Source: Solwaraspora sp. WMMA2056
GTDB taxonomy: Bacteria > Actinomycetota > Actinomycetes > Mycobacteriales > Micromonosporaceae
DNA length: 64,000 bases
Assembly (NCBI RefSeq): GCF_030345095.1
Contig: NZ_CP128360.1
Location: forward strand, 992,001 to 1,056,000
Reading direction: 5' to 3'
Below are positions 1 to 64,000 of the stretch, one piece after another; position 1 is the stretch's first letter; the number at the start of each line of letters is the position of its first letter. The position numbers were made by a program, and so were the translations under genes. The notes under the pieces were generated by a model. That model did no database searches and was not told where the DNA came from. It worked only from the letters and a program-made list of their open reading frames with translations.

Positions 1-639
1 AAGCTCGGAGGAGAAGTTGACTGCTACAGCGTCGCCGCTGGCAAGACGCAACCGAGCGGTGTGGCTTTCGAAATCTGCCTCGAAAAGCACCCCGGTCAGG
101 GTCTCATCCCTGCTCGTGGGCACCCGGTCACCGATGCGCTGCAGGCGTTCCCGAACTGCAGCATCGATAGTCGCTTGGCGTGAAGCCTGTCCCGTCGACA
201 TCGGGGAGTCATCGATCAAGGTCATCGCTGTGTTTCGGTCGCCGATCCCTAGATCTGCGGCTAACCGAGCGACCGCGGCGGCCAGCTCCGCGTCTGTTTC
301 CGGGCCACCGCCGGTGATCACGGCTAGCAGCCGATCAAAAGCAAGAGAACTCAGGTCCGCGACGGAGATAGGCAGCTCGTCGTCGTTTGGCTCTGCCGCT
401 TCCGGCAAGGCGAAGACTCCGACAAAGCTTCCGCTCTGGATATCTACCATGCGAAGTCGCGCCGCGCTTTCGATAGCCTGGACGTGCCGACCGGTCCCAC
501 GCCGGGCCTTTCCGAGGACCAAGTACGCCGCGTGGGCTATGGCACGTTCAAGACCAAGAATCATGCGGGCGACGTCGGCCGCCGCGACGCGGCCGGGCTG
601 GGCGTTGACGCCTTCCAGCTTCGCCCGGACGATCCTCAT
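1..639 (-). CDS. Hypothetical protein, C-terminus beyond the window
   Basis: Minus-strand reading frame open over 213 codons from an ATG at 639 to the left edge, where it continues out of view. The start is supported by a GTAGGAG ribosome site about 9 nt upstream. The protein begins MRIVRAKLEGV and has an alpha-helical first half (residues 15-65, including GLERAIAHAAYLVLG and IESAARLRMV) followed by a possible beta segment ending in FALPE. No signal peptide or membrane segment is visible. I do not recognise the family. Codon use is somewhat less GC-rich than in the core genes further right, which fits an accessory island. It is the last gene of a possible minus-strand run of small genes between 1933 and 639. 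Confidence 0.7.
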   Translation of the reverse strand, partial: MRIVRAKLEGVNAQPGRVAAADVARMILGLERAIAHAAYLVLGKARRGTGRHVQAIESAARLRMVDIQSGSFVGVFALPEAAEPNDDELPISVADLSSLAFDRLLAVITGGGPETDAELAAAVARLAADLGIGDRNTAMTLIDDSPMSTGQASRQATIDAAVRERLQRIGDRVPTSRDETLTGVLFEADFESHTARLRLASGDAVAVNFSSEL

Positions 640-651
640 GAGCCGCGACTC

Positions 652-822
652 CTACATCTGATCCCTGTCGTCGAGGACCTGGTGCCTCGCCATGCAGTCT
701 AGAAGGAACCACGCAGGGTCGTGGTCCCCTGACCGGCCGACGACAGACCTTGATTCGCCGGTCGGCTGGGGCAGCCGCCACAGGGCGGCAGGTGACTCGA
801 CCGGCCGGCGCTGGTTCGTCAC
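652..822 (-). CDS. Possible small protein (56 aa)
   Basis: Minus-strand frame from a GTG at 822 to TAG at 652, ending 12 nt before the start of the hypothetical gene at 639. The C-terminus (PAWFLLDCMARHQVLDDRDQM) reads like protein and third-position GC is high, but the other strand is open here too. No clear ribosome site precedes the GTG. Treat as a candidate only; family unknown. Confidence 0.25.
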   Translation of the reverse strand: MTNQRRPVESPAALWRLPQPTGESRSVVGRSGDHDPAWFLLDCMARHQVLDDRDQM

Positions 823-916
823 CGTCGACGATCTGACGCTGCGGCGGCACTCGGATCACGAGCCGCCGCTGGCGGCGTACCGCCGGTTAGAGACCCGCGC
901 TCGGCGCGGCGGGTGA
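692..916 (+). CDS. Possible small protein (up to 74 aa)
   Basis: Plus-strand frame opposite the candidate at 652-822. Its second half (WFVTVDDLTLRRHSDHEPPL, then AAYRRLETR) has protein-like composition and high third-position GC; the first half does not. No ribosome site precedes the ATG at 692, so the true start may lie further in. At most one of this frame and its antisense competitor is likely to be real. Confidence 0.25.
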   Translation: MQSRRNHAGSWSPDRPTTDLDSPVGWGSRHRAAGDSTGRRWFVTVDDLTLRRHSDHEPPLAAYRRLETRARRGG

Positions 917-1003
917 CTTGCGCGTGGGGGGTGGCAGATGCTGCGTGACTATCTGGAGCCGATGAACGGCGACGGCGCTGCCGGTTGAGACCGGCCGACT
1001 CAT
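887..1003 (-). CDS. Possible small protein (38 aa)
   Basis: The ATG at 1003 overlaps the stop of the upstream gene (ATGA, 1000-1003), suggesting translational coupling. The 38-residue product begins MSRPVSTGSAVAVHRLQIV and ends Pro- and Ser-rich. Nothing identifies it; the only support is the coupling arrangement. Confidence 0.25.
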   Translation of the reverse strand: MSRPVSTGSAVAVHRLQIVTQHLPPPTRKSPAAPSAGL

Positions 1004-1332
1004 CTGACGGTTCGTCGGGCCTGTTCGGCTCGCCACAGCAGTTCGCCCTGCTCGGCGGCTGCCTCGTTGGCGGCGATCCATTCGTCGATCTCGGCCCGGT
1101 GGTCGGCGTAGTAGCGCAGCGCGACGTCGACGCTGTGCCGGGTCAGCCCGGTGCTGGCCATCATCTCGGTGACCAGCTCGTCGCCGTCCAGCTCCGGGGA
1201 TGCGGCCTTGATGGCGTGCCGCGCGGCGATGACCTCCCACACGTCGGGGCCGCCGGCCAGCGCGGCCCGCTGCCCGGCCGGCCCGTCGCGCACCAGGATG
1301 CCGGGGTACGTCGCGCCGTCGTACAAGCTCAT
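1000..1332 (-). CDS. Small conserved-looking helical protein (110 aa)
   Basis: Starts at ATG 1332 behind a strong GGAGGAG site, which lies in the coding end of the upstream gene. The first half carries GPDVWEVIAARHAIKAASPE and the second TGLTRHSVDVALRYYADHRA and EIDEWIAANEAAAEQG. The helix-turn-helix-like stretch followed by YYADHRAEIDEWI resembles small proteins with a DUF433-like fold that accompany toxin-antitoxin loci. That resemblance is my inference and no function can be assigned. It is the third member of a tightly packed minus-strand set (1933 to 1000), only 5 nt downstream of its neighbour. Confidence 0.6.
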   Translation of the reverse strand: MSLYDGATYPGILVRDGPAGQRAALAGGPDVWEVIAARHAIKAASPELDGDELVTEMMASTGLTRHSVDVALRYYADHRAEIDEWIAANEAAAEQGELLWRAEQARRTVR

Positions 1333-1337
1333 GGGAG

Positions 1338-1574
1338 CTACTCCTCCTCGTCGGTAGGAAGTGCGGGTCCGTCGTCGGTGACTCCGTCGGGGAGCCGGCC
1401 GGCGGCGGCAAGCCGCTCGTACGCCCAGCGCCAGTCGTCGCAGCGGCTCCGCAGGCAGGACACGCAGACCTTGAGCGTCGGCGAGTCGGTATGGGCGGCC
1501 AGCATGTCCCGGTAGACGGCGACGAGGTCTTCACGGACCGGCACCGCCTCCCCGACGGACGGCCCGCTGCTCAC
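1338..1574 (-). CDS. Small protein with a Cys pair (78 aa)
   Basis: Starts at a GTG (1574) whose bases overlap the stop of the upstream gene (GTGA, 1571-1574), indicating translational coupling. The protein contains VREDLVAVYRDMLAAH, then LKVCVSCLRSRCDDWRWAYERL, with a CxxC and a third Cys that could bind metal, and an acidic C-terminus ending DEEE. I do not recognise a named family. It sits between the DivIVA-like small protein and the 110-aa helical protein and almost certainly shares their transcript. Confidence 0.6.
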   Translation of the reverse strand: MSSGPSVGEAVPVREDLVAVYRDMLAAHTDSPTLKVCVSCLRSRCDDWRWAYERLAAAGRLPDGVTDDGPALPTDEEE

Positions 1575-1933
1575 CGTGCGCCCGCGTAGTAGTGGTGCTG
1601 GCCGTTGGCCTGCCGCTGCGGGTCGAACCGGGCCTCGAACTGCTCGGTCTGCCATTCGCGCAGCGCGTTGCGCACCCGGTCGGCTTCGGTCCAGGCCATC
1701 CGCAGCTCACGGCGCAGCTCGTCGACCTCGTCGGCGACCCGTTCCAGGTAGCCGTACACCTCGTCCGGGTCGAGGCCGCCGCGCCAGCGGCGCGGCAGGA
1801 ACCGCATGGCGCGCACCGCCGGCCCGGTCAGCCGCGATCGCCGTACGCCGTTGCGTCCGCTGTTGCTCTGGTAGTCGCCGCCGGTCGCCGCCGTCAGCCG
1901 GTGCCGTACGGTCGCCGCGTTGCGCCTGAACAC
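1571..1933 (-). CDS. DivIVA-like coiled-coil small protein (120 aa)
   Basis: Starts at GTG 1933, 6 nt after an AAGGAGG site. The N-terminal 45 residues are basic (RSRLTGPAVRAMRFLPRRWR). Residues 52-90 carry LDPDEVYGYLERVADEVDEL followed by heptad-like RRELRMAWTEADRVRNALRE. The LDPDEV-x3-L pattern resembles the short DivIVA-type motif in actinobacterial proteins, so a coiled-coil oligomer is likely; that is a resemblance, not a proven assignment. First gene of the coupled minus-strand set and divergent from the XRE regulator at 2292, with which it shares a 358-bp promoter region. Confidence 0.6.
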   Translation of the reverse strand: MFRRNAATVRHRLTAATGGDYQSNSGRNGVRRSRLTGPAVRAMRFLPRRWRGGLDPDEVYGYLERVADEVDELRRELRMAWTEADRVRNALREWQTEQFEARFDPQRQANGQHHYYAGAR

Positions 1934-2291
1934 GTCGTGCCTCCTTGGGGGAAAGAATCGTGGAGAGGCGCCGGGGCGGGCGGGATCACGCCAACCGAGT
2001 TTGCAGACCTGGGAGCCGCGTTGCCGGGCACCCGCCCCGGGCCGTGCCACCACAATGCCGGGCGCACGCGGCTCGCCGGCAGATGCATTTCTGTAGCATT
2101 CCTGGTGCACTTCTGTTGCATCGCTCGCTGACCTGCGAAAACAGGTGTACGTCAACCTACCCGCATCGCCGTGGAATTTCCACGCCAAGTCCAGCGGAAG
2201 AGTTATCCACAGCCCATTGCATTGATCTTGTAAATCTGTGTGTACTACGTGCACCGTGGACATTGGTCCGACGCGACGGGAGGGCGTCCAG
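1934..2291. promoter_or_regulatory. Divergent intergenic region with paired 16-bp direct repeats
   Basis: Non-coding space between the minus-strand small-gene set and the XRE regulator. At 2084-2099 and 2106-2121 lie two near-identical 16-mers, TGCATTTCTGTAGCAT and TGCACTTCTGTTGCAT, 22 bp apart, so the centres fall on about the same helix face. Each also has a weak ATGC/GCAT dyad. They sit where a minus-strand promoter would be expected and are candidate operators for the neighbouring HTH protein; that link is inferred. A GGGAGGG ribosome site for the XRE gene lies at 2278-2284. Confidence 0.5.
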
Positions 2292-3572
2292 GTGACGGCA
2301 CGGCGGCACGACCTGGTCAGGCAGCGCAGGACGGCAGGCTTCAGCCAGGAAGGACTGGCCAGGCTCCTACAGGTCGATCGCACGACGATCGCCCGGTGGG
2401 AGCGCGGTGACACAGATCCACACCCAGCGGTACGGGCACGACTCGCCGAAGCCCTTGACCTGCCAATTGATCAGCTCGACGCACTGTTCAGCGCCGAGCC
2501 GACGAATCTCGCTCTGGACAGCACCGATTCCGGCGGTACGGTGGCATTTGGGGATACCGATGGAGGTGATCTTGTGAACCGCCGTGCTTTCGCGATCAAT
2601 ACTGCTCTCGCCGGCCTCGGCATCGCCACACCGCTGCGCGACTGGATCACATCGCCGCAGGTGCCGCAGCACCTCGGCATGGAGCACATGCAGCAGGTCT
2701 CCGAGACGATCCTGGCCTTCCGGCGTGCCGACGCGGCGGTCGGCGGCGACAGCCTGTGCGACGTCGCTATCGCCATGCACCGCCGCCTCACCCGCTGGGA
2801 GCGCGAGGCGAGCTACAGCCGCCAGGTCGGCGAGGCCCTGCAGGACTGCCTCGGTGATCTGGAGGTCCAGACCGGCTGGCTCGCCCTGGATGCCGAGCGA
2901 CGTCAGGAGTCCCGCCACTACCTGCACGAAGCCTTTGTCCGCGCCCGGCTCCGCGACGATCCTCGACTTGAGGTGCGTGCGCTGCAGCAGCTCTCGATGC
3001 TGGTGCGGGATGCCAATCCATCGGAGTCGTTGCGCTTCGCTGACGCGGCCCAGCGGATCGCCGCACCCTGGGCCACGCCTCGCTTGAAGACCCTGCTTCA
3101 CCTGCGCGCGACGCTGGCCCACGCCAAGGCCGGCGACGCATCCGGCTTCGGACGCGAGCTGGTCAAGGCCAAGACCCAGTTCGACCGAGGGACGGCAGTC
3201 GATGACCCGCCATATCTCCAGTTCGTCAACACGTTGGAGATGACTGGTATCGAGGGCGCCGGTCATCTCGCCCTCAACCGACCAGACCGTGCATCCAGCC
3301 TCTTCGCTGAAGGTCTCGTGGATCCCGATCCCCTCTTCCGACGGAACCTCGTCCTTACCAGGGTTGACGTCGCAGATGCCCTGTACCAGCAGGGCGATTA
3401 CGTCGAAGCCGGCAGAGTTGCGAACGACGTCGTGCCTGCCGTCGCCTCGATTGAATCTCGGCGGACGCGGAAGCGACTGGCGTCCCTGCGTGCCGACCTC
3501 GGGCAGACGGCTCCACACGTGCCGGCGGCTCGTGACTTCATCGAGGCGTACGACGCCGCAAAGGTCGCCTGA
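2292..3572 (+). CDS. XRE-family helix-turn-helix regulator with helical repeat domain
   Basis: DNA-binding regulator of about 426 residues. Residues 1-60 form a Cro/C1-type HTH (VRQRRTAGFSQEGLARLLQV, then RTTIARWERGDTDPHPAVRA). The remainder is alpha-helical and TPR-like (LEVRALQQLSMLVRDANPSE, ALYQQGDYVEAGRVANDVV), the layout of the large actinobacterial regulators in this class. The GTG at 2292 is preferred because GGGAGGG precedes it by about 8 nt; an in-frame ATG at 2238 would add 18 unconvincing residues. It ends in a TGATG overlap with the acetyltransferase gene, so the two are co-translated. Its target may be the divergent small-gene set, based only on position and the repeats at 2084-2121. 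Confidence 0.85.
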   Translation: MTARRHDLVRQRRTAGFSQEGLARLLQVDRTTIARWERGDTDPHPAVRARLAEALDLPIDQLDALFSAEPTNLALDSTDSGGTVAFGDTDGGDLVNRRAFAINTALAGLGIATPLRDWITSPQVPQHLGMEHMQQVSETILAFRRADAAVGGDSLCDVAIAMHRRLTRWEREASYSRQVGEALQDCLGDLEVQTGWLALDAERRQESRHYLHEAFVRARLRDDPRLEVRALQQLSMLVRDANPSESLRFADAAQRIAAPWATPRLKTLLHLRATLAHAKAGDASGFGRELVKAKTQFDRGTAVDDPPYLQFVNTLEMTGIEGAGHLALNRPDRASSLFAEGLVDPDPLFRRNLVLTRVDVADALYQQGDYVEAGRVANDVVPAVASIESRRTRKRLASLRADLGQTAPHVPAARDFIEAYDAAKVA

Positions 3573-4108
3573 TGGCGGTCGACGGTCTCAAGCTCGACGT
3601 CTACGACGCCGACCAAGCGAAGGCGATCCTCGACGACCTGGTCGGCGTCTACATCGAGATCTACGACGAGCCAGCCGACGCGTTCCACGGCGAGGACCGC
3701 TACCGCAGGCAGATCAACGGTCACATGACGCTGCCCGGCTGGAAGCTCGTCACCGGCAGGGTCGGCAACGAACTCGTCGGCTACGCCTACGGCTTTCCGC
3801 TCTCATCGGACCGCTGGTGGACCGGGCTGCTCACGCCCGTACCGGACGGCTTCACCTCAGAGGACGGGCGGCGCACCTTCGCGATCAGCGAGCTCATGGT
3901 CCGTAAGTCCTGGCGGCGACAGGGCGTTGCACGCGCACTGCACGACGAGTTGCTCGGCAACCGGGAAGAGTCGAGAGCCACCCTGCTCGCCGATCCGAAG
4001 AACGCCCCGGCGCAGGCCGCGTACGCCTCCTGGGGCTGGCGCACCGTCGCCCAGCTCCGACCGGGTTGGGAGAACTCCCCCATCTACGACGTCCTCATCC
4101 GCCCGTAG
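3572..4108 (+). CDS. GNAT-family N-acetyltransferase
   Basis: A 178-residue acetyltransferase of the GNAT superfamily, which uses acetyl-CoA to acetylate an amine. The core shows a beta-4 strand at about 105-113 (FAISELMVR) followed by the acetyl-CoA loop WRRQGVARALHDELL at 116-130 (R-x-x-G-V/I-A). The C-terminal part, DPKNAPAQAAYASWGWRTVA, is the usual N-x-x-A-x-x-x-Y-x-x-x-G/W-W motif. The ATG overlaps the stop of the XRE gene by one base, so expression is coupled. The substrate cannot be read from sequence; a toxin-type role with the HTH partner is possible, but there is no RHH/DUF1778 antitoxin. Confidence 0.85.
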   Translation: MAVDGLKLDVYDADQAKAILDDLVGVYIEIYDEPADAFHGEDRYRRQINGHMTLPGWKLVTGRVGNELVGYAYGFPLSSDRWWTGLLTPVPDGFTSEDGRRTFAISELMVRKSWRRQGVARALHDELLGNREESRATLLADPKNAPAQAAYASWGWRTVAQLRPGWENSPIYDVLIRP

Positions 4109-4140
4109 CGCGAGTAGGCCGCCCCACCACGACCGTCTGC

Positions 4141-4401
4141 TCACTCTCGGGCAGAACGCTGCCGACCAAGTGCGATCAGGGTGATCAGCACGGCTGCCGT
4201 GCCGCCGAATACGACGCCGACCCAGCCCGGAAGGTCGGCCAGTCTGCCAACCGCGTACCCCAGGCCGGCACCAGTCAGACCGGACAGCGCGACCGCCGAC
4301 CAGCCCACCGCGTTCAACTGGACCCGACGGACCGGACGTGATGCACGTCGGCGAGCCCTCCACCGCGACGTAGGGCGATACTCGCTGTATCGACGTCGCA
4401 T
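4141..4401 (-). CDS. Small two-helix membrane protein (86 aa)
   Basis: The N-terminus is strongly basic (MRRRYSEYRPTSRWRARRRA), followed by two hydrophobic segments at about 33-52 (AVGWSAVALSGLTGAGLGYA) and 60-79 (PGWVGVVFGGTAAVLITLIA). It is therefore a small inner-membrane hairpin with a basic cytoplasmic tail. The ATG at 4401 has a GAGG site 6 nt upstream; an upstream ATG at 4449 would add 16 residues but lacks a comparable site. It is convergent with the acetyltransferase gene. No family is recognised. Confidence 0.65.
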   Translation of the reverse strand: MRRRYSEYRPTSRWRARRRASRPVRRVQLNAVGWSAVALSGLTGAGLGYAVGRLADLPGWVGVVFGGTAAVLITLIALGRQRSARE

Positions 4402-4588
4402 GAAGACCTCAACAGCGGTGCGTGAGAAGCGGTCATCGGTCTCGCCCATCCTGACATGGCAGTCCAGGGTCGGCGAGGTGAGGCCTACGCACCCTCAAAC
4501 GGACTCGTGAGGTATCTGAGCCTCACCTCGACGAAGACACGTACCGGCTGCGGGTCCAAGTGGCGCTTGAGAGTCGTATGGTTTTCCT

Positions 4589-4792
4589 ATGGTTACCACA
4601 GTCAACCTGCCGGACGATCTGCACGCGAGGCTCAAGCAGATCGCTGAGACTGAGCACCGGTCGGCCAACGCCACCATCGTCGTCGCCGTCGAGGAGTACG
4701 TCGCGAGGCACAGCAAGCGGTCCAAGGTGCGTGGGTTGGCCGCAGATGTGGCCGAGCGCCACCGCGAGCTGCTCGACCGACTGACCCAGTGA
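4589..4792 (+). CDS. CopG/Arc-type ribbon-helix-helix antitoxin
   Basis: A 67-residue protein with a classic ribbon-helix-helix fold: beta strand MVTTVNLPDDLHARLKQIA, then helix ETEHRSANATIVVAVEEYVA. The basic-charged tail (HSKRSKVRGLAADVAERHRE) would bind the toxin. As in other RHH antitoxins it should bind its own promoter and neutralise the Doc-like partner encoded next, whose GTG overlaps its stop (GTGA, 4789-4792). There is no ribosome site just before the ATG, and TTGAGA/TATGGT elements lie at about 4567-4582, so a leaderless or very short-leader transcript is possible. Confidence 0.85.
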   Translation: MVTTVNLPDDLHARLKQIAETEHRSANATIVVAVEEYVARHSKRSKVRGLAADVAERHRELLDRLTQ

Positions 4793-5187
4793 CCGCCTAC
4801 CTCGACGTCGAAGACCTGCTGGAGATCGGCTCGATCGTCTTCGGCACGCCAGCCAAGGTCCGCGACTACGGACTGCTCGCCTCCGCCGCCGCCCGACCGA
4901 GCACGATCGTCTTCGGGCAGGAGGCCTACCCCGACCTCGCAGGAAAAGCAGCCAGCCTGCTGCACTCGATCTGCGGCAACCACGCACTCGTCGACGGCGA
5001 CAAACGCCTGGCGTGGGCCGCCGCACTGGTCTTCATCAACCTCGACACCGGGACGCCGATCCCGGACGTCGACGTCGACCGCGCCGAGGCATTCATGCTC
5101 GCAGTTGCCGACGGCAGCCTGCACGAGGTCGACGCGATCGCAGCGGAGCTGCGACGGCTTGGGGTCCTCGACACACTCAGCTCGTGA
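4789..5187 (+). CDS. Fic/Doc-family toxin
   Basis: A 132-residue Doc-like protein. Doc toxins phosphorylate EF-Tu, whereas Fic relatives transfer AMP. The active-site loop is HALVDGDKRLAWAA at about residues 64-77, matching the Doc motif H-x-x-x-(D/E)-G-N-K-R except that the Asn of GNKR is Asp here. The N-terminal part carries YLDVEDLLEIGSIVFGTPAK and GLLASAAARP, typical of Doc. The GTG start overlaps the antitoxin stop. The 3' end overlaps the convergent 1,355-codon gene by 11 bp. Known for the family: toxin neutralised by a small DNA-binding partner. The Asp substitution makes the biochemical activity uncertain. Confidence 0.85.
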   Translation: MTAYLDVEDLLEIGSIVFGTPAKVRDYGLLASAAARPSTIVFGQEAYPDLAGKAASLLHSICGNHALVDGDKRLAWAAALVFINLDTGTPIPDVDVDRAEAFMLAVADGSLHEVDAIAAELRRLGVLDTLSS

Positions 5188-8100
5188 TCGTGAGCGCCAG
5201 CAGGCCCTGGTCCAGCCCGATCAGTAGCGTGTCGTCGACGGTGCAGCATGCCAACGCCGGATGGAGCACCGGAATCGTGCGTACCGCGCGAGCGGTCGGT
5301 ACGTCCCAGACCCGGACGGTGCGGTCGTGGCTGGTCGAGGCGAGCAGGTCACGCCCACCCACCCGGACCAGACTCAGCCCGGTCACCGGCCCCGTGTGCC
5401 CGGTCAGCCAGTGGATCGGCTGACCCCGCTCGGCGTCCCACAACCGGATCGTGTGGTCCGCGCTGGCCGATGCCAGCGCCGGACGGCCGGCGACCACGAG
5501 CCCGCAGAGTGCGTTCACCGCGTCCTGATGCCCCTGCTGCGACCAGAGCTGCGTGCCGTCGGTGTCCCAGAGCATGATGGTGCCGCTCTTGTCTGCGGAG
5601 GCGAGCAGCTCGCCGGCCGGCCCGGCGACCGTGGCCAGCGTCGTCACCCAGGCCAGGGTCACGTGCCCGAGCAACACCCGGCGCACCTCGCCCGAGTACG
5701 GACGCCACAGCCGGACAGTCTGGTCGTCGCCGGCAGAGGCCACCAACAGCTCCGCGTCGTGCTGCACCGGGCAGACGGCGGCGACGCGCTCGTAGTGGCC
5801 GTTCATCTCCCCCTGCAGTGTCCCGTCCCACGCGTCCCACAGCTTGACGACTCGATCGTCGCCAGCGGTCAGGATGCGCGGCTCCTCCTCGTCGGGTACG
5901 ACACACAGCGCATTGACCGGGCCGTCCGACGCGCGGAACTCGCGCTGTTGGGCACCGGTGACCGCATCCCAGATCCGTACCTGCCCGTCCAATCCGGCGG
6001 ATGCGACCAGCCGGCCCTCGGCGCCCGGCACCGGGCACACCGCAGTCACCGCCCCGATCCGGTCGTGCTCGGCGACCGCCCCCGGCGGTCCGCCGCCCGG
6101 ATCCCACAGTCGCACGGTCCCATCGTCGCCGGCGGTGGCGAGCATCCGGTTGTTCGCCGTCGGCAGCTCGCAGACCGCTCGGATCCAGCTGGCATGCCCG
6201 CGTAAGCTCGGTCGGGGAATCCAGGTCTGCTGCGGGGCGCCGGTCGGCACCTCCCACATCCGGATCAGTCCGTCCTCACCAGTCGAGACCAGCAGGCAGC
6301 CGTCGCTGACATCTACTGTGCACAGATCGGTCAGCGGGCCTCCGGTTCGCAGAACCTGGACGCATGCCCCGGTCACGGGATCCCAGATCCGCACTGTGCC
6401 GTCGTAGCCGGCCGAGGCGAGCAGGGTACGGCCGGGGGTACGCACCGCGTACAGAGTGTTGACCCAGCCGAGGTGACCGGTGAGGACTTCAATCGGCTCC
6501 CCACCGGTCGCTGGGTCCCACAGCCGCACCGTGCCGTCGTAGCCGGTGGAGGCGAGCAACTGTCGGTCCCCGACGGGCACGTGGGTCACCGCCGTCACCC
6601 AACCGGTGTGCCCGCTCAGCACATGGCCTGGTCTGCCCGTGTCCGGATCCCACAACCGCACCGTCCGGTCGTCACCGGCGGAGGCGAGCAGGTCACCGTC
6701 GGGCATTGGGATCGCGCAGATGTTGCGTACCCAGTCGCCGTGGCCACGCAGCTCGTGCCGGCGGTGCCCGGCACGCGGATCCCACAGCCCGATGGTGCCG
6801 TCGTGACTGGCCGTGGCGAGCAGCACCTCACCGGTGGCGAGGCGCACCGCGCAGACGCTGTGGATCGTGTCGTCGTGGCCGGTGAACGCCTGCTCGGCCT
6901 GGTTGGTCAGCGGGTCCCAGAGTCGCACTGTGCCGTCGTCGCCGGCCGAGGCGAGCAGCCGACGCCCGTCGATGACGATCGCCGCGACGTCGTAGACGGC
7001 CTCGGAGTGTCCGTCGAGGATGCTGCGTTCCTGCCGGGGCGGGGTGTGCGCCCAGCCTGCCCGGTACGGGGCGGCCGCCGCCGTGATCCCGTTGTCCAGG
7101 CCGTCGAGCCGGTCGACGACGGAGAACAACGCGGCCCGCTCAGCCGGCGCGGCTGCCACCGCCAGCGGGGTCCGTTGCAGGAGCCGGGCACGGGTGACGG
7201 CGAGTGGCGCCTCGGCCGCGTCCGCCACCGTGAGCAACCGGTCCAGGTGGGCGTGCAGCAGATAGTCGTCGTCGGTGAGCAGGTCGTCGACCGCGCCGGC
7301 GCCGGCCGCGTGCTGCGGCAGCGACCGCAGCAGGTAGTCGAACGCGGTGGCCCATCCGGTAGCTCGCGCGGCGGCGGTCCAGATCGCCAGCAGCCGGGCG
7401 TGGTCGTCACGCCGCGAGGCCTGCGCGTCCCGATCGGCCAGCAGCGCGTCGTTGAGCGCCTGGTGGAACAGCCGGTACACGGGCTGAGCGCCGCCGCCGG
7501 TTTCGACGAGGAAGTTCGCCGCCGAGGTACGCGCGAAATCGGCGAGTTCCGGCTCGGTGACCGCCCCGCCGAGGGCTTCGATCGCGGACTGCCACAACGT
7601 CAGTGGCAGTCCCGGCGTCTCGGCGTACGCCAGGGCGGTCAGCGCCAGCCGGGCCGATGTCCGGCCGGCGGTCGGCAGCCCGGCCAGATAGGTGTCCAGG
7701 GCGTGCGCCACGGTAGCGGTGAACGACACCTCGTCCGGGTCGATCGCGGTGTTGTCGCGCAGTGCGTGAGCGCGGGCGACCAGGCCGGCGACCAGGAAGT
7801 TTCCCTTGGCGAGGGCGGCGATGCGGCGGGCGAGCGGCGCGGCGACGGTCGAATCGGCGTACGGGTTGCCTGGTCGTTCGGCACCGATCAGTTGCAGCGT
7901 CGCCTGGGCGTAGTCGGCCAGGTCGGATTCGGCGAAGTACTCCGGCGCGTCCAGGTCGACGAGTTCCGCGTTGCCGCCGAAGCGGCTGATCAGGTCACCG
8001 TGGTCGTCAGAGCGCCGGGTGCCGATCACGATGCGCAGGCCGCGAGGTCCACAGTCACGGGCCAGGGGCATCAGGACGTCGTCGATGACCATGCGCGCCT

Positions 8101-9244
8101 GCGCCGGGTCGGTAGCCTCGTCGAGTGCGTCGATGACCAGGGTGAACCGGGCCGGCCGGTGGGCCAGCTGATCGCGTACCACAGGCATCAGATCAGCTGG
8201 TACGCCTGGCAGCTCGACGGCGACGGCACGGGCGATCTCGGCGGCGACTTCGAGAGCGGTCTTGCCCTTGACGTGCACCGCGCATGAGACCGCACCGACC
8301 GGAGCTCGGACGGCCACGTCGGTGTCGGCCAGCTCCCGGCTGATCTGCTGGTCGGCGGTGGTGACGATCCGCCCGAGTACGGCTGACTTGCCGACTCCCG
8401 GTGACCCGGTGACGATCAACGGCCGGCTGACCGGTTCGGCGCTGTCGATCCAGTCGACGATGCGGTGCAGGGCGGCGGCCCGGCCGCGGAACCGCGCGCC
8501 GCCCTCGGTGTCGACCGCGACCCCGCGCGCCCTGGGCAGCCAGTGCCGGCCTGCCTCGCCGTCGGTGGCCAGGGCCCATCCCCAGGCGGCGAGGGCGGCG
8601 TCGTCCGCGTCGGCGGCCCGCCAGGCGGACAGAGTCGCCAGCTTCATGTCCGGTAGCTGCTGGTCGGCGTAGTGCAGGGTCACGGCCTGGCCGCCGCCCT
8701 GGGCGTCGGCGGTGACGACGACGCCGACCACCGCCTGGTACTCGGATGACCAGACCGCACCGCCGCTGAACCCTTTGCTCAGCTGGGTGGCCGGCGAGGT
8801 GTGGATCATGACGCGGCCCCACCCACCAGGCTGGCCGACACTACCTTCGGCATGGCAGCCGCCGACCACGTGCGTCGGGAACCCGTACGTCCAGTAAGGA
8901 CTTCCCGCCAGCGGCTTGGCGGGCAGACAACGAAGTCGGGCCGGGGTCACCGATGCCGGTACCGGCTCCACGAGTTCAAGCATGACCAGGTCGACCTTGG
9001 CATCCCGCATTCCGTCGTGCAGGCAGCTGCCGATCCGGCGGCGGTCGAACCAGGTGACCTTCTCGGCCAGTGGAAACGAGATCCAGAGGTCGTCGTGCAG
9101 CTGCCCGTCGTTGCCGAACGCGACATGGTGGCAGGTCAGCACCAGGTTGCTCTCCACAACGACGCCGGTACCGACGGGGGTGTCCTGGTGCTGCCCACGG
9201 TGCAGGGCGACCAGCCAGGAGCAGTCGTCGGGTCCTGCGGTCAC
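5177..9244 (-). CDS. Trypsin-like protease / STAND NTPase / 14-blade WD40 protein
   Basis: A 1,355-residue three-part protein. Residues 1-200 form a trypsin-fold protease with a plausible triad: His40 (LVLTCHHV), Asp85 (AKVDLVMLEL) and Ser160 (GFSGGAVW). It has no signal peptide, so it is cytoplasmic. Residues 270-600 are a STAND/NACHT-type NTPase with Walker A GSPGVGKS at 280-287 and Walker B LVIDALDE at 369-376. From about 770 to the end, 13 WD40 repeats with xTVRLWDPxTG ends plus a closing strand suggest two seven-bladed propellers. This is the sensor-switch-effector layout of bacterial conflict proteins: the propeller senses, the NTPase oligomerises and the protease is the effector. That role is inferred from architecture. 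GTG start; 17 nt downstream of the Trypco1-like gene. Confidence 0.9.
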   Translation of the reverse strand: MTAGPDDCSWLVALHRGQHQDTPVGTGVVVESNLVLTCHHVAFGNDGQLHDDLWISFPLAEKVTWFDRRRIGSCLHDGMRDAKVDLVMLELVEPVPASVTPARLRCLPAKPLAGSPYWTYGFPTHVVGGCHAEGSVGQPGGWGRVMIHTSPATQLSKGFSGGAVWSSEYQAVVGVVVTADAQGGGQAVTLHYADQQLPDMKLATLSAWRAADADDAALAAWGWALATDGEAGRHWLPRARGVAVDTEGGARFRGRAAALHRIVDWIDSAEPVSRPLIVTGSPGVGKSAVLGRIVTTADQQISRELADTDVAVRAPVGAVSCAVHVKGKTALEVAAEIARAVAVELPGVPADLMPVVRDQLAHRPARFTLVIDALDEATDPAQARMVIDDVLMPLARDCGPRGLRIVIGTRRSDDHGDLISRFGGNAELVDLDAPEYFAESDLADYAQATLQLIGAERPGNPYADSTVAAPLARRIAALAKGNFLVAGLVARAHALRDNTAIDPDEVSFTATVAHALDTYLAGLPTAGRTSARLALTALAYAETPGLPLTLWQSAIEALGGAVTEPELADFARTSAANFLVETGGGAQPVYRLFHQALNDALLADRDAQASRRDDHARLLAIWTAAARATGWATAFDYLLRSLPQHAAGAGAVDDLLTDDDYLLHAHLDRLLTVADAAEAPLAVTRARLLQRTPLAVAAAPAERAALFSVVDRLDGLDNGITAAAAPYRAGWAHTPPRQERSILDGHSEAVYDVAAIVIDGRRLLASAGDDGTVRLWDPLTNQAEQAFTGHDDTIHSVCAVRLATGEVLLATASHDGTIGLWDPRAGHRRHELRGHGDWVRNICAIPMPDGDLLASAGDDRTVRLWDPDTGRPGHVLSGHTGWVTAVTHVPVGDRQLLASTGYDGTVRLWDPATGGEPIEVLTGHLGWVNTLYAVRTPGRTLLASAGYDGTVRIWDPVTGACVQVLRTGGPLTDLCTVDVSDGCLLVSTGEDGLIRMWEVPTGAPQQTWIPRPSLRGHASWIRAVCELPTANNRMLATAGDDGTVRLWDPGGGPPGAVAEHDRIGAVTAVCPVPGAEGRLVASAGLDGQVRIWDAVTGAQQREFRASDGPVNALCVVPDEEEPRILTAGDDRVVKLWDAWDGTLQGEMNGHYERVAAVCPVQHDAELLVASAGDDQTVRLWRPYSGEVRRVLLGHVTLAWVTTLATVAGPAGELLASADKSGTIMLWDTDGTQLWSQQGHQDAVNALCGLVVAGRPALASASADHTIRLWDAERGQPIHWLTGHTGPVTGLSLVRVGGRDLLASTSHDRTVRVWDVPTARAVRTIPVLHPALACCTVDDTLLIGLDQGLLALTITS

Positions 9245-9261
9245 CAGCCGATCCGTCCCGG

Positions 9262-9591
9262 TCAGCGCCGCATCGTGGTGCCGGCGTCCGGCGGCCCACC
9301 CGGATACCAGCTGAGGGTGACTTCGAAATTCCCTTCAGCCGCTGCCTTGGCGACCACCCAGTTGGTCGTGCCGGTCGCCTTGATGCCGAACTTCACCTCG
9401 ACGGCATCCGGAGAGACAGCTTTGACCTGGTCCAACAACACGCTGGCGGCGGCGATGGCAGGTGCGGCGGACTCCCGTACCCAGCCAACGACGTCGCCGA
9501 CCCCGGCCGGCTGAAAACCCACCGGCGGATCGATCTCGACCATCGCTACCGTCTTGTCGTCGACCTGGTAGCGGACCACTTCGGACTGCAC
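9262..9591 (-). CDS. Trypco1-like protein (CU044_2847 type), partner of the protease-STAND gene
   Basis: A 109-residue protein with a beta-rich N-terminus (VVRYQVDDKTVAMVEIDPP) and a C-terminal half reading SPDAVEVKFGIKATGTTNWV followed by AKAAAEGNFEVTLSWYPG. This matches the small 'trypsin-co-occurring domain 1' family (CU044_2847 type) encoded next to trypsin-like conflict proteins. I recognise the family from memory of its VEVKFGIK/NWVVAKA pattern and did not search for it. The GTG at 9591 has a GGAGGT site 5 nt upstream. Transcribed first in the two-gene minus-strand unit; likely regulates or partners the protease. Confidence 0.75.
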   Translation of the reverse strand: MQSEVVRYQVDDKTVAMVEIDPPVGFQPAGVGDVVGWVRESAAPAIAAASVLLDQVKAVSPDAVEVKFGIKATGTTNWVVAKAAAEGNFEVTLSWYPGGPPDAGTTMRR

Positions 9592-9967
9592 CGCACACCT
9601 CCGCTGCCCGACAGAAACGGGCATAAGTCCGCAGCCCGCGCTTTGCGGGCCGCCACCCGGGTTGCACCGACCAGCCATGCTGCCTCTCACCGACGAGATT
9701 TGGCAACGGTTCTATTCATGATCACTTTCCGGCCACTGCGAACAGGTGTTTCAGGCGACCTCCTGCCCTGCGACATTGAAGATCCACTCATGGCGGAGTG
9801 TCAGCTATCTGCACCGGCCGGACGGACCTTGCGCCGGTCCGGCGGTATCGGCAGAATCGGCCAGTGCCCAGGCCACCCCCGGCCCGACACCTCATCTTCC
9901 CGGCCACCCCGAGCTATTGATCATCGCCATGTCGATGCGACCGCTCACGCCCCTTGAGGAGCACCGC
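9592..9967. promoter_or_regulatory. Shared divergent region between the two candidate conflict modules
   Basis: 376 bp without a supported gene, lying between the Trypco1/protease unit (minus) and the wHTH/HerA unit (plus). It must carry both promoters. A possible leader frame runs through 9908-9967 but its ATGs lack a ribosome site; the GAGGAG at 9956-9961 serves the ATG at 9968. I see no strong repeats or dyads. Confidence 0.5.
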
Positions 9968-10657
9968 ATGTCGGAGAAGGAACTCACCCTCGTCGAGCGG
10001 TGCGTACTCATCAACCTGATGGTCAAGGCCGCTCCGCTGCAGCAGAGCTACCTCATCAACGTCGCGGGCGTCACCGGGCTCAAGGCGACCCATCGCCGCG
10101 CCCTGGAAGCCCTTGGGCTGATCGAGGTGACGGAGAAGCCGATCACCCTGCACCTGACCGACAGCGGGTGGGAGGCGGCCAAGGCGGAGTTGAGCAAGGA
10201 CGAGCCACCGAAGGGTGCCGGTACCGCCGGTGCGACGCTCTACACGGTGCTCGACTTCGTTCGCCGGCTGATCGACCACTCGGGCGTACGAGCGGACGAC
10301 CTGTTCCGGATGCAGTTCAAGCCCAACGAGATCGCCTCCACCATCGACCCGGCAGAGCCGGTCGCGTCTCCGGCCAGCGGCAGCGAAGCGAGCCAGGTCG
10401 ACGTGGCCACGCGGATCCGGCGGGCGTACCACGAGCTTGTCGACCAGCCCGGCGACTACGTCATGCTGGCCGCGCTGCGGGCCGCGCTCGCCGATCTGCC
10501 GGGCGATGATCTCGACGCCGCGCTGATCAAGCTCAACCAGGACCCCGACGTTGACCTGATCCCGGAATCCAACCAGAAGTCACTCACGCCACAGAACCGT
10601 GCTGCAGCAGTAAGCATCGGCAACCAGGACAAGCACCTCATCGCCATCTCGTCATGA
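9968..10657 (+). CDS. Winged-helix-like protein, partner of the HerA-type ATPase
   Basis: A 229-residue protein. Residues 1-80 look like a winged helix: KELTLVERCVLINLMVKAA, SYLINVAGVTGLKATHRRAL, then LGLIEVTEKPITLHLTDSGW as helix-wing. Residues 85-125 contain a helix (LYTVLDFVRRLIDHSGVRAD) and 150-200 a helical domain (VATRIRRAYHELVDQPGDYV, LRAALADLPGDDLDAALIKL) of the kind that closes with substrate or partner binding. The start is the ATG at 9968 with GAGGAG upstream; in-frame ATGs at 9929 and 9935 lack a site. It overlaps the ATPase gene by 4 bp (ATGA), a sign of obligate co-expression. No named family is recognised. Confidence 0.75.
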   Translation: MSEKELTLVERCVLINLMVKAAPLQQSYLINVAGVTGLKATHRRALEALGLIEVTEKPITLHLTDSGWEAAKAELSKDEPPKGAGTAGATLYTVLDFVRRLIDHSGVRADDLFRMQFKPNEIASTIDPAEPVASPASGSEASQVDVATRIRRAYHELVDQPGDYVMLAALRAALADLPGDDLDAALIKLNQDPDVDLIPESNQKSLTPQNRAAAVSIGNQDKHLIAISS

Positions 10658-13600
10658 TCACGGAACAGGAACGGCGCGCCCTCGCCGCGCTCCGGTTCAA
10701 CTGGGCGCCCACCCCGGACGATGTCTGGAAGCCAGCCCCGTTTCACGTCGACGGGCTGCACCACGAAATCGTCCAGCTGGTGATGGAGAGCTTTGCCGAA
10801 GCCCACCACACGATCGACTCCAGCCCGGTGGGACTGGCGATCCTGGGGCAGCGCGGCACCGGCAAGACGCACCTGCTCGGCGAGGTGCGCCACCGCGTGC
10901 AAGGAGCCGGAGGCTTCTTTTTCCTGGTAAGCCTGCTGGAGGCTAGCGCCTTCTGGCGCAGCGCGGCGCTGTCGATGATAGATGGTTTTGCTCGGCCGCT
11001 GCCCGACGGTACGACCCAGGTACGCGGCTTCCTTCTCCGGCTGGCAGACAAGATCAAGGCGCCGAGAGCCGTCCGCCGGGCCATCACCGGCGATAGTGAA
11101 CTCACCCGGCATGCCCTTGACGCCTTCGTCGATCAGATTCGCAAGGCCGACCGTCATATCGGCACTGAGTGCCAGGACACGGCACGGGCGCTGGTCCTGT
11201 TCGGCTCAGACATCGGCACTGCGCAGGATGTCGGCCACGACTTCCTCTGCTCGAACGACGAGGAGGAAGTCGGCGCTCGGACCGACTGGGGTATGCGGCG
11301 CCACCGGCGGGCGCCACAGGAAGTGGTTCGCGACACGTCCCGACTGTTGGCGATGGTTGGTCCGACAGTCGTCGCGGTCGATCAGATCGATCTGCTCGTC
11401 GCGCAGTCGGTCAAGTCGACCAGCCTCGAGACCCGTGGTGAGGTCGACTGGCAGGCTTCGCTGCTCTTGGAGCAGGCGGCAACCGGGTTGATGTCACTAC
11501 GGGAAACAATGCGTCGCTCACTGTCAATTGTCTCCTGCCTGCCGCACACCTGGCAGAGCATCAAGGAGCAGGCCACCGACACCGTGCAGGACCGGTTCCG
11601 GGAGGCGGTGCGGCTCAAGGAGATCCCGTCGCCGGAGATCGGCCGAGAGTTGGTGGAGAAGCGGTTCGGCCTGGTCTTCGACGAGCTGGGCTTCACCCCG
11701 CCGTACCCGACGTGGCCGATTCATCCGTCCGCCTTCACTGAGGTCGTCCAGTTCACGCCGCGCGAACTGCTCCGTCGGATCGACACCCACGTGCGCTCCT
11801 GTCTGGCCGACGGGCAGGTGCGCGAGCTTACCCATCTGCTGCATGCGCGGTCCGGAGACAACGGCCCGGCCAAGAGGTCCGATGCCGTTCCCACACCCGA
11901 TCGGTCCGACAAGTCCGAGGTGCGGGACGACACGCAGCCGGTGCCGGCCGAGTCCGACGAGCTCGCCAAGATCGACATCAGCTACGCCGAGTTGATCGAG
12001 TCAGCCGAGACCGTGAGCGCGGTGCAGCAGTCCAGCGAGGACCTGAGGGTGCCGGCGCTGCTACAGGCCGGGTTGACCGCGTGGATCGCCGCCCAGGGCG
12101 GATCGGCCGATGAGTTCAGCCTCGACCCGCTACCGTTCAGCGGCAAACCGGCCCTGCACGCCCGGTTGCGGCGGACGCTCGACGAGGAGACCGAGGACGA
12201 AGAGCACTGGTCGTTCCGGGCCGTCTGCGCCCCGCACCACATCGCGGCGCTCAACCGGATCCGCAACGCCATGACCACCGCCGGGTTGACCGAAGGGGTC
12301 ACCAAGCGGCGACTCTTCCTGCTCCGCAGCGCGGGCTGGTCCGCCGGTGCACGTACCCGGGAACTGCTCGACGCGTTCACCAGAGCCGGCGGGCGGACGC
12401 TTCCCTTCCCCACTGCGGACATCAGGCGCCTTGCCGCCCTGGAACAGCTGATCCAGCAGTACGGATTGGAACGACTACGGCCTTGGTTCGCCTCCCGGCA
12501 GCCGGCCTCCACCGTCGCTTTCCTGCGCGACGCGCTCGATGGCGGTGCCGACGCCAACAGGGAAAGCCATGCCGACAGTCACGACACGACGGCACCAACC
12601 GAGCCCGATCCGGCCATGCAACCGGTCGGCCCGCCGGTGCGGGCGGTCGGTCGGGCCTCCGTATCGGTGCGGCCGGCGGTTAGCGAGAACTCGTCCACTG
12701 GTCGCGGGGGGCCCGCCGAGAAGCCGGCGACGCTGGCCGGGATCGACCCGCCCCAGTTGACGATCGGGTCCGTCGCCGGCCGGGCGGACCCGGTCAAGAT
12801 GGACTTGGAGTCGATGCGTCGGCATACGGTGATATTCGCTGGCTCGGGATCCGGCAAGACGGTGCTGATCCGCCGGCTTGTCGAGGAGTGCGCGCTGCGG
12901 GGCGTGTCCGCGATCGTGCTTGACCCGAACAACGACCTCGCCCGGCTTGGCGATGCCTGGCCGGAGCCGCCGACCGGCTGGGGTCCGGAGGATCCCGATC
13001 GGGCTGCTGCCTACCTCGCCGGCACCGATGTGGTCGTCTGGACGCCGGGGCGTCGTGCTGGTCGCCCGCTGAGTTTTCAACCGTTGCCGAACTTCGGTGA
13101 CGTGCTCGACGACCCCGACGGGTTCCGCGCCGCCGTCGACTCAGCCGTCGCCACGCTCGCGCCACATGCCCGGGTCGACGGCGGCACCGACAAGGCGAGG
13201 CTGGGGCGAGCCGTGCTGCGCGAGGCACTGATTGGTTACGCCCGCAACGGTGGCAGCGACCTGCAGGCGTTCACCGATCTGTTGAACGACCTACCGGACG
13301 GGGTCAGCCAGCTCGACAGCGCACCGAAGCTGGCAGCAGGCATGGCGCAACTACTCAAGGCAGCGTTGATCGATGATCCGCTGTTCGGCGGTGACGGCAC
13401 TCCCGTCGACCCGGGCACCTTACTCACGCCGCCGCCGGGGCGACACGCCCGCATCTCGGTGATCAGCTTCGTCGGACTGCCACACGACCACCAGCGCCAG
13501 AGCTTCGTCAACCAGTTGCAGCTCGCCCTGTTCACGTGGATCAAGCGAAATCCGGCCGGCGACCGACCACTCGGCGGACTGTTCGTGATGGATGAGGCCC

Positions 13601-13980
13601 AGACCCTCGCTCCATCCGGCTCGGTCACAGCCTGCACCCAGAGCACCCTCGCGTTGACGTCGCAGGCCCGTAAGTACGGGCTCGGTCTGGTCTTCGCGAC
13701 CCAGGCCCCGAAGGCGCTGCACAATCAGATCCCCGGCAACGCTGCCACCCAGTTCTTCGGCCTGTTGACCGCACCGGTGCAGATCGAGGCGGCCCGAGAC
13801 GTCGCGCGGGCCAAGGGTGCCGACATCCCTGACGTCGGCAAGATGGCTACCGGACAGTTCTACGCAGCGGTGGAGGGCGCGCGGTTCGTCAAGCTACAGG
13901 CACCGATGTGCCTGAGCCACCACCCACGCAGCCCGTTGACGACCGAGGAGGTCGTGCAACGGGCCGCTGTCCACCGGTGA
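10654..13980 (+). CDS. Double P-loop protein: AAA-type NTPase fused to HerA/FtsK-like ATPase
   Basis: A 1,108-residue protein with two nucleotide-binding modules. The N-terminal AAA-type domain has Walker A GQRGTGKT at 65-72 and Walker B VVAVDQIDLL at 239-248. A Pro/Ser-rich linker follows at about 395-425, then a helical domain (about 450-620) and a second linker. The C-terminal module (about 690-1108) is HerA-like: GSGSGKT at 730-736, AIVLDPNNDLARLGD just after it, Walker B LFVMDEAQTL with Asp980-Glu981, and a sensor-type stretch TSQARKYGLGLVFATQAP. HerA-family ATPases pump DNA or assemble as hexamers and recur in defence systems with nucleases or SIR2 proteins. No nuclease is seen here. 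The fusion and its winged-helix partner are not a system I can name. Confidence 0.85.
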   Translation: MITEQERRALAALRFNWAPTPDDVWKPAPFHVDGLHHEIVQLVMESFAEAHHTIDSSPVGLAILGQRGTGKTHLLGEVRHRVQGAGGFFFLVSLLEASAFWRSAALSMIDGFARPLPDGTTQVRGFLLRLADKIKAPRAVRRAITGDSELTRHALDAFVDQIRKADRHIGTECQDTARALVLFGSDIGTAQDVGHDFLCSNDEEEVGARTDWGMRRHRRAPQEVVRDTSRLLAMVGPTVVAVDQIDLLVAQSVKSTSLETRGEVDWQASLLLEQAATGLMSLRETMRRSLSIVSCLPHTWQSIKEQATDTVQDRFREAVRLKEIPSPEIGRELVEKRFGLVFDELGFTPPYPTWPIHPSAFTEVVQFTPRELLRRIDTHVRSCLADGQVRELTHLLHARSGDNGPAKRSDAVPTPDRSDKSEVRDDTQPVPAESDELAKIDISYAELIESAETVSAVQQSSEDLRVPALLQAGLTAWIAAQGGSADEFSLDPLPFSGKPALHARLRRTLDEETEDEEHWSFRAVCAPHHIAALNRIRNAMTTAGLTEGVTKRRLFLLRSAGWSAGARTRELLDAFTRAGGRTLPFPTADIRRLAALEQLIQQYGLERLRPWFASRQPASTVAFLRDALDGGADANRESHADSHDTTAPTEPDPAMQPVGPPVRAVGRASVSVRPAVSENSSTGRGGPAEKPATLAGIDPPQLTIGSVAGRADPVKMDLESMRRHTVIFAGSGSGKTVLIRRLVEECALRGVSAIVLDPNNDLARLGDAWPEPPTGWGPEDPDRAAAYLAGTDVVVWTPGRRAGRPLSFQPLPNFGDVLDDPDGFRAAVDSAVATLAPHARVDGGTDKARLGRAVLREALIGYARNGGSDLQAFTDLLNDLPDGVSQLDSAPKLAAGMAQLLKAALIDDPLFGGDGTPVDPGTLLTPPPGRHARISVISFVGLPHDHQRQSFVNQLQLALFTWIKRNPAGDRPLGGLFVMDEAQTLAPSGSVTACTQSTLALTSQARKYGLGLVFATQAPKALHNQIPGNAATQFFGLLTAPVQIEAARDVARAKGADIPDVGKMATGQFYAAVEGARFVKLQAPMCLSHHPRSPLTTEEVVQRAAVHR

Positions 13981-14069
13981 CCATATCGGTGACGATGACA
14001 TTGGTTCGCGGCGCGAGACAGGTCACGCCAATCAGCGAATTGGCAGCCACCGACGGACTCACGGCGGAG

Positions 14070-14098
14070 GTAGCCCCGGCCATATCGGCCGAGGCTAC
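14070..14098. terminator. Bidirectional hairpin between convergent genes
   Basis: GTAGCC...GGCTAC arms with an inner CGGCC/GGCCG stem around CATAT form a hairpin between the ATPase gene and the convergent protease gene. A direct repeat, GGACGGGACGGATCAGG then GACGGGACGGATCAGG, follows at about 14103-14136. Confidence 0.6.
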
Positions 14099-14132
14099 CT
14101 TTGGACGGGACGGATCAGGTGGACGGGACGGA

Positions 14133-15140
14133 TCAGGCCGGAGAGATGCCTTCGGCGAAGTCGTACAGGCTCTTGATGTCGTTGTCGAAGTACGGGCCGT
14201 CGAATTGACCGTTGCCCGGGTTGTCACCGTGGCTGACCACGCTGTTGATGTACCCGTAGCCGGTCGTGTCGTTGTATTCCTGCAGCCAGGGTCCGCCGCT
14301 GGAACCGTACGTCATGTTGCAGTACATCCGGATCTGCTGGCCGCCGGGGTTCCACGTGGTGCCCTGGCAGTAGTACTGACTCTCGCCGCCACCCAGGTTG
14401 GACGGGTAACCGAGAGCGGTGACATAGACGCTGTAGCTGTAGTTCCAGCGCAGCCCGTGGCCGCCGACGGTGTCGACGACCTTGGCACCGTAGATGCCGC
14501 CGTTGTTCATGATGGCGATACCCATGTCCTCGGCGTAGCTGCCGCTGTTGATCCAGGCGGTACGGGTGTTGAGGCTGGACGCCACGAAGGTGCCGAACGG
14601 GCGCGAGCCGTTGCGGTAGCGCGGGACGAACTGCCAGTTGCTGTACCACTGTCCGCCGGGGCCCTGGTGGACGCAGTGCCCGGCGGTCATGACCAGCCGG
14701 CGCTTGCCGCTGGCGACCGTGCTGGCCGAGCAGGAGGCGGTGCCACCCGTGGGGGTGGTGAAGTAGACCTTGCCGACGGCGAGCGACTCGTTGACCATCA
14801 GTCCGACGTCACCGCGGCTGCCGAGGCTCGGAGCCAGCGGCGCCACCGCGCCCGCCGGCCCGTTGGGCTTGGCGTCGGCGATCGACGCTCCGGCGCCCTT
14901 CGCCGACCCGGCGAAGGTCATGTCGACCGCGGACGCCATCCGCTCCTCGGTCCAGAATTCGCTGACCTCCTTCGCGATCTTCGCGTTGGTGATCGCCCGT
15001 CCATCGAGAGTACGGGCGACGGTGGATGTGTTGCCGTTCACGTCGATCGGTGCGGGCTTCGCCTGAGCGGCGGGTGCGCCGGTCAGAACGAGGGTGAGCG
15101 ACAGTCCGACCAATGCGGACCAACGCAGGGTTGATTTCAA
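14133..15140 (-). CDS. Secreted trypsin-like serine protease
   Basis: A 335-residue extracellular endopeptidase. The Sec signal peptide is clear: MKSTLRWSALVGLSLTLVLT, then GAPAAQA as the cleavage region. A propeptide of roughly 80 residues follows. The chymotrypsin-fold domain carries His in LVMTAGHCVHQ, Asp in SYAEDMGIAIM, and Ser in TYGSSGGPWLQ, a complete triad. Four or more cysteines (CSASTV, GHC, YYCQG, MYCNM) indicate disulfides, as in actinobacterial exported proteases. The start ATG (15140) has AGGACCTCC-type pairing just upstream. It is a single gene facing the ATPase across a bidirectional terminator. Its role is probably extracellular proteolysis; the substrate cannot be told. Confidence 0.92.
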   Translation of the reverse strand: MKSTLRWSALVGLSLTLVLTGAPAAQAKPAPIDVNGNTSTVARTLDGRAITNAKIAKEVSEFWTEERMASAVDMTFAGSAKGAGASIADAKPNGPAGAVAPLAPSLGSRGDVGLMVNESLAVGKVYFTTPTGGTASCSASTVASGKRRLVMTAGHCVHQGPGGQWYSNWQFVPRYRNGSRPFGTFVASSLNTRTAWINSGSYAEDMGIAIMNNGGIYGAKVVDTVGGHGLRWNYSYSVYVTALGYPSNLGGGESQYYCQGTTWNPGGQQIRMYCNMTYGSSGGPWLQEYNDTTGYGYINSVVSHGDNPGNGQFDGPYFDNDIKSLYDFAEGISPA

Positions 15141-15489
15141 CAGGACCTCCCTTGTCCTTGGTGCCCGTCTGGGCCTTCCGCAGCATATTTATATGCCTCC
15201 ATTGATCACAATGCCGAAAACCTTGACGGATCATGGACACATTCAGGGAGAAGCGCTTTCACCAGCGACTACACAATTGTCGATCACCACTCGTTGCCCA
15301 CATTCGAATCGCGCTGACTTGAAGAAGTCAGAACATCGACATGATAAAAGCAGAATCGACAATGCGAATCACGTGAAACGTGATGGATGGCGGCGAGTTG
15401 CGCGCCCTGCGCCTACGTCGTACCGGTTTGGTCTGCGACGCCCCGACGACGGACCCGCCGGCTACGCGTCGACGACCGGGGCCCGCCGG
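15141..15489. other. AT-richer intergenic region upstream of the secreted protease
   Basis: 349 bp without a supported gene, visibly more AT-rich than its surroundings, likely holding the protease promoter. It contains a small hairpin CTGACTT-GAAG-AAGTCAG at about 15315-15332 and a parS-like site (annotated separately). Confidence 0.5.
15366..15379. other. Isolated parS-like site
   Basis: GAATCACGTGAAAC differs from the perfect ParB site GTTTCACGTGAAAC seen near parB at two of 14 positions, both in the left arm. It sits about 35 kb from the parAB locus. It may be a degenerate ParB site or chance. Confidence 0.35.
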
Positions 15490-15501
15490 CTACGCGTCGA
15501 C
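15454..15501. repeat. 20-bp direct repeat at the VOC gene stop codon
   Basis: CCCGCCGGCTACGCGTCGAC occurs at 15454-15473 and again at 15482-15501. The second copy contains the stop codon and last codons of the minus-strand VOC gene, so the end of the gene was duplicated downstream. Confidence 0.6.
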
Positions 15502-15990
15502 CGGGCCGAGGGTGACCGTGCCGTCCGCCGCGACCTGCCAGCCCGGGTTGTACGCGACCTCCCAGACCGTGCCGTTCGGGTCGGCGAAGTGCCCGTGGTA
15601 GCCACCGAACGCCGCCTGCCGACCGGTCTTGCGGATCGTCCCACCGGCCGCCACCGCCTCGGTCAGCACCTGGTCGACCTCCGCCGGCGAGGCGACGTTG
15701 TACGCCAGGGTGAAGCCGGCCGGCGTCACCGCTGCCTCGACCCCCGCAGACGGCGCATCGACCGTCGGAGACGGCACAACCGGGACGTCGGCCGGCACCG
15801 TCGGATCCATGTCGCGGCCGAACGCCGTCGCCTCGAAGAAGCCGAGGATCATGCCGGGACCGATCTGAAAGAAGATGATCTCCCCTGGTACGTCGAGCGT
15901 CGGCCGCCAGCCCAGACCGTCCCGGTAGAAGCGACGGGCCGCGGCGAGATCGGCAGTGGCCACCGTGATGAAGTGCACCTGCTGCCGCAC
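15490..15990 (-). CDS. VOC-family (glyoxalase/bleomycin-resistance fold) protein
   Basis: A 166-residue protein of the vicinal-oxygen-chelate superfamily. It begins HFITVATADLAAARRFYRDGLGW, the standard first beta-alpha-beta unit. The second half contains EVDQVLTEAVAAGGTIRK and YHGHFADPNGTVWEVAYNP, the closing VOC motif in which the Glu of WEV is a usual metal ligand. The N-terminal His (VHFITV) and HGHF are possible ligands too. Such proteins are often annotated as glyoxalases, but substrates vary and cannot be assigned here. It lies 28 nt downstream of the 134-aa acidic protein gene on the same strand. Confidence 0.85.
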   Translation of the reverse strand: MRQQVHFITVATADLAAARRFYRDGLGWRPTLDVPGEIIFFQIGPGMILGFFEATAFGRDMDPTVPADVPVVPSPTVDAPSAGVEAAVTPAGFTLAYNVASPAEVDQVLTEAVAAGGTIRKTGRQAAFGGYHGHFADPNGTVWEVAYNPGWQVAADGTVTLGPVDA

Positions 15991-16018
15991 GCCGCGGCCT
16001 CCTTTCGCCTGCGCTTGC

Positions 16019-16423
16019 TCAGTCCCAGGTCACCGACCAGATCGTCATGCCGTCCGGCACCGCTGGGACGTCGACGTACTCGTCGACCAACCCGTCGATG
16101 ATGCCACTGGACTCCAGCCCGTCCAGCCACGACTCGCAGGTCGCCTCGTCAGCGGAGGTGCAGATGGCGACCGCCTCGCCCAGCACCTCGTCGGTCTCGA
16201 GCGTCTCCGGATGCAGTTGCACCCGCACCCATGCCACGTCGTCGCGCTGCTCGATCTCCCGGAACCGTTCGGCCAGTTCCGCCAGCGGCGGACGGCCGTA
16301 CTCCCACTGGTTGGGGGCGATCGCCCCCTCCTCGTCGTTGCCGTCGAAGAATTCCCCGATGGTCACCAGCGGCAGGGCGTCGTCGTCCCCGGACCGCCGC
16401 ACCAGCTCTGCAATCGAGATCAC
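16019..16423 (-). CDS. Acidic protein of unknown function (134 aa)
   Basis: A soluble, acidic protein beginning MISIAELVRRSGDDDALPLV, with beta-rich stretches such as AWVRVQLHPETLETDEVLGE and a C-terminus VDVPAVPDGMTIWSVTWD. There are no membrane segments or recognisable catalytic motifs. The acidity and size recall small immunity- or regulator-type proteins, but nothing identifies it. Same strand as the HPF-like gene upstream (gap 48 nt) and the VOC gene downstream (gap 28 nt), so the three may form one transcript. Confidence 0.7.
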   Translation of the reverse strand: MISIAELVRRSGDDDALPLVTIGEFFDGNDEEGAIAPNQWEYGRPPLAELAERFREIEQRDDVAWVRVQLHPETLETDEVLGEAVAICTSADEATCESWLDGLESSGIIDGLVDEYVDVPAVPDGMTIWSVTWD

Positions 16424-16471
16424 GATGCGCAGTCTGCCACCGGCGTCCGGCCGCCCGCCGCCCCGGTTCGA

Positions 16472-16897
16472 TCAGTCCGCGCGGTCCGCCACGGCGGCGG
16501 GGTCGAGCAGATCCGGGTCGAGCAGATCCGGACCGGTTTCCCGCAGGTGCCGGTTGTTGCGCGGCTCCTGTCGGGTCTTCGTGTCGTTGAGCCGCCGGCG
16601 CAGATCGTCGCGTACGTCGTGCAGCGCCGCCCGCAGGTCCTCCTCCGTCGACGTCGTGACGATCTTCGGCCAGCCGGCGATCCAGCACTCCAAGGTGACC
16701 TTCTGACCGCGCGACTCGCGGTCCTTCACCGACAGCTCCAGCTCGGTGCTGTCGGCCGGGAACGCCGCGAGCCGACTGTCGACGGCCGCGAACTCGCTGA
16801 CGATCCATCCCCGGTCGCGCTGGCCGAAGCCCGCACCCAGACGCAGGCACACCTCGACGGTCGCCGGCTCGGTCGGGGTGCTCATCGGCGCGCTCAT
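16472..16897 (-). CDS. HPF/RaiA-like ribosome-associated protein
   Basis: A 141-residue protein with a beta-alpha-beta-beta-beta-alpha pattern: TVEVCLRLGAGFGQRDRGWI, ELELSVKDRESRGQKVTLEC, WIAGWPKIVTTSTEEDLRAA and LHDVRDDLRRRLNDTKTRQE. This matches the S30EA/HPF domain that binds between ribosomal subunits during stationary phase. It lacks the long C-terminal domain of hibernation factor HPF-long. The start is the ATG at 16897 with GGGGGC upstream; a second ATG at 16885 is possible. The tail repeats DLLDPDLLDP. The assignment rests on pattern alone. Confidence 0.6.
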   Translation of the reverse strand: MSAPMSTPTEPATVEVCLRLGAGFGQRDRGWIVSEFAAVDSRLAAFPADSTELELSVKDRESRGQKVTLECWIAGWPKIVTTSTEEDLRAALHDVRDDLRRRLNDTKTRQEPRNNRHLRETGPDLLDPDLLDPAAVADRAD

Positions 16898-17111
16898 CGG
16901 CCTGCCCCCGACCGGGTGCCGGCGCTCGCGCGGAGTGGAGTGTGGTTCGGCATCACGTGACCCTTCGTCCGGACGGTGCCGACGATGCGCCGACGCCCGT
17001 CGTGGTTCGTCGTGGGTCAGCTCCATACCCGGCCCGGTGCCGGTGGGAAACCCTGGGCCGCCGAGCATTCGCGTCGTCAGCCGTACGGCCGCCTGCCGCG
17101 CCGTCGGCCGG

Positions 17112-17945
17112 TCAGCCGTACGGCATGCCGAGCTGTTGTCGGACGGCCGCCAGCTGGGCGTTGGCGTCCGCGACGACGTCGCCGGCCTCGGCCCTGGCCG
17201 CTGCCAACCCTTCGTGGTCGTCGCCGAACCGCTGCGGCGCCTGGGCCATCACCTCGTGCACCAGCTGGACGCCCCGGTCGACGTGCCCCACGATCAGGTA
17301 GAGCCGAGCCAGGTACAACGCCTCGAACGTCAACCGGGGGTCGTCCCAGCCCGGCCGGCGTCGGGCGCGGCGCAGCAGCTGCTGCTGCTTCTCGACCGCC
17401 TCGAACCCCAGCCCGCGGCGGACCAGCTGCTCCGCCCGCTGGCCCAGCACCCGCAGATCGTGTTCGACGTCGCGGGGTGCGGCGACGGCGGCACCGACCA
17501 CCAGCACCGCGGCGAGGATCGCGACGTACACCCCGACGCCCGGGCCGATGTCCAGGGTGGCCCCGTCCGGCCCGGCCACGTCACCGATCTCCGCCTGGTT
17601 CAGCATCGCCCAGCTGAGCGCCAGGAGCCCGGCACCGGCCAGGGTCACCTGTTGCCAACGCCGGGCCCGACCCAGCGCGTACCAGACGGCGAGGGCCACG
17701 GCGACGGCACCGGCCAGCAGGGTCACGAACGCGTCCCCGCCGGCCAGGCCCGCGCGCGAGCCGAGCGCCGACCCGGTCCCGGTCGCGGCGGCGCCGTACG
17801 TCACCGCGTCGGCGTCGGGACCGCCGACCCACGGCAGCACCGAGCCGAGCAGCAGCAACAGCCCACCGGCTGCGGCCAGCCCGGCGGTGAGCAGGCCGCG
17901 CAGCGACGTCCGGAGCCGGGAGACCAACTGCAGCAGTACGGTCAC
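17112..17945 (-). CDS. Polytopic membrane protein with C-terminal helical domain
   Basis: A 277-residue protein with hydrophobic segments at about 14-40 (RGLLTAGLAAAGGLLLLLGS), 70-95 (AFVTLLAGAVAVALAVWYAL), 100-115 and 140-160 (VYVAILAAVLVVGAAVAAP). A cytoplasmic helical region of about 115 residues follows (DVEHDLRVLGQRAEQLVRRG, ALYLARLYLIVGHVDRGVQL), TPR-like in composition. The GTG at 17945 overlaps the upstream stop (GTGA), so it is coupled to the preceding membrane protein gene. It is the last gene of a five-gene minus-strand operon (20737 to 17112). No family is recognised. Confidence 0.75.
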   Translation of the reverse strand: MTVLLQLVSRLRTSLRGLLTAGLAAAGGLLLLLGSVLPWVGGPDADAVTYGAAATGTGSALGSRAGLAGGDAFVTLLAGAVAVALAVWYALGRARRWQQVTLAGAGLLALSWAMLNQAEIGDVAGPDGATLDIGPGVGVYVAILAAVLVVGAAVAAPRDVEHDLRVLGQRAEQLVRRGLGFEAVEKQQQLLRRARRRPGWDDPRLTFEALYLARLYLIVGHVDRGVQLVHEVMAQAPQRFGDDHEGLAAARAEAGDVVADANAQLAAVRQQLGMPYG

Positions 17946-18475
17946 GACGGCAACCTCACCAGGTCGGCGGTGGCGGTGAGCTCGGTGACGTAGCAGACCA
18001 CCGGCACCAGCAGCAGGGCCGCCGGCATCAGGATCAGCCGGGCGGGCAACCGCAGCGCGGTCGGCTGCAGCCGGGCGGCGAGCACCGCCAGGCTGCCCGG
18101 CACCAGGAGCAGCAACGTCACCAGCGACAGCAGATAGCGGGCCGGACTGTCGCCCGGGGCCGGAAACAGCGGTGCCAGCACCGACTCCGTGGCCAGCCAG
18201 GCCGTACCCCGGGTCAGCCCGGACAGCACGGCACCCAGGACGACCACCGGCAGCACCAGCAGCAGCAGGTTCCACAGCCAGCCGGTACCGACACCGGCGG
18301 CCGGTCCCCGGCCCGGTCGCCGGACGGGGACGGGGACGGGGTCGGCCTCCCGTTCCCGCAGCTGGCGTTCCTGCTCGCGCCGGTAGGTCTCCTGCTCGGC
18401 GCCGCTCACCCCACCCCACCGGGCGCTGCTCAGCTCGGCATCACTCAACGACTGCAGCGGCTTGTCCGGATCCAC
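17942..18475 (-). CDS. Membrane protein (177 aa)
   Basis: The N-terminal 50 residues are hydrophilic and charged (LSDAELSSARWGGVSGAEQE, RREQERQLREREAD). At least three hydrophobic segments follow: WLWNLLLLVLPVVVLGAVLS, YLLSLVTLLLLVPGSLAVLA and LILMPAALLLVPVVCYVTEL. The GTG at 18475 has a GGAGGTGGG site upstream. It is the fourth gene of the envelope operon, coupled to the next by a 4-bp overlap. Unknown family; its N-terminus looks like a cytoplasmic interaction region. Confidence 0.75.
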   Translation of the reverse strand: MDPDKPLQSLSDAELSSARWGGVSGAEQETYRREQERQLREREADPVPVPVRRPGRGPAAGVGTGWLWNLLLLVLPVVVLGAVLSGLTRGTAWLATESVLAPLFPAPGDSPARYLLSLVTLLLLVPGSLAVLAARLQPTALRLPARLILMPAALLLVPVVCYVTELTATADLVRLPS

Positions 18476-18511
18476 CGGGTCCCACCTCCATCCGGTCAGG
18501 ACGTCGTGTCG

Positions 18512-19126
18512 TCACATGCTTGCGCGGCGGGTGGCGCGTTGGCGCAGCACCACCGTCATGAGGCACACCAGCAGGCCGGCCACCGAGGTGAGCAGGCCGC
18601 CGGCGAAGACCCGGCCGTCGGCAGCCGTCGGCAGCGGACCGACCGCCAGCCCGGCGACACCGGGACCGGTGTACGCCTCAGCGTCGACGAGCGTGATCTG
18701 GTACTCGCCGGGGGTCAGGATCATCTCCCCGACGCCCCAGCCCTGCAGTTGCGCCGACTCGGTGGTCACCCGGTGGTCGTTGCCGAAGGTCGGCCCGACC
18801 GGCACCGGATCACCGTCGGGTCCGGTCACCCGGACGTCGACCAGCCGGACCTGCGCCGAGTCGAGCAGCCGCCGTACGGTCTCCGGACGCTCACCGCCGA
18901 CGGTGGTCTCCAGCCAGACGCCGTACCCGCCGGCTTCGGTGACCTGCACGACGACCGGTTCGGCGAGGGCGGCACGCTGCAGCGTCTCGGCGGCGGCGGC
19001 GCGCTGCGACTGCAGGGTGTAGCCGTACCCGAACAGGCCGACGAAGCCCGCCACCCACAGTCCCAGCCCGACGACGTACCACCAGCGGGACGGACCGAGC
19101 CGGAGAAAGTAGCCGCGCGGGTTCAC
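18512..19126 (-). CDS. Two-TM protein with extracytoplasmic beta domain
   Basis: A 204-residue protein. An N-terminal membrane anchor (WWYVVGLGLWVAGFVGLFGY) is followed by an extracytoplasmic region of about 120 residues that looks like an all-beta or Ig-like domain (VRLVDVRVTGPDGDPVPVGP, MILTPGEYQITLVDAEAYTG), and a second membrane helix (FAGGLLTSVAGLLVCLMTVV) with a basic cytoplasmic end. It lies 16 nt after the lipoprotein gene and 36 nt before the next membrane protein gene. The domain layout suggests a complex with the lipoproteins of the same operon. Unknown function. Confidence 0.75.
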   Translation of the reverse strand: MNPRGYFLRLGPSRWWYVVGLGLWVAGFVGLFGYGYTLQSQRAAAAETLQRAALAEPVVVQVTEAGGYGVWLETTVGGERPETVRRLLDSAQVRLVDVRVTGPDGDPVPVGPTFGNDHRVTTESAQLQGWGVGEMILTPGEYQITLVDAEAYTGPGVAGLAVGPLPTAADGRVFAGGLLTSVAGLLVCLMTVVLRQRATRRASM

Positions 19127-19142
19127 CGCGGTGCCCCGTCGG

Positions 19143-20348
19143 TCACGGCTGCCACCCGATGATGTGGTCGCCGACCCGGCCGGCGCCCGGGGCCACCTGG
19201 GCGAGGGGTGCCGGCTCGCCGCCGTCGATCGGCAGCAGGCTGAACTGGGTCACGTAGAGGTCGTCGACCACGCCACTGGCCAGCAGCACCTGGGTCGCGT
19301 CGGGGCTCAACGCGGCCTGCCGGATCGCCGGGCGCCGAGGCCCGTCGGAGTCGGTGATCAACGCCTGCTCGGTCAACGCCGACCCGGCGATCGTCAGGGC
19401 GTAGACCTGGTCCTGGGCGTACGCCAGCAGCGTCTGCTCGTCGACCCAGCTGACCAGCGTGTAACCGGGCGAGGCGAAGCGGGGCGCGTCGGAGATCTGG
19501 TACGGGTCACCGATCTGGGCGCCGGCACCGGCCAGGACGTACTTGGCACCGACCGTCCCGGTGTCGTCGACGACCATCACCTTGCCGTCGTCGTACGTCG
19601 GCACCGCGACGGCGGAGTCCGGGAAGTAGAACGGTTGGCCGACGACGGTCCTGGGCAGCTTCTCCTGGGTCGCCGCCTCGTGCCGGCGGTCCTGCCCGTC
19701 GAGGCCCACCGACATGAGCCGCCGCTGCCGGTCCTGATACTGCCAGTACCAGAGCCGGGCGGTCGCGTGGTGCACGGCGGGGTGGGACTGGACCGCCTTG
19801 TCCGGGTCGGTCGCGCCGTATCCGGACAGGTCGGTGAAGGTGCCGTCGATGGCGAGCAGCCCCACCCGGGTGGTGAAGCCGATCGGCTCGGCCGCTTCCT
19901 TGCGGATCACGACCAGCTGCCGGTAGTCCGGAGTGAAGTCCTCCCGTCGGAGCTGGCTGCTCGCCACGTCCTGGACCGGGTTGTCGGCGTACACCTTGGG
20001 GGTGAAGCGCCAGTTCTCGGTCACCGTGCCGTCGTCACCGACACTGTAGAGGACGAACTCCTCCTCGGTGAGGGTCTGCACCACGATCGCGCCGGGCGCG
20101 ACGGTGTCGCGGGCCGCAGCCCCGCCGCCCTCGGTGAACGACACCGGCTCCGGGTCGGCGGACGGGCTCGTGACGGCCGCTGCCGACGGATCCGCCCCGT
20201 CCGACGCTTCGGACGCGGCGGTGACCGGGGCCGCCTCGTCGGTCGGGTCGCCGCCGCAGCCGGTGACCAGGAGCAACGCGCCGACGGCGAACAGGGCCGC
20301 CGCTTGGAAGGATCGGGTCGGGCCGGTGGATCGGGTCGGGCCACCCAT
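19143..20348 (-). CDS. Lipoprotein with beta-propeller-like domain
   Basis: A 401-residue exported lipoprotein. The signal region ends in a lipobox, ALLLVTGCGG, at about 21-30, followed by an Ala/Ser-rich spacer. The rest is repetitive beta strand with phrases such as QLVVIRKEAAEPIGFTTRVG, DDGKVMVVDDTGTVGAKYVL and QAALSPDATQVLLASGVVDD, the last typical of TolB-like or PD40 propeller repeats. It should lie on the outer face of the membrane. Its ATG overlaps the stop of the preceding small lipoprotein gene by one base (TGATG). Second gene of the operon; sensor or scaffold role inferred only. Confidence 0.8.
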   Translation of the reverse strand: MGGPTRSTGPTRSFQAAALFAVGALLLVTGCGGDPTDEAAPVTAASEASDGADPSAAAVTSPSADPEPVSFTEGGGAAARDTVAPGAIVVQTLTEEEFVLYSVGDDGTVTENWRFTPKVYADNPVQDVASSQLRREDFTPDYRQLVVIRKEAAEPIGFTTRVGLLAIDGTFTDLSGYGATDPDKAVQSHPAVHHATARLWYWQYQDRQRRLMSVGLDGQDRRHEAATQEKLPRTVVGQPFYFPDSAVAVPTYDDGKVMVVDDTGTVGAKYVLAGAGAQIGDPYQISDAPRFASPGYTLVSWVDEQTLLAYAQDQVYALTIAGSALTEQALITDSDGPRRPAIRQAALSPDATQVLLASGVVDDLYVTQFSLLPIDGGEPAPLAQVAPGAGRVGDHIIGWQP

Positions 20349-20737
20349 CAGCAGACCCGGCCGCCATCGTCCTGACCGGACGGGCTGTCGTTCACCAGAT
20401 CCAGGGCGGTCGTCGGTTCGGGATTCGGTACGTCCTCGCGCCCTTCTGGAGTGACCGGTCCAGCGTTTCCCATGGCGTGCGAAACGTAGAAGTCGTCGCC
20501 GTCCCATTCGAGCCACAGGTAGCACCTGGTGAACGCCATGTCGGCCTGGACCTTCCACTGGCCGTCCACGTCCACCGGCTCACCGAGCCCGGCGTACCCG
20601 GCGTCGGTCAGCGCCTGCAGGAACTCGTCCCGCTCGGCCTCACTGTTGGCGCCACCTGCTCCGATGATGCCGCAGCCGGCGATCGGAACAGCAAGGACAA
20701 ATGACGCCAGCGCGTACGCTATCTTTCTTTTCTGCAT
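20348..20737 (-). CDS. Small lipoprotein (129 aa)
   Basis: Begins MQKRKIAYALASFVLAVPIA followed by GCG, a clear lipoprotein signal with the lipobox Cys at about residue 22. The mature part contains AERDEFLQALTDAGYAGLGE and VDGQWKVQADMAFTRCYLWL, suggesting a small alpha/beta domain with two more cysteines (RCY, final VC). The start at 20737 is chosen because it begins the signal peptide; longer upstream extensions do not resemble a leader. First gene of the five-gene envelope operon. Family unknown. Confidence 0.75.
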   Translation of the reverse strand: MQKRKIAYALASFVLAVPIAGCGIIGAGGANSEAERDEFLQALTDAGYAGLGEPVDVDGQWKVQADMAFTRCYLWLEWDGDDFYVSHAMGNAGPVTPEGREDVPNPEPTTALDLVNDSPSGQDDGGRVC

Positions 20738-21076
20738 TTTATCGAGATCCCCACCGAACGGTTGGCGTGCGTCGCGGTACGTTTCCTTGGTCGCCGGAAC
20801 GTCACCGTATCCCGCCCCCGCAAGACCACTCGACCGGCCAGTGATCCACATCACACAGAGTGTCCACGAACGGACCAATTGGGGCTGGAAAACAAGTCGG
20901 GAATCGGCGATAGGACGTCGAGTCCGATCGGCTGATCGGTCGGCACACCGACGGCGGGCCAGACCCGCCTGCCTCCTGTCGGAGTTGCCGGCGGAACGAA
21001 CGGCCGATCGACACCGCCGGTCCGGCACCATTGATCCTTGACCCCGCACCGGAGCGACCACGTGGAGGGCCGGTCA
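20738..21076. promoter_or_regulatory. Divergent region between envelope operon and acyl-CoA synthetase
   Basis: 339 bp holding the promoters of the minus-strand lipoprotein operon and the plus-strand synthetase. The GGAGGG ribosome site for the latter lies at about 21064-21069. No strong repeat or hairpin is seen. Confidence 0.45.
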
Positions 21077-22516
21077 GTGCTGCTGAGCAATCTGGGGTCG
21101 GTCGACGTACCGGCCGCCGTCACCGTCGACGGACGGGCCCTGACCAGCGGAGAGCTGCTCGAGGCCGCTGGCGCGGTCGCCCGCGACGTCGCCGACGCCA
21201 GCGTGGTCGCCATCCGGGCGACCGCCAGCCCGGAAACGGTCGTGGCGGTCACCGGATGCCTGCTCGCCGGCGTCCCGCTGGTCCCCGTACCGCCCGACGC
21301 CGGCCCGGTCGAACGCGACCACATCCTGCGCGACTGCGCGGCCGACCTGCTCCTCGACCCTGGCGCCGGAGCGCGCTCCGCCGTCGGGGTCGGCCCCCGC
21401 AGCCCAGGACCGCGCTCCGGCTCCGACGGCGGACCACCGGTCGTGCCGGTCGTGCTCAGCCGTCGCGCCGACCCGCCGCCCGGGGCGGTGACCCCCGAAC
21501 GGACCGCGCTGATCCTCTACACCAGCGGCACCACCGGAGCGCCCAAGGGCGTCCCGGCCACCCATGCTGCCATCGCCGCCGGCCTCGACGCCCTCGCCGA
21601 GGCATGGGCATGGAGCCCGGACGACGTCCTGGTCCACGGGCTCCCCCTGTTCCACGTGCACGGCCTGGTGCTCGGCGTCATCGGCGCGCTGCGCACCGGA
21701 AGCCGACTGGTCCACACCGGGCGACCCACGCCGCAGGGGTACGCGGCTGCCGGCGGCAGCCTCTACTTCGCGGTACCGACCGTCTGGTCCCGGGTCTGTG
21801 CCGATCCGACCGCCGCCCGTGCGCTGCGCGACGCCCGGCTACTCGTCTCCGGCAGTGCGGCGCTGCCGGTGCCGGTCTTCGCGGAACTGACCCGGCTCAC
21901 CGGGCATCAGCCGGTCGAGCGGTACGGCATGACCGAGACATTGATCACAGTCAGCAGTCGGGTGGCCGATGACCGTCGACCAGGTTGGGTCGGTACGCCG
22001 CTGACCGGCGTACGGACCCGGCTGGCCGGCGAGGCCGGCGAACTCCTGCCGCACGACGGCGAGTCCGTCGGCGAACTGCAGGTGCGCGGACCGATGGTGT
22101 TCGGCGGCTACCTGGGACGGGCCGGTCGGGACGACTTCACCCCGGACGGCTGGTTCCGCACCGGCGACGTGGCGCGGATCGGCCCCGACGGCTGGCACCA
22201 GATCGTCGGCCGCGCCTCCACCGACCTGATCAAGAGCGGCGGCTACCGGATCGGTGCCGGCGAGGTGGAGAACGTCCTGCTGGCCCACCCCGCCGTACGC
22301 GAGGCTGCGGTCGTCGGCGCGCCCGACGCCGACCTCGGCCAACAGGTGGTCGCGTACGTCGTGGCCGACGGCGTACGGCCGCAGCAGCTCATCGATTTCG
22401 TCGCGACCGAACTCTCCGTTCACAAACGACCGCGCAAGGTGCACATCGTGGATCGACTTCCGCGCAACGCGATGGGTAAGGTGCAGAAGAAGGCGCTACT
22501 CGACGACAGTCGGTGA
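21077..22516 (+). CDS. AMP-dependent acyl-CoA synthetase, malonyl-CoA synthetase-like
   Basis: An adenylate-forming ligase of about 479 residues that activates a carboxylate with ATP and joins it to CoA. Signature motifs in order: P-loop LILYTSGTTGAPKGVPATH, the HGLPLFHVHGL stretch, YGMTETLI (A5), GWFRTGDVARIGPDGWHQIV (A7-A8), and the catalytic Lys in RNAMGKVQKKALL (A10). The short N-terminus and HGLPLFHVHGL phrase resemble MatB-type malonyl-CoA synthetases, but medium-chain specificity is possible. The GTG at 21077 follows GGAGGG by 7 nt; GTG 21062 and TTG 21038 are in-frame alternatives. It stands alone, divergent from the envelope operon. Confidence 0.88.
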   Translation: MLLSNLGSVDVPAAVTVDGRALTSGELLEAAGAVARDVADASVVAIRATASPETVVAVTGCLLAGVPLVPVPPDAGPVERDHILRDCAADLLLDPGAGARSAVGVGPRSPGPRSGSDGGPPVVPVVLSRRADPPPGAVTPERTALILYTSGTTGAPKGVPATHAAIAAGLDALAEAWAWSPDDVLVHGLPLFHVHGLVLGVIGALRTGSRLVHTGRPTPQGYAAAGGSLYFAVPTVWSRVCADPTAARALRDARLLVSGSAALPVPVFAELTRLTGHQPVERYGMTETLITVSSRVADDRRPGWVGTPLTGVRTRLAGEAGELLPHDGESVGELQVRGPMVFGGYLGRAGRDDFTPDGWFRTGDVARIGPDGWHQIVGRASTDLIKSGGYRIGAGEVENVLLAHPAVREAAVVGAPDADLGQQVVAYVVADGVRPQQLIDFVATELSVHKRPRKVHIVDRLPRNAMGKVQKKALLDDSR

Positions 22517-22622
22517 CAGACAGTCACCGGCTGGTTGACCAGGGCGGTTGCGGCCCGACATCATCCGTTCGGCTGATGTCTGCGGTTCAATGTCGAGGTC
22601 ATAAGTTTTCATTACCTTCGGC

Positions 22623-22662
22623 TCAAGAATCGATCATTTCTCGCTGGGAAGTTGATTCTTGA
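22623..22662. promoter_or_regulatory. Inverted repeat upstream of the surface protein gene
   Basis: TCAAGAATC at 22623-22631 and GATTCTTGA at 22654-22662 are perfect 9-bp inverted arms separated by 22 bp, in an AT-richer stretch of the 273-bp gap before the LAXTG protein. It could be a regulator site or a weak hairpin of the synthetase transcript. Confidence 0.4.
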
Positions 22663-22789
22663 TTGAACCGATCCCTAACGTATGCGTGAGGCCCGGCCGG
22701 CCACACTCACCGCCATCGGCGTCCCGCCGCACGGCCGCCGGCCAGCACAGCGACAATCACAGTACGGTGAGCGTTCGGAAGGTGTACAC

Positions 22790-24115
22790 ATGGGACGATC
22801 GGCTCACAGAAACGCCGCCACACCGCGCGCGGGCAGTCGGGTGCGCCGCGCCGTCATCGCGACCGCTACCCTCGGCGCGTTCGGGATCCTGATCGGCGTC
22901 AGTCAGATATCCAACGCCCAGACCGACCGTACGGCCACCACCCAGGTCAACGGTCTCGAGGTCATCGGCAACGGCTGTGAGAACAGCGCGTTGACGCCGC
23001 ACACCGGGTTCCAGGAAGGCAGTCGCTGCGTCTCCACCGCCTTCGGTGAGGTCGGCGACGACGACCGTAACCCCACGCTGCTGATCACCGACGCCCCGCA
23101 GACGGTCGGCGTCGGCGAACCGTTCCAACTGCAGGTGAGCACCCGCAACCTGGTCCGCGACCGTTTCCTCCCCGCCGGCCAGGGCGGTTACTACATCGAA
23201 TCGGCCCTGCTCACCGGCGAGGGCCTGACCCGCGGCCACTTCCACACCGCGTGCCGGATGCTGTCCAGCACCACCGAGGCGGTCGACCCCGCGCCGGTGC
23301 CGGCGTTCTTCGTCGCCACCGAGGACGGTGGCGGCGGGTCGGAGCCGGACGTGGTCACGATCCAGGTGCCGGGCCTGCCGCAGGAGGGCATCGCCCAGTG
23401 CGCGTCGTGGGCAGGCGACGGTTCCCACCGCATCCCCATGATGCAGCGGGCCAACCAGACGCCGGCCATCGACGCGGTCCGGATCCGGGTCCAGGCCGAC
23501 GGTGCCGGAGAGCCCCCGGTCGAGGAACCTCCCGTGGAGGAGCCGCCGGTGGAGGAACCCCCGGTCGAGGAGCCGCCGGTGGAGGAGCCTCCTGTGGAGG
23601 AACCGCCCGCCAACGAGCCCCCGGTCGAGCCCCCGGTCGAGGAACCGGTCGAGGAAGAGCCGGTCGAGGAAGAGCCCGTCGAACAGGAGCCGGCGCCCGA
23701 GAGCCCGGCGGCGACGCCGTCGGCCCCGGCCAGTCCACAGGCTGAGGTCACCGAGTCTCCGGAACCCGCACGAGGCGACGCCGACCGCACCCCGGAGCCC
23801 ACCGACCCGGCGACACCCGATCCCGAAACAGACGTCAAGGAAAAGGAAGAGGACGTCAAGGAAGAGGGCGAGCAGGATGTCGAGCCCAGCCCGTCGGCAC
23901 CGGCGACCGGTGGCCTGAACGCCCCGGCCACCGACAACCTCGCCGACGTGACGGACGACGCGAACGAGGTCGACAGCCCCGAGGAGCTCGCGGACCGACT
24001 GGCCCTCACTGGCGCGAACACGATCAACATCATGGTGGGCGGTCTGGTGCTCGTCGCCGCTGGCGTCGGGCTCGTGTACCTCACCCAACGCCGCCGCGAC
24101 CAGTACCGCCGCTGA
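22790..24115 (+). CDS. LAXTG sortase-anchored surface protein with EPPVE repeats
   Basis: A 441-residue exported protein. Residues 1-45 are a basic leader plus hydrophobic segment (AVIATATLGAFGILIGVSQI), cleaved near SNAQT. A globular domain follows to about residue 240 with paired cysteines (GNGCENS, SRCVST, TACRM, AQCAS). Residues 245-300 are a proline-rich stalk of repeated EPPVE units, then an acidic Pro/Glu region that would span the wall. The C-terminus reads LALTGANTINIMVGGLVLVA and ends in basic residues: an LAXTG sorting signal for actinobacterial class E sortase. The start at 22790 has GGAAGGTG 6 nt upstream. Wall-anchored adhesin or structural protein; ligand unknown. Confidence 0.85.
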   Translation: MGRSAHRNAATPRAGSRVRRAVIATATLGAFGILIGVSQISNAQTDRTATTQVNGLEVIGNGCENSALTPHTGFQEGSRCVSTAFGEVGDDDRNPTLLITDAPQTVGVGEPFQLQVSTRNLVRDRFLPAGQGGYYIESALLTGEGLTRGHFHTACRMLSSTTEAVDPAPVPAFFVATEDGGGGSEPDVVTIQVPGLPQEGIAQCASWAGDGSHRIPMMQRANQTPAIDAVRIRVQADGAGEPPVEEPPVEEPPVEEPPVEEPPVEEPPVEEPPANEPPVEPPVEEPVEEEPVEEEPVEQEPAPESPAATPSAPASPQAEVTESPEPARGDADRTPEPTDPATPDPETDVKEKEEDVKEEGEQDVEPSPSAPATGGLNAPATDNLADVTDDANEVDSPEELADRLALTGANTINIMVGGLVLVAAGVGLVYLTQRRRDQYRR

Positions 24116-24151
24116 CGGCACCCGCCCCGCCGCACCAACGCCGCACCGCAA

Positions 24152-24192
24152 CGCACCGCGCCGACCGGTCCCGAACCGGTCGGCGCGGTGCG
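24152..24192. terminator. Strong bidirectional terminator hairpin
   Basis: An 18-bp perfect stem (CGCACCGCGCCGACCGGT at 24152-24169 with its complement at 24175-24192) around a CCCGA loop, between the surface protein gene and the convergent secreted protein gene. Confidence 0.85.
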
Positions 24193-24241
24193 TCGGAGCA
24201 ACCCGATGCGTTCGGCGAAGCCGGTGCTGCGGCGTACCGGG

Positions 24242-24814
24242 TCAGGCGCTGAGCTGGACGGTGAGCTGGTAGTCGTCCAGGGTTCCGGTGAGGACGCTGC
24301 CCGCCGCCTGGTCGATCACCTGCCAGACCACTGTCACCACGTGATTGCCCTGGCCCACCCGCTTACATGCCTGGGTGGCGGTGGACTGGCCGACGTCCGT
24401 GGTGAACATCAGGTCGTTGTCCGGCGGCATCGGTGCCCCGTCGAGCAGGATCTGCACCTGAAGAAAGTCCACCGGAGTGGCGAAGGTGTTGGGTTGGCCG
24501 GTCAGCCGAGCCTCGGCATCGAACGTCACCAGGACCTGGGCGCTGTTGCCTGCCGGCACCACGAACGGGACCACCGCACCCGGCACCTGCACCGGGTTGA
24601 CGGTCTCCCCGGTGGAGACCGGGCTGTCGTTGAGGCGCACCATGCTGGCGATCTGGGTACCGCCGTTGCAGGCCACGACCCCGCTGCCGTCGGCCGCATA
24701 GGCCAGGTCGTCGTCGACCAACTGCCGCGCGGTCGCGGGGGCCTGCCCGACCAGCACCGCACCGAGTGCGAGCAGCACCAGGCCCGGAACGATTGCGGTA
24801 CGTAGCTTCTTCAT
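24242..24814 (-). CDS. Secreted beta-rich protein (190 aa)
   Basis: Starts MKKLRTAIVPGLVLLALGAV with signal peptidase site near PATARQ. The mature protein is about 160 residues and beta-rich (VNPVQVPGAVVPFVVPAGNS, AQVLVTFDAEARLTGQPNTF, HVVTVVWQVIDQAAGSVLTG) with a possible disulfide between VACNG and TQACK. The ATG at 24814 has a GAGGGG site. Unknown family; probably extracellular. It diverges from the other secreted protein gene at 25051. Confidence 0.75.
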   Translation of the reverse strand: MKKLRTAIVPGLVLLALGAVLVGQAPATARQLVDDDLAYAADGSGVVACNGGTQIASMVRLNDSPVSTGETVNPVQVPGAVVPFVVPAGNSAQVLVTFDAEARLTGQPNTFATPVDFLQVQILLDGAPMPPDNDLMFTTDVGQSTATQACKRVGQGNHVVTVVWQVIDQAAGSVLTGTLDDYQLTVQLSA

Positions 24815-24932
24815 GACTTTTCCCCTCTGGGTGAGCGCCGGACGTCGGCGCACGTCACAGTGCCGCCACGGGGTCAGGGTGAAGTCATGCCCCGGTCACG
24901 GGCACGGGCACGGGCCGCGCCGGGCGCGGCCA

Positions 24933-24972
24933 GGCCGGGCCGGGCCGGGCCGGGCCGGGCCGGGCCGGGCCG
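24933..24972. repeat. Pentanucleotide tandem repeat (GGCCG)8
   Basis: Eight uninterrupted GGCCG units in the 236-bp space between two divergent secreted-protein genes, preceded by a GGGCAC triplication. The unit length is not a multiple of the helix turn, so copy-number change would alter promoter spacing. Confidence 0.9.
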
Positions 24973-25050
24973 CGCACCATGACGCCACCGTGACGCGGCG
25001 GCGCACCCTGGGTACGCCCAGATCGTCGCCCCGGCAAGGGAGAGAGCACC

Positions 25051-25947
25051 ATGAGCAGGAAACGGAACTGGCAGATCGCCGCAGCGGTGGCGCTCGTGAT
25101 CGCCCCGGTCGCCACGGTGGCGACTCCGGTCACGGCGGCCCGGCCGGGTGAGCTACCCGACCTGGCGGTGCTCGTCAGCGGACACGACCCCGTACCGGTG
25201 AAATCGGTGACCGTGCACTGTCCACAACCTGGACAGTCGGTCTTCGGGGCGGGCGGCCGGATCATCGACGGCGCCGGCGCCGTGGCACTGACCGCGATCA
25301 CCCCCGACCAGACGCTGTCGTCGGTGACCGTCGAGGCCACCGCCCGGGGCGGTCACGCCGCCGACTGGTCCGTGGAGGCCATCGCCGTCTGCGACATCTC
25401 GTCGGACCCACCGCACCGGCAGGTGTCGACCACCCTCGACGGTGCCACGGCCATCGTGAGCTGCCCGGACTCGACCCGGGTCACCGGCACCGGCTTCCGG
25501 GTCGACGGTGCCGTCGCCGCCGCCCACCTCGACGAGGTGGCACCCGACCAGGACCTGCGGCGGGTGCGCGTCCACGTCGGCGGCACCACCCCGGCCCGGG
25601 TCACCGCGTACGCCATCTGCAAACGGCCGACCAGCGTCGACGGCACGCCCGGCATCCGGCGCAGCGCCACGACCGGGACCGACGCCACCTGGCCGAAGAC
25701 CGTCACCGTCGGAGCCGCCGGCTCGGGCGAGCGGGTGTACGGCGTCGGCGCGAGCGTCCGGGGCCGGGGCGCGATGCTCACCGCGCTCGTACCCCACCCG
25801 GTGCTGAACCTGGCCGGTGCCCGGGCGGACCAGGTGCCCCGGCCGGATCAGCCGACCTGGGACGGGACCGGGGCACGGCGGTACGACGCCAGCGACGACG
25901 GCGAACTGACCGGGTACGCCATCCTGCTCAGCCCCACGTTTCACTGA
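25051..25947 (+). CDS. Secreted three-repeat protein
   Basis: A 298-residue exported protein. The signal peptide (NWQIAAAVALVIAPVATVAT, then PVTAA) is followed by three related repeats of about 65-80 residues. Each reads roughly: T/V-V-x-C, then VFGAGGRI / VTGTGFRV / VYGVGASV, then LTAITPDQ / LDEVAPDQ / LTALVPHP, then A-x-A-x-C. The first two repeats keep the cysteine pair and the third has lost it. This looks like a tandemly duplicated beta domain. The ATG follows GGGAGAGAGCACC. Its stop overlaps the convergent regulator gene by 7 bp. Function unknown. Confidence 0.8.
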   Translation: MSRKRNWQIAAAVALVIAPVATVATPVTAARPGELPDLAVLVSGHDPVPVKSVTVHCPQPGQSVFGAGGRIIDGAGAVALTAITPDQTLSSVTVEATARGGHAADWSVEAIAVCDISSDPPHRQVSTTLDGATAIVSCPDSTRVTGTGFRVDGAVAAAHLDEVAPDQDLRRVRVHVGGTTPARVTAYAICKRPTSVDGTPGIRRSATTGTDATWPKTVTVGAAGSGERVYGVGASVRGRGAMLTALVPHPVLNLAGARADQVPRPDQPTWDGTGARRYDASDDGELTGYAILLSPTFH

Positions 25948-28900
25948 ACCGCACCGGCGCCGGGACGGGGCCGGGTGGGCATCAGCAGAAGTCGGTCCGG
26001 TGGCCGTACGCCGATCTCACGCATCGCCTCGGCGTACCGGTCGAAGGCCCGGCGGGCCTCGCCGTGCTGGCCGGCCGCGACCAGCGCACGGACCAGTCCA
26101 CGATGGGCCGGTTCGTCGTACGGATCCCGCTCCAGCAGCCGGAGCAGACAACCGACGGCGTCGGCCCGGTCCGCTCGGGCCAGCATCCGCAACATGTCCA
26201 GGTACGCCGCCCGCGCCTGCTCCCGCAGCGGCCGGGACCAGTCGTCGTACGGCTCGTCCTCGAACACGTCCGCGCGGTACTCCCGGTCGGCGGCACGCAG
26301 CATCGTGCGTGCCTGTTCCAGCATCGCGCGCTCCAGCAGCCGCCGGCCGTGCGCGACCTGGGCCAGGAAATCCTCGACGTCCACCCGGACGTTCGTCAGG
26401 TCCAGGGCGATGCTGCCCTGGTCGGCGACGATGAAATGGTCAGCCGGGAGATCCTTCGCCGGATCGAGCACTCCCCGGACGATGGAAAGCAGCACCGACA
26501 GTCGGTGCCCGGTCCGCTCCGGCTCGTCGCCCGGCCACAGCAGTTCACTCAGCTCGCCCCGGGGCACCGGGCGCCCCCGCCGAGCGACCAGGATTCGCAG
26601 CAGGTCACGGGCCTTGCGGGACTGCCACTGGGACGCCGGCACCGGCCGGCCGGCGAGCCGGACCTCGAAGCGACCCAGCGCCCGGATCGAGACCCCGCCG
26701 CCATCCGACGGTCCAGTGCCATCCGACGTCCCGGTGCCGGCCGACGCTGCGGTGCCGGCTGGGGGTGTGGCCCGGGTTCCGGGCCGGTCCACCTGGGCAC
26801 CGGCAGCCGCGAGCCGCTCAGCCGCGAGCAGGCCCTCCAGCCGGTCGTCGGTGCCAGCGGTCGACAGCCGCCCGAGCACGACGAGCAGCCGGTCCGCCTC
26901 CAACCGTGCCCCGGTCCCGCTCCAGATCGCCTGTGCCTCGCGCAACGACTCGCGGACCCGGACCGGACTGGTCGCCGTCGCCGCCCGCAACTCCAGCGCG
27001 TCGGCGAGCCCCGCCCGGTCCCGCCGGGCCCTCGCCAGCTGCGCCGCCCGGTCGGCCAGCGCGGCGGCGTCGGCGAGGTCGCCGCCGCGTCGGGCCACCC
27101 ACCCCCTGGCCAACAGGGCCGGTACGGCGAACTCGTCCACGGCCAGGTCGGTGGCCCGGTCCGCGTAGCTGGCCGCCGCGGTGGCGTCGTCGTCCAGCAC
27201 CACCAGGGCCAGTCCGGCCAACGCCGGCACCAGCACGTACGTGTTGCCGATGGCCTCGCCGACGCGGACCACCTCCTCGTAGCCGGCGCGGGCCTGCTCC
27301 CGCCAGCCCCGGCGGCGGTACAGCTCGGCCATGCCCAGCATGGCGTTGGCGAACCGGCGCGAGCCTGCGCGCTGGTAGCGGGTGAGCGCCGTGGCGTACC
27401 GGGCGGCCGCCTCGTCGTAGCGGCCGAGCATCGCCAGCGCCTCCGCTTCGTTGCTGATCGCGATGGCGTGCAGGCTGGGCGCGGCGGCGACGGCCGCGTA
27501 CCGGGCGGACAGCTGCGCGGCCACCAGCGCCTCCGCGTACCGGGCGGTGCGCAGCAGCTGGTAGGTGCGATTGGTATGGATGCGGGTGAGCAGCAGCACG
27601 TCGCCGATCCGCTCGGCGATCGGCTGGGCGATCGCGAAGTGCTCCTCGCTGCCGGCGGCGTCGCCTGCCACCGCCCGGCACAGCGCCATGCCGAGGTGCG
27701 CGGTGGCCAGTGCACCGTCACTGCCGACGCTGTCCCCGGATGCAGATGTGGTGGTGGTGGCTGCTGCGGCGAGCGCCTGCCGGGCGTACCCGGTCGCGAC
27801 CTCGACCTCACCGGCCAGCAGTTGGGCGTGCGCGGTCCAGGCCAGCAGAAGAACCACGTCGGGCGACGAGGATGGCCGACCCCCGTCGGCACTGTCCCGG
27901 CCACCGCAGGCACTGTCCCGGCCACCCTCGGCACAGGCACGGGCGAAGGTGTCCAGCGCCGCCTGGGCGTCGCCACGCTGGTAGTGGATGCGCCCCACCC
28001 GCCAGGCCAGGCCAGCGTCCCACTCGGGCCCTGCCGCCGCGTCGTACGCCTGTTCGGCAGCGGTCAGGTCACCGATCGTACGCAACGCATCGCCGAGCAG
28101 CAGACGTAGTCGACGGCTGACCAGAGGCTCAGGCAGCCCAGCGACCAGCTCCGCGACCTCGGCCGCCTGCCCGGCGGCGAGCATCCGGTCGCCGTGCTCG
28201 GCGAGGACGCGAGCGGCTTGCGCGTCGACACCGGCCCGCCGGTAGGCACGGGCCGCAGCCACCGGCGGGCCGTGCTGGTCGTACCAGGCGGCGGCGTTCG
28301 AGGCAAGGTCCACATGCTGCCGGGTCGGTTGCCGCTGCCGGACCACCTCGGCGACAACCGGCACGACGCGCTCCATCGGAGCCGACGCACCCGGTACGAC
28401 CGGTGCCGCCCCGACGCGCGTCAGCAGTCCGATGCGGCGCAGCAACCGTACGGTCACCGTCGCCTGCCGGTGGCCCAGTGCCCGACCCAGGTCGGCGCTG
28501 AACGGTGCCAGGTCAGCGGCGCACCGCAGCAGCCGGACCGCCGACGACGGCAGTCCGGCCAGCACCTCACCAGTCAGATATGTCGCCAGTGGGCTGCCAG
28601 GCTGGCTGACGGCCCGCACCAGGTCGCCCGGCGGCACGCCGTCCAGCCGTAGCGTCTCGGCGGTCAGCGCGACGAGCGCCGGCCAGCCTCCGGTCGCCCC
28701 GTGCACCTGGTCCGCGAGGCCCGGATCGGACAGTCCATGTTCGACGGCGAGGAGCTCGGCGACCGCCTCCGCAGTGAGCGCCAGGTCGGTCGGACCAAGC
28801 TCCTGCCACCGGTGCCGGCCGACCCCGCTGGCCACCGGAGCCGCCAGCGGCCAGCGGCCGGAAAGCACCACCGTCGCGGTGTGCGGCAGGTCGTCGACGA

Positions 28901-29144
28901 CCGCCGCCATGGCCTGCGCCTCGTCGGCGGACAGCCGGGGCAGGTCGTCGACGATCACTGGACGGTCGTCGGCGGTCGACCGGGTCTCGTCGAGCAGCCG
29001 TTGCGGTGTCGTGTCCGACCCTCGCCACCAGCGGGCGCTCGACGGCGGGAACCAGCGGAGCAGTGCGGTCGTCTTGCCGTAACCAGCGGCGGCGACCACG
29101 ATCCGGCAATCCGGACGTCGATGCCCCGGACCCGACGAACGCAC
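25941..29144 (-). CDS. Large MalT-type ATPase regulator with TPRs and BTAD domain
   Basis: A 1,067-residue transcription factor. The N-terminal STAND-type ATPase carries AAAGYGKTT at 18-26 and VIVDDLPRLS (Walker B). A long TPR region (about 290-780) has repeats such as RVGRIHYQRGDAQAALDTFA and AMLGRYDEAAARYATALTRY. The C-terminus (about 820-1060) has an OmpR-like winged helix (IRALGRFEVRLAGRPVPASQ, KARDLLRILVARRGRPVPRG, ELLWPGD) and a bacterial transcriptional activator domain (RRAFDRYAEAMREIGVRPPD). Here the DNA-binding domain is at the C-terminal end, unlike SARP proteins. It starts at GTG 29144 with AGGTGAG upstream. Target genes are unknown; the secreted-protein genes next door are candidates. 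Confidence 0.88.
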   Translation of the reverse strand: MRSSGPGHRRPDCRIVVAAAGYGKTTALLRWFPPSSARWWRGSDTTPQRLLDETRSTADDRPVIVDDLPRLSADEAQAMAAVVDDLPHTATVVLSGRWPLAAPVASGVGRHRWQELGPTDLALTAEAVAELLAVEHGLSDPGLADQVHGATGGWPALVALTAETLRLDGVPPGDLVRAVSQPGSPLATYLTGEVLAGLPSSAVRLLRCAADLAPFSADLGRALGHRQATVTVRLLRRIGLLTRVGAAPVVPGASAPMERVVPVVAEVVRQRQPTRQHVDLASNAAAWYDQHGPPVAAARAYRRAGVDAQAARVLAEHGDRMLAAGQAAEVAELVAGLPEPLVSRRLRLLLGDALRTIGDLTAAEQAYDAAAGPEWDAGLAWRVGRIHYQRGDAQAALDTFARACAEGGRDSACGGRDSADGGRPSSSPDVVLLLAWTAHAQLLAGEVEVATGYARQALAAAATTTTSASGDSVGSDGALATAHLGMALCRAVAGDAAGSEEHFAIAQPIAERIGDVLLLTRIHTNRTYQLLRTARYAEALVAAQLSARYAAVAAAPSLHAIAISNEAEALAMLGRYDEAAARYATALTRYQRAGSRRFANAMLGMAELYRRRGWREQARAGYEEVVRVGEAIGNTYVLVPALAGLALVVLDDDATAAASYADRATDLAVDEFAVPALLARGWVARRGGDLADAAALADRAAQLARARRDRAGLADALELRAATATSPVRVRESLREAQAIWSGTGARLEADRLLVVLGRLSTAGTDDRLEGLLAAERLAAAGAQVDRPGTRATPPAGTAASAGTGTSDGTGPSDGGGVSIRALGRFEVRLAGRPVPASQWQSRKARDLLRILVARRGRPVPRGELSELLWPGDEPERTGHRLSVLLSIVRGVLDPAKDLPADHFIVADQGSIALDLTNVRVDVEDFLAQVAHGRRLLERAMLEQARTMLRAADREYRADVFEDEPYDDWSRPLREQARAAYLDMLRMLARADRADAVGCLLRLLERDPYDEPAHRGLVRALVAAGQHGEARRAFDRYAEAMREIGVRPPDRLLLMPTRPRPGAGAVQ

Positions 29145-29332
29145 CGCAGCTCACCTGCCTCTCCGGTGGGCTCCCTCTTCGGGCAGAAACAGGCTGGTCC
29201 GCCACCGGCCCCGGCGGCAAGACCTGTGTCGGCAATCCGGCCGTGACGCGACGCTGAGCCGTCCGTGATCACCGTCGCGATCCTGATGGCGCCGGTCGCG
29301 GACGGCGGCCCGGCAGAGCGGAAGGAGCAACG

Positions 29333-29914
29333 GTGAGCAGGTACGTAGGTATCGGAATCCTGGTGACCATCGGCACGGCGATCGCGGTGGTCGGACCGGC
29401 CGGGCCGGCCGTCGCGACCCACACCTGCGACGGCGAGGCGGTGACCATCAGTGGCTCCGGCACGATCAACGGGACGAGCGGGCGGGACGTGATCCGTGGC
29501 TCGTCCGGCAGCGACATCATCGACGGCCGGGGCGGCAACGACGTCATCTGTGCCGGCGGCGGGGTGGACGCCGTCTACGGTGGCCAGGGCGCGGACCGCA
29601 TCTTCGGAGAGGGCGGAGACGACTTCCTCTGGGGTGAGGGCCTCGGCGTCGTGGTGACCGGTGGCGCCGACGAGATCTGGGGTGGTACCGGCGACGACAC
29701 CATCTACGGCCAGGTCGGGGGCGACACTCTGCGCGGCAACGAGGACAACGACGACATCTACGGTGGGGACGGGCCCGACACCATCTTCGGTGGGATCAAC
29801 ATGGCCGAGACCAGCGGCGCGCAACTCGACGCCTGCTACGGCGACAGCGGCAACGACACCATCCGGTCCTGGCTGACCGGTCACCCGGCGGAATGCGAGG
29901 TCGTCGTCGACTGA
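29333..29914 (+). CDS. Exported calcium-binding RTX-like repeat protein
   Basis: A 193-residue protein with a signal peptide (YVGIGILVTIGTAIAVVGPA, cleavage near AVAT) and tandem nonapeptides of RTX type: GTSGRDVIRGSSGSDIIDGR, then GGNDVICAGGG, GGQGADRIFGEGGDDFLWGE, GGTGDDTIYGQVGGDTLRGN. These GGxGxDx(L/I/F)x repeats bind calcium and form a parallel beta roll. No large catalytic domain is attached. Two Cys pairs (HTC, VICAG, DACYG, AEC) suggest disulfides. GTG start with GGAAGGAGC upstream. Single gene; extracellular structural or calcium-binding role inferred. Confidence 0.85.
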   Translation: MSRYVGIGILVTIGTAIAVVGPAGPAVATHTCDGEAVTISGSGTINGTSGRDVIRGSSGSDIIDGRGGNDVICAGGGVDAVYGGQGADRIFGEGGDDFLWGEGLGVVVTGGADEIWGGTGDDTIYGQVGGDTLRGNEDNDDIYGGDGPDTIFGGINMAETSGAQLDACYGDSGNDTIRSWLTGHPAECEVVVD

Positions 29915-29959
29915 TCACCGGTTGGGGTGGCCGAGGTTGAACCGTCAACGAGCTGTGAG

Positions 29960-30032
29960 TGGAGCCAAGGGGACTCGAACCCCTAACCCCTGCCTTGCAA
30001 AGGCAGTGCTCTGCCAGTTGAGCTATGGCCCC
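29960..30032 (-). tRNA. tRNA-Ala(UGC)
   Basis: 73 nt on the minus strand forming a full cloverleaf: acceptor GGGGCCA/TGGCTCC, D arm GCTC...GAGC, anticodon loop TTTGCAA (anticodon TGC), T arm AGGGG-TTCGAGT-CCCCT, discriminator A. CCA is not encoded. Confidence 0.97.
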
Positions 30033-30096
30033 GTACGGTCCCCGCGCGACACTCCGACGGCTGCCGGCCGCGGTGCGGGAGGGACCAGGGTGCGGG

Positions 30097-30225
30097 TCAG
30101 CGCAGGTCGGGAGCGGTGGTCGCCTCGTGCCACAGCGCACGTTCGTCGCTGGTTTCCTTGACCTTCTTGGCGATCAGCGCGGCTACACCGATGACCGCCG
30201 CGATGATCAGGAGCTTCTTGGCCAT
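30097..30225 (-). CDS. DLW-39 family small membrane protein
   Basis: A 42-residue protein: MAKKLLIIAAVIGVAALIAK followed by KVKETSDERALWHEATTAPD and LR. One N-terminal membrane helix and a short tail with the LW-x-E-A-T...DLR end characteristic of the actinobacterial DLW-39 family, found in this location near gyrA and the tRNA genes. The ATG at 30225 follows AAGGGGATC. Function is unknown even in model organisms. It lies between tRNA-Ile and tRNA-Ala on the same strand and may be expressed from the same transcript. Confidence 0.8.
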   Translation of the reverse strand: MAKKLLIIAAVIGVAALIAKKVKETSDERALWHEATTAPDLR

Positions 30226-30259
30226 GGGGCTGATCCCCTTACGCTCGACTGTCGTGGAG

Positions 30260-30333
30260 TGGGGCTAGCTGGAATCGAACCAGCGACCTCAGAGTTATCA
30301 GCTCTGCGCTCTAACCGACTGAGCTATAGCCCC
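30260..30333 (-). tRNA. tRNA-Ile(GAU)
   Basis: 74 nt on the minus strand: acceptor GGGGCTA/TAGCCCC, D arm GCTC...GAGC, anticodon loop CTGATAA (anticodon GAT), T arm with GTTCGATTC. CCA not encoded. The tRNA-Ile/tRNA-Ala pair downstream of gyrA is standard in actinobacteria. Confidence 0.97.
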
Positions 30334-30440
30334 GTACGCGACGAGCAAGGTTACCGCACCGGCCGTACGACACCCAACTCGGGGCCGGGTCCGCCGGATG
30401 GCCGACAGGTGGCGCGCCGGACACCGGAAGACTACCGGGC

Positions 30441-30487
30441 GACACGTGGCCGGGACGAGCAGGTTTCGCCCGTCCCGGCCACGTGTC
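30441..30487 (-). terminator. Terminator of the gyrB-gyrA-DUF3566 transcript
   Basis: A 17-bp perfect stem (GACACGTGGCCGGGACG and its complement at 30471-30487) with a 13-nt loop, starting 18 nt past the stop of the DUF3566 gene. Confidence 0.85.
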
Positions 30488-30504
30488 CGGATCCTCCGGA
30501 CGGG

Positions 30505-31515
30505 TCAGTCCCGCTCGGCCAGGGTCAGTTCGATCCCGCCGACCAGGTCGGCGCAGACGTTGTAGATGAACGCGCCGAGGGTGGCCAGCGCGGTGTAGAG
30601 CACGACGTTCACCAGACCGAAGAGCGCGGCACTGCCGATCACACCCTGGGCGGTGACCCGGAACGTCGGGCCTTCGCCGGTACCGGTGCCGATCAGGTCA
30701 CCGAGGCTGGTGTTCACACTCTCGAAGACACCCATCGCGTCCAGCGCGAGGTAGAGCACGGACGTCGCCACGATCACCACGATGAACAGCACCAGGGAAA
30801 CCGCGAACGAGAACTTCATCACCGACCACGGGTCGATGCGCTTGAGGTTCAGCCGGGCACGGCGGGGACCGCGCGACGCCGCCGAGCTGACTCCGGGGCG
30901 GGCGGTCCGGGCGCCGTCGCCACCGACCCGTGCCGCGCCGACGGCGGCGGAGCCGGCCGCCGCCGTACCAGCGGCCCCGACGGTACGTACGGTCGGTGAT
31001 CCGAGTCCGCTGCGGGAGCCCGGCGCGGAGCCTGTCTTCGTGCCACCCACCGTGCCGAGCGGCTGGGTGGAGCCCACGCCGAGACCGGGCCGGGTGGCGG
31101 TGCCACTGGCGGCGGTGGCACCGAGTGCCCCGCCGGTGAATCCGCTACCGGAGCTGGCCGGTGGGGCGGAGGAAACTGGAGGTGCCGACGTCACTGGCGT
31201 GGCCGACCTTCCGGACGAGGCGGCACCGCCGCCAAGCGTGAGCGCGCCACCAGTGGCGCGGTCGCCGGTGCCGCCGGCTCGGGCTGATCCGTCCTCGGCA
31301 CCGGCGTCGCTGCCGGGGTCGTCGGCGGGCTTGTCGGGTGGGGGCGGCATGCCCGGAGCCCGGGTGAACTTCGGCGCCGGCGAGTCGGCTGGGACGCTGG
31401 CCCGGCCGACGGCGGCCCGCCCGGTGGCCGTTGCCGGGCCTCCAGCGGCGGACTCCTCGTCGACCGGGGCCGCCGAGGCCCCCGTGGCCCCCGACTTCGC
31501 CTGGGTCTCCGTCAT
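30505..31515 (-). CDS. DUF3566 membrane protein
   Basis: A 336-residue protein. The first 220 residues are low-complexity Ala/Gly/Pro/Ser (ATGRAAVGRASVPADSPAPK), probably disordered and cytoplasmic. The C-terminal 115 residues are the conserved DUF3566 core: LNLKRIDPWSVMKFSFAVSL, two membrane helices (LFIVVIVATSVLYLALDAMG and LFGLVNVVLYTALATLGAFI) and the ending YNVCADLVGGIELTLAERD. It lies immediately after gyrA (3 nt between stop and ATG; a TTG directly adjoins the stop), the usual actinobacterial position. Function is unknown; co-transcription with gyrA is likely. Confidence 0.92.
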   Translation of the reverse strand: MTETQAKSGATGASAAPVDEESAAGGPATATGRAAVGRASVPADSPAPKFTRAPGMPPPPDKPADDPGSDAGAEDGSARAGGTGDRATGGALTLGGGAASSGRSATPVTSAPPVSSAPPASSGSGFTGGALGATAASGTATRPGLGVGSTQPLGTVGGTKTGSAPGSRSGLGSPTVRTVGAAGTAAAGSAAVGAARVGGDGARTARPGVSSAASRGPRRARLNLKRIDPWSVMKFSFAVSLVLFIVVIVATSVLYLALDAMGVFESVNTSLGDLIGTGTGEGPTFRVTAQGVIGSAALFGLVNVVLYTALATLGAFIYNVCADLVGGIELTLAERD

Positions 31516-31518
31516 CAA

Positions 31519-34500
31519 CTAGTCCTGTTCGTCAGGCTCGTCGGCATTGCGAGCAATCGCCACGATGGTCACGCCGTCCGGGAGGTCCATGAGCTTGACC
31601 CCCATTGTGTTCCGATCCCGCGTACGTCGTACAGGCTTCACCGGAGTCCGGATCACGCCACCGTTGCTGGTGATCGCGAAGAGCTCGTCATCCGGACTGA
31701 TCACGACCGCACCGACCAGACCACCGCGGCGTTCGGTGATCTTGGCAGTCAGCACGCCCTTGCCTCCCCGGCCCTGGACCGGATACTCCTCGATCGGGGT
31801 GCGCTTCGCGTACCCGCCGTTGGTGGCCACCAAAACATCCAGGTCCATACCTTCACGGACGACCGCCATTGCCAGCAACTCGTCCGTGTCGGTGAACCGC
31901 ATCCCGATCACCCCGGAGGTGGCCCGGCCCATCGGCCGCAGCGCCTCGTCGGTGGCGTTGAACCGGATCGCCTGGGCGTTCTTGGAGACCAGCAGCAGAT
32001 CGTCGGTCGCCGAGGCCAGGGCGGCGCCGACCAGCTCGTCGGCATCACGCAGGTTGATGCCGATGATCCCGCCGGACCGGTTGGAGTCGAACTCCTCCAG
32101 CTTGGTCTTCTTGACCAGACCGTTACGGGTGGCCAGCACCAGGTAGGGCGCCACCTGGTAGTTCGGGATCTGGATGACCTGGGCGATGTGCTCGTCCGGC
32201 TGGAAGGCCAGCAGGTTGGCGACGTGCTGGCCGCGGGCGGTACGCGACGCCTCCGGCAGCTCGTACGCCTTGGCCCGGTACACCCGGCCCTTGTTGGTGA
32301 AGAACAGCATCCAGTCATGGGTGGACGCAACGAAGAAGTGGCTGACGATGTCGTCCTGGCGTAGCGTCGCCCCGCTGACGCCCTTGCCGCCCCGACGCTG
32401 TGAGCGGTAGAGGTCGACCTTGGTCCGCTTGGCGTACCCGGTCCGGGTGATGGTGACCACCACGTCCTCGCGGGCGATCAGGTCCTCCATCGAGACCTCG
32501 CCGTCGAACGGCACGATCTGCGTCCGTCGCTCGTCGCCCCACTTGGCGACGATCTCGCCCAACTCCTCGGAGACGATCTTCCGCTGCCGCTCCGGCTTGG
32601 CCAGGATGTCCTTGAGGTCGGTGATCTCCAGCTCGATCTTGGCGAGCTCGTCGATGATCTTCTGGCGCTCCAGCGCGGCGAGCCGGCGCAGCTGCATGTC
32701 CAGGATCGCGGTGGCCTGGATCTCGTCGACCTCGAGCAACCGCATCAGACCCTGGCGGGAGTCCTCGACCGTCGGCGAGCGCCGGATCAGTGCGATCACC
32801 TCGTCGAGCATGTCCAGCGCCTTGACCAGACCCCGCAGGATGTGCGCCCGCTCCTCGGCCTTACGCAGCCGGTACGCGGTCCGCCGGCGGATCACGTCGA
32901 TCTGGTGCTCGACGTAGTAGCGGATGAACTGCGCCAGGTTCAGCGTGCGCGGCACCCCGTCGACGAGCGCCAGCATGTTGGCGCCGAACGTCTCCTGCAG
33001 CTGGGTGTGCTTGTAGAGGTTGTTGAGCACCACCTTGGCGACGGCGTCCCGCTTGAGCACCAGCACCAGCCGCATACCGGTACGCCCGGACGACTCGTCG
33101 CGGATGTCGGCGATCCCGCCGATCTTGCCTTCCTTGATCAGTTCGGCGACCCGCTCGGCGAGGTTGTCCGGGTTGACCTGGTACGGCAGCTCGGTGACGA
33201 CGAGCGCGGTCCGCCCCTTCTTGTCCTCCTCGACCTCGACCACGGCCCGCATCCGGATCGAGCCACGACCGGTCCGGTATGCGTCCTGGATCGGCGTGGT
33301 GCCGACGATCAGCCCGGCGGTCGGGAAGTCCGGACCCTTGACGATCCCGAGCAGTGCTTCGAGCGTGTCGGCCTCGTCGACCTCCGGGTTCTCCAGACAC
33401 CACTGCACCGCCGCCGCGATCTCCCGCAGGTTGTGCGGCGGGATCTTGGTGGCCATACCGACCGCGATGCCCTCGGAGCCGTTGATCAGCAGGTTGGGGA
33501 TCCGGGCCGGCAGGATCACCGGCTCCTTGGCCCGCCCGTCGTAGTTGTCCTGGAAGTCGACGGTGTCCTCGTCGATGTCCCGCAGCATCTCCATCGCCAG
33601 CGGGTCGAGCTTGCACTCGGTGTTGTGGCTGACGAATCCGTCGGTGACGAAGGAATGGTCGTCGGTGTCCACCCGGAGGCTGTAGACCGGCTGCACGCCC
33701 GCGTCGGCGACCTCGGCGACCTCGGCGTAGTAGAAACGGCCGTCGACCAGCGGCTCGACGACGTCGCGCACCTCGCGTTCGGTGATCCGGGCGAGAATCT
33801 CGGACCGGTCACGCTCCCACCGTTCGATCCGGTCGACGTTGTGCCGGCGCAGCCAGTCACGCTCCGTCCAGCGGGTCGCGCCATGCGCGCGGATGAAATC
33901 GGCCAGGTAGGGAACGTGGTCGCTGGACATCGCACGACTGGTACGCGGCACGGCGCGCAGCTCGCCGCGCAGCTTGTCCTGCTTGCGGCCGAGGAACCCG
34001 ATCCGTTGGGCGAAGATGCGGGCGTCTCGCCGGTTGGTCACCACCAGCTTGATCTCGCCGTTGCGGTACTCGCACTGCCGGCTGACCACACCGAATTCGA
34101 GCAGCAGTTGCTGGACTTCGTCGGCCAGGCGGTGGCTGCGGGTCGAGTAGCTGATCGCAATGGTGCCGCGTGGCAGCAACGACGACGACCCGTCGCCGGT
34201 GAACAACGCCTGCAGGAACGCGCGCTTGACCGCCGCCGGCCCGCGCCAGATCAGCTCGGGGACGAACTTGCCGGCGCTGCGGACGTCGACCAGATCGGCG
34301 AGCAGACTCTGCCGCAACGCGGCGACATCCTGCACGTCCAACTCGTACAGGGTGCTGCCGGAGGCGATGATTCGCTGGCTGACGTACCGTCGGCCGCCAA
34401 CCGCGACGTCGTAGGCGGCGACCACCCGGGCGAAGAATTCCGGGTCGACGTTGTTGAATCCGGCACGGTTGGTCGAGAACCAGCCTTCGCTGACGAACGC

Positions 34501-35322
34501 ACCGGCCAGCAGCGCGGCCTCGACGTGATCCGCCATCGGGTACCCGAACTCGTCGGCAACCACCCGCTGCATCGCGACCCGGTCTCCGCCGCGCACCTCA
34601 CTGAGCAGCTTCCACAGCAGCGTCGGGACGCCGGCGACCTCGACCAGGCAGAGCACCGGATGGTTGTGGGTGCCGGTGAGCGCATAGCCTTCGCGGGTGC
34701 GCAGCCGCAATGTCGGATGCTCGCCGGAGTGGAACAGACGGTCAGCGCGGACCAGGTCACCGTTGCGGTCGCGGACCTTGAGGTCGATCTCCGTCTCGGA
34801 GGAGGGCGCGGCGTCCGGCGCGATCTGATCGATTCGAACCGTGCCATCCGCAGTACGGACCCGTACGTCGCCGGTGACACAGTAGCGCATCGCCGCAGCC
34901 GGATCGTTGCCCGGGGAGCCGAAGTTGCCGTTGCCGTCGACCAGTGGGTAGCGCAGCGACCAGGGCTGGGCCATCCGGACCAGCGCGTCGTAGATGGCCG
35001 AGTCGCCGTGCGGGTGGAACTGGCCCATCACGTCACCGACGACCCGGGAGCACTTCACGTAGCCCCGGTCCGGCCGGTAGCCGGAGTCGAACATCGCGTA
35101 GAGGATCTTGCGGTGGACGGGTTTGAGGCCGTCCCGTACGTCCGGCAGCGCCCGCCCGACGATCACGCTCATCGCGTAGTCGAGGTAGGAGCGCTGCATC
35201 TCGACTTCCAGCCCGACCGGCTCGATGCGGTCGTGGCCGGCGACCGCTGCGGCGGCGGGGGTGGCCGCTGCGGCTGCTGCGCTGTCCGACTCGCTGTCGA
35301 AGGACTCGGGAGTATCCGTCAC
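31519..35322 (-). CDS. gyrA: DNA gyrase subunit A with in-frame intein
   Basis: The precursor is 1,267 residues; removing the 420-residue intein leaves 847, the normal actinobacterial GyrA length. Gyrase introduces negative supercoils with GyrB, and GyrA makes the DNA break. The breakage-reunion domain runs from [20 protein letters not shown] through [20 protein letters not shown]. Its catalytic Tyr147 (AAMRY) is the residue just before the intein, and [20 protein letters not shown] resumes right after it. The C-terminal propeller contains the GyrA box QRRGGKG. It lies 122 bp downstream of gyrB in the same direction, with two perfect DnaA boxes in the gap. Splicing is required for function. 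Confidence 0.98.
33622..34881 (-). other. GyrA intein with LAGLIDADG-type endonuclease domain
   Basis: 420 residues inserted between the catalytic Tyr and the following Thr. Splicing motifs are complete: Cys1 ([17 protein letters not shown]), block B THNH at about 71-74, block [13 protein letters not shown], penultimate His and Asn420 (VSHN), with Thr as the +1 nucleophile. The N- and C-terminal parts resemble the short Mycobacterium xenopi GyrA intein ([34 protein letters not shown]). In addition, a central domain has two LAGLIDADG-like helices ([11 protein letters not shown], about 124-134, and [14 protein letters not shown], about 220), so it may be mobile by homing. All catalytic residues for splicing are present. 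Confidence 0.95.
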
Positions 35323-35358
35323 AGTTAACCCTTATCAGACTTTATACCGTCATACCGC

Positions 35359-35398
35359 TGTGGATAACGGCTGTGGAATCTCGCGAAGCTGTGGATAA
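35359..35398. promoter_or_regulatory. Two DnaA boxes between gyrB and gyrA
   Basis: TGTGGATAA occurs at 35359-35367 and 35390-35398, each inside CTGTGGATAAC, and a third half-site (TGTGGAATC) lies between. They occupy the 122-bp gap directly upstream of the gyrA start and suggest DnaA-responsive control. Confidence 0.75.
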
Positions 35399-35444
35399 CT
35401 CGGTCGGGCCGGTCCGGGTCACGGGTCGGGACCGACCGAGGTCG

Positions 35445-37388
35445 CTAGATGTCCAGGAACCGGACGTCCTTGGCGTTGCGCTGGATGAACGACCGTCGCG
35501 CCTCGACGTCCTCACCCATCAGGACGCTGAACAACTCGTCGGCGGTTGCGGCGTCGTCCAGAGTCACCTGACGCAGCGTACGCGTCGCCGGGTTCATCGT
35601 GGTGTCCCACAGCTCCGGGTAGTTCATCTCACCCAGACCCTTGAACCGCTGGATGTCGTCCGGCTTGGCGTTCGGCTTCTTCTGCTGCCGCAGCGCGATC
35701 AGACCGTCACGCTCGCGGTCGGAGTAGGCGTACTGCGCGTCGTCGCCCTTGCGGTTCCATTTGATCTTGTACAGCGGCGGCGCCGCCAGGTAGACGTGGC
35801 CGAGCTCGACCAGTGGCCGCATGAACCGGAACAGCAACGTCAGCAGCAGCGTCTGGATGTGCTGACCGTCGACGTCGGCGTCGGCCATCAGCACGATCTT
35901 GTGGTACCGCAGCTTCTCGATGTCGAAGTCGTCGTGGATGCCGGTGCCCAGCGCGGTGATCAGCGCCTGGACCTCGTTGTTCTTCAGCACCCGGTCGATC
36001 CGGGCCTTCTCCACGTTGAGGATCTTGCCCCGGATCGGCAGGATCGCCTGGGTCCGTGGATCCCGCCCCTGCTTGGCCGAACCGCCGGCCGAGTCACCCT
36101 CGACGATGAAGACCTCGGACTCGCGCGGATCGGTCGACTGACAGTCGGCCAGCTTGCCCGGCATCGACCCGGACTCCAGCAGCGACTTGCGCCGGGCCAG
36201 CTTGCGCGCCTGCTGGGCGGCGATCCGGGCGCGCGCCGCCTGGGTCGCCTTCGTGATGATCATCTTGCCTTCGGCCGGGTTGCGGTCCAGCCAGTCCACC
36301 AGCCACTCGTTGCACACCCGCTGCACGAAACTCTTCACCGGGGTGTTGCCCAGCTTGGTCTTGGTCTGCCCCTCGAACTGCGGGTTGGCCAGCTTGACCG
36401 AGATGATCGCGGCGAGCCCTTCCCGGATGTCCTCGCCGGAGAGCTTCTCGTCGCCCTTGAGCAGCTTCTTGTCGGTCGCGTACTTGTTGACCACGCTGGT
36501 CAGGGCGGACCGGAAGCCCTCTTCGTGGGTGCCACCCTCGTGGGTGTTGATGGTGTTCGCGAAGGTGTAGACCGACTCGCCGTACGACTCGTTCCACTGC
36601 ATGGCGATCTCGACCGACATGCCCTCCTCCTCGGCCCCGAACTCCACCACACTCTTGTGGATCGGGTTCTTGGAGTTGTTGAGGTGACGGACGAAGTCCG
36701 AGATGCCGCCCTTGTAGCAGAAGGTGACCTCGCGGTGCTTGCCGTCCTCGTCGGTCGCCCGCTCGTCGCGCAGCTGGATGGTCAACCCTCGGTTCAGGAA
36801 CGCCATCTCCTGCAACCGACGGTAGATCGTCTCGAAGGCGTACTCGGTGGTCTCGAAGATCGTCGGATCCGGCCAGAAGGCGACCGCGGACCCTGTCCGG
36901 TTGGTCGCCTCGCCCTTGTCCAGGGGTGTCGGCTTGGAGTTGTGGTACTGCTGACGCCAGACGTGGCCGTCCTTGTGGATCTCCACCTCCATCTTCACGG
37001 AGAGTGCGTTCACCACCGAGACACCGACACCGTGCAGACCGCCGGAGACCGCGTACGCCTTGCCGTCGAACTTGCCACCGGCGTGCAGCACGGTCAGCGC
37101 GACCTCGACCCCCGGCTTGCCCAGCTTCGGGTGCAGGTCCACTGGAAAGCCACGGCCGTTGTCGGTGACCCGCACCCCGCCGTCGGCCAGCAGCACCACG
37201 TCGATGGTGTCGCAGTGGCCCGCCAGCGCCTCGTCGACCGCGTTGTCCACGACCTCCCAGACCAGGTGGTGCAGGCCACGTTCACCGGTGGAGCCGATGT
37301 ACATACCCGGCCGCTTGCGGACGGCCTCCAGGCCCTCCAGCACGGTGATCGACTCGGCGCCGTACTCCTGCTTCTTCTGCGCTGACAC
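35445..37388 (-). CDS. gyrB: DNA gyrase subunit B
   Basis: 647 residues, the usual actinobacterial length. It has the GHKL ATPase domain ([43 protein letters not shown]), the transducer domain, the TOPRIM motifs EGDSAGG and [10 protein letters not shown], and the C-terminal [20 protein letters not shown]. It supplies ATP hydrolysis for supercoiling by gyrase. The start is the GTG of [10 protein letters not shown] at 37388; no good ribosome site is visible next to it, so it may be translated from a short or leaderless mRNA, and an in-frame GTG (VARCARKW) 30 nt upstream is an alternative. Transcribed with gyrA. Confidence 0.98.
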
Positions 37389-37934
37389 CCTCAGCCACTT
37401 TCTCGCGCACCTGGCCACGGGCGGGCACAGGGACGCGGGGTTCGGCGGACACCCGGCAGCGGGGCGGGCGCGGACCGGCACCATGGCCGACAACCCGCAA
37501 CTTCGGGTGGATCGCCGACGGGTGGCGAAACGCGCCGTACGCCGCAGAGCACCCGCGGATCACGAACGGCTGGGTCCCGCGCGTCTCGACGCACGGGTCT
37601 CCCTCGTCTCTACCTACGATCCTACTGTGCCGAGCCGACATAACAGGGATGCGGCACCCCCGTAAAGCGCCTGAGAGGTTCGTAGCCGGCCGCACCCCAC
37701 CCACCGCGACCACCCCCACACGGACCTGACCACCCGGCGAGGATGATGCGGGGCCGTCCGACACCTGTGGTCACCACGCCGGCACCGGTCACCGCACCCA
37801 CCTGTGGTGAGGCCCCGGACCCGCTGCCGCTACAGTGCCGCTACCGCTCAGGCGCGCCGACAGCGGCACTGCGGTGCAGTCGACCCGTCCGCTGAACCGG
37901 CCGCGCCATCAGCTGCAGAAGGGTGACGTGTGCG
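37389..37934. promoter_or_regulatory. Divergent region between gyrB and a 186-aa protein gene
   Basis: 546 bp without a supported gene. It should contain the gyrB promoter; a CCTACTGT/ACCTACGAT patch at about 37610-37630 is a plausible -10 area on the minus strand. The first 100 bp could encode an extension of GyrB, but the composition does not support it. Confidence 0.45.
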
Positions 37935-38495
37935 ATGGGGCTGGACAACGTCGCGGTGCAGTGGCCACGGGTCGGCGAGTTCTACGAACCGGTGGCACCG
38001 GCCGAGTTCGTCGACTTCGGTGACCTCGCGGAGCAGGCCGACGTCGCCGCGCCGACCGCCGCGCTAGCCGGGTACGTAGCCAAGACCGGCAGTGTCCGGG
38101 CCACCGCGTACACCGAGCTGGTGGACCTGCTGCTGGGCCTGACCGGGGTGCTGTACGCCACCGAGGCGGCCGCCGAGGACGAGGACCCGGTGATCGACCC
38201 GGACGGCTGTGCCTGGATCGCCGGCGGGCTGGAGCGCTTCGTGGCCGGCCACGACCGGTACGGCGACACCGTCACCTTCGACACCGTCGGCGCGGTCCTG
38301 CGCGATGCCCTCGCCGACGCCCGCCTCGCCGAACAGCAGCTGCGCTGGCTGGACAGCCGACTCGACGCGCTGCGCGACGAGGCCGGCGACGCGCCGCAGT
38401 GGAGCTTCCCCCGCTCCGAGCTCGCCGTGCTGTCCCGTTTCTACCGCCGCTGCGCCGACCGGGGCTTCGCCGTCTACGCCGACGCCGAGGCCTGA
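37935..38495 (+). CDS. Hypothetical protein (186 aa)
   Basis: A soluble acidic protein beginning MGLDNVAVQWPRVGEFYEPV, with TAYTELVDLLLGLTGVLYAT in the middle, a helical ending (ARLAEQQLRWLDSRLDALRD) and a C-terminal stretch SELAVLSRFYRRCADRGFAV. No membrane segment or catalytic motif. The ATG at 37935 is chosen because AAGGGTGA lies at a workable distance; a GTG at 37923 would add four residues. It faces opposite to the replication genes and lies between gyrB and the DciA gene. Unknown function. Confidence 0.75.
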   Translation: MGLDNVAVQWPRVGEFYEPVAPAEFVDFGDLAEQADVAAPTAALAGYVAKTGSVRATAYTELVDLLLGLTGVLYATEAAAEDEDPVIDPDGCAWIAGGLERFVAGHDRYGDTVTFDTVGAVLRDALADARLAEQQLRWLDSRLDALRDEAGDAPQWSFPRSELAVLSRFYRRCADRGFAVYADAEA

Positions 38496-38564
38496 CCCGA
38501 ACAGCCCGACCCGACCCGACCCCACCGGGCCCGAGCCGGCGGCGGGTGCCCGGGTCGGGCCCGG

Positions 38565-39233
38565 TCAGCCGTACGTGTCGCGGGGCCCTCGGCCCCGGAC
38601 CCGCCGTGGCCCTTTCGACCACGACGGCGCGGCCGGACCGTGGATGTGCAGCTTGCGGACCACGTTGTGGCCGACCTCCTTGGCGATCCGATGCAGTAGA
38701 GACCGGGCGAGCAGCCGCAGCTGGGTCGCCCAGGCGGTCGACTCCGCCTCGACGGTCAGCTCACCGTCCTCGAGCTTGACCGGCCGGCAGTGGGTGGCTA
38801 TCTCCGCGCCGACCACCCGCTCCCAGGCCCCGAAGACGGTCGCCTCGGCGGTCGGCCGCTGCCAGCCGCGGGCAGCCACCAACCGGGCCAGTACGTCGCC
38901 GAACAGCTGCGGATCCCGAGGATCCGGCCCCGGTCCCGAGTAGCCGCGCAGCCGTCGCCCGCTGCCGGCTCCCGCACCAGCGGATCCGCCCCGGCCGTCG
39001 CCCGCACCACGCCGCGACCGCCCTGCCTCCCGACGGGCCCGGGCGGCGTCGAGCACCGCGCGGGCCAGCTGCGGGCCGGTCGACGGCGGCGGCAGGACCA
39101 CCGGCTGCTCCGCCGCAGCCGGCTCGGCAGCCGGCTGCCGGTCCTGAGCCTTAGGCTGCCGGCCCTTTGCCTGCCGAGGGGACGGTGCGGGCTGCCGACG
39201 CGTCGGATCGGTCGGTGTCGGTTCAGCCGGCAT
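38565..39233 (-). CDS. DciA-family (DUF721) helicase-operator protein
   Basis: 222 residues. The first 100 are low complexity ([20 protein letters not shown]). The DUF721/DciA domain spans about 105-200: [60 protein letters not shown] and [20 protein letters not shown]. DciA recruits the replicative helicase DnaB in bacteria lacking DnaC, and the gene is normally found after recF, as here. The start is the ATG at 39233 with GGGAGGTG 7 nt upstream; it overlaps the recF 3' end by 11 bp. Confidence 0.92.
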
Positions 39234-40371
39234 GCCGGACACCTCCCGGGAAGACTTCGAAGCGTGCTCCGCGCAACGCTACCGGTACGTCGTCGGCGAC
39301 GGCACAGGTCACCAGCAGCTGGCTGGCACCGGCCACCAGATCGGCCAACCGCTCCCGGCGGCCGGTGTCCAGCTCGGCGAAGACGTCGTCGAGGACCAGC
39401 ACCGGCTCGATTCCCTCGCCACGCAACAGGTCGTACGCGGCGAGCCGCAGCGCCAGCGCGCACGACCAGGTCTCCCCGTGGCTGGCGTACCCCTTGACCG
39501 GCAGGTCGCCGATTGTCAGGTTCAGGTCGTCGCGGTGCGGTCCGACCAGGGTGACACCGCGCTCCACCTCGCTGCGCCGCGCCTCCTGCAGTGCCGTACG
39601 CAGTGCCGACTCCAACGCGGCCCGGTCCGGCAGACGGGCGCCGCCGTCGGCGGCCGGCAGGTCGACGGCACACCGGTAGGCGATGCCGGCTGGCGCGGAC
39701 CCGGCGGCGACCGCCGCGTACGCCTTGGCCACGTGCGGGGCCAGGGCGTCGACCAGCTCCAGCCGGCCGGCCAGTAGCTCGGCGCCGTGCCGGGCCAGGT
39801 GGGTGTCCCACACGTCCAGGGTGCTCAGGTCGCCGCCGCGCGTACCACCGGTCTTGCGGGCCAGGTAGGCGCTGCGCAGCAGCGCGTTGCGCTGCTTGAC
39901 CACCCGGTCGTAGTCGGCCCGGACGCCGGCGAACCGGGGCAGTCGGGCCACCAGCAGGTCGTCGAGGTAGCGGCGGCGTTCGGCCGGATCCCCTCGGACG
40001 ATCTCCAGGTCCTCGGGGGCGAACAGCACCAGCCGCAGCGCGCCGAGCACGTCGCGGGCCCGCCGGGCCGGGGACCGCCCCAGCCGGGCCCGGTTCGCCC
40101 GGCCCGGCACGATCTCCAGCTCCACCAGCAGCTCCCGCTGGTCGTGCATGATCAGGCAGCGGATGATCGCACTGTCGGCCCCGACCCGCACCAGCGGCGC
40201 GTCGGTGGCCACCCGGTGGCTGCCCAGGGTGGCCAGGTAGCCGAGCGCCTCGACGAGGTTGGTCTTGCCGACCCCGTTCGGCCCGACCAGGACGCTGCCA
40301 CCCGGATCGAAGGTGACGTCGACCCGCTCGTACGAGCGGAAGTTGATCAGTTCGAGCCGACGGACGTACAC
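39223..40371 (-). CDS. recF: DNA replication and repair protein RecF
   Basis: A 382-residue SMC-like ATPase that helps load RecA at gaps. Walker A is GPNGVGKT at 30-37 ([17 protein letters not shown]), the family start is [20 protein letters not shown], and near the C-terminus are the signature and Walker [21 protein letters not shown] and [24 protein letters not shown] start begins [11 protein letters not shown]. The gene starts 7 nt after gnd and overlaps the DciA gene. It is the fourth gene of the dnaA-dnaN-gnd-recF run. Confidence 0.97.
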
Positions 40372-40378
40372 CGGGGCG

Positions 40379-41254
40379 TCAGGGGCTGGACTGGACGGCG
40401 TGCCCGCCGAACTGGTTACGCAGCGCGGCCACCGCCTTCATCGCCGGGGAGTCGTCCTGCCGGGAGGTGAAGCGGGCGAACAGCGACGCGGCGATCACGT
40501 TCATCGGCACCCCGAGCCGGATCGCCTCCTCGACCGTCCAGCGCCCCTCACCGGTGTCCTCGGCGTAGCCGCGCAACGCGGCCAGCTGCGGGTCCTCGTC
40601 GAGGGCCGCGTCGAGCAGGTCCAGCAGCCAGGACCGCACCACGGTGCCCTCGCGCCACGACTTGATCACCCCGGGCACGTCGGTGATGAGGTCGGACTGC
40701 AGCATCAGCTCGTAGCCCTCGGCGTAGGCGTGCATCAACGCGTACTCGACGCCGTTGTGCACCATCTTCGCGTAGTGGCCGGCACCGACCGGGCCGGCGT
40801 GGGCGAAGCCGTGCTCGCCGGGCGGCTTGAGCGCGTCGAAGATCGGCATCATCCGCCGTACGTGCTCGGCGTCGCCGCCGACCATCAGGCCGTAGCCGGC
40901 CTGCCGACCCCAGACCCCGCCGGAGACGCCGACGTCGAGATAGCCGATGCCGTGCTCGGCCAGCCGGGCGGCGCGCGGCGCGTCGTCGCTGAACCGCGAG
41001 TTGCCACCGTCGATCACCAGATCGTCGGGGGCCAGCAGACCGCACAGCTCGTCGACGACCGACGAGGTCACCGGTGCCGGCACCATGGTCCAGACCGCGC
41101 GCGGGGCGTCGAGTCGGTCGACCAGCTCGGCGAGGCTGCCGACGTCGCTCACCGCCGGATCCCGGTCGTAGCCGTACGCCTGGTGGCCGGCGTCGCGCAG
41201 CCGGTCCCGCATGTTGCCGCCCATTCGGCCCAGGCCGATGATGCCCAACTGCAC
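40379..41254 (-). CDS. gnd: 6-phosphogluconate dehydrogenase, decarboxylating (short form)
   Basis: 291 residues, the short ~300-residue type rather than the ~470-residue enteric type, and often NAD-linked. It oxidatively decarboxylates 6-phosphogluconate to ribulose 5-phosphate in the pentose phosphate pathway. Motifs: Rossmann start [31 protein letters not shown], the catalytic stretch [20 protein letters not shown] with Lys and His-Asn, and [14 protein letters not shown] start at 41254 with GGGG 8 nt upstream. Its place between dnaN and recF is standard in actinobacteria. Confidence 0.95.
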
Positions 41255-41327
41255 GGTCTGTCCCCTTTCCGTCGCCGCGATCGTCACGGTTGCCGGCGGA
41301 TGATCGTCGTGGTGCCGATTCCCGCGC

Positions 41328-42461
41328 CTACCGGGTTACCCGGATGGGCATGATCAGATAGCGGTAACCGGGGATGATCTGGTCGTCCTCGCCGGCCGGC
41401 GAGATCACCGCCGGTTTGAACGCGTCGACGAAGGCGAACACGGCGGTGGCCGACCCGAGGTTCTGCAGGCCGTCGATCAGGTACTGCGGGTTGAAGCCGA
41501 TGGTCAGCGGCTCGCCGGTGAAGGTGGCCTCCATCGCCTCGCTGGCCCGCGCCTCCTCGGTGTTGCCGGCCTCCACCACCAGTCCGTCGGCGCTGAAGCT
41601 CAGCAGCACCGGCGTGGTGCGTTCGGCGACCAGCGCCACCCGGCGGACGACCTCGACGAGGCCGGCGACGCTGACCCGGGCCTCGGCGTTGTGGCTGGCG
41701 GGGAAGAGCGACCGGACCGGCGGGTAGTTGGCTCCGTCGAGCAGTCGGCTCGTCGTCCGGCGGGTACCGCCGGCGAACCCGATCATGCCTTCACCGGCAC
41801 CGCCCTGCGCCAGGGCGATGGTGACCTCGCCGCCGATCGGCCCGAGGGTCTTCGCCGTGTCGGCGAGGGTACGGGCGGGCACCAGGGCGTTGAGGCTGAT
41901 CCCGGAGTCGTCCGGCTGCCAGTCGATCTCGCGGATCGCCAGCCGGTACCGGTCGGTGGCGAGCATGGCGAGCTTCGGGCCGTCGAGCTCCAGCCGGACG
42001 CCGGTCATCATCGGCAGCGTCTCGTCCCGCCCGGCGGCGACCGCCACCTGGGCGACGGCGGCGGCGAAGGTGGGGGCGTCGACCGTACCGGCGCTGGAGG
42101 GCATCTCCGGCAGCGTCGGGTAGTCCTCGACCGGCATCGTCGGCAGGGTGAACCGGGCGCTGCCGCAGACCAGCTCCAGATGCGCCCCGACGGCGGCGAT
42201 GTCCACCGGCTTGGCCGGCAGCGACTTGGTGATCTCCGCCAGGAGCCGGCCGGAGACCAGGGCCGCGCCGTCGGCGTCGCCCTGTACGTCGACGGTCACC
42301 TGGCTGGACACCTCGTAGTCGAACCCGGAGACGTGCAACGAGCCGTCGGTGACCCGCAGCATGGCTCCGGCCAGTACCGGCACCGACGGCCGGTTCGGCA
42401 GGCTCTTGGCCGTCCAGGCGACCGCGTCGGCGAGCGCATCGCGCTCCACCCGGAACTTCAT
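41328..42461 (-). CDS. dnaN: DNA polymerase III beta subunit (sliding clamp)
   Basis: 377 residues forming the dimeric ring clamp that tethers the replicase to DNA. It begins MKFRVERDALADAVAWTAKS, has three similar clamp domains (SVPVLAGAMLRVTDGSLHVS, PEMPSSAGTVDAPTFAAAVA, SRLLDGANYPPVRSLFPASH) and ends IIPGYRYLIMPIRVTR, the conserved MPxR end. The ATG at 42461 follows GGAGGCAAGG. It lies across oriC from dnaA in the same direction. Confidence 0.98.
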   Translation of the reverse strand: MKFRVERDALADAVAWTAKSLPNRPSVPVLAGAMLRVTDGSLHVSGFDYEVSSQVTVDVQGDADGAALVSGRLLAEITKSLPAKPVDIAAVGAHLELVCGSARFTLPTMPVEDYPTLPEMPSSAGTVDAPTFAAAVAQVAVAAGRDETLPMMTGVRLELDGPKLAMLATDRYRLAIREIDWQPDDSGISLNALVPARTLADTAKTLGPIGGEVTIALAQGGAGEGMIGFAGGTRRTTSRLLDGANYPPVRSLFPASHNAEARVSVAGLVEVVRRVALVAERTTPVLLSFSADGLVVEAGNTEEARASEAMEATFTGEPLTIGFNPQYLIDGLQNLGSATAVFAFVDAFKPAVISPAGEDDQIIPGYRYLIMPIRVTR

Positions 42462-43153
42462 CCCTTGCCTCCGCACTTCATGGGCGTGCCTCCGCGTCGA
42501 CTCGAACGATCTTCTATGACACCGGGCGGCGAGGGTGACCGCTTCGCCCGGTGCGGCTGCTGTCGGTCAACGGACCTCACCGAACGATAGGCCAGAGCGT
42601 GGCGGTGGCGCGTCCGCCCCCAGGCTTGGCCGGTCTCCTCCTCCTGCGGTGGACCGTCGCTGCGCTCCATCCACACAAACCCCCAACGCCGATGATTGGG
42701 TTTTGTTGTCTAGAAGATAAAACTCATCGTCTTCATCGGTCCTGTGCACTCTGTGGACATCTCACGTTTACGCAGCTCAGCTGGGTTGGATGGGGGTGGA
42801 TGAGCTGTGGATGAGGGTGGGTACAACCCGCCCCGTCATCCACAGGCCGTCCGGTCGCACACAGGCTCCCCAGGTTATCCACCGGTTATCCACCGGTTAT
42901 CCCAAGGGTTCGTCCCCAGCTGTGGACAACCTTTCGACGATCGCGGGTCCGGTCGTCCCCAGAACCTTCAACAGGCCGTCCACAGCCCCCCACCGAGCTG
43001 TGGACAAACAATCACTCCGAGTAACTGTCCACAGCGGTTTCCCCAGCCGTCGTCCACAGCCTGTGGACAACGCTCCACCATCGGGGTGCCGACGGCAAGG
43101 GGGTTGTCCACCGACGGTGGACAACCCCCTGTGGAAAACCTGTGGGTACGGGG
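42462..43153. other. oriC: Chromosomal replication origin oriC
   Basis: 692 bp between dnaA and dnaN with many DnaA boxes. TGTGGACAA-type at 42752, 42921, 42999 and 43062; TGTGGATGA at 42806; TCATCCACA at 42836; a tandem TTATCCACC, TTATCCACC, TTATCCCAA at 42875, 42886 and 42897 (11-bp spacing); CCGTCCACA at 42976, CTGTCCACA at 43025, TCGTCCACA at 43050; and TTGTCCACC at 43104 facing GGTGGACAA at 43118. The only AT-rich stretch is 42695-42740, next to dnaN, and is the likely unwinding element. Position and box density make the assignment secure. Confidence 0.97.
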
Positions 43154-44983
43154 TCAGGCGGTCTGCTTGATCCGGTTGGTCAGTTCGGCGATCTGGTTGT
43201 AGAGCGACCGCCGTTCGGCCATCTGCTGACGGATCTTGCGGTCGGCGTGCATCACCGTGGTGTGGTCCCGGCCACCGAACGCCTGCCCGATCCGGGGCAG
43301 CGACAGGTCGGTCAGCTCCCGGCACAGGTACATCGCGACCTGCCGGGCGTTGACCAGGACCCGCGACCGTGAGTGCCCGCGCAGGTCCTCCAGGCTGACC
43401 CCGAAGTAGTCGGCGGTCGACACCATGATCTGGTCGGCGGTGATCTCCGGTCCGGCGCCGTCGGGGATGAAGTCCCGCAGCACCTCCTCGGCCAGCGCCA
43501 GCTCCACCGGCGATCGGGTCAGGCTGGCGAACGCGGTCACCCTGATCAGCGCGCCCTCCAGCTCCCGGATCGAGTTGGCGATCCGGGACGCGATGAACTC
43601 CAGTACGTCCGGTGGCGCGTACAGCCGCTCCTGGGCCGCCTTCTTCTGCAGGATGGCGATCCGGGTCTCCAGGTCGGGCGGCTGGATGTCGGCCAGCAGC
43701 CCCCATTCGAACCGGGTCCGCAGCCGGTCCTCCAGCGTGGCGAGCTGCTTGGGCGAGCGGTCCGAGGTGATGACGATCTGCTTGTTCGCGTTGTGCAGCG
43801 TGTTGAAGGTGTGGAAGAACTCCTCCTGGGTCCGTTCCCGGTTCTCCAGGAACTGGATGTCGTCGATCAGCAGGATGTCGACGTCCCGGTAGCGACGCTG
43901 GAACGCGCTGGTCTTGTCGTCGCGCAGCGAGTTGATGAAGTCGTTGGTGAACTCCTCGGTCGACACGTACCGCACCGACCGGGCGTGCCCGAGCGTGGTC
44001 GCGTAGTGACCGATGGCGTGCAGCAGGTGGGTCTTGCCCAGCCCGGAGCTGCCGTAGATGAACAGCGGGTTGTAGGCCTTGGCCGGCGACTCGGCCACCG
44101 CGACCGAGGCGGCGTGTGCGAACCGGTTGGACGAGCCGATGACGAACGTCTCGAACATGTACTTCGGGTTCAACCGGTTCCCGCCGGTGTCCACCCCCGG
44201 ACCACTCAACCGACGGTCGTCGCGGCCGGTGCCGCGATGGTCGTAGCCACCCCGGCCCGGGCCGTTGTCCGGCGGACTGCCCACCGGGTCGGCGCGCGTG
44301 CCGTAGCGCTGGTCCGGTGGCCGGTAGTCGGCCGCCGGCGGCGGCCCGGACAGCGGCGGTGGTTCAGGCCCGGACGGGGGCGGATGCTCGTCGCGCGTGC
44401 CGGTGCCGCCGCGGGCCTCCCCGTCGGCACCTGGCGGATCGACGTCGACCACCCGGGCGTACTCGTCGCCGAAGAGCGCTCCCTGGTCACCGCTGCGGGC
44501 ACCGGGCACCACCGGTCGGCCGCCGCCGGGGTGCGGTCCGGGACCGGGGTGCGGTCCGGCGCCCGGCTCGGGTCCGGGTCGGGGCCCGTCCGCCGGGTCC
44601 GCACCGGGCCGGTCCGCAAGCGCCGGTACGGCGGCACCGAGATCGGTCGTTCCGAGCTCGGTCAGCCTCGGCTCGACGGTGGCGGTGCCGTACACGGTGC
44701 CGACCGGCCGGCCGTGACCGTCCTCGGGCGGGCGGACCGTCACCGCCACCTGGATCGGCCGGCCGAGCCGGCGCGACAGGGCATCGGTGATCGCCGGCCG
44801 TAACCGGGACTCGATCACGTCCCGGGTGAAGGCGTCGGGTACGGACAGCAGCGCGGTGTCGTCGACGATGGCACGCAGCCGGGTGAGCCGCAGATAGGCA
44901 CGTTGCTGAGCGGAGACGATCTCGTCCGCCAACTCGTCCGTGGTCGCCAACCAGACCGCGCCGAGGTCGATCGTCTCGGCCAC
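43154..44983 (-). CDS. dnaA: Chromosomal replication initiator DnaA
   Basis: 609 residues. Domain I (1-105) begins [20 protein letters not shown]. Domain II (about 110-265) is a long Pro/Gly-rich linker ([20 protein letters not shown]), as usual in actinobacteria. Domain III has Walker A GSSGLGKT at 311-318 and Walker [13 protein letters not shown]. Domain IV ends in the DNA-binding helix-turn-helix with [20 protein letters not shown]. It binds the DnaA boxes of the adjacent oriC and melts DNA for helicase loading. GTG start at 44983 after GGGGGTGG. Two DnaA boxes at 45110-45129 suggest autoregulation. Confidence 0.98.
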
Positions 44984-45624
44984 CGTTGCGCCACCCCCAT
45001 CGCATCCGAGTACCCCGGCGCCGCCACTGTCGGTGGCTGGCTGCCGGTCGGGACCGGTCCCGCTCTCGAACAGGTACGACGAGCATGCCGCGGGCCGCTC
45101 AACTGACCGTCATCCACAAGTTATCCACAACCTGTGTGTACTGCTGACCCGGCTCCCCCGTCGGCCGCCCCGAGTCGCCCCCCCACCGGTCCGGCGCCCC
45201 GGTGGTCACCGGTGTCCGCGACCGACCTGGCTGGTCGATCCTCGCCGATGAACCGGTGCCAGGTGTCGCCTGATGCGTGACCGGCAATCGCGCACGCTAA
45301 CAGCGTCGTCCACGACCGTTCAACCGGCGGTGCCGGGCCGCCGTTGTCGGTGTGCGGCAAATCGGTGACGGTGCCGCTGGCCGGGTGGTCCGGATCCCGG
45401 CGGCCAGGTGGTGCGCCGGTGGGCCGGGCAGGTCAGGGGACTGGATCGCTCTGGTAAGCTCGACCGGTGTGTTGTGCCTGCACAGGCAGGCGCACTGGCA
45501 ACCACAGACCGGTGACTGGTAACCACAGGCCGGTGACCAGCACCACCCGGTTATCGAGTACCACCCGGTTTGACGACACCGACTCCGGTCCCCGGCCGGG
45601 GCCACACCTGACGGAGTGACTGAC
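44984..45624. promoter_or_regulatory. Divergent dnaA/rpmH regulatory region with DnaA boxes
   Basis: 641 bp holding the dnaA and rpmH promoters. DnaA boxes TCATCCACA (45110-45118) and TTATCCACA (45121-45129) lie about 130 bp upstream of dnaA with 11-bp spacing. Near rpmH there are short direct repeats (GGTAACCACAGGCCGGTGAC-type at about 45498-45540, and ACCACCCGGTT twice at about 45542-45572). No gene is supported. Confidence 0.8.
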
Positions 45625-45762
45625 GTGAGCAAGCGTACCTACCAGCCGAACAACCGCCGGCGTGCCAAGACCCACGGCTTCCGGCTGCGTATGCGTACGC
45701 GTGCCGGTCGGGCCATCCTCGCCACCCGTCGCGCCAAGGGCCGCGCCCGCCTGTCGGCCTGA
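45625..45762 (+). CDS. rpmH: 50S ribosomal protein L34
   Basis: A 45-residue, strongly basic protein: [20 protein letters not shown], then [20 protein letters not shown] and RLSA. This is the complete L34 sequence pattern. GTG start at 45625 with ACGGAGTG upstream. First gene of the rpmH-rnpA-yidD-yidC run and divergent from dnaA. Confidence 0.98.
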
Positions 45763-45796
45763 CGGCCTTCGCCGGCGTCGCGGGTATGTAACAGCC

Positions 45797-46273
45797 ATGC
45801 TGGCCGCCGCACAGCGCGTCCGACACCGTGCCGACTTCTCCGAGGTCGTACGCGGTGGTCGGCGAGCCGGCCGGGGGTCACTCGTCGTGCATCTGCTGCT
45901 TCCACCGGGCTCTACGGTCACCGAACCCGGCGCGGCCGCTCCCGTCCAGGGAGCCCGCGCCGGGTTCATCGTGTCCAAAGCGGTGGGCGACGCGGTGACC
46001 CGCAACACGGTGCGCCGCCGGCTGCGACACCTGGTCCGGCCGAGGCTGGCGGGCCTGCCCGCCGGTGCGACGGTCGTGGTGCGGGCGCTGCCCCCGGCAG
46101 CCGGGTGCTCCTCTGCTCAACTCGCCACTGATCTCGACGCGGCGCTGGCGGCGGCCCACCGGCCGTCCGGTGGACGGGGGCCGCGCCGTACCGCCGGTGT
46201 CGCCCGACGGCCGACCGCCGGTACCGCGTCAGCGACCGACGACGGCCGACAGCGGCCCGGGGAGGCGCGATGA
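45797..46273 (+). CDS. rnpA: Ribonuclease P protein component
   Basis: 158 residues; binds RNase P RNA and helps it mature tRNA 5' ends. It begins [20 protein letters not shown] and contains the central RNR-like signature [20 protein letters not shown]. The C-terminal 45 residues are an extra low-complexity basic tail. The ATG at 45797 starts 34 nt after rpmH. It overlaps yidD by ATGA. Confidence 0.96.
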
Positions 46274-46560
46274 ACTCCGCCGACGGACTGCCCCGGCCGA
46301 AGACACCGGGTGGCCGCCTGCTGACAGCGGCCATCGTCGCGTACCGTCGTTGGATAAGCCCGGCTCTGCCGGCCCGCTGTCGGTTCTACCCGTCGTGCAG
46401 CGCGTACGCCCAGGAGGCGATCGCCCGGCACGGTGCACTACGGGGCGTGCTGCTGGCGGGCGGGCGGTTGCTGCGATGCCATCCCTTCCACCCCGGTGGA
46501 TATGACCCGGTACCGATGCCGGGCGGCCGCCGTGCCGATGCGACTGGAGCCCCGAATTGA
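46270..46560 (+). CDS. yidD: Membrane protein insertion efficiency factor YidD
   Basis: 96 residues with the family core [40 protein letters not shown] and [16 protein letters not shown], including the three conserved cysteines. It assists YidC-dependent membrane protein insertion. The start overlaps the rnpA stop and the stop overlaps the yidC start, so all three are translationally coupled. Confidence 0.96.
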
Positions 46561-47615
46561 GTCTCGACTGGATCTACTGGGCGATCTCGTGGATCCTCCT
46601 GTTCTGGCACTCGGCCTGGGACCGGATCGGTGTGCCGTCCGGGGAGGTCCTCGGCACCAACTGGTCGTGGATCCTGGCCATCATCTTCCTGGTGGTCACC
46701 GTCCGGGTGATCCTGTTCCCGGTCTTCGTCAAGCAGATCAAGTCGCAGCGTGCGATGCAGGCACTGCAGCCGAAGGTCAAGGAGCTCCAGGAGAAGCACA
46801 AGGGTGACCGGGAGACGCTCCAGAAGGAAATGATGGAGCTGTACCGGGTGGAGAAGGCCAACCCGTTGATGGGCTGCCTTCCGATGTTCCTCCAGATCCC
46901 GGTCTTCATCGGCCTGTTCCACATCCTGCGCCGGCTCAACCCGGAGCGCACGGTCAACACCGACCTCTACGGCTGGACCACGGACCAGTTCCTCGACGCC
47001 TCCCGGGCCAACCTGTTCACCGCGCCGATCGCCGGCAAGTTCGGCTCCACCGCCGAGGAGCTGGCGGCGATGGGCGCCAACGGCACCACGGTCAAGGTGA
47101 TCGCCGGGATCCTCGTGCTGGTCATGATCGTGACGACCTACCTGACCAGCCGGCAGATGATCCTCAAGACCGGATGGGCCGAGGACCCGCAGCAGAAGAT
47201 GATCCAGCGGCTGATGCTCTACGGCATCCCGGCCTCGCTGCTCGTCTCCGGCGCGATCTTCCCGATCGGCGTGATCATCTACTGGGTGGTCAACAACCTG
47301 GTGACGCTGGGCCAGCAGCAGTGGGTGCTGCGCAAGTTCCCGCCACCGCCGATGCCCGCCGGCAAGGGCAAGCCGGCTGACCGGTCGTCGGGTGCCCGCT
47401 CGTCGACCCGCCCCGCCACCGGTGGCTCGGGCCGTACCGCTGCCGCCGCCGCGGACACCAAGCCGAAGTCGGGCGGGATCTTCGCCCGCAAGGCCAACGG
47501 GGCCAAGGCGGAGCCCGAGCCGCAGCCGGCTCCGGTCAACGAGGCGCTCAAGCCCAAGCCGGGTGCCAAACCGGTCAACCCGAAGAAGCGGCGCCCGGCC
47601 AAGCGTCCGGGGTGA
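46557..47615 (+). CDS. yidC: Membrane protein insertase YidC/Oxa1
   Basis: 352 residues. Membrane segments: [75 protein letters not shown] and [20 protein letters not shown]. The conserved Arg in VRVILFP and the cytoplasmic helical hairpin ([20 protein letters not shown]) identify the YidC core. The C-terminal 80 residues are a Lys/Ala/Pro-rich basic tail ([12 protein letters not shown]), suited to ribosome contact. TTG start at 46557 with GGAG 8 nt upstream. Confidence 0.97.
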
Positions 47616-47799
47616 CCGTCCGGCTCGGACGTTTCGCGGTGACCGGTACGGTCCCGGTCACCCGCCGATGTCCGTCCGGGCCACCACCCGCCCCGACTGC
47701 GGGAAACACAGACGTCCCCAGAGGCTCGGCGCCCGTCCGCCGGCCCCTGGGAAACCAGCGGACCGACCGGTCCCGCCGAGCGAGTACGGAGATGACACC

Positions 47800-48414
47800 G
47801 TGACCGATACCAGCCTGCCCAGTGCCGACTCATCCGTGGATGAGGAGGTGGCTCCGACCGGGGCCGCGGTGGACGCGGAGGACGACATCGACGACGCAGA
47901 TGACGCCGACGCGGCGGGTGAGGCAGCGGCACCGCCGGCTGCGGCGCCGAGCGACAACGACCTGTTCCGGCAGAGCGAGATCGCGGCGGACTACGTCGAG
48001 GGTCTGCTGGACATCCTCGACTACGACGGCGACATCGACGAACTGGTGTCCGGCGGACGGCCGGTGGTCGAGGTGGTCGGCGGGCAGCTCAACGCGCTGG
48101 TGGGACAGCGCGGTGCCACCCTGGAGGCGCTGCAGGAGCTGACCCGGCTCGCGATCTTCCGGCAGACCGGTACGCCGAGCCGGCTGCTGCTCGACGTCGG
48201 CGGCTACCGGGCAAGCCGCCGCAAGGAGCTGGCGGCCGTCGCGAAGAACGCGGTGGAGAAGGTCAAGGAGTACGGCGAGCCGGTACGGCTCGAGCCGATG
48301 TCGGCGTTCGAGCGCAAGTGCGTCCACGACGTGGTGAACGCGCTCGACGGCGTACTGAGTGAGTCCGAGGGTGTCGAACCGACCCGGCGGATCGTCGTCC
48401 GGCCGGCCGACTGA
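47800..48414 (+). CDS. Jag/KhpB-type KH-R3H RNA-binding protein
   Basis: 204 residues. An acidic disordered N-terminus (DAEDDIDDADDADAAGEAAA) precedes a KH domain (VVEVVGGQLNALVGQRGATL, containing the G-Q-R-G loop) and an R3H domain with R-x3-H-like LEPMSAFERKCVHDVVNALD. It is in the usual place after yidC. KhpB/Jag proteins bind RNA and influence cell-wall synthesis and division in Gram-positive bacteria. GTG start at 47800 with GGAGAT upstream; the 184-bp gap after yidC carries no gene I can support. Confidence 0.92.
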   Translation: MTDTSLPSADSSVDEEVAPTGAAVDAEDDIDDADDADAAGEAAAPPAAAPSDNDLFRQSEIAADYVEGLLDILDYDGDIDELVSGGRPVVEVVGGQLNALVGQRGATLEALQELTRLAIFRQTGTPSRLLLDVGGYRASRRKELAAVAKNAVEKVKEYGEPVRLEPMSAFERKCVHDVVNALDGVLSESEGVEPTRRIVVRPAD

Positions 48415-48418
48415 CACC

Positions 48419-49342
48419 ATGACGCCTCAGCCCGAGTCAGACGACCGGGCGGCCACCGGCCCGGACAGGGACCACCTGTCCGGGCCGGTTCCGTCCACGG
48501 CGGTACCTGCGGCGGCCGCGGAGATCTTCGGCCCGCAACGGCTGCCGCTCGCGGTCCGGTACGCCGACCTGTTGGCGACCGAGGGCACGCTCCGAGGCCT
48601 CATCGGCCCGCGTGAGGTGCCCCGGCTGTGGGACCGCCACCTGCTCAACTGCGCGGTCCTCGGCGAACTGGTGCCGACCGGTTCGACGGTGGTGGACGTC
48701 GGCTCCGGCGCGGGGCTACCCGGGTTGGCGCTCGCCATCGCCCGACCGGATCTGTCGGTGATGCTCGTCGAACCGCTGGCCCGACGTACCGCGTTCCTGG
48801 TCGAGGCGGTCGATCTGCTGGGTCTCGGCGGATCGGTGGAGGTGGTCCGGGGCCGAGCCGAGGAGCTGAGCCGCAGCCGTCCGGATGGCGCTGCCCCGAT
48901 CGTCACCGCGCGGGCGGTAGCGCCGCTGGACCGCCTCGTCGGTTGGTGCCTGCCGTTGGCCGAGCCGGGTGGCCGGCTGTTGGCGATGAAGGGCGGCTCG
49001 GCTGCCGCCGAGGTGGCCGAGCACCGGGTCGCGGTGGTCCGCGCGGGTGGTGCGGAGCCGGTGCTGCGGACGTGCGGTGAACGGTGGCTCGACCCTCCGA
49101 CGACGGTGGTGGAGATCGGCCGGGTGGGTGGCCCGGCCGGTCCGGCTCCTGCTGCCCGGGGTCGGACCGCAGCCGGGCGCGGCCGATCACACCGCAGCGG
49201 TCGCGCCGACGGTCAGGGCCGATCCCAGGGCCACGGTCGGTCCGACGGTCAGGGCCGATCCCAGGGCCACGGTCGGTCCGACGGTCAGGGCCGCGCGGGT
49301 GGTGGACCGGGACGAAGCGCCCCGCGTCGGGGCAGCTCCTGA
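48419..49342 (+). CDS. rsmG: 16S rRNA (guanine527-N7)-methyltransferase RsmG with long basic tail
   Basis: 307 residues. The first 230 are the methyltransferase: FGPQRLPLAVRYADLLATEG, PRLWDRHLLNCAVLGELVPT, SAM motif VVDVGSGAGLPGLALAIARP and VMLVEPLARRTAFLVEAVDL. It uses SAM to methylate G527 of 16S rRNA. The remaining 75 residues are a Gly/Arg/Ser/Gln-rich tail (GRSDGQGRSQGH units) encoded by a 36-bp direct repeat; most RsmG proteins end before it. It begins 4 nt after the Jag stop. Confidence 0.93.
   Translation: MTPQPESDDRAATGPDRDHLSGPVPSTAVPAAAAEIFGPQRLPLAVRYADLLATEGTLRGLIGPREVPRLWDRHLLNCAVLGELVPTGSTVVDVGSGAGLPGLALAIARPDLSVMLVEPLARRTAFLVEAVDLLGLGGSVEVVRGRAEELSRSRPDGAAPIVTARAVAPLDRLVGWCLPLAEPGGRLLAMKGGSAAAEVAEHRVAVVRAGGAEPVLRTCGERWLDPPTTVVEIGRVGGPAGPAPAARGRTAAGRGRSHRSGRADGQGRSQGHGRSDGQGRSQGHGRSDGQGRAGGGPGRSAPRRGSS
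49211..49293. repeat. 36-bp tandem repeat inside rsmG
   Basis: A 36-bp unit beginning GGTCAGGGCCGATCCCAGGG occurs at 49211-49246 and 49247-49282 with a third partial copy after. It encodes GQGRSQGHGRSD units in the RsmG tail. Being a multiple of three, copy-number changes keep the reading frame. Confidence 0.9.
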
Positions 49343-49572
49343 TCCGCGACCGACCACCCGTCCTGCCGTGAAGGCTGCGACACGTCGGACAGTCGGCCGT
49401 GGCCACGCCGGCCCTGATCCCCGTAGGCTGGCCGCGCGTCGATAGTGTGGACCGGGCGGCATCGTGTAACGGCTCGATCATGCCGCCTCTTGCTGGTCCG
49501 CACGCCACGCCCGAAAGCGCGGACGTGAGCGCTGGCGGTGCCGATCCATCCACGGCGGGCAGGGATGACACG

Positions 49573-50781
49573 GTGCATGACAACGGTAGGTACGACGATC
49601 CACGGCTGACGGGCGATCGCCAGGGCGGTGACCCTGCGGTGGTTTCACGTGAAACCTCGTACGCCCCCGACTGGTCGAATGGGAGGACCGGATCGATGGC
49701 TGACGCCGGTGCACCACCGACCACACGGTCAGCGCCGGTCGCTGTGCCGACGGCGCCCGTGGGACCACCGACAGCGGTACCGCCACAGGCCGGGGAACCG
49801 GTGCCGGCGGCTGTGGTGGGTCCCGGGCCGCAGGCCCCGCCGGGGGGACCTGGCCCGTCGGCCGTCGACGCCCCCTACGTTTCACGTGAAACACCGAACC
49901 GGGAAGAGGATGATCCCCCCTTGGCAATGGAGGCTTTGCGCGCCGTGCAGATTCTGAACCCGAGCGGCGAGGTGACCATGCCCCGGCCGGACCGGACCCG
50001 GGTGATGTGTGTCGCGAATCAGAAGGGCGGCGTCGGAAAAACGACCACCACGGTCAACCTCGCCGTGGCGCTGGCGTTGCACGGAAACCGGGTCATGGTC
50101 GTGGACCTCGACCCGCAGGGCAACGCCTCGACCGGACTCAACGTCCCGCACCACGCCGGCGTGCCCGACGTCTACGACTGCCTGATCGACAACGTCCCGC
50201 TGACCGAAGTGGCGCAGCCGGTCGAAGGCATCCCCAACCTCTGGTGTGTGCCGGCGACCATCGACCTCGCCGGTGCCGAGATCGAGCTGGTCTCAGTGGT
50301 CGCCCGCGAATCGCGGCTGTCCCGGGCGATCACCGCCTACCCGGCCGAGCTGGACTACGTGTTCATCGACTGCCCTCCGTCGTTGGGCCTGCTGACGGTC
50401 AACGCGCTGGTCGCCGCCCAGGAGGTGCTGATCCCGATCCAGTGCGAGTACTACGCGCTGGAAGGGCTCAACCAGCTGATCAACAACATCAACCTGGTCC
50501 GGCAGCACCTCAACCCGACACTGGACGTTTCGACGATCCTGTTGACCATGTACGACCGCCGGACCCGGTTGGCTGACGCGGTGGAGCAGGACGTCCGCAA
50601 CCACTTCGGCGAGAAGGTTCTGCAGTCGGTCATCCCGCGCAACGTCCGGGTCTCCGAGGCACCGAGCTACGGGCAGTCGGTGATGACCTACGATCCCGGT
50701 TCGCGGGGTGCGACGAGCTACTTCGAGGCGGCTCAGGAGATCGCCGAACGTGGGGCGGCACGGCGTGTGGGCAATGTCTGA
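49573..50781 (+). CDS. parA: Chromosome-partitioning ATPase ParA
   Basis: A ParA/Soj ATPase of about 402 residues. The deviant Walker A is in CVANQKGGVGKTTTTVNLAV, followed by MVVDLDPQGNASTGL and YVFIDCPPSLGLL. It drives segregation of ParB-parS complexes by ATP-dependent DNA binding. The first 120 residues are a disordered Pro/Gly/Ala-rich extension. Start is uncertain: GTG 49573 is preferred; ATG 49927 would give the conserved core only. Two perfect parS sites lie in the extension, where they are read as VSRET at about residues 24 and 103. Confidence 0.93.
   Translation: MHDNGRYDDPRLTGDRQGGDPAVVSRETSYAPDWSNGRTGSMADAGAPPTTRSAPVAVPTAPVGPPTAVPPQAGEPVPAAVVGPGPQAPPGGPGPSAVDAPYVSRETPNREEDDPPLAMEALRAVQILNPSGEVTMPRPDRTRVMCVANQKGGVGKTTTTVNLAVALALHGNRVMVVDLDPQGNASTGLNVPHHAGVPDVYDCLIDNVPLTEVAQPVEGIPNLWCVPATIDLAGAEIELVSVVARESRLSRAITAYPAELDYVFIDCPPSLGLLTVNALVAAQEVLIPIQCEYYALEGLNQLINNINLVRQHLNPTLDVSTILLTMYDRRTRLADAVEQDVRNHFGEKVLQSVIPRNVRVSEAPSYGQSVMTYDPGSRGATSYFEAAQEIAERGAARRVGNV
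49642..49655. other. parS: parS site inside parA (1)
   Basis: GTTTCACGTGAAAC, the perfect 14-bp ParB-binding palindrome, in the reading frame of parA. Confidence 0.95.
49879..49892. other. parS: parS site inside parA (2)
   Basis: GTTTCACGTGAAAC, a second perfect copy 237 bp downstream in the same frame, so it is again translated as part of VSRET. Confidence 0.95.
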
Positions 50782-50808
50782 CACTGTGGGTAGTTCGGGA
50801 GGCAGGGC

Positions 50809-51864
50809 ATGAAGAACCGTCCCAAGGGCGGGCTCGGTCGAGGGCTCGGCGCCTTGATCCCTACGGCGGCACCCGCCCCTGCCCAGACCGGTACGCAGGT
50901 CGCGCCGCCGCCGGCTGTCCGGCCCACCGGTCCGGTGGCACCGGTGGCGACCGCCGACCGTCTCGACCCGGCCCCGCCGTACCCGCCGGAGGCACCTCCG
51001 GCCCCGGTCGAGGAGGCACTCTCGCCGGTGCCGGGTGCCCGATTCGCCGAGTTGTCGGTGAATGCGATCGTCCCGAACCCCAAGCAGCCGCGGCAGGTCT
51101 TCGATGACGAGGCGCTCGAGGAGCTGAAGGTCTCGATCGAGCAGGTCGGCTTTCTTCAGCCGATCGTCGTGCGGCAGCTGGACGGCGGCGAGCAGTACGA
51201 GCTCGTCATGGGCGAGCGTCGGTGGCGGGCCGCCCAGGCGATCGGCCGGGAGAGCATCCCGGCGATCGTCCGGGAGACCAAGGACGACGCGATGCTCCGG
51301 GACGCGCTCCTGGAGAACATCCATCGCGCCAATCTGAACCCGCTCGAGGAGGCTGCCGCCTACCAGCAGTTGCTGGAGGAGTTCGGGGCCACGCATGAGG
51401 AGCTGGCGCGGCGGATCGGCCGGAGCCGGCCGCAGATCTCGAACACGATCCGCCTGCTGAACCTGCCGGCGCAGGTGCAGCGGCGGGTGGCGGCCGGCGT
51501 GCTCTCCGCCGGACATGCCCGTGCGTTGCTCGGACTCGACGACACGGAGGCCCAGGACGCGCTGGCGCTGCGGATCGTCGCCGAGGGTCTGTCGGTACGG
51601 GCGACCGAGGAACTGGTTGCCCTGGCGGCTACCGAGGAGCCCGCCAAGCGTCCAGGCACGCCCCCACGGCGTCCGAAGGCGCACGCGCCCGCGCTGGCGG
51701 ACCTGGCGGACCGGCTCTCCGACCGGTTCGACACCCGGGTGAAGGTGGACATCGGTCGGAGCAAGGGCAAGATCACGATCGAGTTCGCCACGGTCGACGA
51801 TCTCGAGCGGATCGTCGGGATCATCGGCATGGACGGTGAAGAGGTTCCTGCCGACCAGGACTGA
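50809..51864 (+). CDS. parB: Chromosome-partitioning protein ParB
   Basis: 351 residues. It begins with the lysine-rich ParA-contact region ([20 protein letters not shown]). The N-terminal CTPase/ParB domain has [20 protein letters not shown] and [20 protein letters not shown] (GERR motif), then the KorB-like [23 protein letters not shown] and the C-terminal dimerisation domain [20 protein letters not shown]. It binds the adjacent parS sites, slides using CTP and loads SMC. It begins 27 nt after parA. Confidence 0.97.
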
Positions 51865-51877
51865 CCGTCGGTACCAC

Positions 51878-51988
51878 GTTTCACGTGAACGGCCCCACCC
51901 GCAACCCTCGGGTCGGGGCCGTTTCACGTGAAACGCCAAGCCCGCCCGTTCCACGTGAAACGCCAAGCCCGCCCGTTCCACGTGAAAC
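51878..51988. repeat. parS: Tandem parS array after parB (27-bp units)
   Basis: A degenerate site (GTTTCACGTGAACG at 51878) is followed by GTTTCACGTGAAAC at 51921-51934 and GTTCCACGTGAAAC at 51948-51961 and 51975-51988. The last three form an exact 27-bp tandem array with GCCAAGCCCGCCC spacers. ParB should nucleate here. Confidence 0.93.
51891..51920 (+). terminator. parB terminator flanked by parS palindromes
   Basis: GGCCCCACCCG and CGGGTCGGGGCC form a stem with one bulge and a 7-nt loop. Because the flanking parS sites are themselves palindromic, the whole 51877-51935 block is one long inverted repeat. Confidence 0.75.
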
Positions 51989-52185
51989 GCCGGCGGCCTG
52001 ACCCGGGCCGCGCGTACGCGACGCGCCCGACAGGGGCCCGCGGTGTGTGGTCACCATCGCGGGACTGGATCGTTGAGGACCGGGGGCCACCGACGACCCG
52101 GTCGACGCTGACTCAGCTGGCAGAGGGCGGGCCGGGTCAACCGGGACCCGGCAAGCGTCAGCAGGCGGTGTGAGTAGGTAGCGCG

Positions 52186-52288
52186 TTGTCCACAGGCGTT
52201 GTCCACAGGGCGCGTCGTTTCACGTGAAACAGCGGGTGGATCGGGTTGTCTGCCTGTGGATAACTTCTGTGGACAACGCTGTGGATGG
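52186..52288. promoter_or_regulatory. Second DnaA-box cluster with an embedded parS site
   Basis: Within the 566-bp gap after parB: TTGTCCACA at 52186 and 52199, TGTGGATAA at 52255, TGTGGACAA at 52268 and TGTGGATGG at 52280, with a perfect parS (GTTTCACGTGAAAC) at 52217-52230 in the middle. The boxes lie upstream of the HIT-like gene. Confidence 0.85.
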
Positions 52289-52430
52289 CGGCGACGACCG
52301 CCGTGGCCGGTGTCTGCGGCCGACCTCCAGGGGCGGTCCGGCCCGCTTGGCGGGACGGGCACGCACGGCGGGCGGCGGCCGTCCGAAACGGGGAACGACA
52401 GGTCGGGCAGACTCGGTTAGGGTCAGCGTC

Positions 52431-53444
52431 GTGCCCCACACCCCAGACGCGATTCCCGACTTTGCGCGATGGCCCTCCTTCCCCTTCGAAGGTGACCTGC
52501 GGGTCAAGCAGCTCGACGACCCGGTCGACGTCGAGCCGCCACGCAAGGGGGAAGGTACGGCGGAGTGCTCGTCCTGCGCCGCGCCGGACGACGCCTACAT
52601 CTGGGTGAGCGAGCGTTGGCGGGTCCGGGCCATGGACCGGCCGACCGGTCTGCCGATGGTGCTGATCCTGGAGTCCCGGTCCCACTTCGACCTCGGGGAC
52701 CTGCCGAATCTTCTCGCCGCTGAGCTGGGCGTGCTGACGGTACGGCTGGAGCGTGCCATCCGGTCCCTGGACGGCGTGGCGCGGGTGCACGTGAACCGGT
52801 GGGGCGACGGCTCCGCGCATCTGCACCTGTGGTTCCTGGCCCGTCCGTACGGGCAGCTGCAGCTACGGGGTACGTTCCTCTCGCTGTGGGACAGCATCCT
52901 GCCGCCGATCTCCGAGTCGCGGTGGCGGGAGAATCTGGCGTTGGTGGCGGCCTGGCTCGCCGAGTTCGGCGGGCGGCCGTTGGCCGAGCCACCGCGCATC
53001 GAGTGGCGCGCCCCGTCGAGCCTGACCGAGCAGGCGAGTCACCCGATCGACCCGGACACCAACTTCGACGAGGACGCGCCCGCCAGCGGCCCAACCGACG
53101 GCGACGGGTCGGTGGCGGTCGCCGTACTGCCGATCGAGAGTATCGAGCCCGCTGCTGACCTTGACGAGCTCGCCGTGCAGGCGCTGACCGGGCGGGCCGA
53201 GAACGCAGTCGGCGAACCGGCCGACGTAGATCGCGACGCTGCGGACCCGGACGGCGACGAGACGGCACCGCCGACGGGTGGGCCGGACGCCGCCCGGGAG
53301 GCGGACGAGGCGGACGAGGCTACGACCGGGCCGGAGACGCCAGTGGCGACGCAGCCGCCACGGGCACCAGCGGCACCAGCAGGTGCCGCTGTCCCTGCGG
53401 GGTCACCGACGGGCGGCGGCCCGGTCGACCAGGGCGGCAAGTAG
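52431..53444 (+). CDS. HIT-like fold protein
   Basis: 337 residues. The first 200 form a HIT-type (histidine-triad hydrolase) domain: FPFEGDLRVKQLDDPVDVEP, a Cys pair (ECSSCAA), VSERWRVRAMDRPTGLPMVL and the triad-like VHVNRWGDGSAHLHLWFLAR, where HLHLW replaces the usual HxHxH. Whether it still hydrolyses nucleotide substrates is uncertain. The last 130 residues are acidic low complexity. GTG start at 52431. Its 3' end overlaps the convergent ddl-like gene by 42 bp. Confidence 0.75.
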   Translation: MPHTPDAIPDFARWPSFPFEGDLRVKQLDDPVDVEPPRKGEGTAECSSCAAPDDAYIWVSERWRVRAMDRPTGLPMVLILESRSHFDLGDLPNLLAAELGVLTVRLERAIRSLDGVARVHVNRWGDGSAHLHLWFLARPYGQLQLRGTFLSLWDSILPPISESRWRENLALVAAWLAEFGGRPLAEPPRIEWRAPSSLTEQASHPIDPDTNFDEDAPASGPTDGDGSVAVAVLPIESIEPAADLDELAVQALTGRAENAVGEPADVDRDAADPDGDETAPPTGGPDAAREADEADEATTGPETPVATQPPRAPAAPAGAAVPAGSPTGGGPVDQGGK

Positions 53445-54380
53445 TCGGCCGAGATCCAGCCCGGCGGCCTCCACCGCGAGCGGCAGCAACGAGGTCTCGG
53501 TCATCCCGGGGGAGACGTTGACCTCCAGCACGTGCGGCTGACCCTGCCGGTCCACGATCAGGTCGACCCGGGAGACGTCCCGCAGGCCGAGCGCCCGGTG
53601 TGCGGCGACGGCGGTGGCGGCCACCTGACCGGCCACCTCGTCGTCGAGCCGGGCCGGGGCGTGCCAGGTGGTCAGGCCGGCGGTGTAGCGGGCCGCGTAG
53701 TCGTAGACCCCGTTGCGCGGCACGATCTCGACCGCCGGCAGGCTCTCCGGCCCGTCACCCCGGTCGACCACCGACACCGCGACGTCCATGCCGGTCACGT
53801 ACCGCTCGACCAGTGCTGTCGAGTCGTACGCGAAACAACCGACCATGGCGGCGGACAGTTCGGCGGCCTCGCGCACGACGGCGGCCCCCAACCCTGAGCC
53901 GCCCTGCGCCGGCTTGACCATCAGCGGCAGGCCGAGGCGTTCCACGATCCGTTCCAGTACGGCGACCGCGCCCAGCTCGGAGAACCGGTCGTGCGGCAAC
54001 GCCACCCAGTCCGGGGTAGGGATGCCGGCCTCCCGCAACACCGCCTTCGCCGAGGGCTTGTCCCAGGCCAGCCGGGCCGCTCGGGCGTCGCAGCCGACGT
54101 ACGGCACGCCGCACAGGTCGAGCACCCCGCGCAGCGACCCGTCCTCCCCGGTGGCACCGTGCAACGCGATCACGACGGCGTCCGGCGGGTCGGCGCGCAA
54201 CGCCGGCAGCAGGGTGACGTCGGCGTCGCGCAGTTCGGCCTCCACGCCGGCCGAGCGCAGCGCGTCCAGCACCCGGCGGCCGGACTTCAGGGAGACGTCC
54301 CGCTCGTAGGACAGGCCGCCGGCGAGAACCAGTACCCGCAGGTCACGGGCGGCGGCGGTGGGCTCGGGCTGTGGGCTCAT
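53403..54380 (-). CDS. D-alanine--D-alanine ligase homologue
   Basis: 325 residues of the ATP-grasp ligase family that joins two D-alanines for peptidoglycan. Motifs: LVLAGGLSYERDVSLKSGRR, ALHGATGEDGSLRGVLDLCG, PLMVKPAQGGSGLGAAVVRE, DVSRVDLIVDRQGQPHVLEV and NVSPGMTETSLLPLA. The conserved ATP- and Mg-binding Glu/Asn (VLEVNVSPGMTETS) are present. The ATG at 54380 begins MSPQPEP. It starts 7 nt after the aminotransferase gene on the same strand, suggesting one transcript. Many genomes have a second ddl elsewhere, so its exact role is open. Confidence 0.9.
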   Translation of the reverse strand: MSPQPEPTAAARDLRVLVLAGGLSYERDVSLKSGRRVLDALRSAGVEAELRDADVTLLPALRADPPDAVVIALHGATGEDGSLRGVLDLCGVPYVGCDARAARLAWDKPSAKAVLREAGIPTPDWVALPHDRFSELGAVAVLERIVERLGLPLMVKPAQGGSGLGAAVVREAAELSAAMVGCFAYDSTALVERYVTGMDVAVSVVDRGDGPESLPAVEIVPRNGVYDYAARYTAGLTTWHAPARLDDEVAGQVAATAVAAHRALGLRDVSRVDLIVDRQGQPHVLEVNVSPGMTETSLLPLAVEAAGLDLGRLLAALVDRAAARR

Positions 54381-54387
54381 GCCCGAA

Positions 54388-55701
54388 TCATGCCAAGTCT
54401 GGCCCGGGGGTGTCCGCGCCGGGGCGTCGCCGCCGGGCACCGGCACCGGTGACCGGGCCGAACACCTCCCGCATCGCGGCCTCGCGTTCCATCACCCCGG
54501 CGAGTCGGCGGACCCCTTCGCGGATCCGCTCCGGCGGCGGGAAGGAGAAGTTCAGCCGCATGTTGCCGGCGCCCGAGCCGTCGGCGTAGAAACCGGTCCC
54601 GGGCACGTACGCGACCCGCGCGGCGATCGCCCGGGGCACCATGGCCTTGGCGTCGAGCCCTTCCGGCAGCGACGCCCAGACGAACAGGCCACCACTAGGC
54701 CGGGTCCAGGTGGTGCCGGCGGGCATCAGATCGGTGAGCGCGTCCAGCAGCGCGTCCCGCCGCTCCCGGTACACCTCGCGGTACGTCTTGAGCTGCTCCC
54801 GCCACGGCATCGTCGCCAGGTAGGTGGCGACGGCGGCCTGCGCGTACGCGCTAGGGCAGAGGATCTGCGCCTCGCTGGCGATGACCAGCTTCTCGCGTAC
54901 CGCGTGCGGCGCCAGGATCCAACCGACCCGCAGGCCCGGCGCGAAGGTCTTGGAGAACGTACTCAGGTAGAACACGCCGTGCCGGCGGCGGGCCCGCAGC
55001 GGCGCGGGGGCCTCGCCGTCGAAACTGAGCTGGCCGTACGGGTCGTCCTCGATCACCAACAGGCCGGCGCGTTCACAGATGTCCAGCACCCGCTCCCGGC
55101 GCTCCTCGGTGAGGGTCACCCCGGCCGGGTTCTGGAACGTGGGGATCGTGTACAGGAACTTCGCCCGCCGCCCCGACCTGGCGACCTCGGTGATCGCCTG
55201 CTCCAGGGCCTCGGGGATCAACCCGTCGGCGTCCATCGGTACGTGCTCCACCTGGGCCTGGGCCGCCTGGAAGACGCCGAGGGCACCGACGTAGGTGGGC
55301 CCCTCGGCGAGCACCACGTCGCCCGGGTCCAGGAAGAGCCGGGCGACCAGGTCGAGGGCCTGCTGGCCGCCGACGGTCACCACGACGTCCTCCGGGGAGG
55401 CACCGGAGGAGACGTCGATGCCGGACAAAGACATCACCTCGCAGATGCGTTCCCGCAGGTCGAGGGTGCCCTGACCGATGCCGTACTGCAGGGTGGAGGT
55501 GCCGGTCTCCGACGCCAGCCGGCCGAGCATCTCGCCGACGGCGTCGAGCGGCAGCGCCGCGACGTACGGTGCCCCACCGGCGAGCGAGACCACCTCGGGC
55601 CGACTGGCGACGGCGAACAGTGCCCGGATCTCGGATGCGGTCATGCCGCGGACCCGGCGGGCATAGCGGTCGGTGTAGTCGTCGAGCGTCGTGCCGGTCA
55701 T
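54388..55701 (-). CDS. PLP-dependent aminotransferase (fold type I, class I/II)
   Basis: 437 residues. PLP-binding motifs: VVVTVGGQQALDLVARLFLD, EGPTYVGALGVFQAAQAQVE, TIPTFQNPAGVTLTEERRER, IEDDPYGQLSF and the Schiff-base Lys in YLSTFSKTFAPGLRVGWILA. This is the 2-aminoadipate / MocR-type aminotransferase subgroup, but without an N-terminal GntR domain. ATG 55701 after GAGGTGA. It is followed 7 nt later by the ddl-like gene. The amino-donor substrate cannot be told from sequence. Confidence 0.9.
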   Translation of the reverse strand: MTGTTLDDYTDRYARRVRGMTASEIRALFAVASRPEVVSLAGGAPYVAALPLDAVGEMLGRLASETGTSTLQYGIGQGTLDLRERICEVMSLSGIDVSSGASPEDVVVTVGGQQALDLVARLFLDPGDVVLAEGPTYVGALGVFQAAQAQVEHVPMDADGLIPEALEQAITEVARSGRRAKFLYTIPTFQNPAGVTLTEERRERVLDICERAGLLVIEDDPYGQLSFDGEAPAPLRARRRHGVFYLSTFSKTFAPGLRVGWILAPHAVREKLVIASEAQILCPSAYAQAAVATYLATMPWREQLKTYREVYRERRDALLDALTDLMPAGTTWTRPSGGLFVWASLPEGLDAKAMVPRAIAARVAYVPGTGFYADGSGAGNMRLNFSFPPPERIREGVRRLAGVMEREAAMREVFGPVTGAGARRRRPGADTPGPDLA

Positions 55702-55994
55702 GGGCTTCACCTCGATACGCGTCGCTCCGGTGGTGCCGGGGATGGCCGACCGCGACACGCACTGATCGTTTGATGGTAGTCCGGCGTGTCGCCGTACCGC
55801 GTCGGCATTACCATGCGGGCCCACATGTCGGACCAGCCGATCGGGATTGGCCCCACCGGCCATTCTCGGCCTGTCCGACCCCTCCCCGGACGGGCGGTTG
55901 CGGCGTACGATCGCTCGTTGGGGACGAAGAGACGGCGCCTGGTGGAGCTCGGCGGGTTTCACGACATGATCCGGTGGGGTGTGGGGGAACGCGC
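55702..55994. promoter_or_regulatory. Divergent region before the GNAT gene
   Basis: 293 bp between the aminotransferase and GNAT genes, carrying both promoters. I see no clear repeats or dyads. Confidence 0.35.
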
Positions 55995-56654
55995 ATGTCG
56001 CGACGTCTGGTCAGTCTGACGCTGGACACGCTGGAGGAACTGCCCGGCTCGTGCCGGCAGTGCGTCTTCTGGGAGCTCGATCCGGTCGCCGCCGACCGCG
56101 CCCGCGCCTGTGGCGATCCCGGCCTGGAGAAGGAGGCCTGGGTCTCCCAGACCCTCCTCGAGTGGGGTTCCTGCGGCAAGCTCGCCTACGTCGACGGGAT
56201 GCCGGCCGGCTTCGTCATGTACGCCCCGCCGGCGTACCTGCCCCGGTCGATGGCCTTCCCCACCTCGCCGGTGTCGGCCGACGCGGTGCTGCTGACCACG
56301 GCGCACGTGGTGCCACCGTTCGCCGGCGGCGGCCTGGGCCGGATGCTGGTGCAGGGCGTCGCCCGGGACCTCACCAAACGGGGCATCCGGGCGATCGAGG
56401 CGTTCGGCGACGCCCGGCCGGTCGACCCGGACCTGGCCGACGACGGGCCGTCGAACTGCCTAGCCCCGGCCGACTTCTACCTGTCGGTCGGCTTCAAGAC
56501 GGTCCGGCAGCATCCCCGGTTCCCCCGGCTGCGGCTGGAGCTGCGGACCGCGCTGTCGTGGAAGTCGGACGTGGAGTACGCGCTGGAGAAGCTGCTCGGC
56601 TCGATGAGCCCGGAGAGTCTGCTGCGCCCGGCGACCCGGGCGATGACCAACTGA
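55995..56654 (+). CDS. GNAT-family acetyltransferase with N-terminal Cys motif
   Basis: 219 residues. An N-terminal stretch (EELPGSCRQCVFWELDPVAA) has a CxxC and a third Cys (RACGDPG) that could bind metal. The acetyltransferase core follows: LAYVDGMPAGFVMYAPPAYL, AHVVPPFAGGGLGRMLVQGV (acetyl-CoA loop) and LAPADFYLSVGFKTVRQHPR. The ATG at 55995 follows GGGGGAAC. Acceptor substrate unknown. It is convergent with the amidase gene. Confidence 0.85.
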   Translation: MSRRLVSLTLDTLEELPGSCRQCVFWELDPVAADRARACGDPGLEKEAWVSQTLLEWGSCGKLAYVDGMPAGFVMYAPPAYLPRSMAFPTSPVSADAVLLTTAHVVPPFAGGGLGRMLVQGVARDLTKRGIRAIEAFGDARPVDPDLADDGPSNCLAPADFYLSVGFKTVRQHPRFPRLRLELRTALSWKSDVEYALEKLLGSMSPESLLRPATRAMTN

Positions 56655-56679
56655 CCGGCGACCCGTCGACCGGGCCGAC

Positions 56680-57837
56680 TCAGGCGTCCGCCGTGGCCTC
56701 TATGGCGGCCTGCAACGTCCGTACGTCGATCGACCCGGTCGGCACATCCAGCTCCGTCGGGTAGTACATCCGCTGCACTGCGGCCACCAGCGCCTCGGCG
56801 ACCTGGTCACGGAAGCCGGGGCGGACCAGCCTGGCCCGGTCCCCGGCGCAGGTGAGGTAGCCGACGTCCGCTCGGACCGCCGGCATCCGGGTCAGCCGCA
56901 GCAGCTCCCAGCTCTTGGCGTGCACCCGGCAGTCGTGCAGCCCGGTGCGGACCACGATCTCCCGCTGCACCAGCCCGGCGAGGCGCTCGCCGACCGTCGA
57001 CGTGGCACCGGTGCCGGTGCCGTAGTGGTACGTCGCGACCCCCTCCGCCGCCGGGTTGGTGTGCCCGTCGACGTGCAGCGAGATGAACAGGTCCGCACCG
57101 AGTTCGTTGGCGGTCCGGGTGCGCTCCAGGTCGGTCACGCCGGTCTCCGCGTACGGGCCCCGGGTCAGGTGGACCCGCATGCCGGCGGCGGCCAGCCGGC
57201 CCTCCAACCGGGCGGCCAGGTCGAACGCCAGGTCCGCCTCGGCCCAGCTCAGCTCGCCGTCGGTCACCACCACGCCCCGGTCGGGGCCGCCGTGGCCGGG
57301 GTCGACGACGATGGTCTTGCCGACCAGGGTCGGGCCGGACTGGCGCAGGGCGTCGGACTCGCGCAGCCACTGTGGCCGGCCGCCGACGACCTTGCGGCCC
57401 AACCGGCGCAGTGCGTGCATGGTGTACGGGCCACAGGTACCGTCCGCGGTCAGCCCTACCTCCCGCTGGAACTGGGTGAGGGCGCGGGCGGTCCGACTGC
57501 CGTAGACCCCGTCTGCCCGGCCCACGTCGTAGCCCATCTCCAGCAGGCGTTCCTGCAGGGTCCGTACGTCCTCACCCACCAGCGGGTCGGCGACGGAGTG
57601 GTACAGCGCCCGGTCGCCGAGGCGCCACCGGGCGGCGTCGAGTGCCCGCCAGGTCTCCGCGCCGACCCGGCCGTCGATGCTCAGGCCACGGCACTGCTGA
57701 AAAGCGCGTACGGCGTGTTCGGTGGCCGCGTCGAACCGGTCGGCTCCGGGGTCGGGGGCGAGCAGCTCCAGGTTGACCAGGATCGAGCGGATCTCGGCCA
57801 CGGCGGGACCCTGATCGTCACGGCGGATGGGACGCAC
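56680..57837 (-). CDS. N-acetylmuramoyl-L-alanine amidase with two peptidoglycan-binding domains
   Basis: 385 residues. Two PG_binding_1 repeats at about 8-65 (PAVAEIRSILVNLELLAPDP) and 88-145 (DVRTLQERLLEMGYDVGRAD) precede an Amidase_3 domain at about 172-355: IVVDPGHGGPDRGVVV (Zn His), ELSWAEADLAFDLAARLEGR (Glu), ADLFISLHVDGHTNP (second His) and AVRADVGYLTCAGDRARLVR. There is no signal peptide. The domain order matches the cytoplasmic peptidoglycan regulator CwlM as well as true amidases; catalytic residues look kept. GTG start at 57837. Confidence 0.88.
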   Translation of the reverse strand: MRPIRRDDQGPAVAEIRSILVNLELLAPDPGADRFDAATEHAVRAFQQCRGLSIDGRVGAETWRALDAARWRLGDRALYHSVADPLVGEDVRTLQERLLEMGYDVGRADGVYGSRTARALTQFQREVGLTADGTCGPYTMHALRRLGRKVVGGRPQWLRESDALRQSGPTLVGKTIVVDPGHGGPDRGVVVTDGELSWAEADLAFDLAARLEGRLAAAGMRVHLTRGPYAETGVTDLERTRTANELGADLFISLHVDGHTNPAAEGVATYHYGTGTGATSTVGERLAGLVQREIVVRTGLHDCRVHAKSWELLRLTRMPAVRADVGYLTCAGDRARLVRPGFRDQVAEALVAAVQRMYYPTELDVPTGSIDVRTLQAAIEATADA

Positions 57838-57994
57838 GGGACCCCGACCTCCCCCCTGGATCGAGCGGGACGTCCGGAGCGTAACCCGGTTGCGCGGCGA
57901 CCGTACCGGGGTTGCCCCGATGCGGACCGGACGGGTGCCCGGTCACGGGCCAGCGGCGGCGACACGGGTACGGGCAACGAGATGGGCACGGAAA

Positions 57995-58035
57995 CGACGC
58001 CGGCCCGGTGCTGTACAGCACCGGGCCGGCGTCGT
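57995..58035. repeat. 41-bp terminator palindrome, left copy (insertion-sequence target duplication)
   Basis: Begins CGACGCCGGCCCGGTGCTGT and reads as a near-complete perfect palindrome (42 bp counting the preceding A). An exact copy lies at 59617-59657, and the two copies flank the insertion sequence. Confidence 0.9.
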
Positions 58036-58090
58036 CTCGTGTTTTGACCATCGGGGGGATTCGTGGTGGTCGAGGTCTAGCGGAACGGGG

Positions 58091-58147
58091 AGGACCCTGT
58101 CCATGATCCTGAGTTCTCACACAAAGATCATCAATGGGCAGGGTCCT
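58091..58147. promoter_or_regulatory. Leader hairpin of the transposase gene
   Basis: AGGACCCTG at 58091-58099 pairs with CAGGGTCCT at 58139-58147, with inner arms ATGATC/GATCAT. The hairpin ends 2 nt before the ATG and could hide the ribosome site or block read-through from outside. Confidence 0.65.
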
Positions 58148-58149
58148 CG

Positions 58150-59536
58150 ATGAGGAGCGTAACGGCTACCGGCACCGGTCACAGCGAGCTGGGCCGGATC
58201 TTGCTGGACTCGTGGCGGCGGGAGTTGTACGAGGGAGTCCTCACATCCCGGTCACGGACGTTGTTCACGCTGGTCGACGAGTTGGCCACCGATCAGGGCC
58301 GGTGTGGCTGTCCGGCGCATCTGTCGCTGGGCACCGTCACCGGGCACGCCGCCGCGTACCGGGCGTTACGCGACGGCGAGATCGACACCGGCCGGGCGTT
58401 GCGGGCGGCGTGCCGGATCGCCGCGCGGTCCGGCCTGCCCCGGGTGTACGCCGTCGACACCACCGCGTGGCCACGGCCGAACTCGCCGACCAGCCCGGAC
58501 CGGCAGCCCCAGTACACCCCGGGCGGCCCGCGCGGCGCGGCCCAGATCAAGACCGGGTGGCGGTACCAGCACGTCGTCCGGTTGACCCTGACCCCGGACT
58601 CGTGGGTCGTGCCGGTCCTGGCCGACCGGATCGCCTCCGACGACGACCTGGTCGAGGTCACCGTGGACCACATCGCCCGGGTCTGCGCCACCGACGGCGC
58701 CCGCCCGGCCGATCCGTCACTGTTCCTGCTGGACTCCGGCTACCCCGCGGCCCGGATCACCCACCTGCTGCGCGAACGCGGGATTCCCGCGGACGTCCTG
58801 GTCCGGCTGGCGACCTCGCAGACCATGTGGACCAGACCCGAACGCCGGGCCGCGCACCCCCTCGGCGGCCGCCCCCGCCGCCACGGGTTCCGCCTGGCCC
58901 TGCGCCAGCCCGACCTGCACCCCGACGCCGGTGTCAGCGGACCACTCGACATCTACGGCACCGTCACCGTCCGGGCCTGGCACCAGGTCCACCCCAAACT
59001 CACCCGCGCCAGCCGAGGCTTCACCAACCAGTCCACCCTCCCGATCGTCGAGGGCAGCGTCCTCCTCGCCCGGGTCCAGCACCTGCGCCCCAGCCGCCGC
59101 GCGGGCGACCTCGCGCTCTGGTACTCCGGTACCCGCCGTGACCTGCTCACCCTGGTCATGACCTACCTGGCCCGCTTCGACATCGAGCACTACTTCCGAT
59201 ACCTGAAGACCACCGCCCACGCCCCGGACTTCCACCCCCCGCCAACCCGACACCCTGACCACCTGGCTCCGCCTGCACTCCTACGCCTACCTGCACCTGT
59301 TCTGCGCCCGCACCCACCTGACCCACCACCGGCTGCCCTGGGAACCCGCCACCACCACGACACCCACCCCCGGCCAGACCCGCCGACAGGTTTCACCCGC
59401 TCTGCGCAACGCCTGGCAACCACCAGGCCACCCGAAACCCGGCCACCCCGGCCCCGGACGCCCCGCCGGCAGACGCCGCAAACGCCGCACCCGCTACCCC
59501 GTCATCCGCAGGAACGCCATCCACAAGGGCAAATAA
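58150..59536 (+). pseudogene. Frameshifted DDE transposase
   Basis: The first 355 codons read as a transposase with Asp in VYAVDTTAWPRP, Asp in LFLLDSGYPAARI and Glu in RFDIEHYFRYLK, a DDE triad. After KTT the frame turns into Pro/His-rich nonsense. The proper C-terminus (LTTWLRLHSYAYLHLFCART, ending RNAIHKGK then TAA at 59534-59536) resumes in the +1 frame. The shift lies between about 59213 and 59250; a run of six C at 59234-59241 is the likely site. Either the element is inactive, the frameshift is programmed, or the run is a sequencing error. Confidence 0.85.
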
Positions 59537-59616
59537 CAGCCCTCACCCACACCACCACGAACACACCCACACCACACCACCAGACCACCCTGCCCACAGA
59601 ACGGTCAAAACACGAG

Positions 59617-59657
59617 CGACGCCGGCCCGGTGCTGTACAGCACCGGGCCGGCGTCGT
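59617..59657 (-). terminator. trxA terminator palindrome (right copy of the 41-bp duplication)
   Basis: The same sequence as 57995-58035, a GC-rich self-complementary stem 14 nt beyond the trxA stop. It is the probable original terminator that the insertion sequence targeted and duplicated. Confidence 0.88.
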
Positions 59658-59671
59658 CAGGTCGGTACGGA

Positions 59672-59995
59672 TCAGAAGGCGGACTCGATGAGCTTCACCA
59701 GGTCGCCCTTGGGCCGGGCACCGGCGACGGACTGCACCGGCTCGCCGCCCTTGAACACGGTCAGCGTGGGCACCGACATCACCCGGTACTTGCGGGCGAT
59801 CTCCGGGTTCTCGTCGATGTTCAGCTTGACGATCTCCACCTTGTCGCCCATCTCGGCGGCGATCTCCTCCAGCAGTGGTGCGACCTTGCGGCAGGGCTGG
59901 CACCATTCAGCCCAGAAGTCCACCAGCACCGGCTTGTCGGACATGAGCACGTCGCTGGTGAAACTGGCTTCGGTGACCGCTCGGGTAGCTCCCAC
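59672..59995 (-). CDS. trxA: Thioredoxin
   Basis: 107 residues with active site WAEWCQPCRKVAPLLEEIAA (Trp-Cys-Gln-Pro-Cys; many thioredoxins have CGPC), the cis-Pro stretch VMSVPTLTVFKGGEPVQSVA and the usual end of the fold. It reduces protein disulfides and is itself reduced by TrxB, whose gene is 36 nt upstream on the same strand. GTG start at 59995 after GAGGAGGAGG. Terminated by the 41-bp palindrome. Confidence 0.97.
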   Translation of the reverse strand: MGATRAVTEASFTSDVLMSDKPVLVDFWAEWCQPCRKVAPLLEEIAAEMGDKVEIVKLNIDENPEIARKYRVMSVPTLTVFKGGEPVQSVAGARPKGDLVKLIESAF

Positions 59996-60031
59996 GAAAT
60001 CCTCCTCCTCGACCGCCCGCGACGCAGGTGG

Positions 60032-60988
60032 TCAGACCTCTTCGAGTGTGGCGAGGTAGCGCTCGGCGTCGAGCGCCGCCGCGCAGCCGCTGCCGGCAGC
60101 GGTGATCGCCTGCTGATATGTGTGGTCGACCAGGTCACCGGCGGCGAAGACGCCCGGGACGCTGGTCCGGGTGCTCGGCGAGTCGACCAGCACGTAGCCG
60201 TTGCCGTCGAGCTCCACCTGGCCGCGGAACATCTCACTGCGCGGGTCGTGGCCGATGGCGACGAAGACCCCGGTCACGTCGAGCGTCGTGGACTCACCGC
60301 TGTGCGTGTTACGGATCCGGACCCCGGAGACTTTACCGTCGGTGCCGAGGATCTCCTCGACGACACTGTTCCACTCGACCCGGATCTTCTCGTTGCCCAG
60401 GGCCCGGGCCGCCATGATCCGGCTCGCCCGGAACTCGTCGCGACGGTGCACGATCGTCACCGACTCGGCGAACCTGGTCAGGAAGGTCGCCTCCTCCATC
60501 GCCGAGTCGCCGCCGCCGACCACCACGATGTGCTGGCTGCGGAAGAAGAACCCGTCGCAGGTGGCACAGGAGGAGACGCCGTGGCCGAGGAACTCCTGCT
60601 CGCCGGGGACACCCAGCGGACGCCACGCCGAGCCGGTCGCGAGGATCACGGCCTTGGCCCGGTACGCCGTCTCGCCGACGTAGACCGTGCTCGTCTCGGC
60701 GGAACCCGGCGTGCCGGTGTCGGCCAGCTCCACCCGGGTGACGTCGTCGGTGACGAACTCGGCACCGAACCGTTCGGCCTGCTTGCGGATCGAGTCCATC
60801 AGCTCCGGGCCCATGATCCCGTCGGGGAAGCCGGGGAAGTTCTCGACCTCGGTCGTGGTCATCAGCGCGCCGCCCGACTGCACCCCCTCGATGACGAGCG
60901 GCTTCAGGTTGGCGCGTGCGGCGTACACCGCGGCGGTGTATCCGGCCGGACCCGAGCCGATGATGATCAGGTTGCGGACCTCGTCCAC
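60032..60988 (-). CDS. trxB: Thioredoxin reductase (NADPH)
   Basis: 318 residues. FAD-binding start [20 protein letters not shown], redox-active CATC ([11 protein letters not shown]), NADPH site [20 protein letters not shown] and the ending [20 protein letters not shown]. It reduces TrxA with NADPH. The GTG at 60988 ([10 protein letters not shown]) is preferred because GGGAG precedes it; a TTG at 61036 would add 16 residues. It forms the usual trxB-trxA pair, downstream of the sigma/anti-sigma genes on the same strand (gap 116 bp). Confidence 0.96.
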
Positions 60989-61104
60989 TGCCGACTCCCA
61001 AGGTGTGATGTTGCCGATCGGCGACTGTTGATTCAAACGTCACGGCGTCGCGGCGACATTCCCGTCCCGGCCGGGCGTGGCTCACGTCACGCCGTGCGTC
61101 CCGG

Positions 61105-62088
61105 TCACCCTACCTGGGTCGAGTATCGGGTGTCCGCGCCGGCGGCAGGCACCCCACAGCGGGATCCGCTGACCCAGATCCAGGCGGCACCGGCACTGTC
61201 GGTGAACGAGATGACCAGCGCCGGGGCGCCTTCGAAGAGTGCGAGGTCGACCACGCCGACGCCGAGCGCGCCGGTGCCGTGCTCGGCGGTGACGCTCGCC
61301 AGGCAGTCGGCCAGCGCGGCCTGGTCGGTGAAACGGCCGAGGGCGGCCGACGGGGTCGGCTCCTCCTGCAGGACGACATCGTCCGGGCTCTGCTGCGTGT
61401 AGTCCTCGCCGGCGCGGCCCACGGCCGCCTCGACTGCCGGTGCGAGCGTCGCACGCTGGTAGTCGTTCCCCGAGGCCAGGATGCGCGGCGCGGTGGGGGC
61501 ACCGGGCTCCATCATCGTGTTCGGCGACCCCTCCTGCTGAGCGGACTCCACCCCGCCGGCGCTGTCCGGCGCGCCGCCGGCCGTGGTGCTGGCCTCGTCG
61601 GTGAAGCCGCCGCCGAGCAACTGCTGCAGACCGAGGCCGGCGAGCGCGGCAGCAGCTGCGGCGACCGCGACCGGGGTGGCGTACCGCTGCCACCGGCGGC
61701 GCCGACCGTCCCGGCGGGTGCGGTCGCGGCCGGTCGCGCTGGTGATCTCCACCGGCGGTGCCAGGTGGTCGGCTGCCGTACCGGTGCGGTCGGCCAGCGG
61801 TGCCGCAACCATGGCCGGTACGGCGGCGGGAAGGGGCTCGGCGGCGAGCGCCGCGGTGATCCGGTCGGCGACGCCCTGCGGCATCGGCTCTGCCTGACTG
61901 CCCCACTCGGCCAGCGTCGACTGGACCAGGCGGGAGGCGTCGACCAGCTCGTCGTGGGCGGTCCGCCAGGCCGGGTGCTGAGCGATCAACCGGTCCACCA
62001 CGACCTGGTCCGGGGTGCCGTCGAGCGCCCCACCGACATAGTCGGCGAGCAGGTCCCGATCGACCTCGGCGAACCGGTCGGCGGTCAC
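61105..62088 (-). CDS. Anti-sigma factor-like membrane protein
   Basis: 327 residues. The N-terminal cytoplasmic part (DRDLLADYVGGALDGTPDQV, LIAQHPAWRTAHDELVDASR) resembles the sigma-binding domain of anti-sigma factors but lacks the zinc-binding HxxxCxxC motif. One membrane helix is at about 140-165 ([20 protein letters not shown]). The extracytoplasmic part contains LADCLASVTAEHGTGALGVG and a final Cys-containing strand. It overlaps the sigma gene by GTGA, so they are coupled. It probably inhibits the ECF sigma factor encoded before it; inferred from context. Confidence 0.8.
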   Translation of the reverse strand: MTADRFAEVDRDLLADYVGGALDGTPDQVVVDRLIAQHPAWRTAHDELVDASRLVQSTLAEWGSQAEPMPQGVADRITAALAAEPLPAAVPAMVAAPLADRTGTAADHLAPPVEITSATGRDRTRRDGRRRRWQRYATPVAVAAAAAALAGLGLQQLLGGGFTDEASTTAGGAPDSAGGVESAQQEGSPNTMMEPGAPTAPRILASGNDYQRATLAPAVEAAVGRAGEDYTQQSPDDVVLQEEPTPSAALGRFTDQAALADCLASVTAEHGTGALGVGVVDLALFEGAPALVISFTDSAGAAWIWVSGSRCGVPAAGADTRYSTQVG

Positions 62089-62780
62089 CGTTCCTCCTTG
62101 GCGCTGTCGCCGCGTGCGGACCCTGATGGGACGTCGTCGAGTCGGCTGGGGTTCCGTGGCGTGAGCGAGGGCACTGGCCCGCAGGGCGGTGCGACAGCGA
62201 CGTCCGCCCGGTGCGGGCGGAGATGTCCGAGTAGTCCGGCGAGGCGCGCCCGCCCACGGGCGCAACGGCTCTTGACCGTGCCCTCGGCGACGCCGAGCAG
62301 CACCGCGACCTCAGCGACCGGATAGCCCTGCACGTCGACCAGGATCAACGCGGCCCGCTGCTCCACCGGCAGTTCGGCCAGGGCCTGCCGGACGACGAGC
62401 GCGGTGTCGTGGTCGACCGCCGGTGCGGCCGGTTCGACGCCACGTACCCCGTCGTCGTCGTCGTGGCTGCCGTCGGGCAGTGGGACCGTCGGATGGGTCC
62501 GCCGCCGCCGCAGCCGGTCCAGGCAGGCGTTCACGACGATCCGGTGCAGCCAGGTGGTGACCGCGGAGTCACCGCGGAAGCGGGCAGCCCCCCGGTGCGC
62601 CGACAGCAGCGCGTCCTGCAGCGCGTCGGCGGCTTCCTCCCGGTCCCCCACCGTCCGCAGCGCCACGGCCCAGAGCCGGTCCCGGTGCCGGTTCACCAGC
62701 TCGGCGAACGCCTCCGGATCGCCCTCGACGTGCGCCCGGAGCAGTTCGTCGTCGCCGAGGTCAGCCCGGCGTTCGGTCAT
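62085..62780 (-). CDS. ECF sigma factor (SigM-like)
   Basis: 231 residues. Sigma region 2 is FAELVNRHRDRLWAVALRTV, DREEAADALQDALLSAHRGA and VTTWLHRIVVNACLDRLRRR. Region 4 is LAELPVEQRAALILVDVQGY and VAEVAVLLGVAEGTVKSRCA. Its position before trxB-trxA and behind a MurJ-associated pseudokinase matches actinobacterial sigM. The ATG at 62780 overlaps the stop of the upstream gene (ATGA). SigM-type factors respond to envelope or oxidative stress; the trx link suggests the latter. Confidence 0.9.
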   Translation of the reverse strand: MTERRADLGDDELLRAHVEGDPEAFAELVNRHRDRLWAVALRTVGDREEAADALQDALLSAHRGAARFRGDSAVTTWLHRIVVNACLDRLRRRRTHPTVPLPDGSHDDDDGVRGVEPAAPAVDHDTALVVRQALAELPVEQRAALILVDVQGYPVAEVAVLLGVAEGTVKSRCARGRARLAGLLGHLRPHRADVAVAPPCGPVPSLTPRNPSRLDDVPSGSARGDSAKEER

Positions 62781-64000
62781 GGCCCCTCTACCGTTATCTC
62801 CTGGACGCCAATCTGGTACTTCTCGCCGCCGATCGGCGGGAGCTTGGTGATCCACACCATGAGGTACTGGTACGTCTCGTCGGGCGAGAAACCGCTGAAG
62901 GTCAGGGTCGCGCCGTCGGCGTTCTCGAACGGTTCGCCGATGCGTTGGGTGAAGGTGTCGACCACCTCGTTGTCGCCGTCCCGGCTCGACCCGGGGTCGG
63001 CCGGGCCGACCAGCAGCTCGGCGGAGCTGCCGGAGGCGGAGAGTTCCACCCGGACGCTGGTCACCGACCGGGGCTCCTGCAGGTCGATCAGCACACCCAT
63101 GCCCCGCTTGAGGTTGCCGAAGTTCGGGTTGCGCTCGTAGGCGTCGGTCAACCAGCCGGTGCTGGTGTCCCCGTCGACCGTGGCCTCGGCACCGTCGAGC
63201 TCGTCGCGGGCCCCGTCGGCGTCGACGATGCGCACCTGGTCGGCGGTGAGCGGGATCGGCTTGGGCGGTGCCGGGGCGGCGGTCTCCCCGGTGCCGGGCG
63301 TCGCGCTGGTCTGGGTCTGCGGTGCGGGTGACTGGCCGTCGCCGCCGTCACCGTCGCCGCCGAGGGCGCTGATGCCGAAGAAGAGCCCGATCACCGCGAT
63401 CACGACCAGGCCGGCGATGCCCGCCGCGATCTTGCGCCGGGAGGCCTGCGCCGGCTCGCTGGGATCGTCGGCCGACGCGGTGAACCGCAGCGGGCCGACG
63501 CTGTCGAGGTAGTGCTCCTCGGTGGCCGCGTCGAGCCGGCTCAGCTCGGCCGCGAGCACCTCGGACGAGGGCAGCGCGAGGCGCGGGTCGAGCAGGTCCA
63601 TGGTCAGGTCGTCGACGTACGCCGGCACGCCGGGACGCAGCTGCCGGGGTGCGACCACCGCACCGGTGGTGTCGCGGACCGCGTCCGGCAGGGCGGTGAC
63701 GCCCGCCTCGTGATGTGGCCAGTGGCCGGTCATCGCGAAGTAGAGCACCCCGCCGATGGCCCGGATGTCGGTCTCGTAGGTGTCGGAGCTGTCGGCACGG
63801 GCATCGGCGAGGACCACCCGACCGTCGTGGCCGATCATCACGGTGCCCGGGTGGATGTTGCCGTGCACCATGCCGGTGGCGTGCACCGCCGCGATCGCCG
63901 AGGCGACCGAGTGGGCGATCATCGTCGCGCGGGCGGCGTCGAGCGGCCCGGCGGCCGCGATCACCTCACGCAGGGAGTCGCCGTCGACCCACTCGCGGAC
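62777..64000 (-). CDS. Transmembrane pseudokinase-like protein, N-terminus beyond the window
   Basis: 408 codons visible; the start lies off the right edge. The cytoplasmic kinase-like domain has HGNIHPGTVMIGHDGRVVLA where active kinases have HRDLKPxN, and ADAR in place of DFG, so it is very likely catalytically dead. A membrane helix follows (IAAGIAGLVVIAVIGLFFGI), then an extracytoplasmic Gly/Asp/Pro spacer and a discoidin-like beta domain (GMGVLIDLQEPRSVTSVRVE, TLTFSGFSPDETYQYLMVWI). It resembles the C-terminal half of mycobacterial MviN/MurJ fusions; here it is a separate gene region before sigM. Confidence 0.82.
   Translation of the reverse strand, partial: VREWVDGDSLREVIAAAGPLDAARATMIAHSVASAIAAVHATGMVHGNIHPGTVMIGHDGRVVLADARADSSDTYETDIRAIGGVLYFAMTGHWPHHEAGVTALPDAVRDTTGAVVAPRQLRPGVPAYVDDLTMDLLDPRLALPSSEVLAAELSRLDAATEEHYLDSVGPLRFTASADDPSEPAQASRRKIAAGIAGLVVIAVIGLFFGISALGGDGDGGDGQSPAPQTQTSATPGTGETAAPAPPKPIPLTADQVRIVDADGARDELDGAEATVDGDTSTGWLTDAYERNPNFGNLKRGMGVLIDLQEPRSVTSVRVELSASGSSAELLVGPADPGSSRDGDNEVVDTFTQRIGEPFENADGATLTFSGFSPDETYQYLMVWITKLPPIGGEKYQIGVQEITVEGP

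Follow-up and report, generated by a model that had tools for sequence, protein, structure and literature searches.

SIR2-HerA (Nezha) and HerA-DUF4297 are two-gene antiphage systems, MADS is an eight-gene cluster with a methyltransferase, and BREX combines BrxC/PglY and PglZ with a methyltransferase; to our knowledge, the known HerA defence systems use a nuclease or an NADase as their output. A further class, the 'HerA/FtsK capture' systems, has been predicted in which an Orc/CDC6 AAA+ domain and a HerA/FtsK domain lie in single or multiple polypeptides, and the passages of PMC10853773 devoted to it list as features a sensor Gln and an upstream Arg finger, a wHTH protein, a separate active REase, an inactive REase flanked by the AAA+ core and a wHTH, and a HerA of clade 2, 4 or 5. 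Trypco1/trypsin conflict systems, as treated in the pertinent part of PMC7159879, include the MoxR-vWA ternary (VMAP) systems. The best reading of the locus described here, found in a 64,000-nucleotide stretch of the Solwaraspora sp. WMMA2056 genome (hereafter the window), is a variant, found in actinobacteria, of these predicted 'HerA/FtsK capture' systems with interchangeable effectors, for which we infer both the defence activity and the coupling of core to effector.

At the heart of the locus are two genes, P1 and P2, whose ORFs and 4-bp overlap we verified in the window as an earlier, sequence-only reading had given them.

9968 to 10657, forward strand: P1, 229 amino acids, two winged-helix-like units, the invariable partner of P2
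10654 to 13980, forward strand: P2, a double P-loop ATPase of 1108 amino acids
10762 to 11811, forward strand: P2 residues 37-386, an AAA+ module, probably Orc/Cdc6-type (model, alignment, Foldseek)
12028 to 12462, forward strand: P2 residues 459-603, an alpha/beta domain, tentatively a possible inactive REase (model)
12751 to 13977, forward strand: P2 residues 700-1108, a HerA/FtsK-type translocase (Pfam, model, Foldseek, alignment)

The same reading had described P2 as an N-terminal AAA-type ATPase fused to a C-terminal HerA module, which the motifs GQRGTGKT (residues 65-72), VVAVDQIDLL (239-248), GSGSGKT (730-736) and MDEAQ (979-983) bear out, together with Pfam matches of the C-terminal part to DUF87/HerA (E 9.9e-11) and of the N-terminal part to AAA_16 (E 9.1e-06, under the curated cut-off). 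Across 99 aligned homologues, K71, D243, R314, R370, K735, T736, D980, E981, R1006 and Q1017 are invariant and T72 is replaced by Ser in three; both P-loops are intact in 99 of 99, neither being degenerate, and the family-wide decay of one P-loop that would have spoken against the fusion is not seen. The HerA half has Walker A and B motifs, Q1017 as sensor and R1006 preceding the last strand of the core, so that the sensor Gln and upstream Arg finger of HerA/FtsK ATPases are both present. Its closest solved structures by Foldseek are HerA-NurA (9x1m, E 5.3e-07), SIR2/HerA and DUF4297-HerA, with 26 matches at E <= 0.001 to these and other HerA chains. The whole P2 model also gave weaker matches to TnsC (7ufi, E 0.004), ORC2 (1w5s, E 0.010) and other ORC/Cdc6 chains (to E 0.063), all among the 50 best matches in an output without aligned ranges; these presumably fall on the N-terminal half, and at E 0.004 and weaker they suggest that the AAA+ module is probably Orc/Cdc6-type. 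Between the two halves, residues 459-603 are modelled with a helix-strand order like that of the PD-(D/E)xK (REase) fold, lacking the acidic catalytic motif, and may tentatively represent an inactive REase; Pfam gave no match for this domain, nor did hhalign when it was compared with the DUF559 domain of the nuclease introduced below, and no wHTH is visible after it.

The AF2 model of P1 (pLDDT 89.0) contains two winged-helix-like units, with helices and a linker of low confidence connecting them, and Foldseek returned weak wHTH/MarR/PadR/AspA-like matches, none at E <= 0.001. We collected homologous loci as the best-scoring 80 of 225 confirmed relatives, not as a random sample, and every count out of 80 therefore describes best-scoring loci. 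In all 80, the gene immediately upstream of P2, in the same orientation, is a P1 homologue, at a spacing of -15 to 246 bases between tblastn matches, the 243-246 base gaps coming from late-starting P2 matches in two loci (L034 and L038). P1 thus fits the wHTH protein of the 'HerA/FtsK capture' class by its model, its weak wHTH matches and its constancy, and the two genes would be strictly co-expressed. Compared with three same-genus copies, dN/dS was 0.19-0.20 for P2 and 0.30-0.37 for P1.

What varies among these best 80 of 225 loci is the module upstream of P1-P2, which was DUF559 in 56, trypsin in 12 and TIR plus KGGVGR in four, with none found in eight. The DUF559 protein, which we take to be a Vsr-like PD-(D/E)xK nuclease, is encoded by a separate third gene just upstream in its 56 loci; Pfam supported the assignment in all eight nuclease proteins scanned, residues D278, E289 and D291 are invariant in 28 of 28 aligned, and several of the genes, absent from gene calls, were recovered by tblastn. 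Of 33 cases of nuclease-family genes in 101 genomes, 30 adjoin a P2 match. No locus among the best 80 of 225 has the nuclease together with the protease pair. Weak TIR or KGGVGR matches occur elsewhere in two nuclease loci (L070 and L056). The sequence-only reading had seen no nuclease, which is correct for the first 30 kb of the window, where the nuclease family has no match, and incorrect for the family; its proposal that a DNA-binding partner stands in for the nuclease fails, since P1 is constant in 80 of 80 loci, 56 of which also carry the DUF559 gene, and so P1 is no nuclease replacement.

In the window, the place of the nuclease gene is taken by the divergent Trypco1 and trypsin-NTPase-WD40 pair at 5177-9591, beyond the coordinates covered by the sequence-only reading; the pair lies with P1-P2 in a block present in some genomes of the genus and missing from others.

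4535 to 14136, no strand: cassette, present in three same-genus genomes, missing from two and decayed in one more
4589 to 4792, forward strand: ribbon-helix-helix antitoxin-like gene, in the block solely within the window's genus
4789 to 5187, forward strand: Fic/Doc gene, in the block solely within the window's genus
5177 to 9244, reverse strand: trypsin-like protease (residues 1-218) with NACHT/STAND-like NTPase and WD40 (13 matched repeats), 1355 amino acids (Pfam)
9262 to 9591, reverse strand: Trypco1 (trypsin-co-occurring domain 1), 109 amino acids (Pfam; start set by homology)
9829 to 9857, forward strand: promoter-like TTGCGC-N17-CAGAAT upstream of P1, conserved in the window's clade

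The protease gene matches Trypsin_2 (E 3.6e-10) and NACHT (E 2.2e-06) and retains its triad H40/D85/S160, and the neighbouring gene matches Trypco1 (E 1.7e-16). Throughout the window's clade the protease gene occupies the nuclease gene's position, is transcribed divergently and is mostly accompanied by Trypco1. We built a quick LG+G4 tree of P2 with a midpoint root and several long branches from 99 of 130 sequences above 850 amino acids in length, after removal of loci that were clipped or duplicate (L001-L030) and of two near-copies (L116 and L129). The trypsin loci form a single clade (20 of 20 rows, SH-aLRT 100, window included) that sits among nuclease-bearing clades and in whose 20 rows no nuclease gene was found; all its protease loci share the divergent orientation, and another clade carries genes for TIR and KGGVGR-ATPase proteins. 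The labels of the upstream modules change six times on the tree versus 33.4 times in shuffles. That the exchange ran from nuclease to protease would depend on the root of this tree.

Set against described systems, the locus resembles the 'HerA/FtsK capture' class, as far as the consulted passages of PMC10853773 define it, in its probable Orc/CDC6-type AAA+ module, its HerA/FtsK translocase, its winged-helix protein and, in most P1-P2 relatives examined, a separate nuclease. It departs from the class as outlined in those passages in that AAA+ and HerA are fused in P2, the nuclease of relatives is a DUF559 protein, P2 has no visible wHTH after its REase-like domain, and a trypsin-STAND-WD40 protein with Trypco1 replaces the nuclease in the window's clade; a separate active REase has no match in the first 30 kb of the window and is represented by DUF559 in 56 of 80 relatives (best 80 of 225). 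Neither 'trypsin' nor 'DUF559' appears in the main text of PMC10853773. The sequence-only reading, which could match the pair to no named system, was nearly right, these predicted Orc/CDC6-coupled systems (in the portion of PMC10853773 seen) being the nearest that we found, and support exists for its suggestion of a defence-like two-gene core in which a HerA-type protein fused to an AAA+ module is paired with a winged-helix-like protein.

Like SIR2-HerA (Nezha) and HerA-DUF4297, which are among the best structure matches of P2, the locus would pair a HerA-type translocase with an effector; it departs from them in its effector, in the AAA+ half and REase-like domain that P2 has in addition, and in the constant presence of a winged-helix protein. 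The HerA half also matches the PADLOC mad8 model (E 1.5e-17), a likeness to MADS, whereas other mad models were unmatched among the six window proteins scanned and the block holds no methyltransferase. BrxC/PglY, PglZ and methyltransferase had no match among the window proteins scanned; neither BREX nor conjugation families, which would have told against the sequence-only reading, were found among those proteins, and the neighbours of homologues were judged by eye. The HerA/FtsK-centred BREX-related capture systems, as sketched in part of PMC12839542, likewise join HerA to an ORC/Cdc6-like ATPase and a wHTH, in contrast to which the genes of the block include no PglZ, DUF6079 or DUF4007. As in the Trypco1/trypsin conflict systems (by the relevant part of PMC7159879), the window's Trypco1 gene adjoins a trypsin-like protease with an NTPase; unlike VMAP as presented there, none of the six genes of block 4535-14136 encodes MoxR or vWA, and the partner is P1-P2.

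We put at slightly under one half (about 0.48) the probability that P1-P2 is the DNA-engaging core of an Orc/Cdc6-HerA counter-invader system in which the nuclease was swapped for a protease/STAND effector in the window's clade. The winged helices of P1 and the AAA+ half of P2 would load the complex onto DNA, and the HerA half, probably as a hexameric ring, would move it along. In most relatives examined the core would bring the DUF559 nuclease to invading DNA. A single replacement of the nuclease gene by the divergent Trypco1 and trypsin-STAND-WD40 pair would have taken place in the window's clade, and because of that replacement the most likely endpoint there would be activation of the protease upon engagement of foreign DNA, presumably as an abortive or cell-death response. 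It is a tentative proposal, somewhat on the doubtful side, that the Orc/Cdc6-HerA motor senses or captures foreign DNA and activates a Trypco1-gated, 'apoptosome-like' trypsin-STAND-WD40 effector, with one swap to the protease and a separate swap to TIR/KGGVGR. One DNA-motor core carrying a nuclease, TIR/ATPase or protease-STAND module according to branch would offer a natural series for studying motor-to-effector signalling.

This explanation presumes that core and protease are coupled, physically or by signalling, and it is here that the strongest rival applies, namely that the island holds two independent defence modules, P1-P2 being self-sufficient (or served by a nuclease in trans) and the protease/Trypco1 pair a separate conflict system, which we consider a real possibility, though less probable than the counter-invader explanation. 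In its favour, the eight of 80 loci (best 80 of 225) without a recognised nearby effector mean that P1-P2 may work unaided or with a partner in trans, and seven of 16 protease-family matches among 101 relatives lie away from P2. P1 also has its own conserved promoter-like block, which occurs in 20 of 21 loci of the window's clade, some near-identical, precedes the nuclease gene in three of 63, and is found nowhere in 138,161 background bases of one strand. Among same-genus copies the dS of the protease gene (0.10-0.13, at dN/dS 0.14-0.16 versus three copies) is lower than that of P2 (0.28-0.44), which points to partly separate exchange. Nine hhalign profile comparisons found no domain common to P1, nuclease, protease, TIR, KGGVGR and Trypco1 (probabilities <1%), ruling out a uniting adaptor domain as far as these comparisons, which took in P1 and not whole P2, extend. 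Against independence stand the finding that nuclease and protease pair never share a locus in the best 80 of 225, the single clade and common orientation of the protease loci, and the way the block is gained and lost as a unit in the window's genus: it is missing in genomes G003 and G004, decayed in G001, and present in three others at 90-93% identity, their flanks being mostly at 72-82%. In favour of the counter-invader explanation, distances of P2 and protease rise together (Spearman 0.76, 0 of 2000 permutations, 19 loci, L041 and L116 left out). Counted against it were the divergent placement of the protease pair outside the P1-P2 operon and, further, the loci lacking a recognised effector, the E-values of 0.004 and weaker behind the Orc/Cdc6 assignment, the proteases away from P2, the missing adaptor, the degenerate triads described below and the rarity of P2 in the phylum.

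The block upstream of P1, which we had at first suspected to be an operator, is more simply explained as a sigma-70-type promoter; no RNA family reached the gathering score within 4000-16000. In G001, a nuclease-type copy adjoins a type I-G-like cas operon.

An FtsK/TraB-like DNA segregation or transfer device of a mobile element, with no part in defence, would account for the HerA/FtsK-type motor, its winged-helix partner, the one weak Foldseek match to centromere-binding AspA and the movement of the block as a cassette, and yet is improbable. Neighbour clustering of 77 loci with a usable gene call (76 and the window), alongside scans, showed that the recurring partners of P1-P2 are the nuclease, the protease-STAND protein and TIR/KGGVGR proteins, and none of the 45 largest clusters, judged by eye, looked like a relaxase or integrase. 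None of 50,697 phage records matched, and 68 pattern matches in viral contigs yielded no confirmed relative; a phage or viral origin was rejected on these searches. Three of 72,556 plasmid records matched; of these, the Methylobacterium record alone is plausible as a plasmid, as the Nonomuraea and Tsukamurella records look like mislabelled chromosomes because of an 11.8 Mb length and ribosomal protein genes, respectively. Least probable of all is that P1 mainly regulates the divergent protease operon, whose conserved intergenic region it adjoins, and that P2 is a DNA-repair translocase, given that P1 accompanies P2 also in the 68 of 80 loci (best 80 of 225) without the protease pair and that P2 has a scattered distribution (found at E <= 1e-90 in 44 of 101 relatives and at E <= 1e-40 in four of 296 genomes of a phylum-wide sample, the window's own included), a pattern that speaks against a housekeeping role.

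Returning to the counter-invader explanation, the protease triad is degenerate in four of 20 scorable loci (L041 could not be scored), which excludes proteolysis as the output there. These four are exactly the four without Trypco1, a coincidence that ties Trypco1 to active trypsin and makes its role testable.

P1 and P2 are a real, conserved gene pair. Both open reading frames were found where the sequence-only reading had put them, with the 4-base overlap that it described, and AlphaFold2 models built from 55-row alignments (pLDDT 89.0 for P1 and 83.7 for P2) divide the larger protein as follows.

Window 9968–10657, + strand: P1, open reading frame (229 aa, winged-helix-like), preceded by GAGGAG.
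Window 10654–13980, + strand: P2, open reading frame (1108 aa, double P-loop ATPase), its first 4 bases overlapping P1.
P2 residues ~37–386: AAA+ module in the model.
P2 residues 432–480: helices in the model.
P2 residues 459–603 (end approximate): alpha/beta domain in the model.
P2 residues 643–698: disordered stretch in the model.
P2 residues 700–1108: HerA module in the model.

The double P-loop is likewise present, and no key position of either ATPase site varies across the 99 aligned homologues, T72 excepted (Ser in three). Pfam identified the C-terminal part of P2 as DUF87/HerA (E 9.9e-11), matched AAA families weakly in its N-terminal part, and returned no family for P1 (best E 0.099); among PADLOC models, P2 matched mad8 (E 1.5e-17) and HerA models, and P1 matched none. 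Foldseek matched the P2 model at E ≤ 0.001 to 26 PDB chains, among them HerA-NurA, archaeal and D. radiodurans HerA, SIR2/HerA, DUF4297-HerA and VirB4. Weaker whole-model matches, given without aligned ranges, were TnsC (E 0.004), ORC2 (E 0.010) and other ORC/Cdc6 chains (up to E 0.063), which we place on the N-terminal half, since by sequence the C-terminal half is where the HerA relatives match. Residues 459–603 follow the REase-fold order of helices and strands and lack the acidic catalytic columns; because profile comparisons and Pfam gave no confirmation, we label this domain an inactive REase only tentatively. The P1 model comprises two winged-helix-like units with weak Foldseek matches (best E 0.023).

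The proposal that P1, as a DNA-binding partner, stands in place of a nuclease did not survive comparison with relatives. Among the best 80 of 225 P2 relatives confirmed on GTDB contigs, which were retained for locus counts, P2 was directly preceded by P1 at every locus (80/80, tblastn), and 56 loci had a nuclease gene in addition. Since both genes are found upstream of P2, the family does have a nuclease, and P1 is not its substitute. Upstream of P1, 12 of these 80 loci instead had a divergent trypsin-NTPase-WD40 gene, four had TIR plus a KGGVGR-ATPase, and eight had no recognised module; two of the modules together near P2 were seen at none of the 80. Weak TIR or KGGVGR matches lie downstream of P2, at 3 kb in L070 and 8.5 kb in L056. 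The nuclease was DUF559 in 8/8 members scanned, with D278, E289 and D291 invariant in 28/28 aligned, and a CATASP domain was present on both KGGVGR proteins scanned. The surprise in the window is a protease-type effector in the nuclease's place, not a missing nuclease. At one Dactylosporangium vinaceum locus (L094 7229–9421), a 730-aa gene, which looks HTH-NTPase-like on visual inspection, shares 8 bases with P1 and is perhaps a further partner module.

Our best explanation, to which we assign a probability of about 0.48, is a counter-invader core, P1–P2, whose nuclease was swapped for a protease pair (the trypsin-NTPase-WD40 gene and Trypco1) in the window's clade; that P1–P2 is such a core is in itself likely. 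In a quick-method, midpoint-rooted tree of 99 P2 sequences with several long branches, the 20 trypsin loci formed one clade (SH-aLRT 100) nested in a set of 59, the rest of which comprised 37 nuclease and two unassigned loci; the four TIR/KGGVGR loci formed a separate clade, and six label changes were needed versus 33.4 in shuffles. The simplest history, subject to the midpoint root and the several long branches, would be a nuclease ancestor followed by a single replacement by the protease pair. A TTGCGC-N17-CAGAAT-like block precedes P1 at 20/21 loci of the trypsin clade versus 3/63 upstream of nuclease genes. Protease distances rose with P2 distances (Spearman 0.76, 0/2000 permutations, 19 loci), a correlation for which shared species history alone could account.

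That P1–P2 and the protease pair are two neighbours in one island is a less probable but serious alternative. Across 101 related genomes, 9/16 protease-family genes lay within 1.6 kb of a P2 match, and the other 7/16, lying away from P2, speak for mere neighbourhood; nuclease-family genes had a P2 match no more than 1 kb away in 30/33 cases, a gap that the P1 gene fits, the remaining three being on contigs with no P2 match. The strongest form of the replacement reading, in which an Orc/Cdc6-HerA DNA motor would command a protease effector instead of cutting foreign DNA, is itself tentative.

The window protease (Trypsin_2 E 3.6e-10, NACHT E 2.2e-06) retains H40, D85 and S160; its Walker A is intact and DALDE is present. 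Triads were scored across 21 loci, L041 not being scorable: 16 loci, several of them close relatives, had the full triad, and all 16 had Trypco1, while four (L035, L036, L125 and L127) had lost both His and Ser and had no Trypco1 match. Because three of these four group together in the P2 tree and L035 lies apart, among loci with triad and Trypco1, at least two parallel losses of both are likely; the open frames upstream in L035 include none matching Trypco1.

In outline the family fits the 'HerA/FtsK capture' systems predicted in PMC10853773 (Orc/CDC6 ATPase, inactive REase, active REase, HerA, wHTH), whose main text mentions neither 'trypsin' nor 'DUF559'. In PMC7159879, Trypco1 is defined by its position beside trypsin-like peptidases, and the effector pairings of MoxR-vWA systems are described as mutually exclusive; PMC12839542 treats BREX-related systems centred on HerA, and PMC10907252 and PMC8195603 share the theme of modular effectors. 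Searches of open-licence literature yielded no description of this nuclease-for-protease exchange.

P2 matched at E ≤ 0.001 in 56/101 related genomes; 44 reached E ≤ 1e-90, and the other 12 matches were weak and covered the C-terminal part. The best 80 of 225 relatives were, by record title, all actinobacterial, and a phylum-wide sample had P2 at E ≤ 1e-40 in only 4/296 genomes, the window's own included, so the family is patchy. Outside Actinomycetota, a plasmid of the alphaproteobacterium Methylobacterium aquaticum carries a P2 homologue (37.5% identity) that a DUF559 gene and a P1-like gene precede; the set lies at L112 8297–13237.

Within the window's genus, the block at 4535–14136 (RHH-Fic pair, protease, Trypco1, P1 and P2) behaves as one unit, either gained and lost or exchanged. 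It is present in G006 (93.1% identity), G005 (91.2%) and G002 (90.5%), with flanks mostly at 72–82% (short exceptions 88–94%); the G006 and G005 stretches include the gene on the right. In G004, left homology reaches 4536 and restarts at 14137, with a different gene in between. The right flank of G003 is 91.7% identical to the window over 15.4 kb, and its homology ends at 14137. It restarts at 4534, but there just as a palindrome of 64 bases followed to the left by short collinear patches, so more has been lost on that side. G001 retains small fragments, the P2 3′ end among them. Fic occurs in the four same-genus copies, with a remnant in G001, and was not found at other trypsin loci; being limited to this genus, it is not a core part of the system. 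The palindrome (4471–4534), at the cassette's left end, folds well as single-stranded DNA (z −4.2), has nine matches in the genome (itself included, two overlapping) and recurs at the G003 and G004 junctions. To the right, 14133–15140 holds a gene, common to genomes with and without the cassette, for a trypsin-like protease that looks secreted and matches Trypsin_2 weakly.

Neighbourhoods that bear on a defence setting are individual examples rather than a statistical test. Genes matching Cas7g, Cas56g, Cas3g, Cas8g and Cas1g follow a nuclease-type copy in G001, and pPIWI-RE genes lie upstream in L098. A second copy in the window's own genome, of the nuclease type (L111 8391–12935; G000:C1 ~3991400–3995907), is broken by a stop in the nuclease reading and a P2 split between frames; cas-like genes with the same beginnings as those in G001 follow it. 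In Tsukamurella tyrosinosolvens (L113 7541–13261), rplN and rpsQ of the ribosomal protein cluster flank a nuclease-P1-P2 operon together with a VapBC pair. The window also contains gyrA, gyrB, a RecF/SMC-type gene, dnaN and dnaA, which puts the cassette near the presumed replication origin; gyrA (31519–35322) carries an intein-like LAGLIDADG-type insertion.
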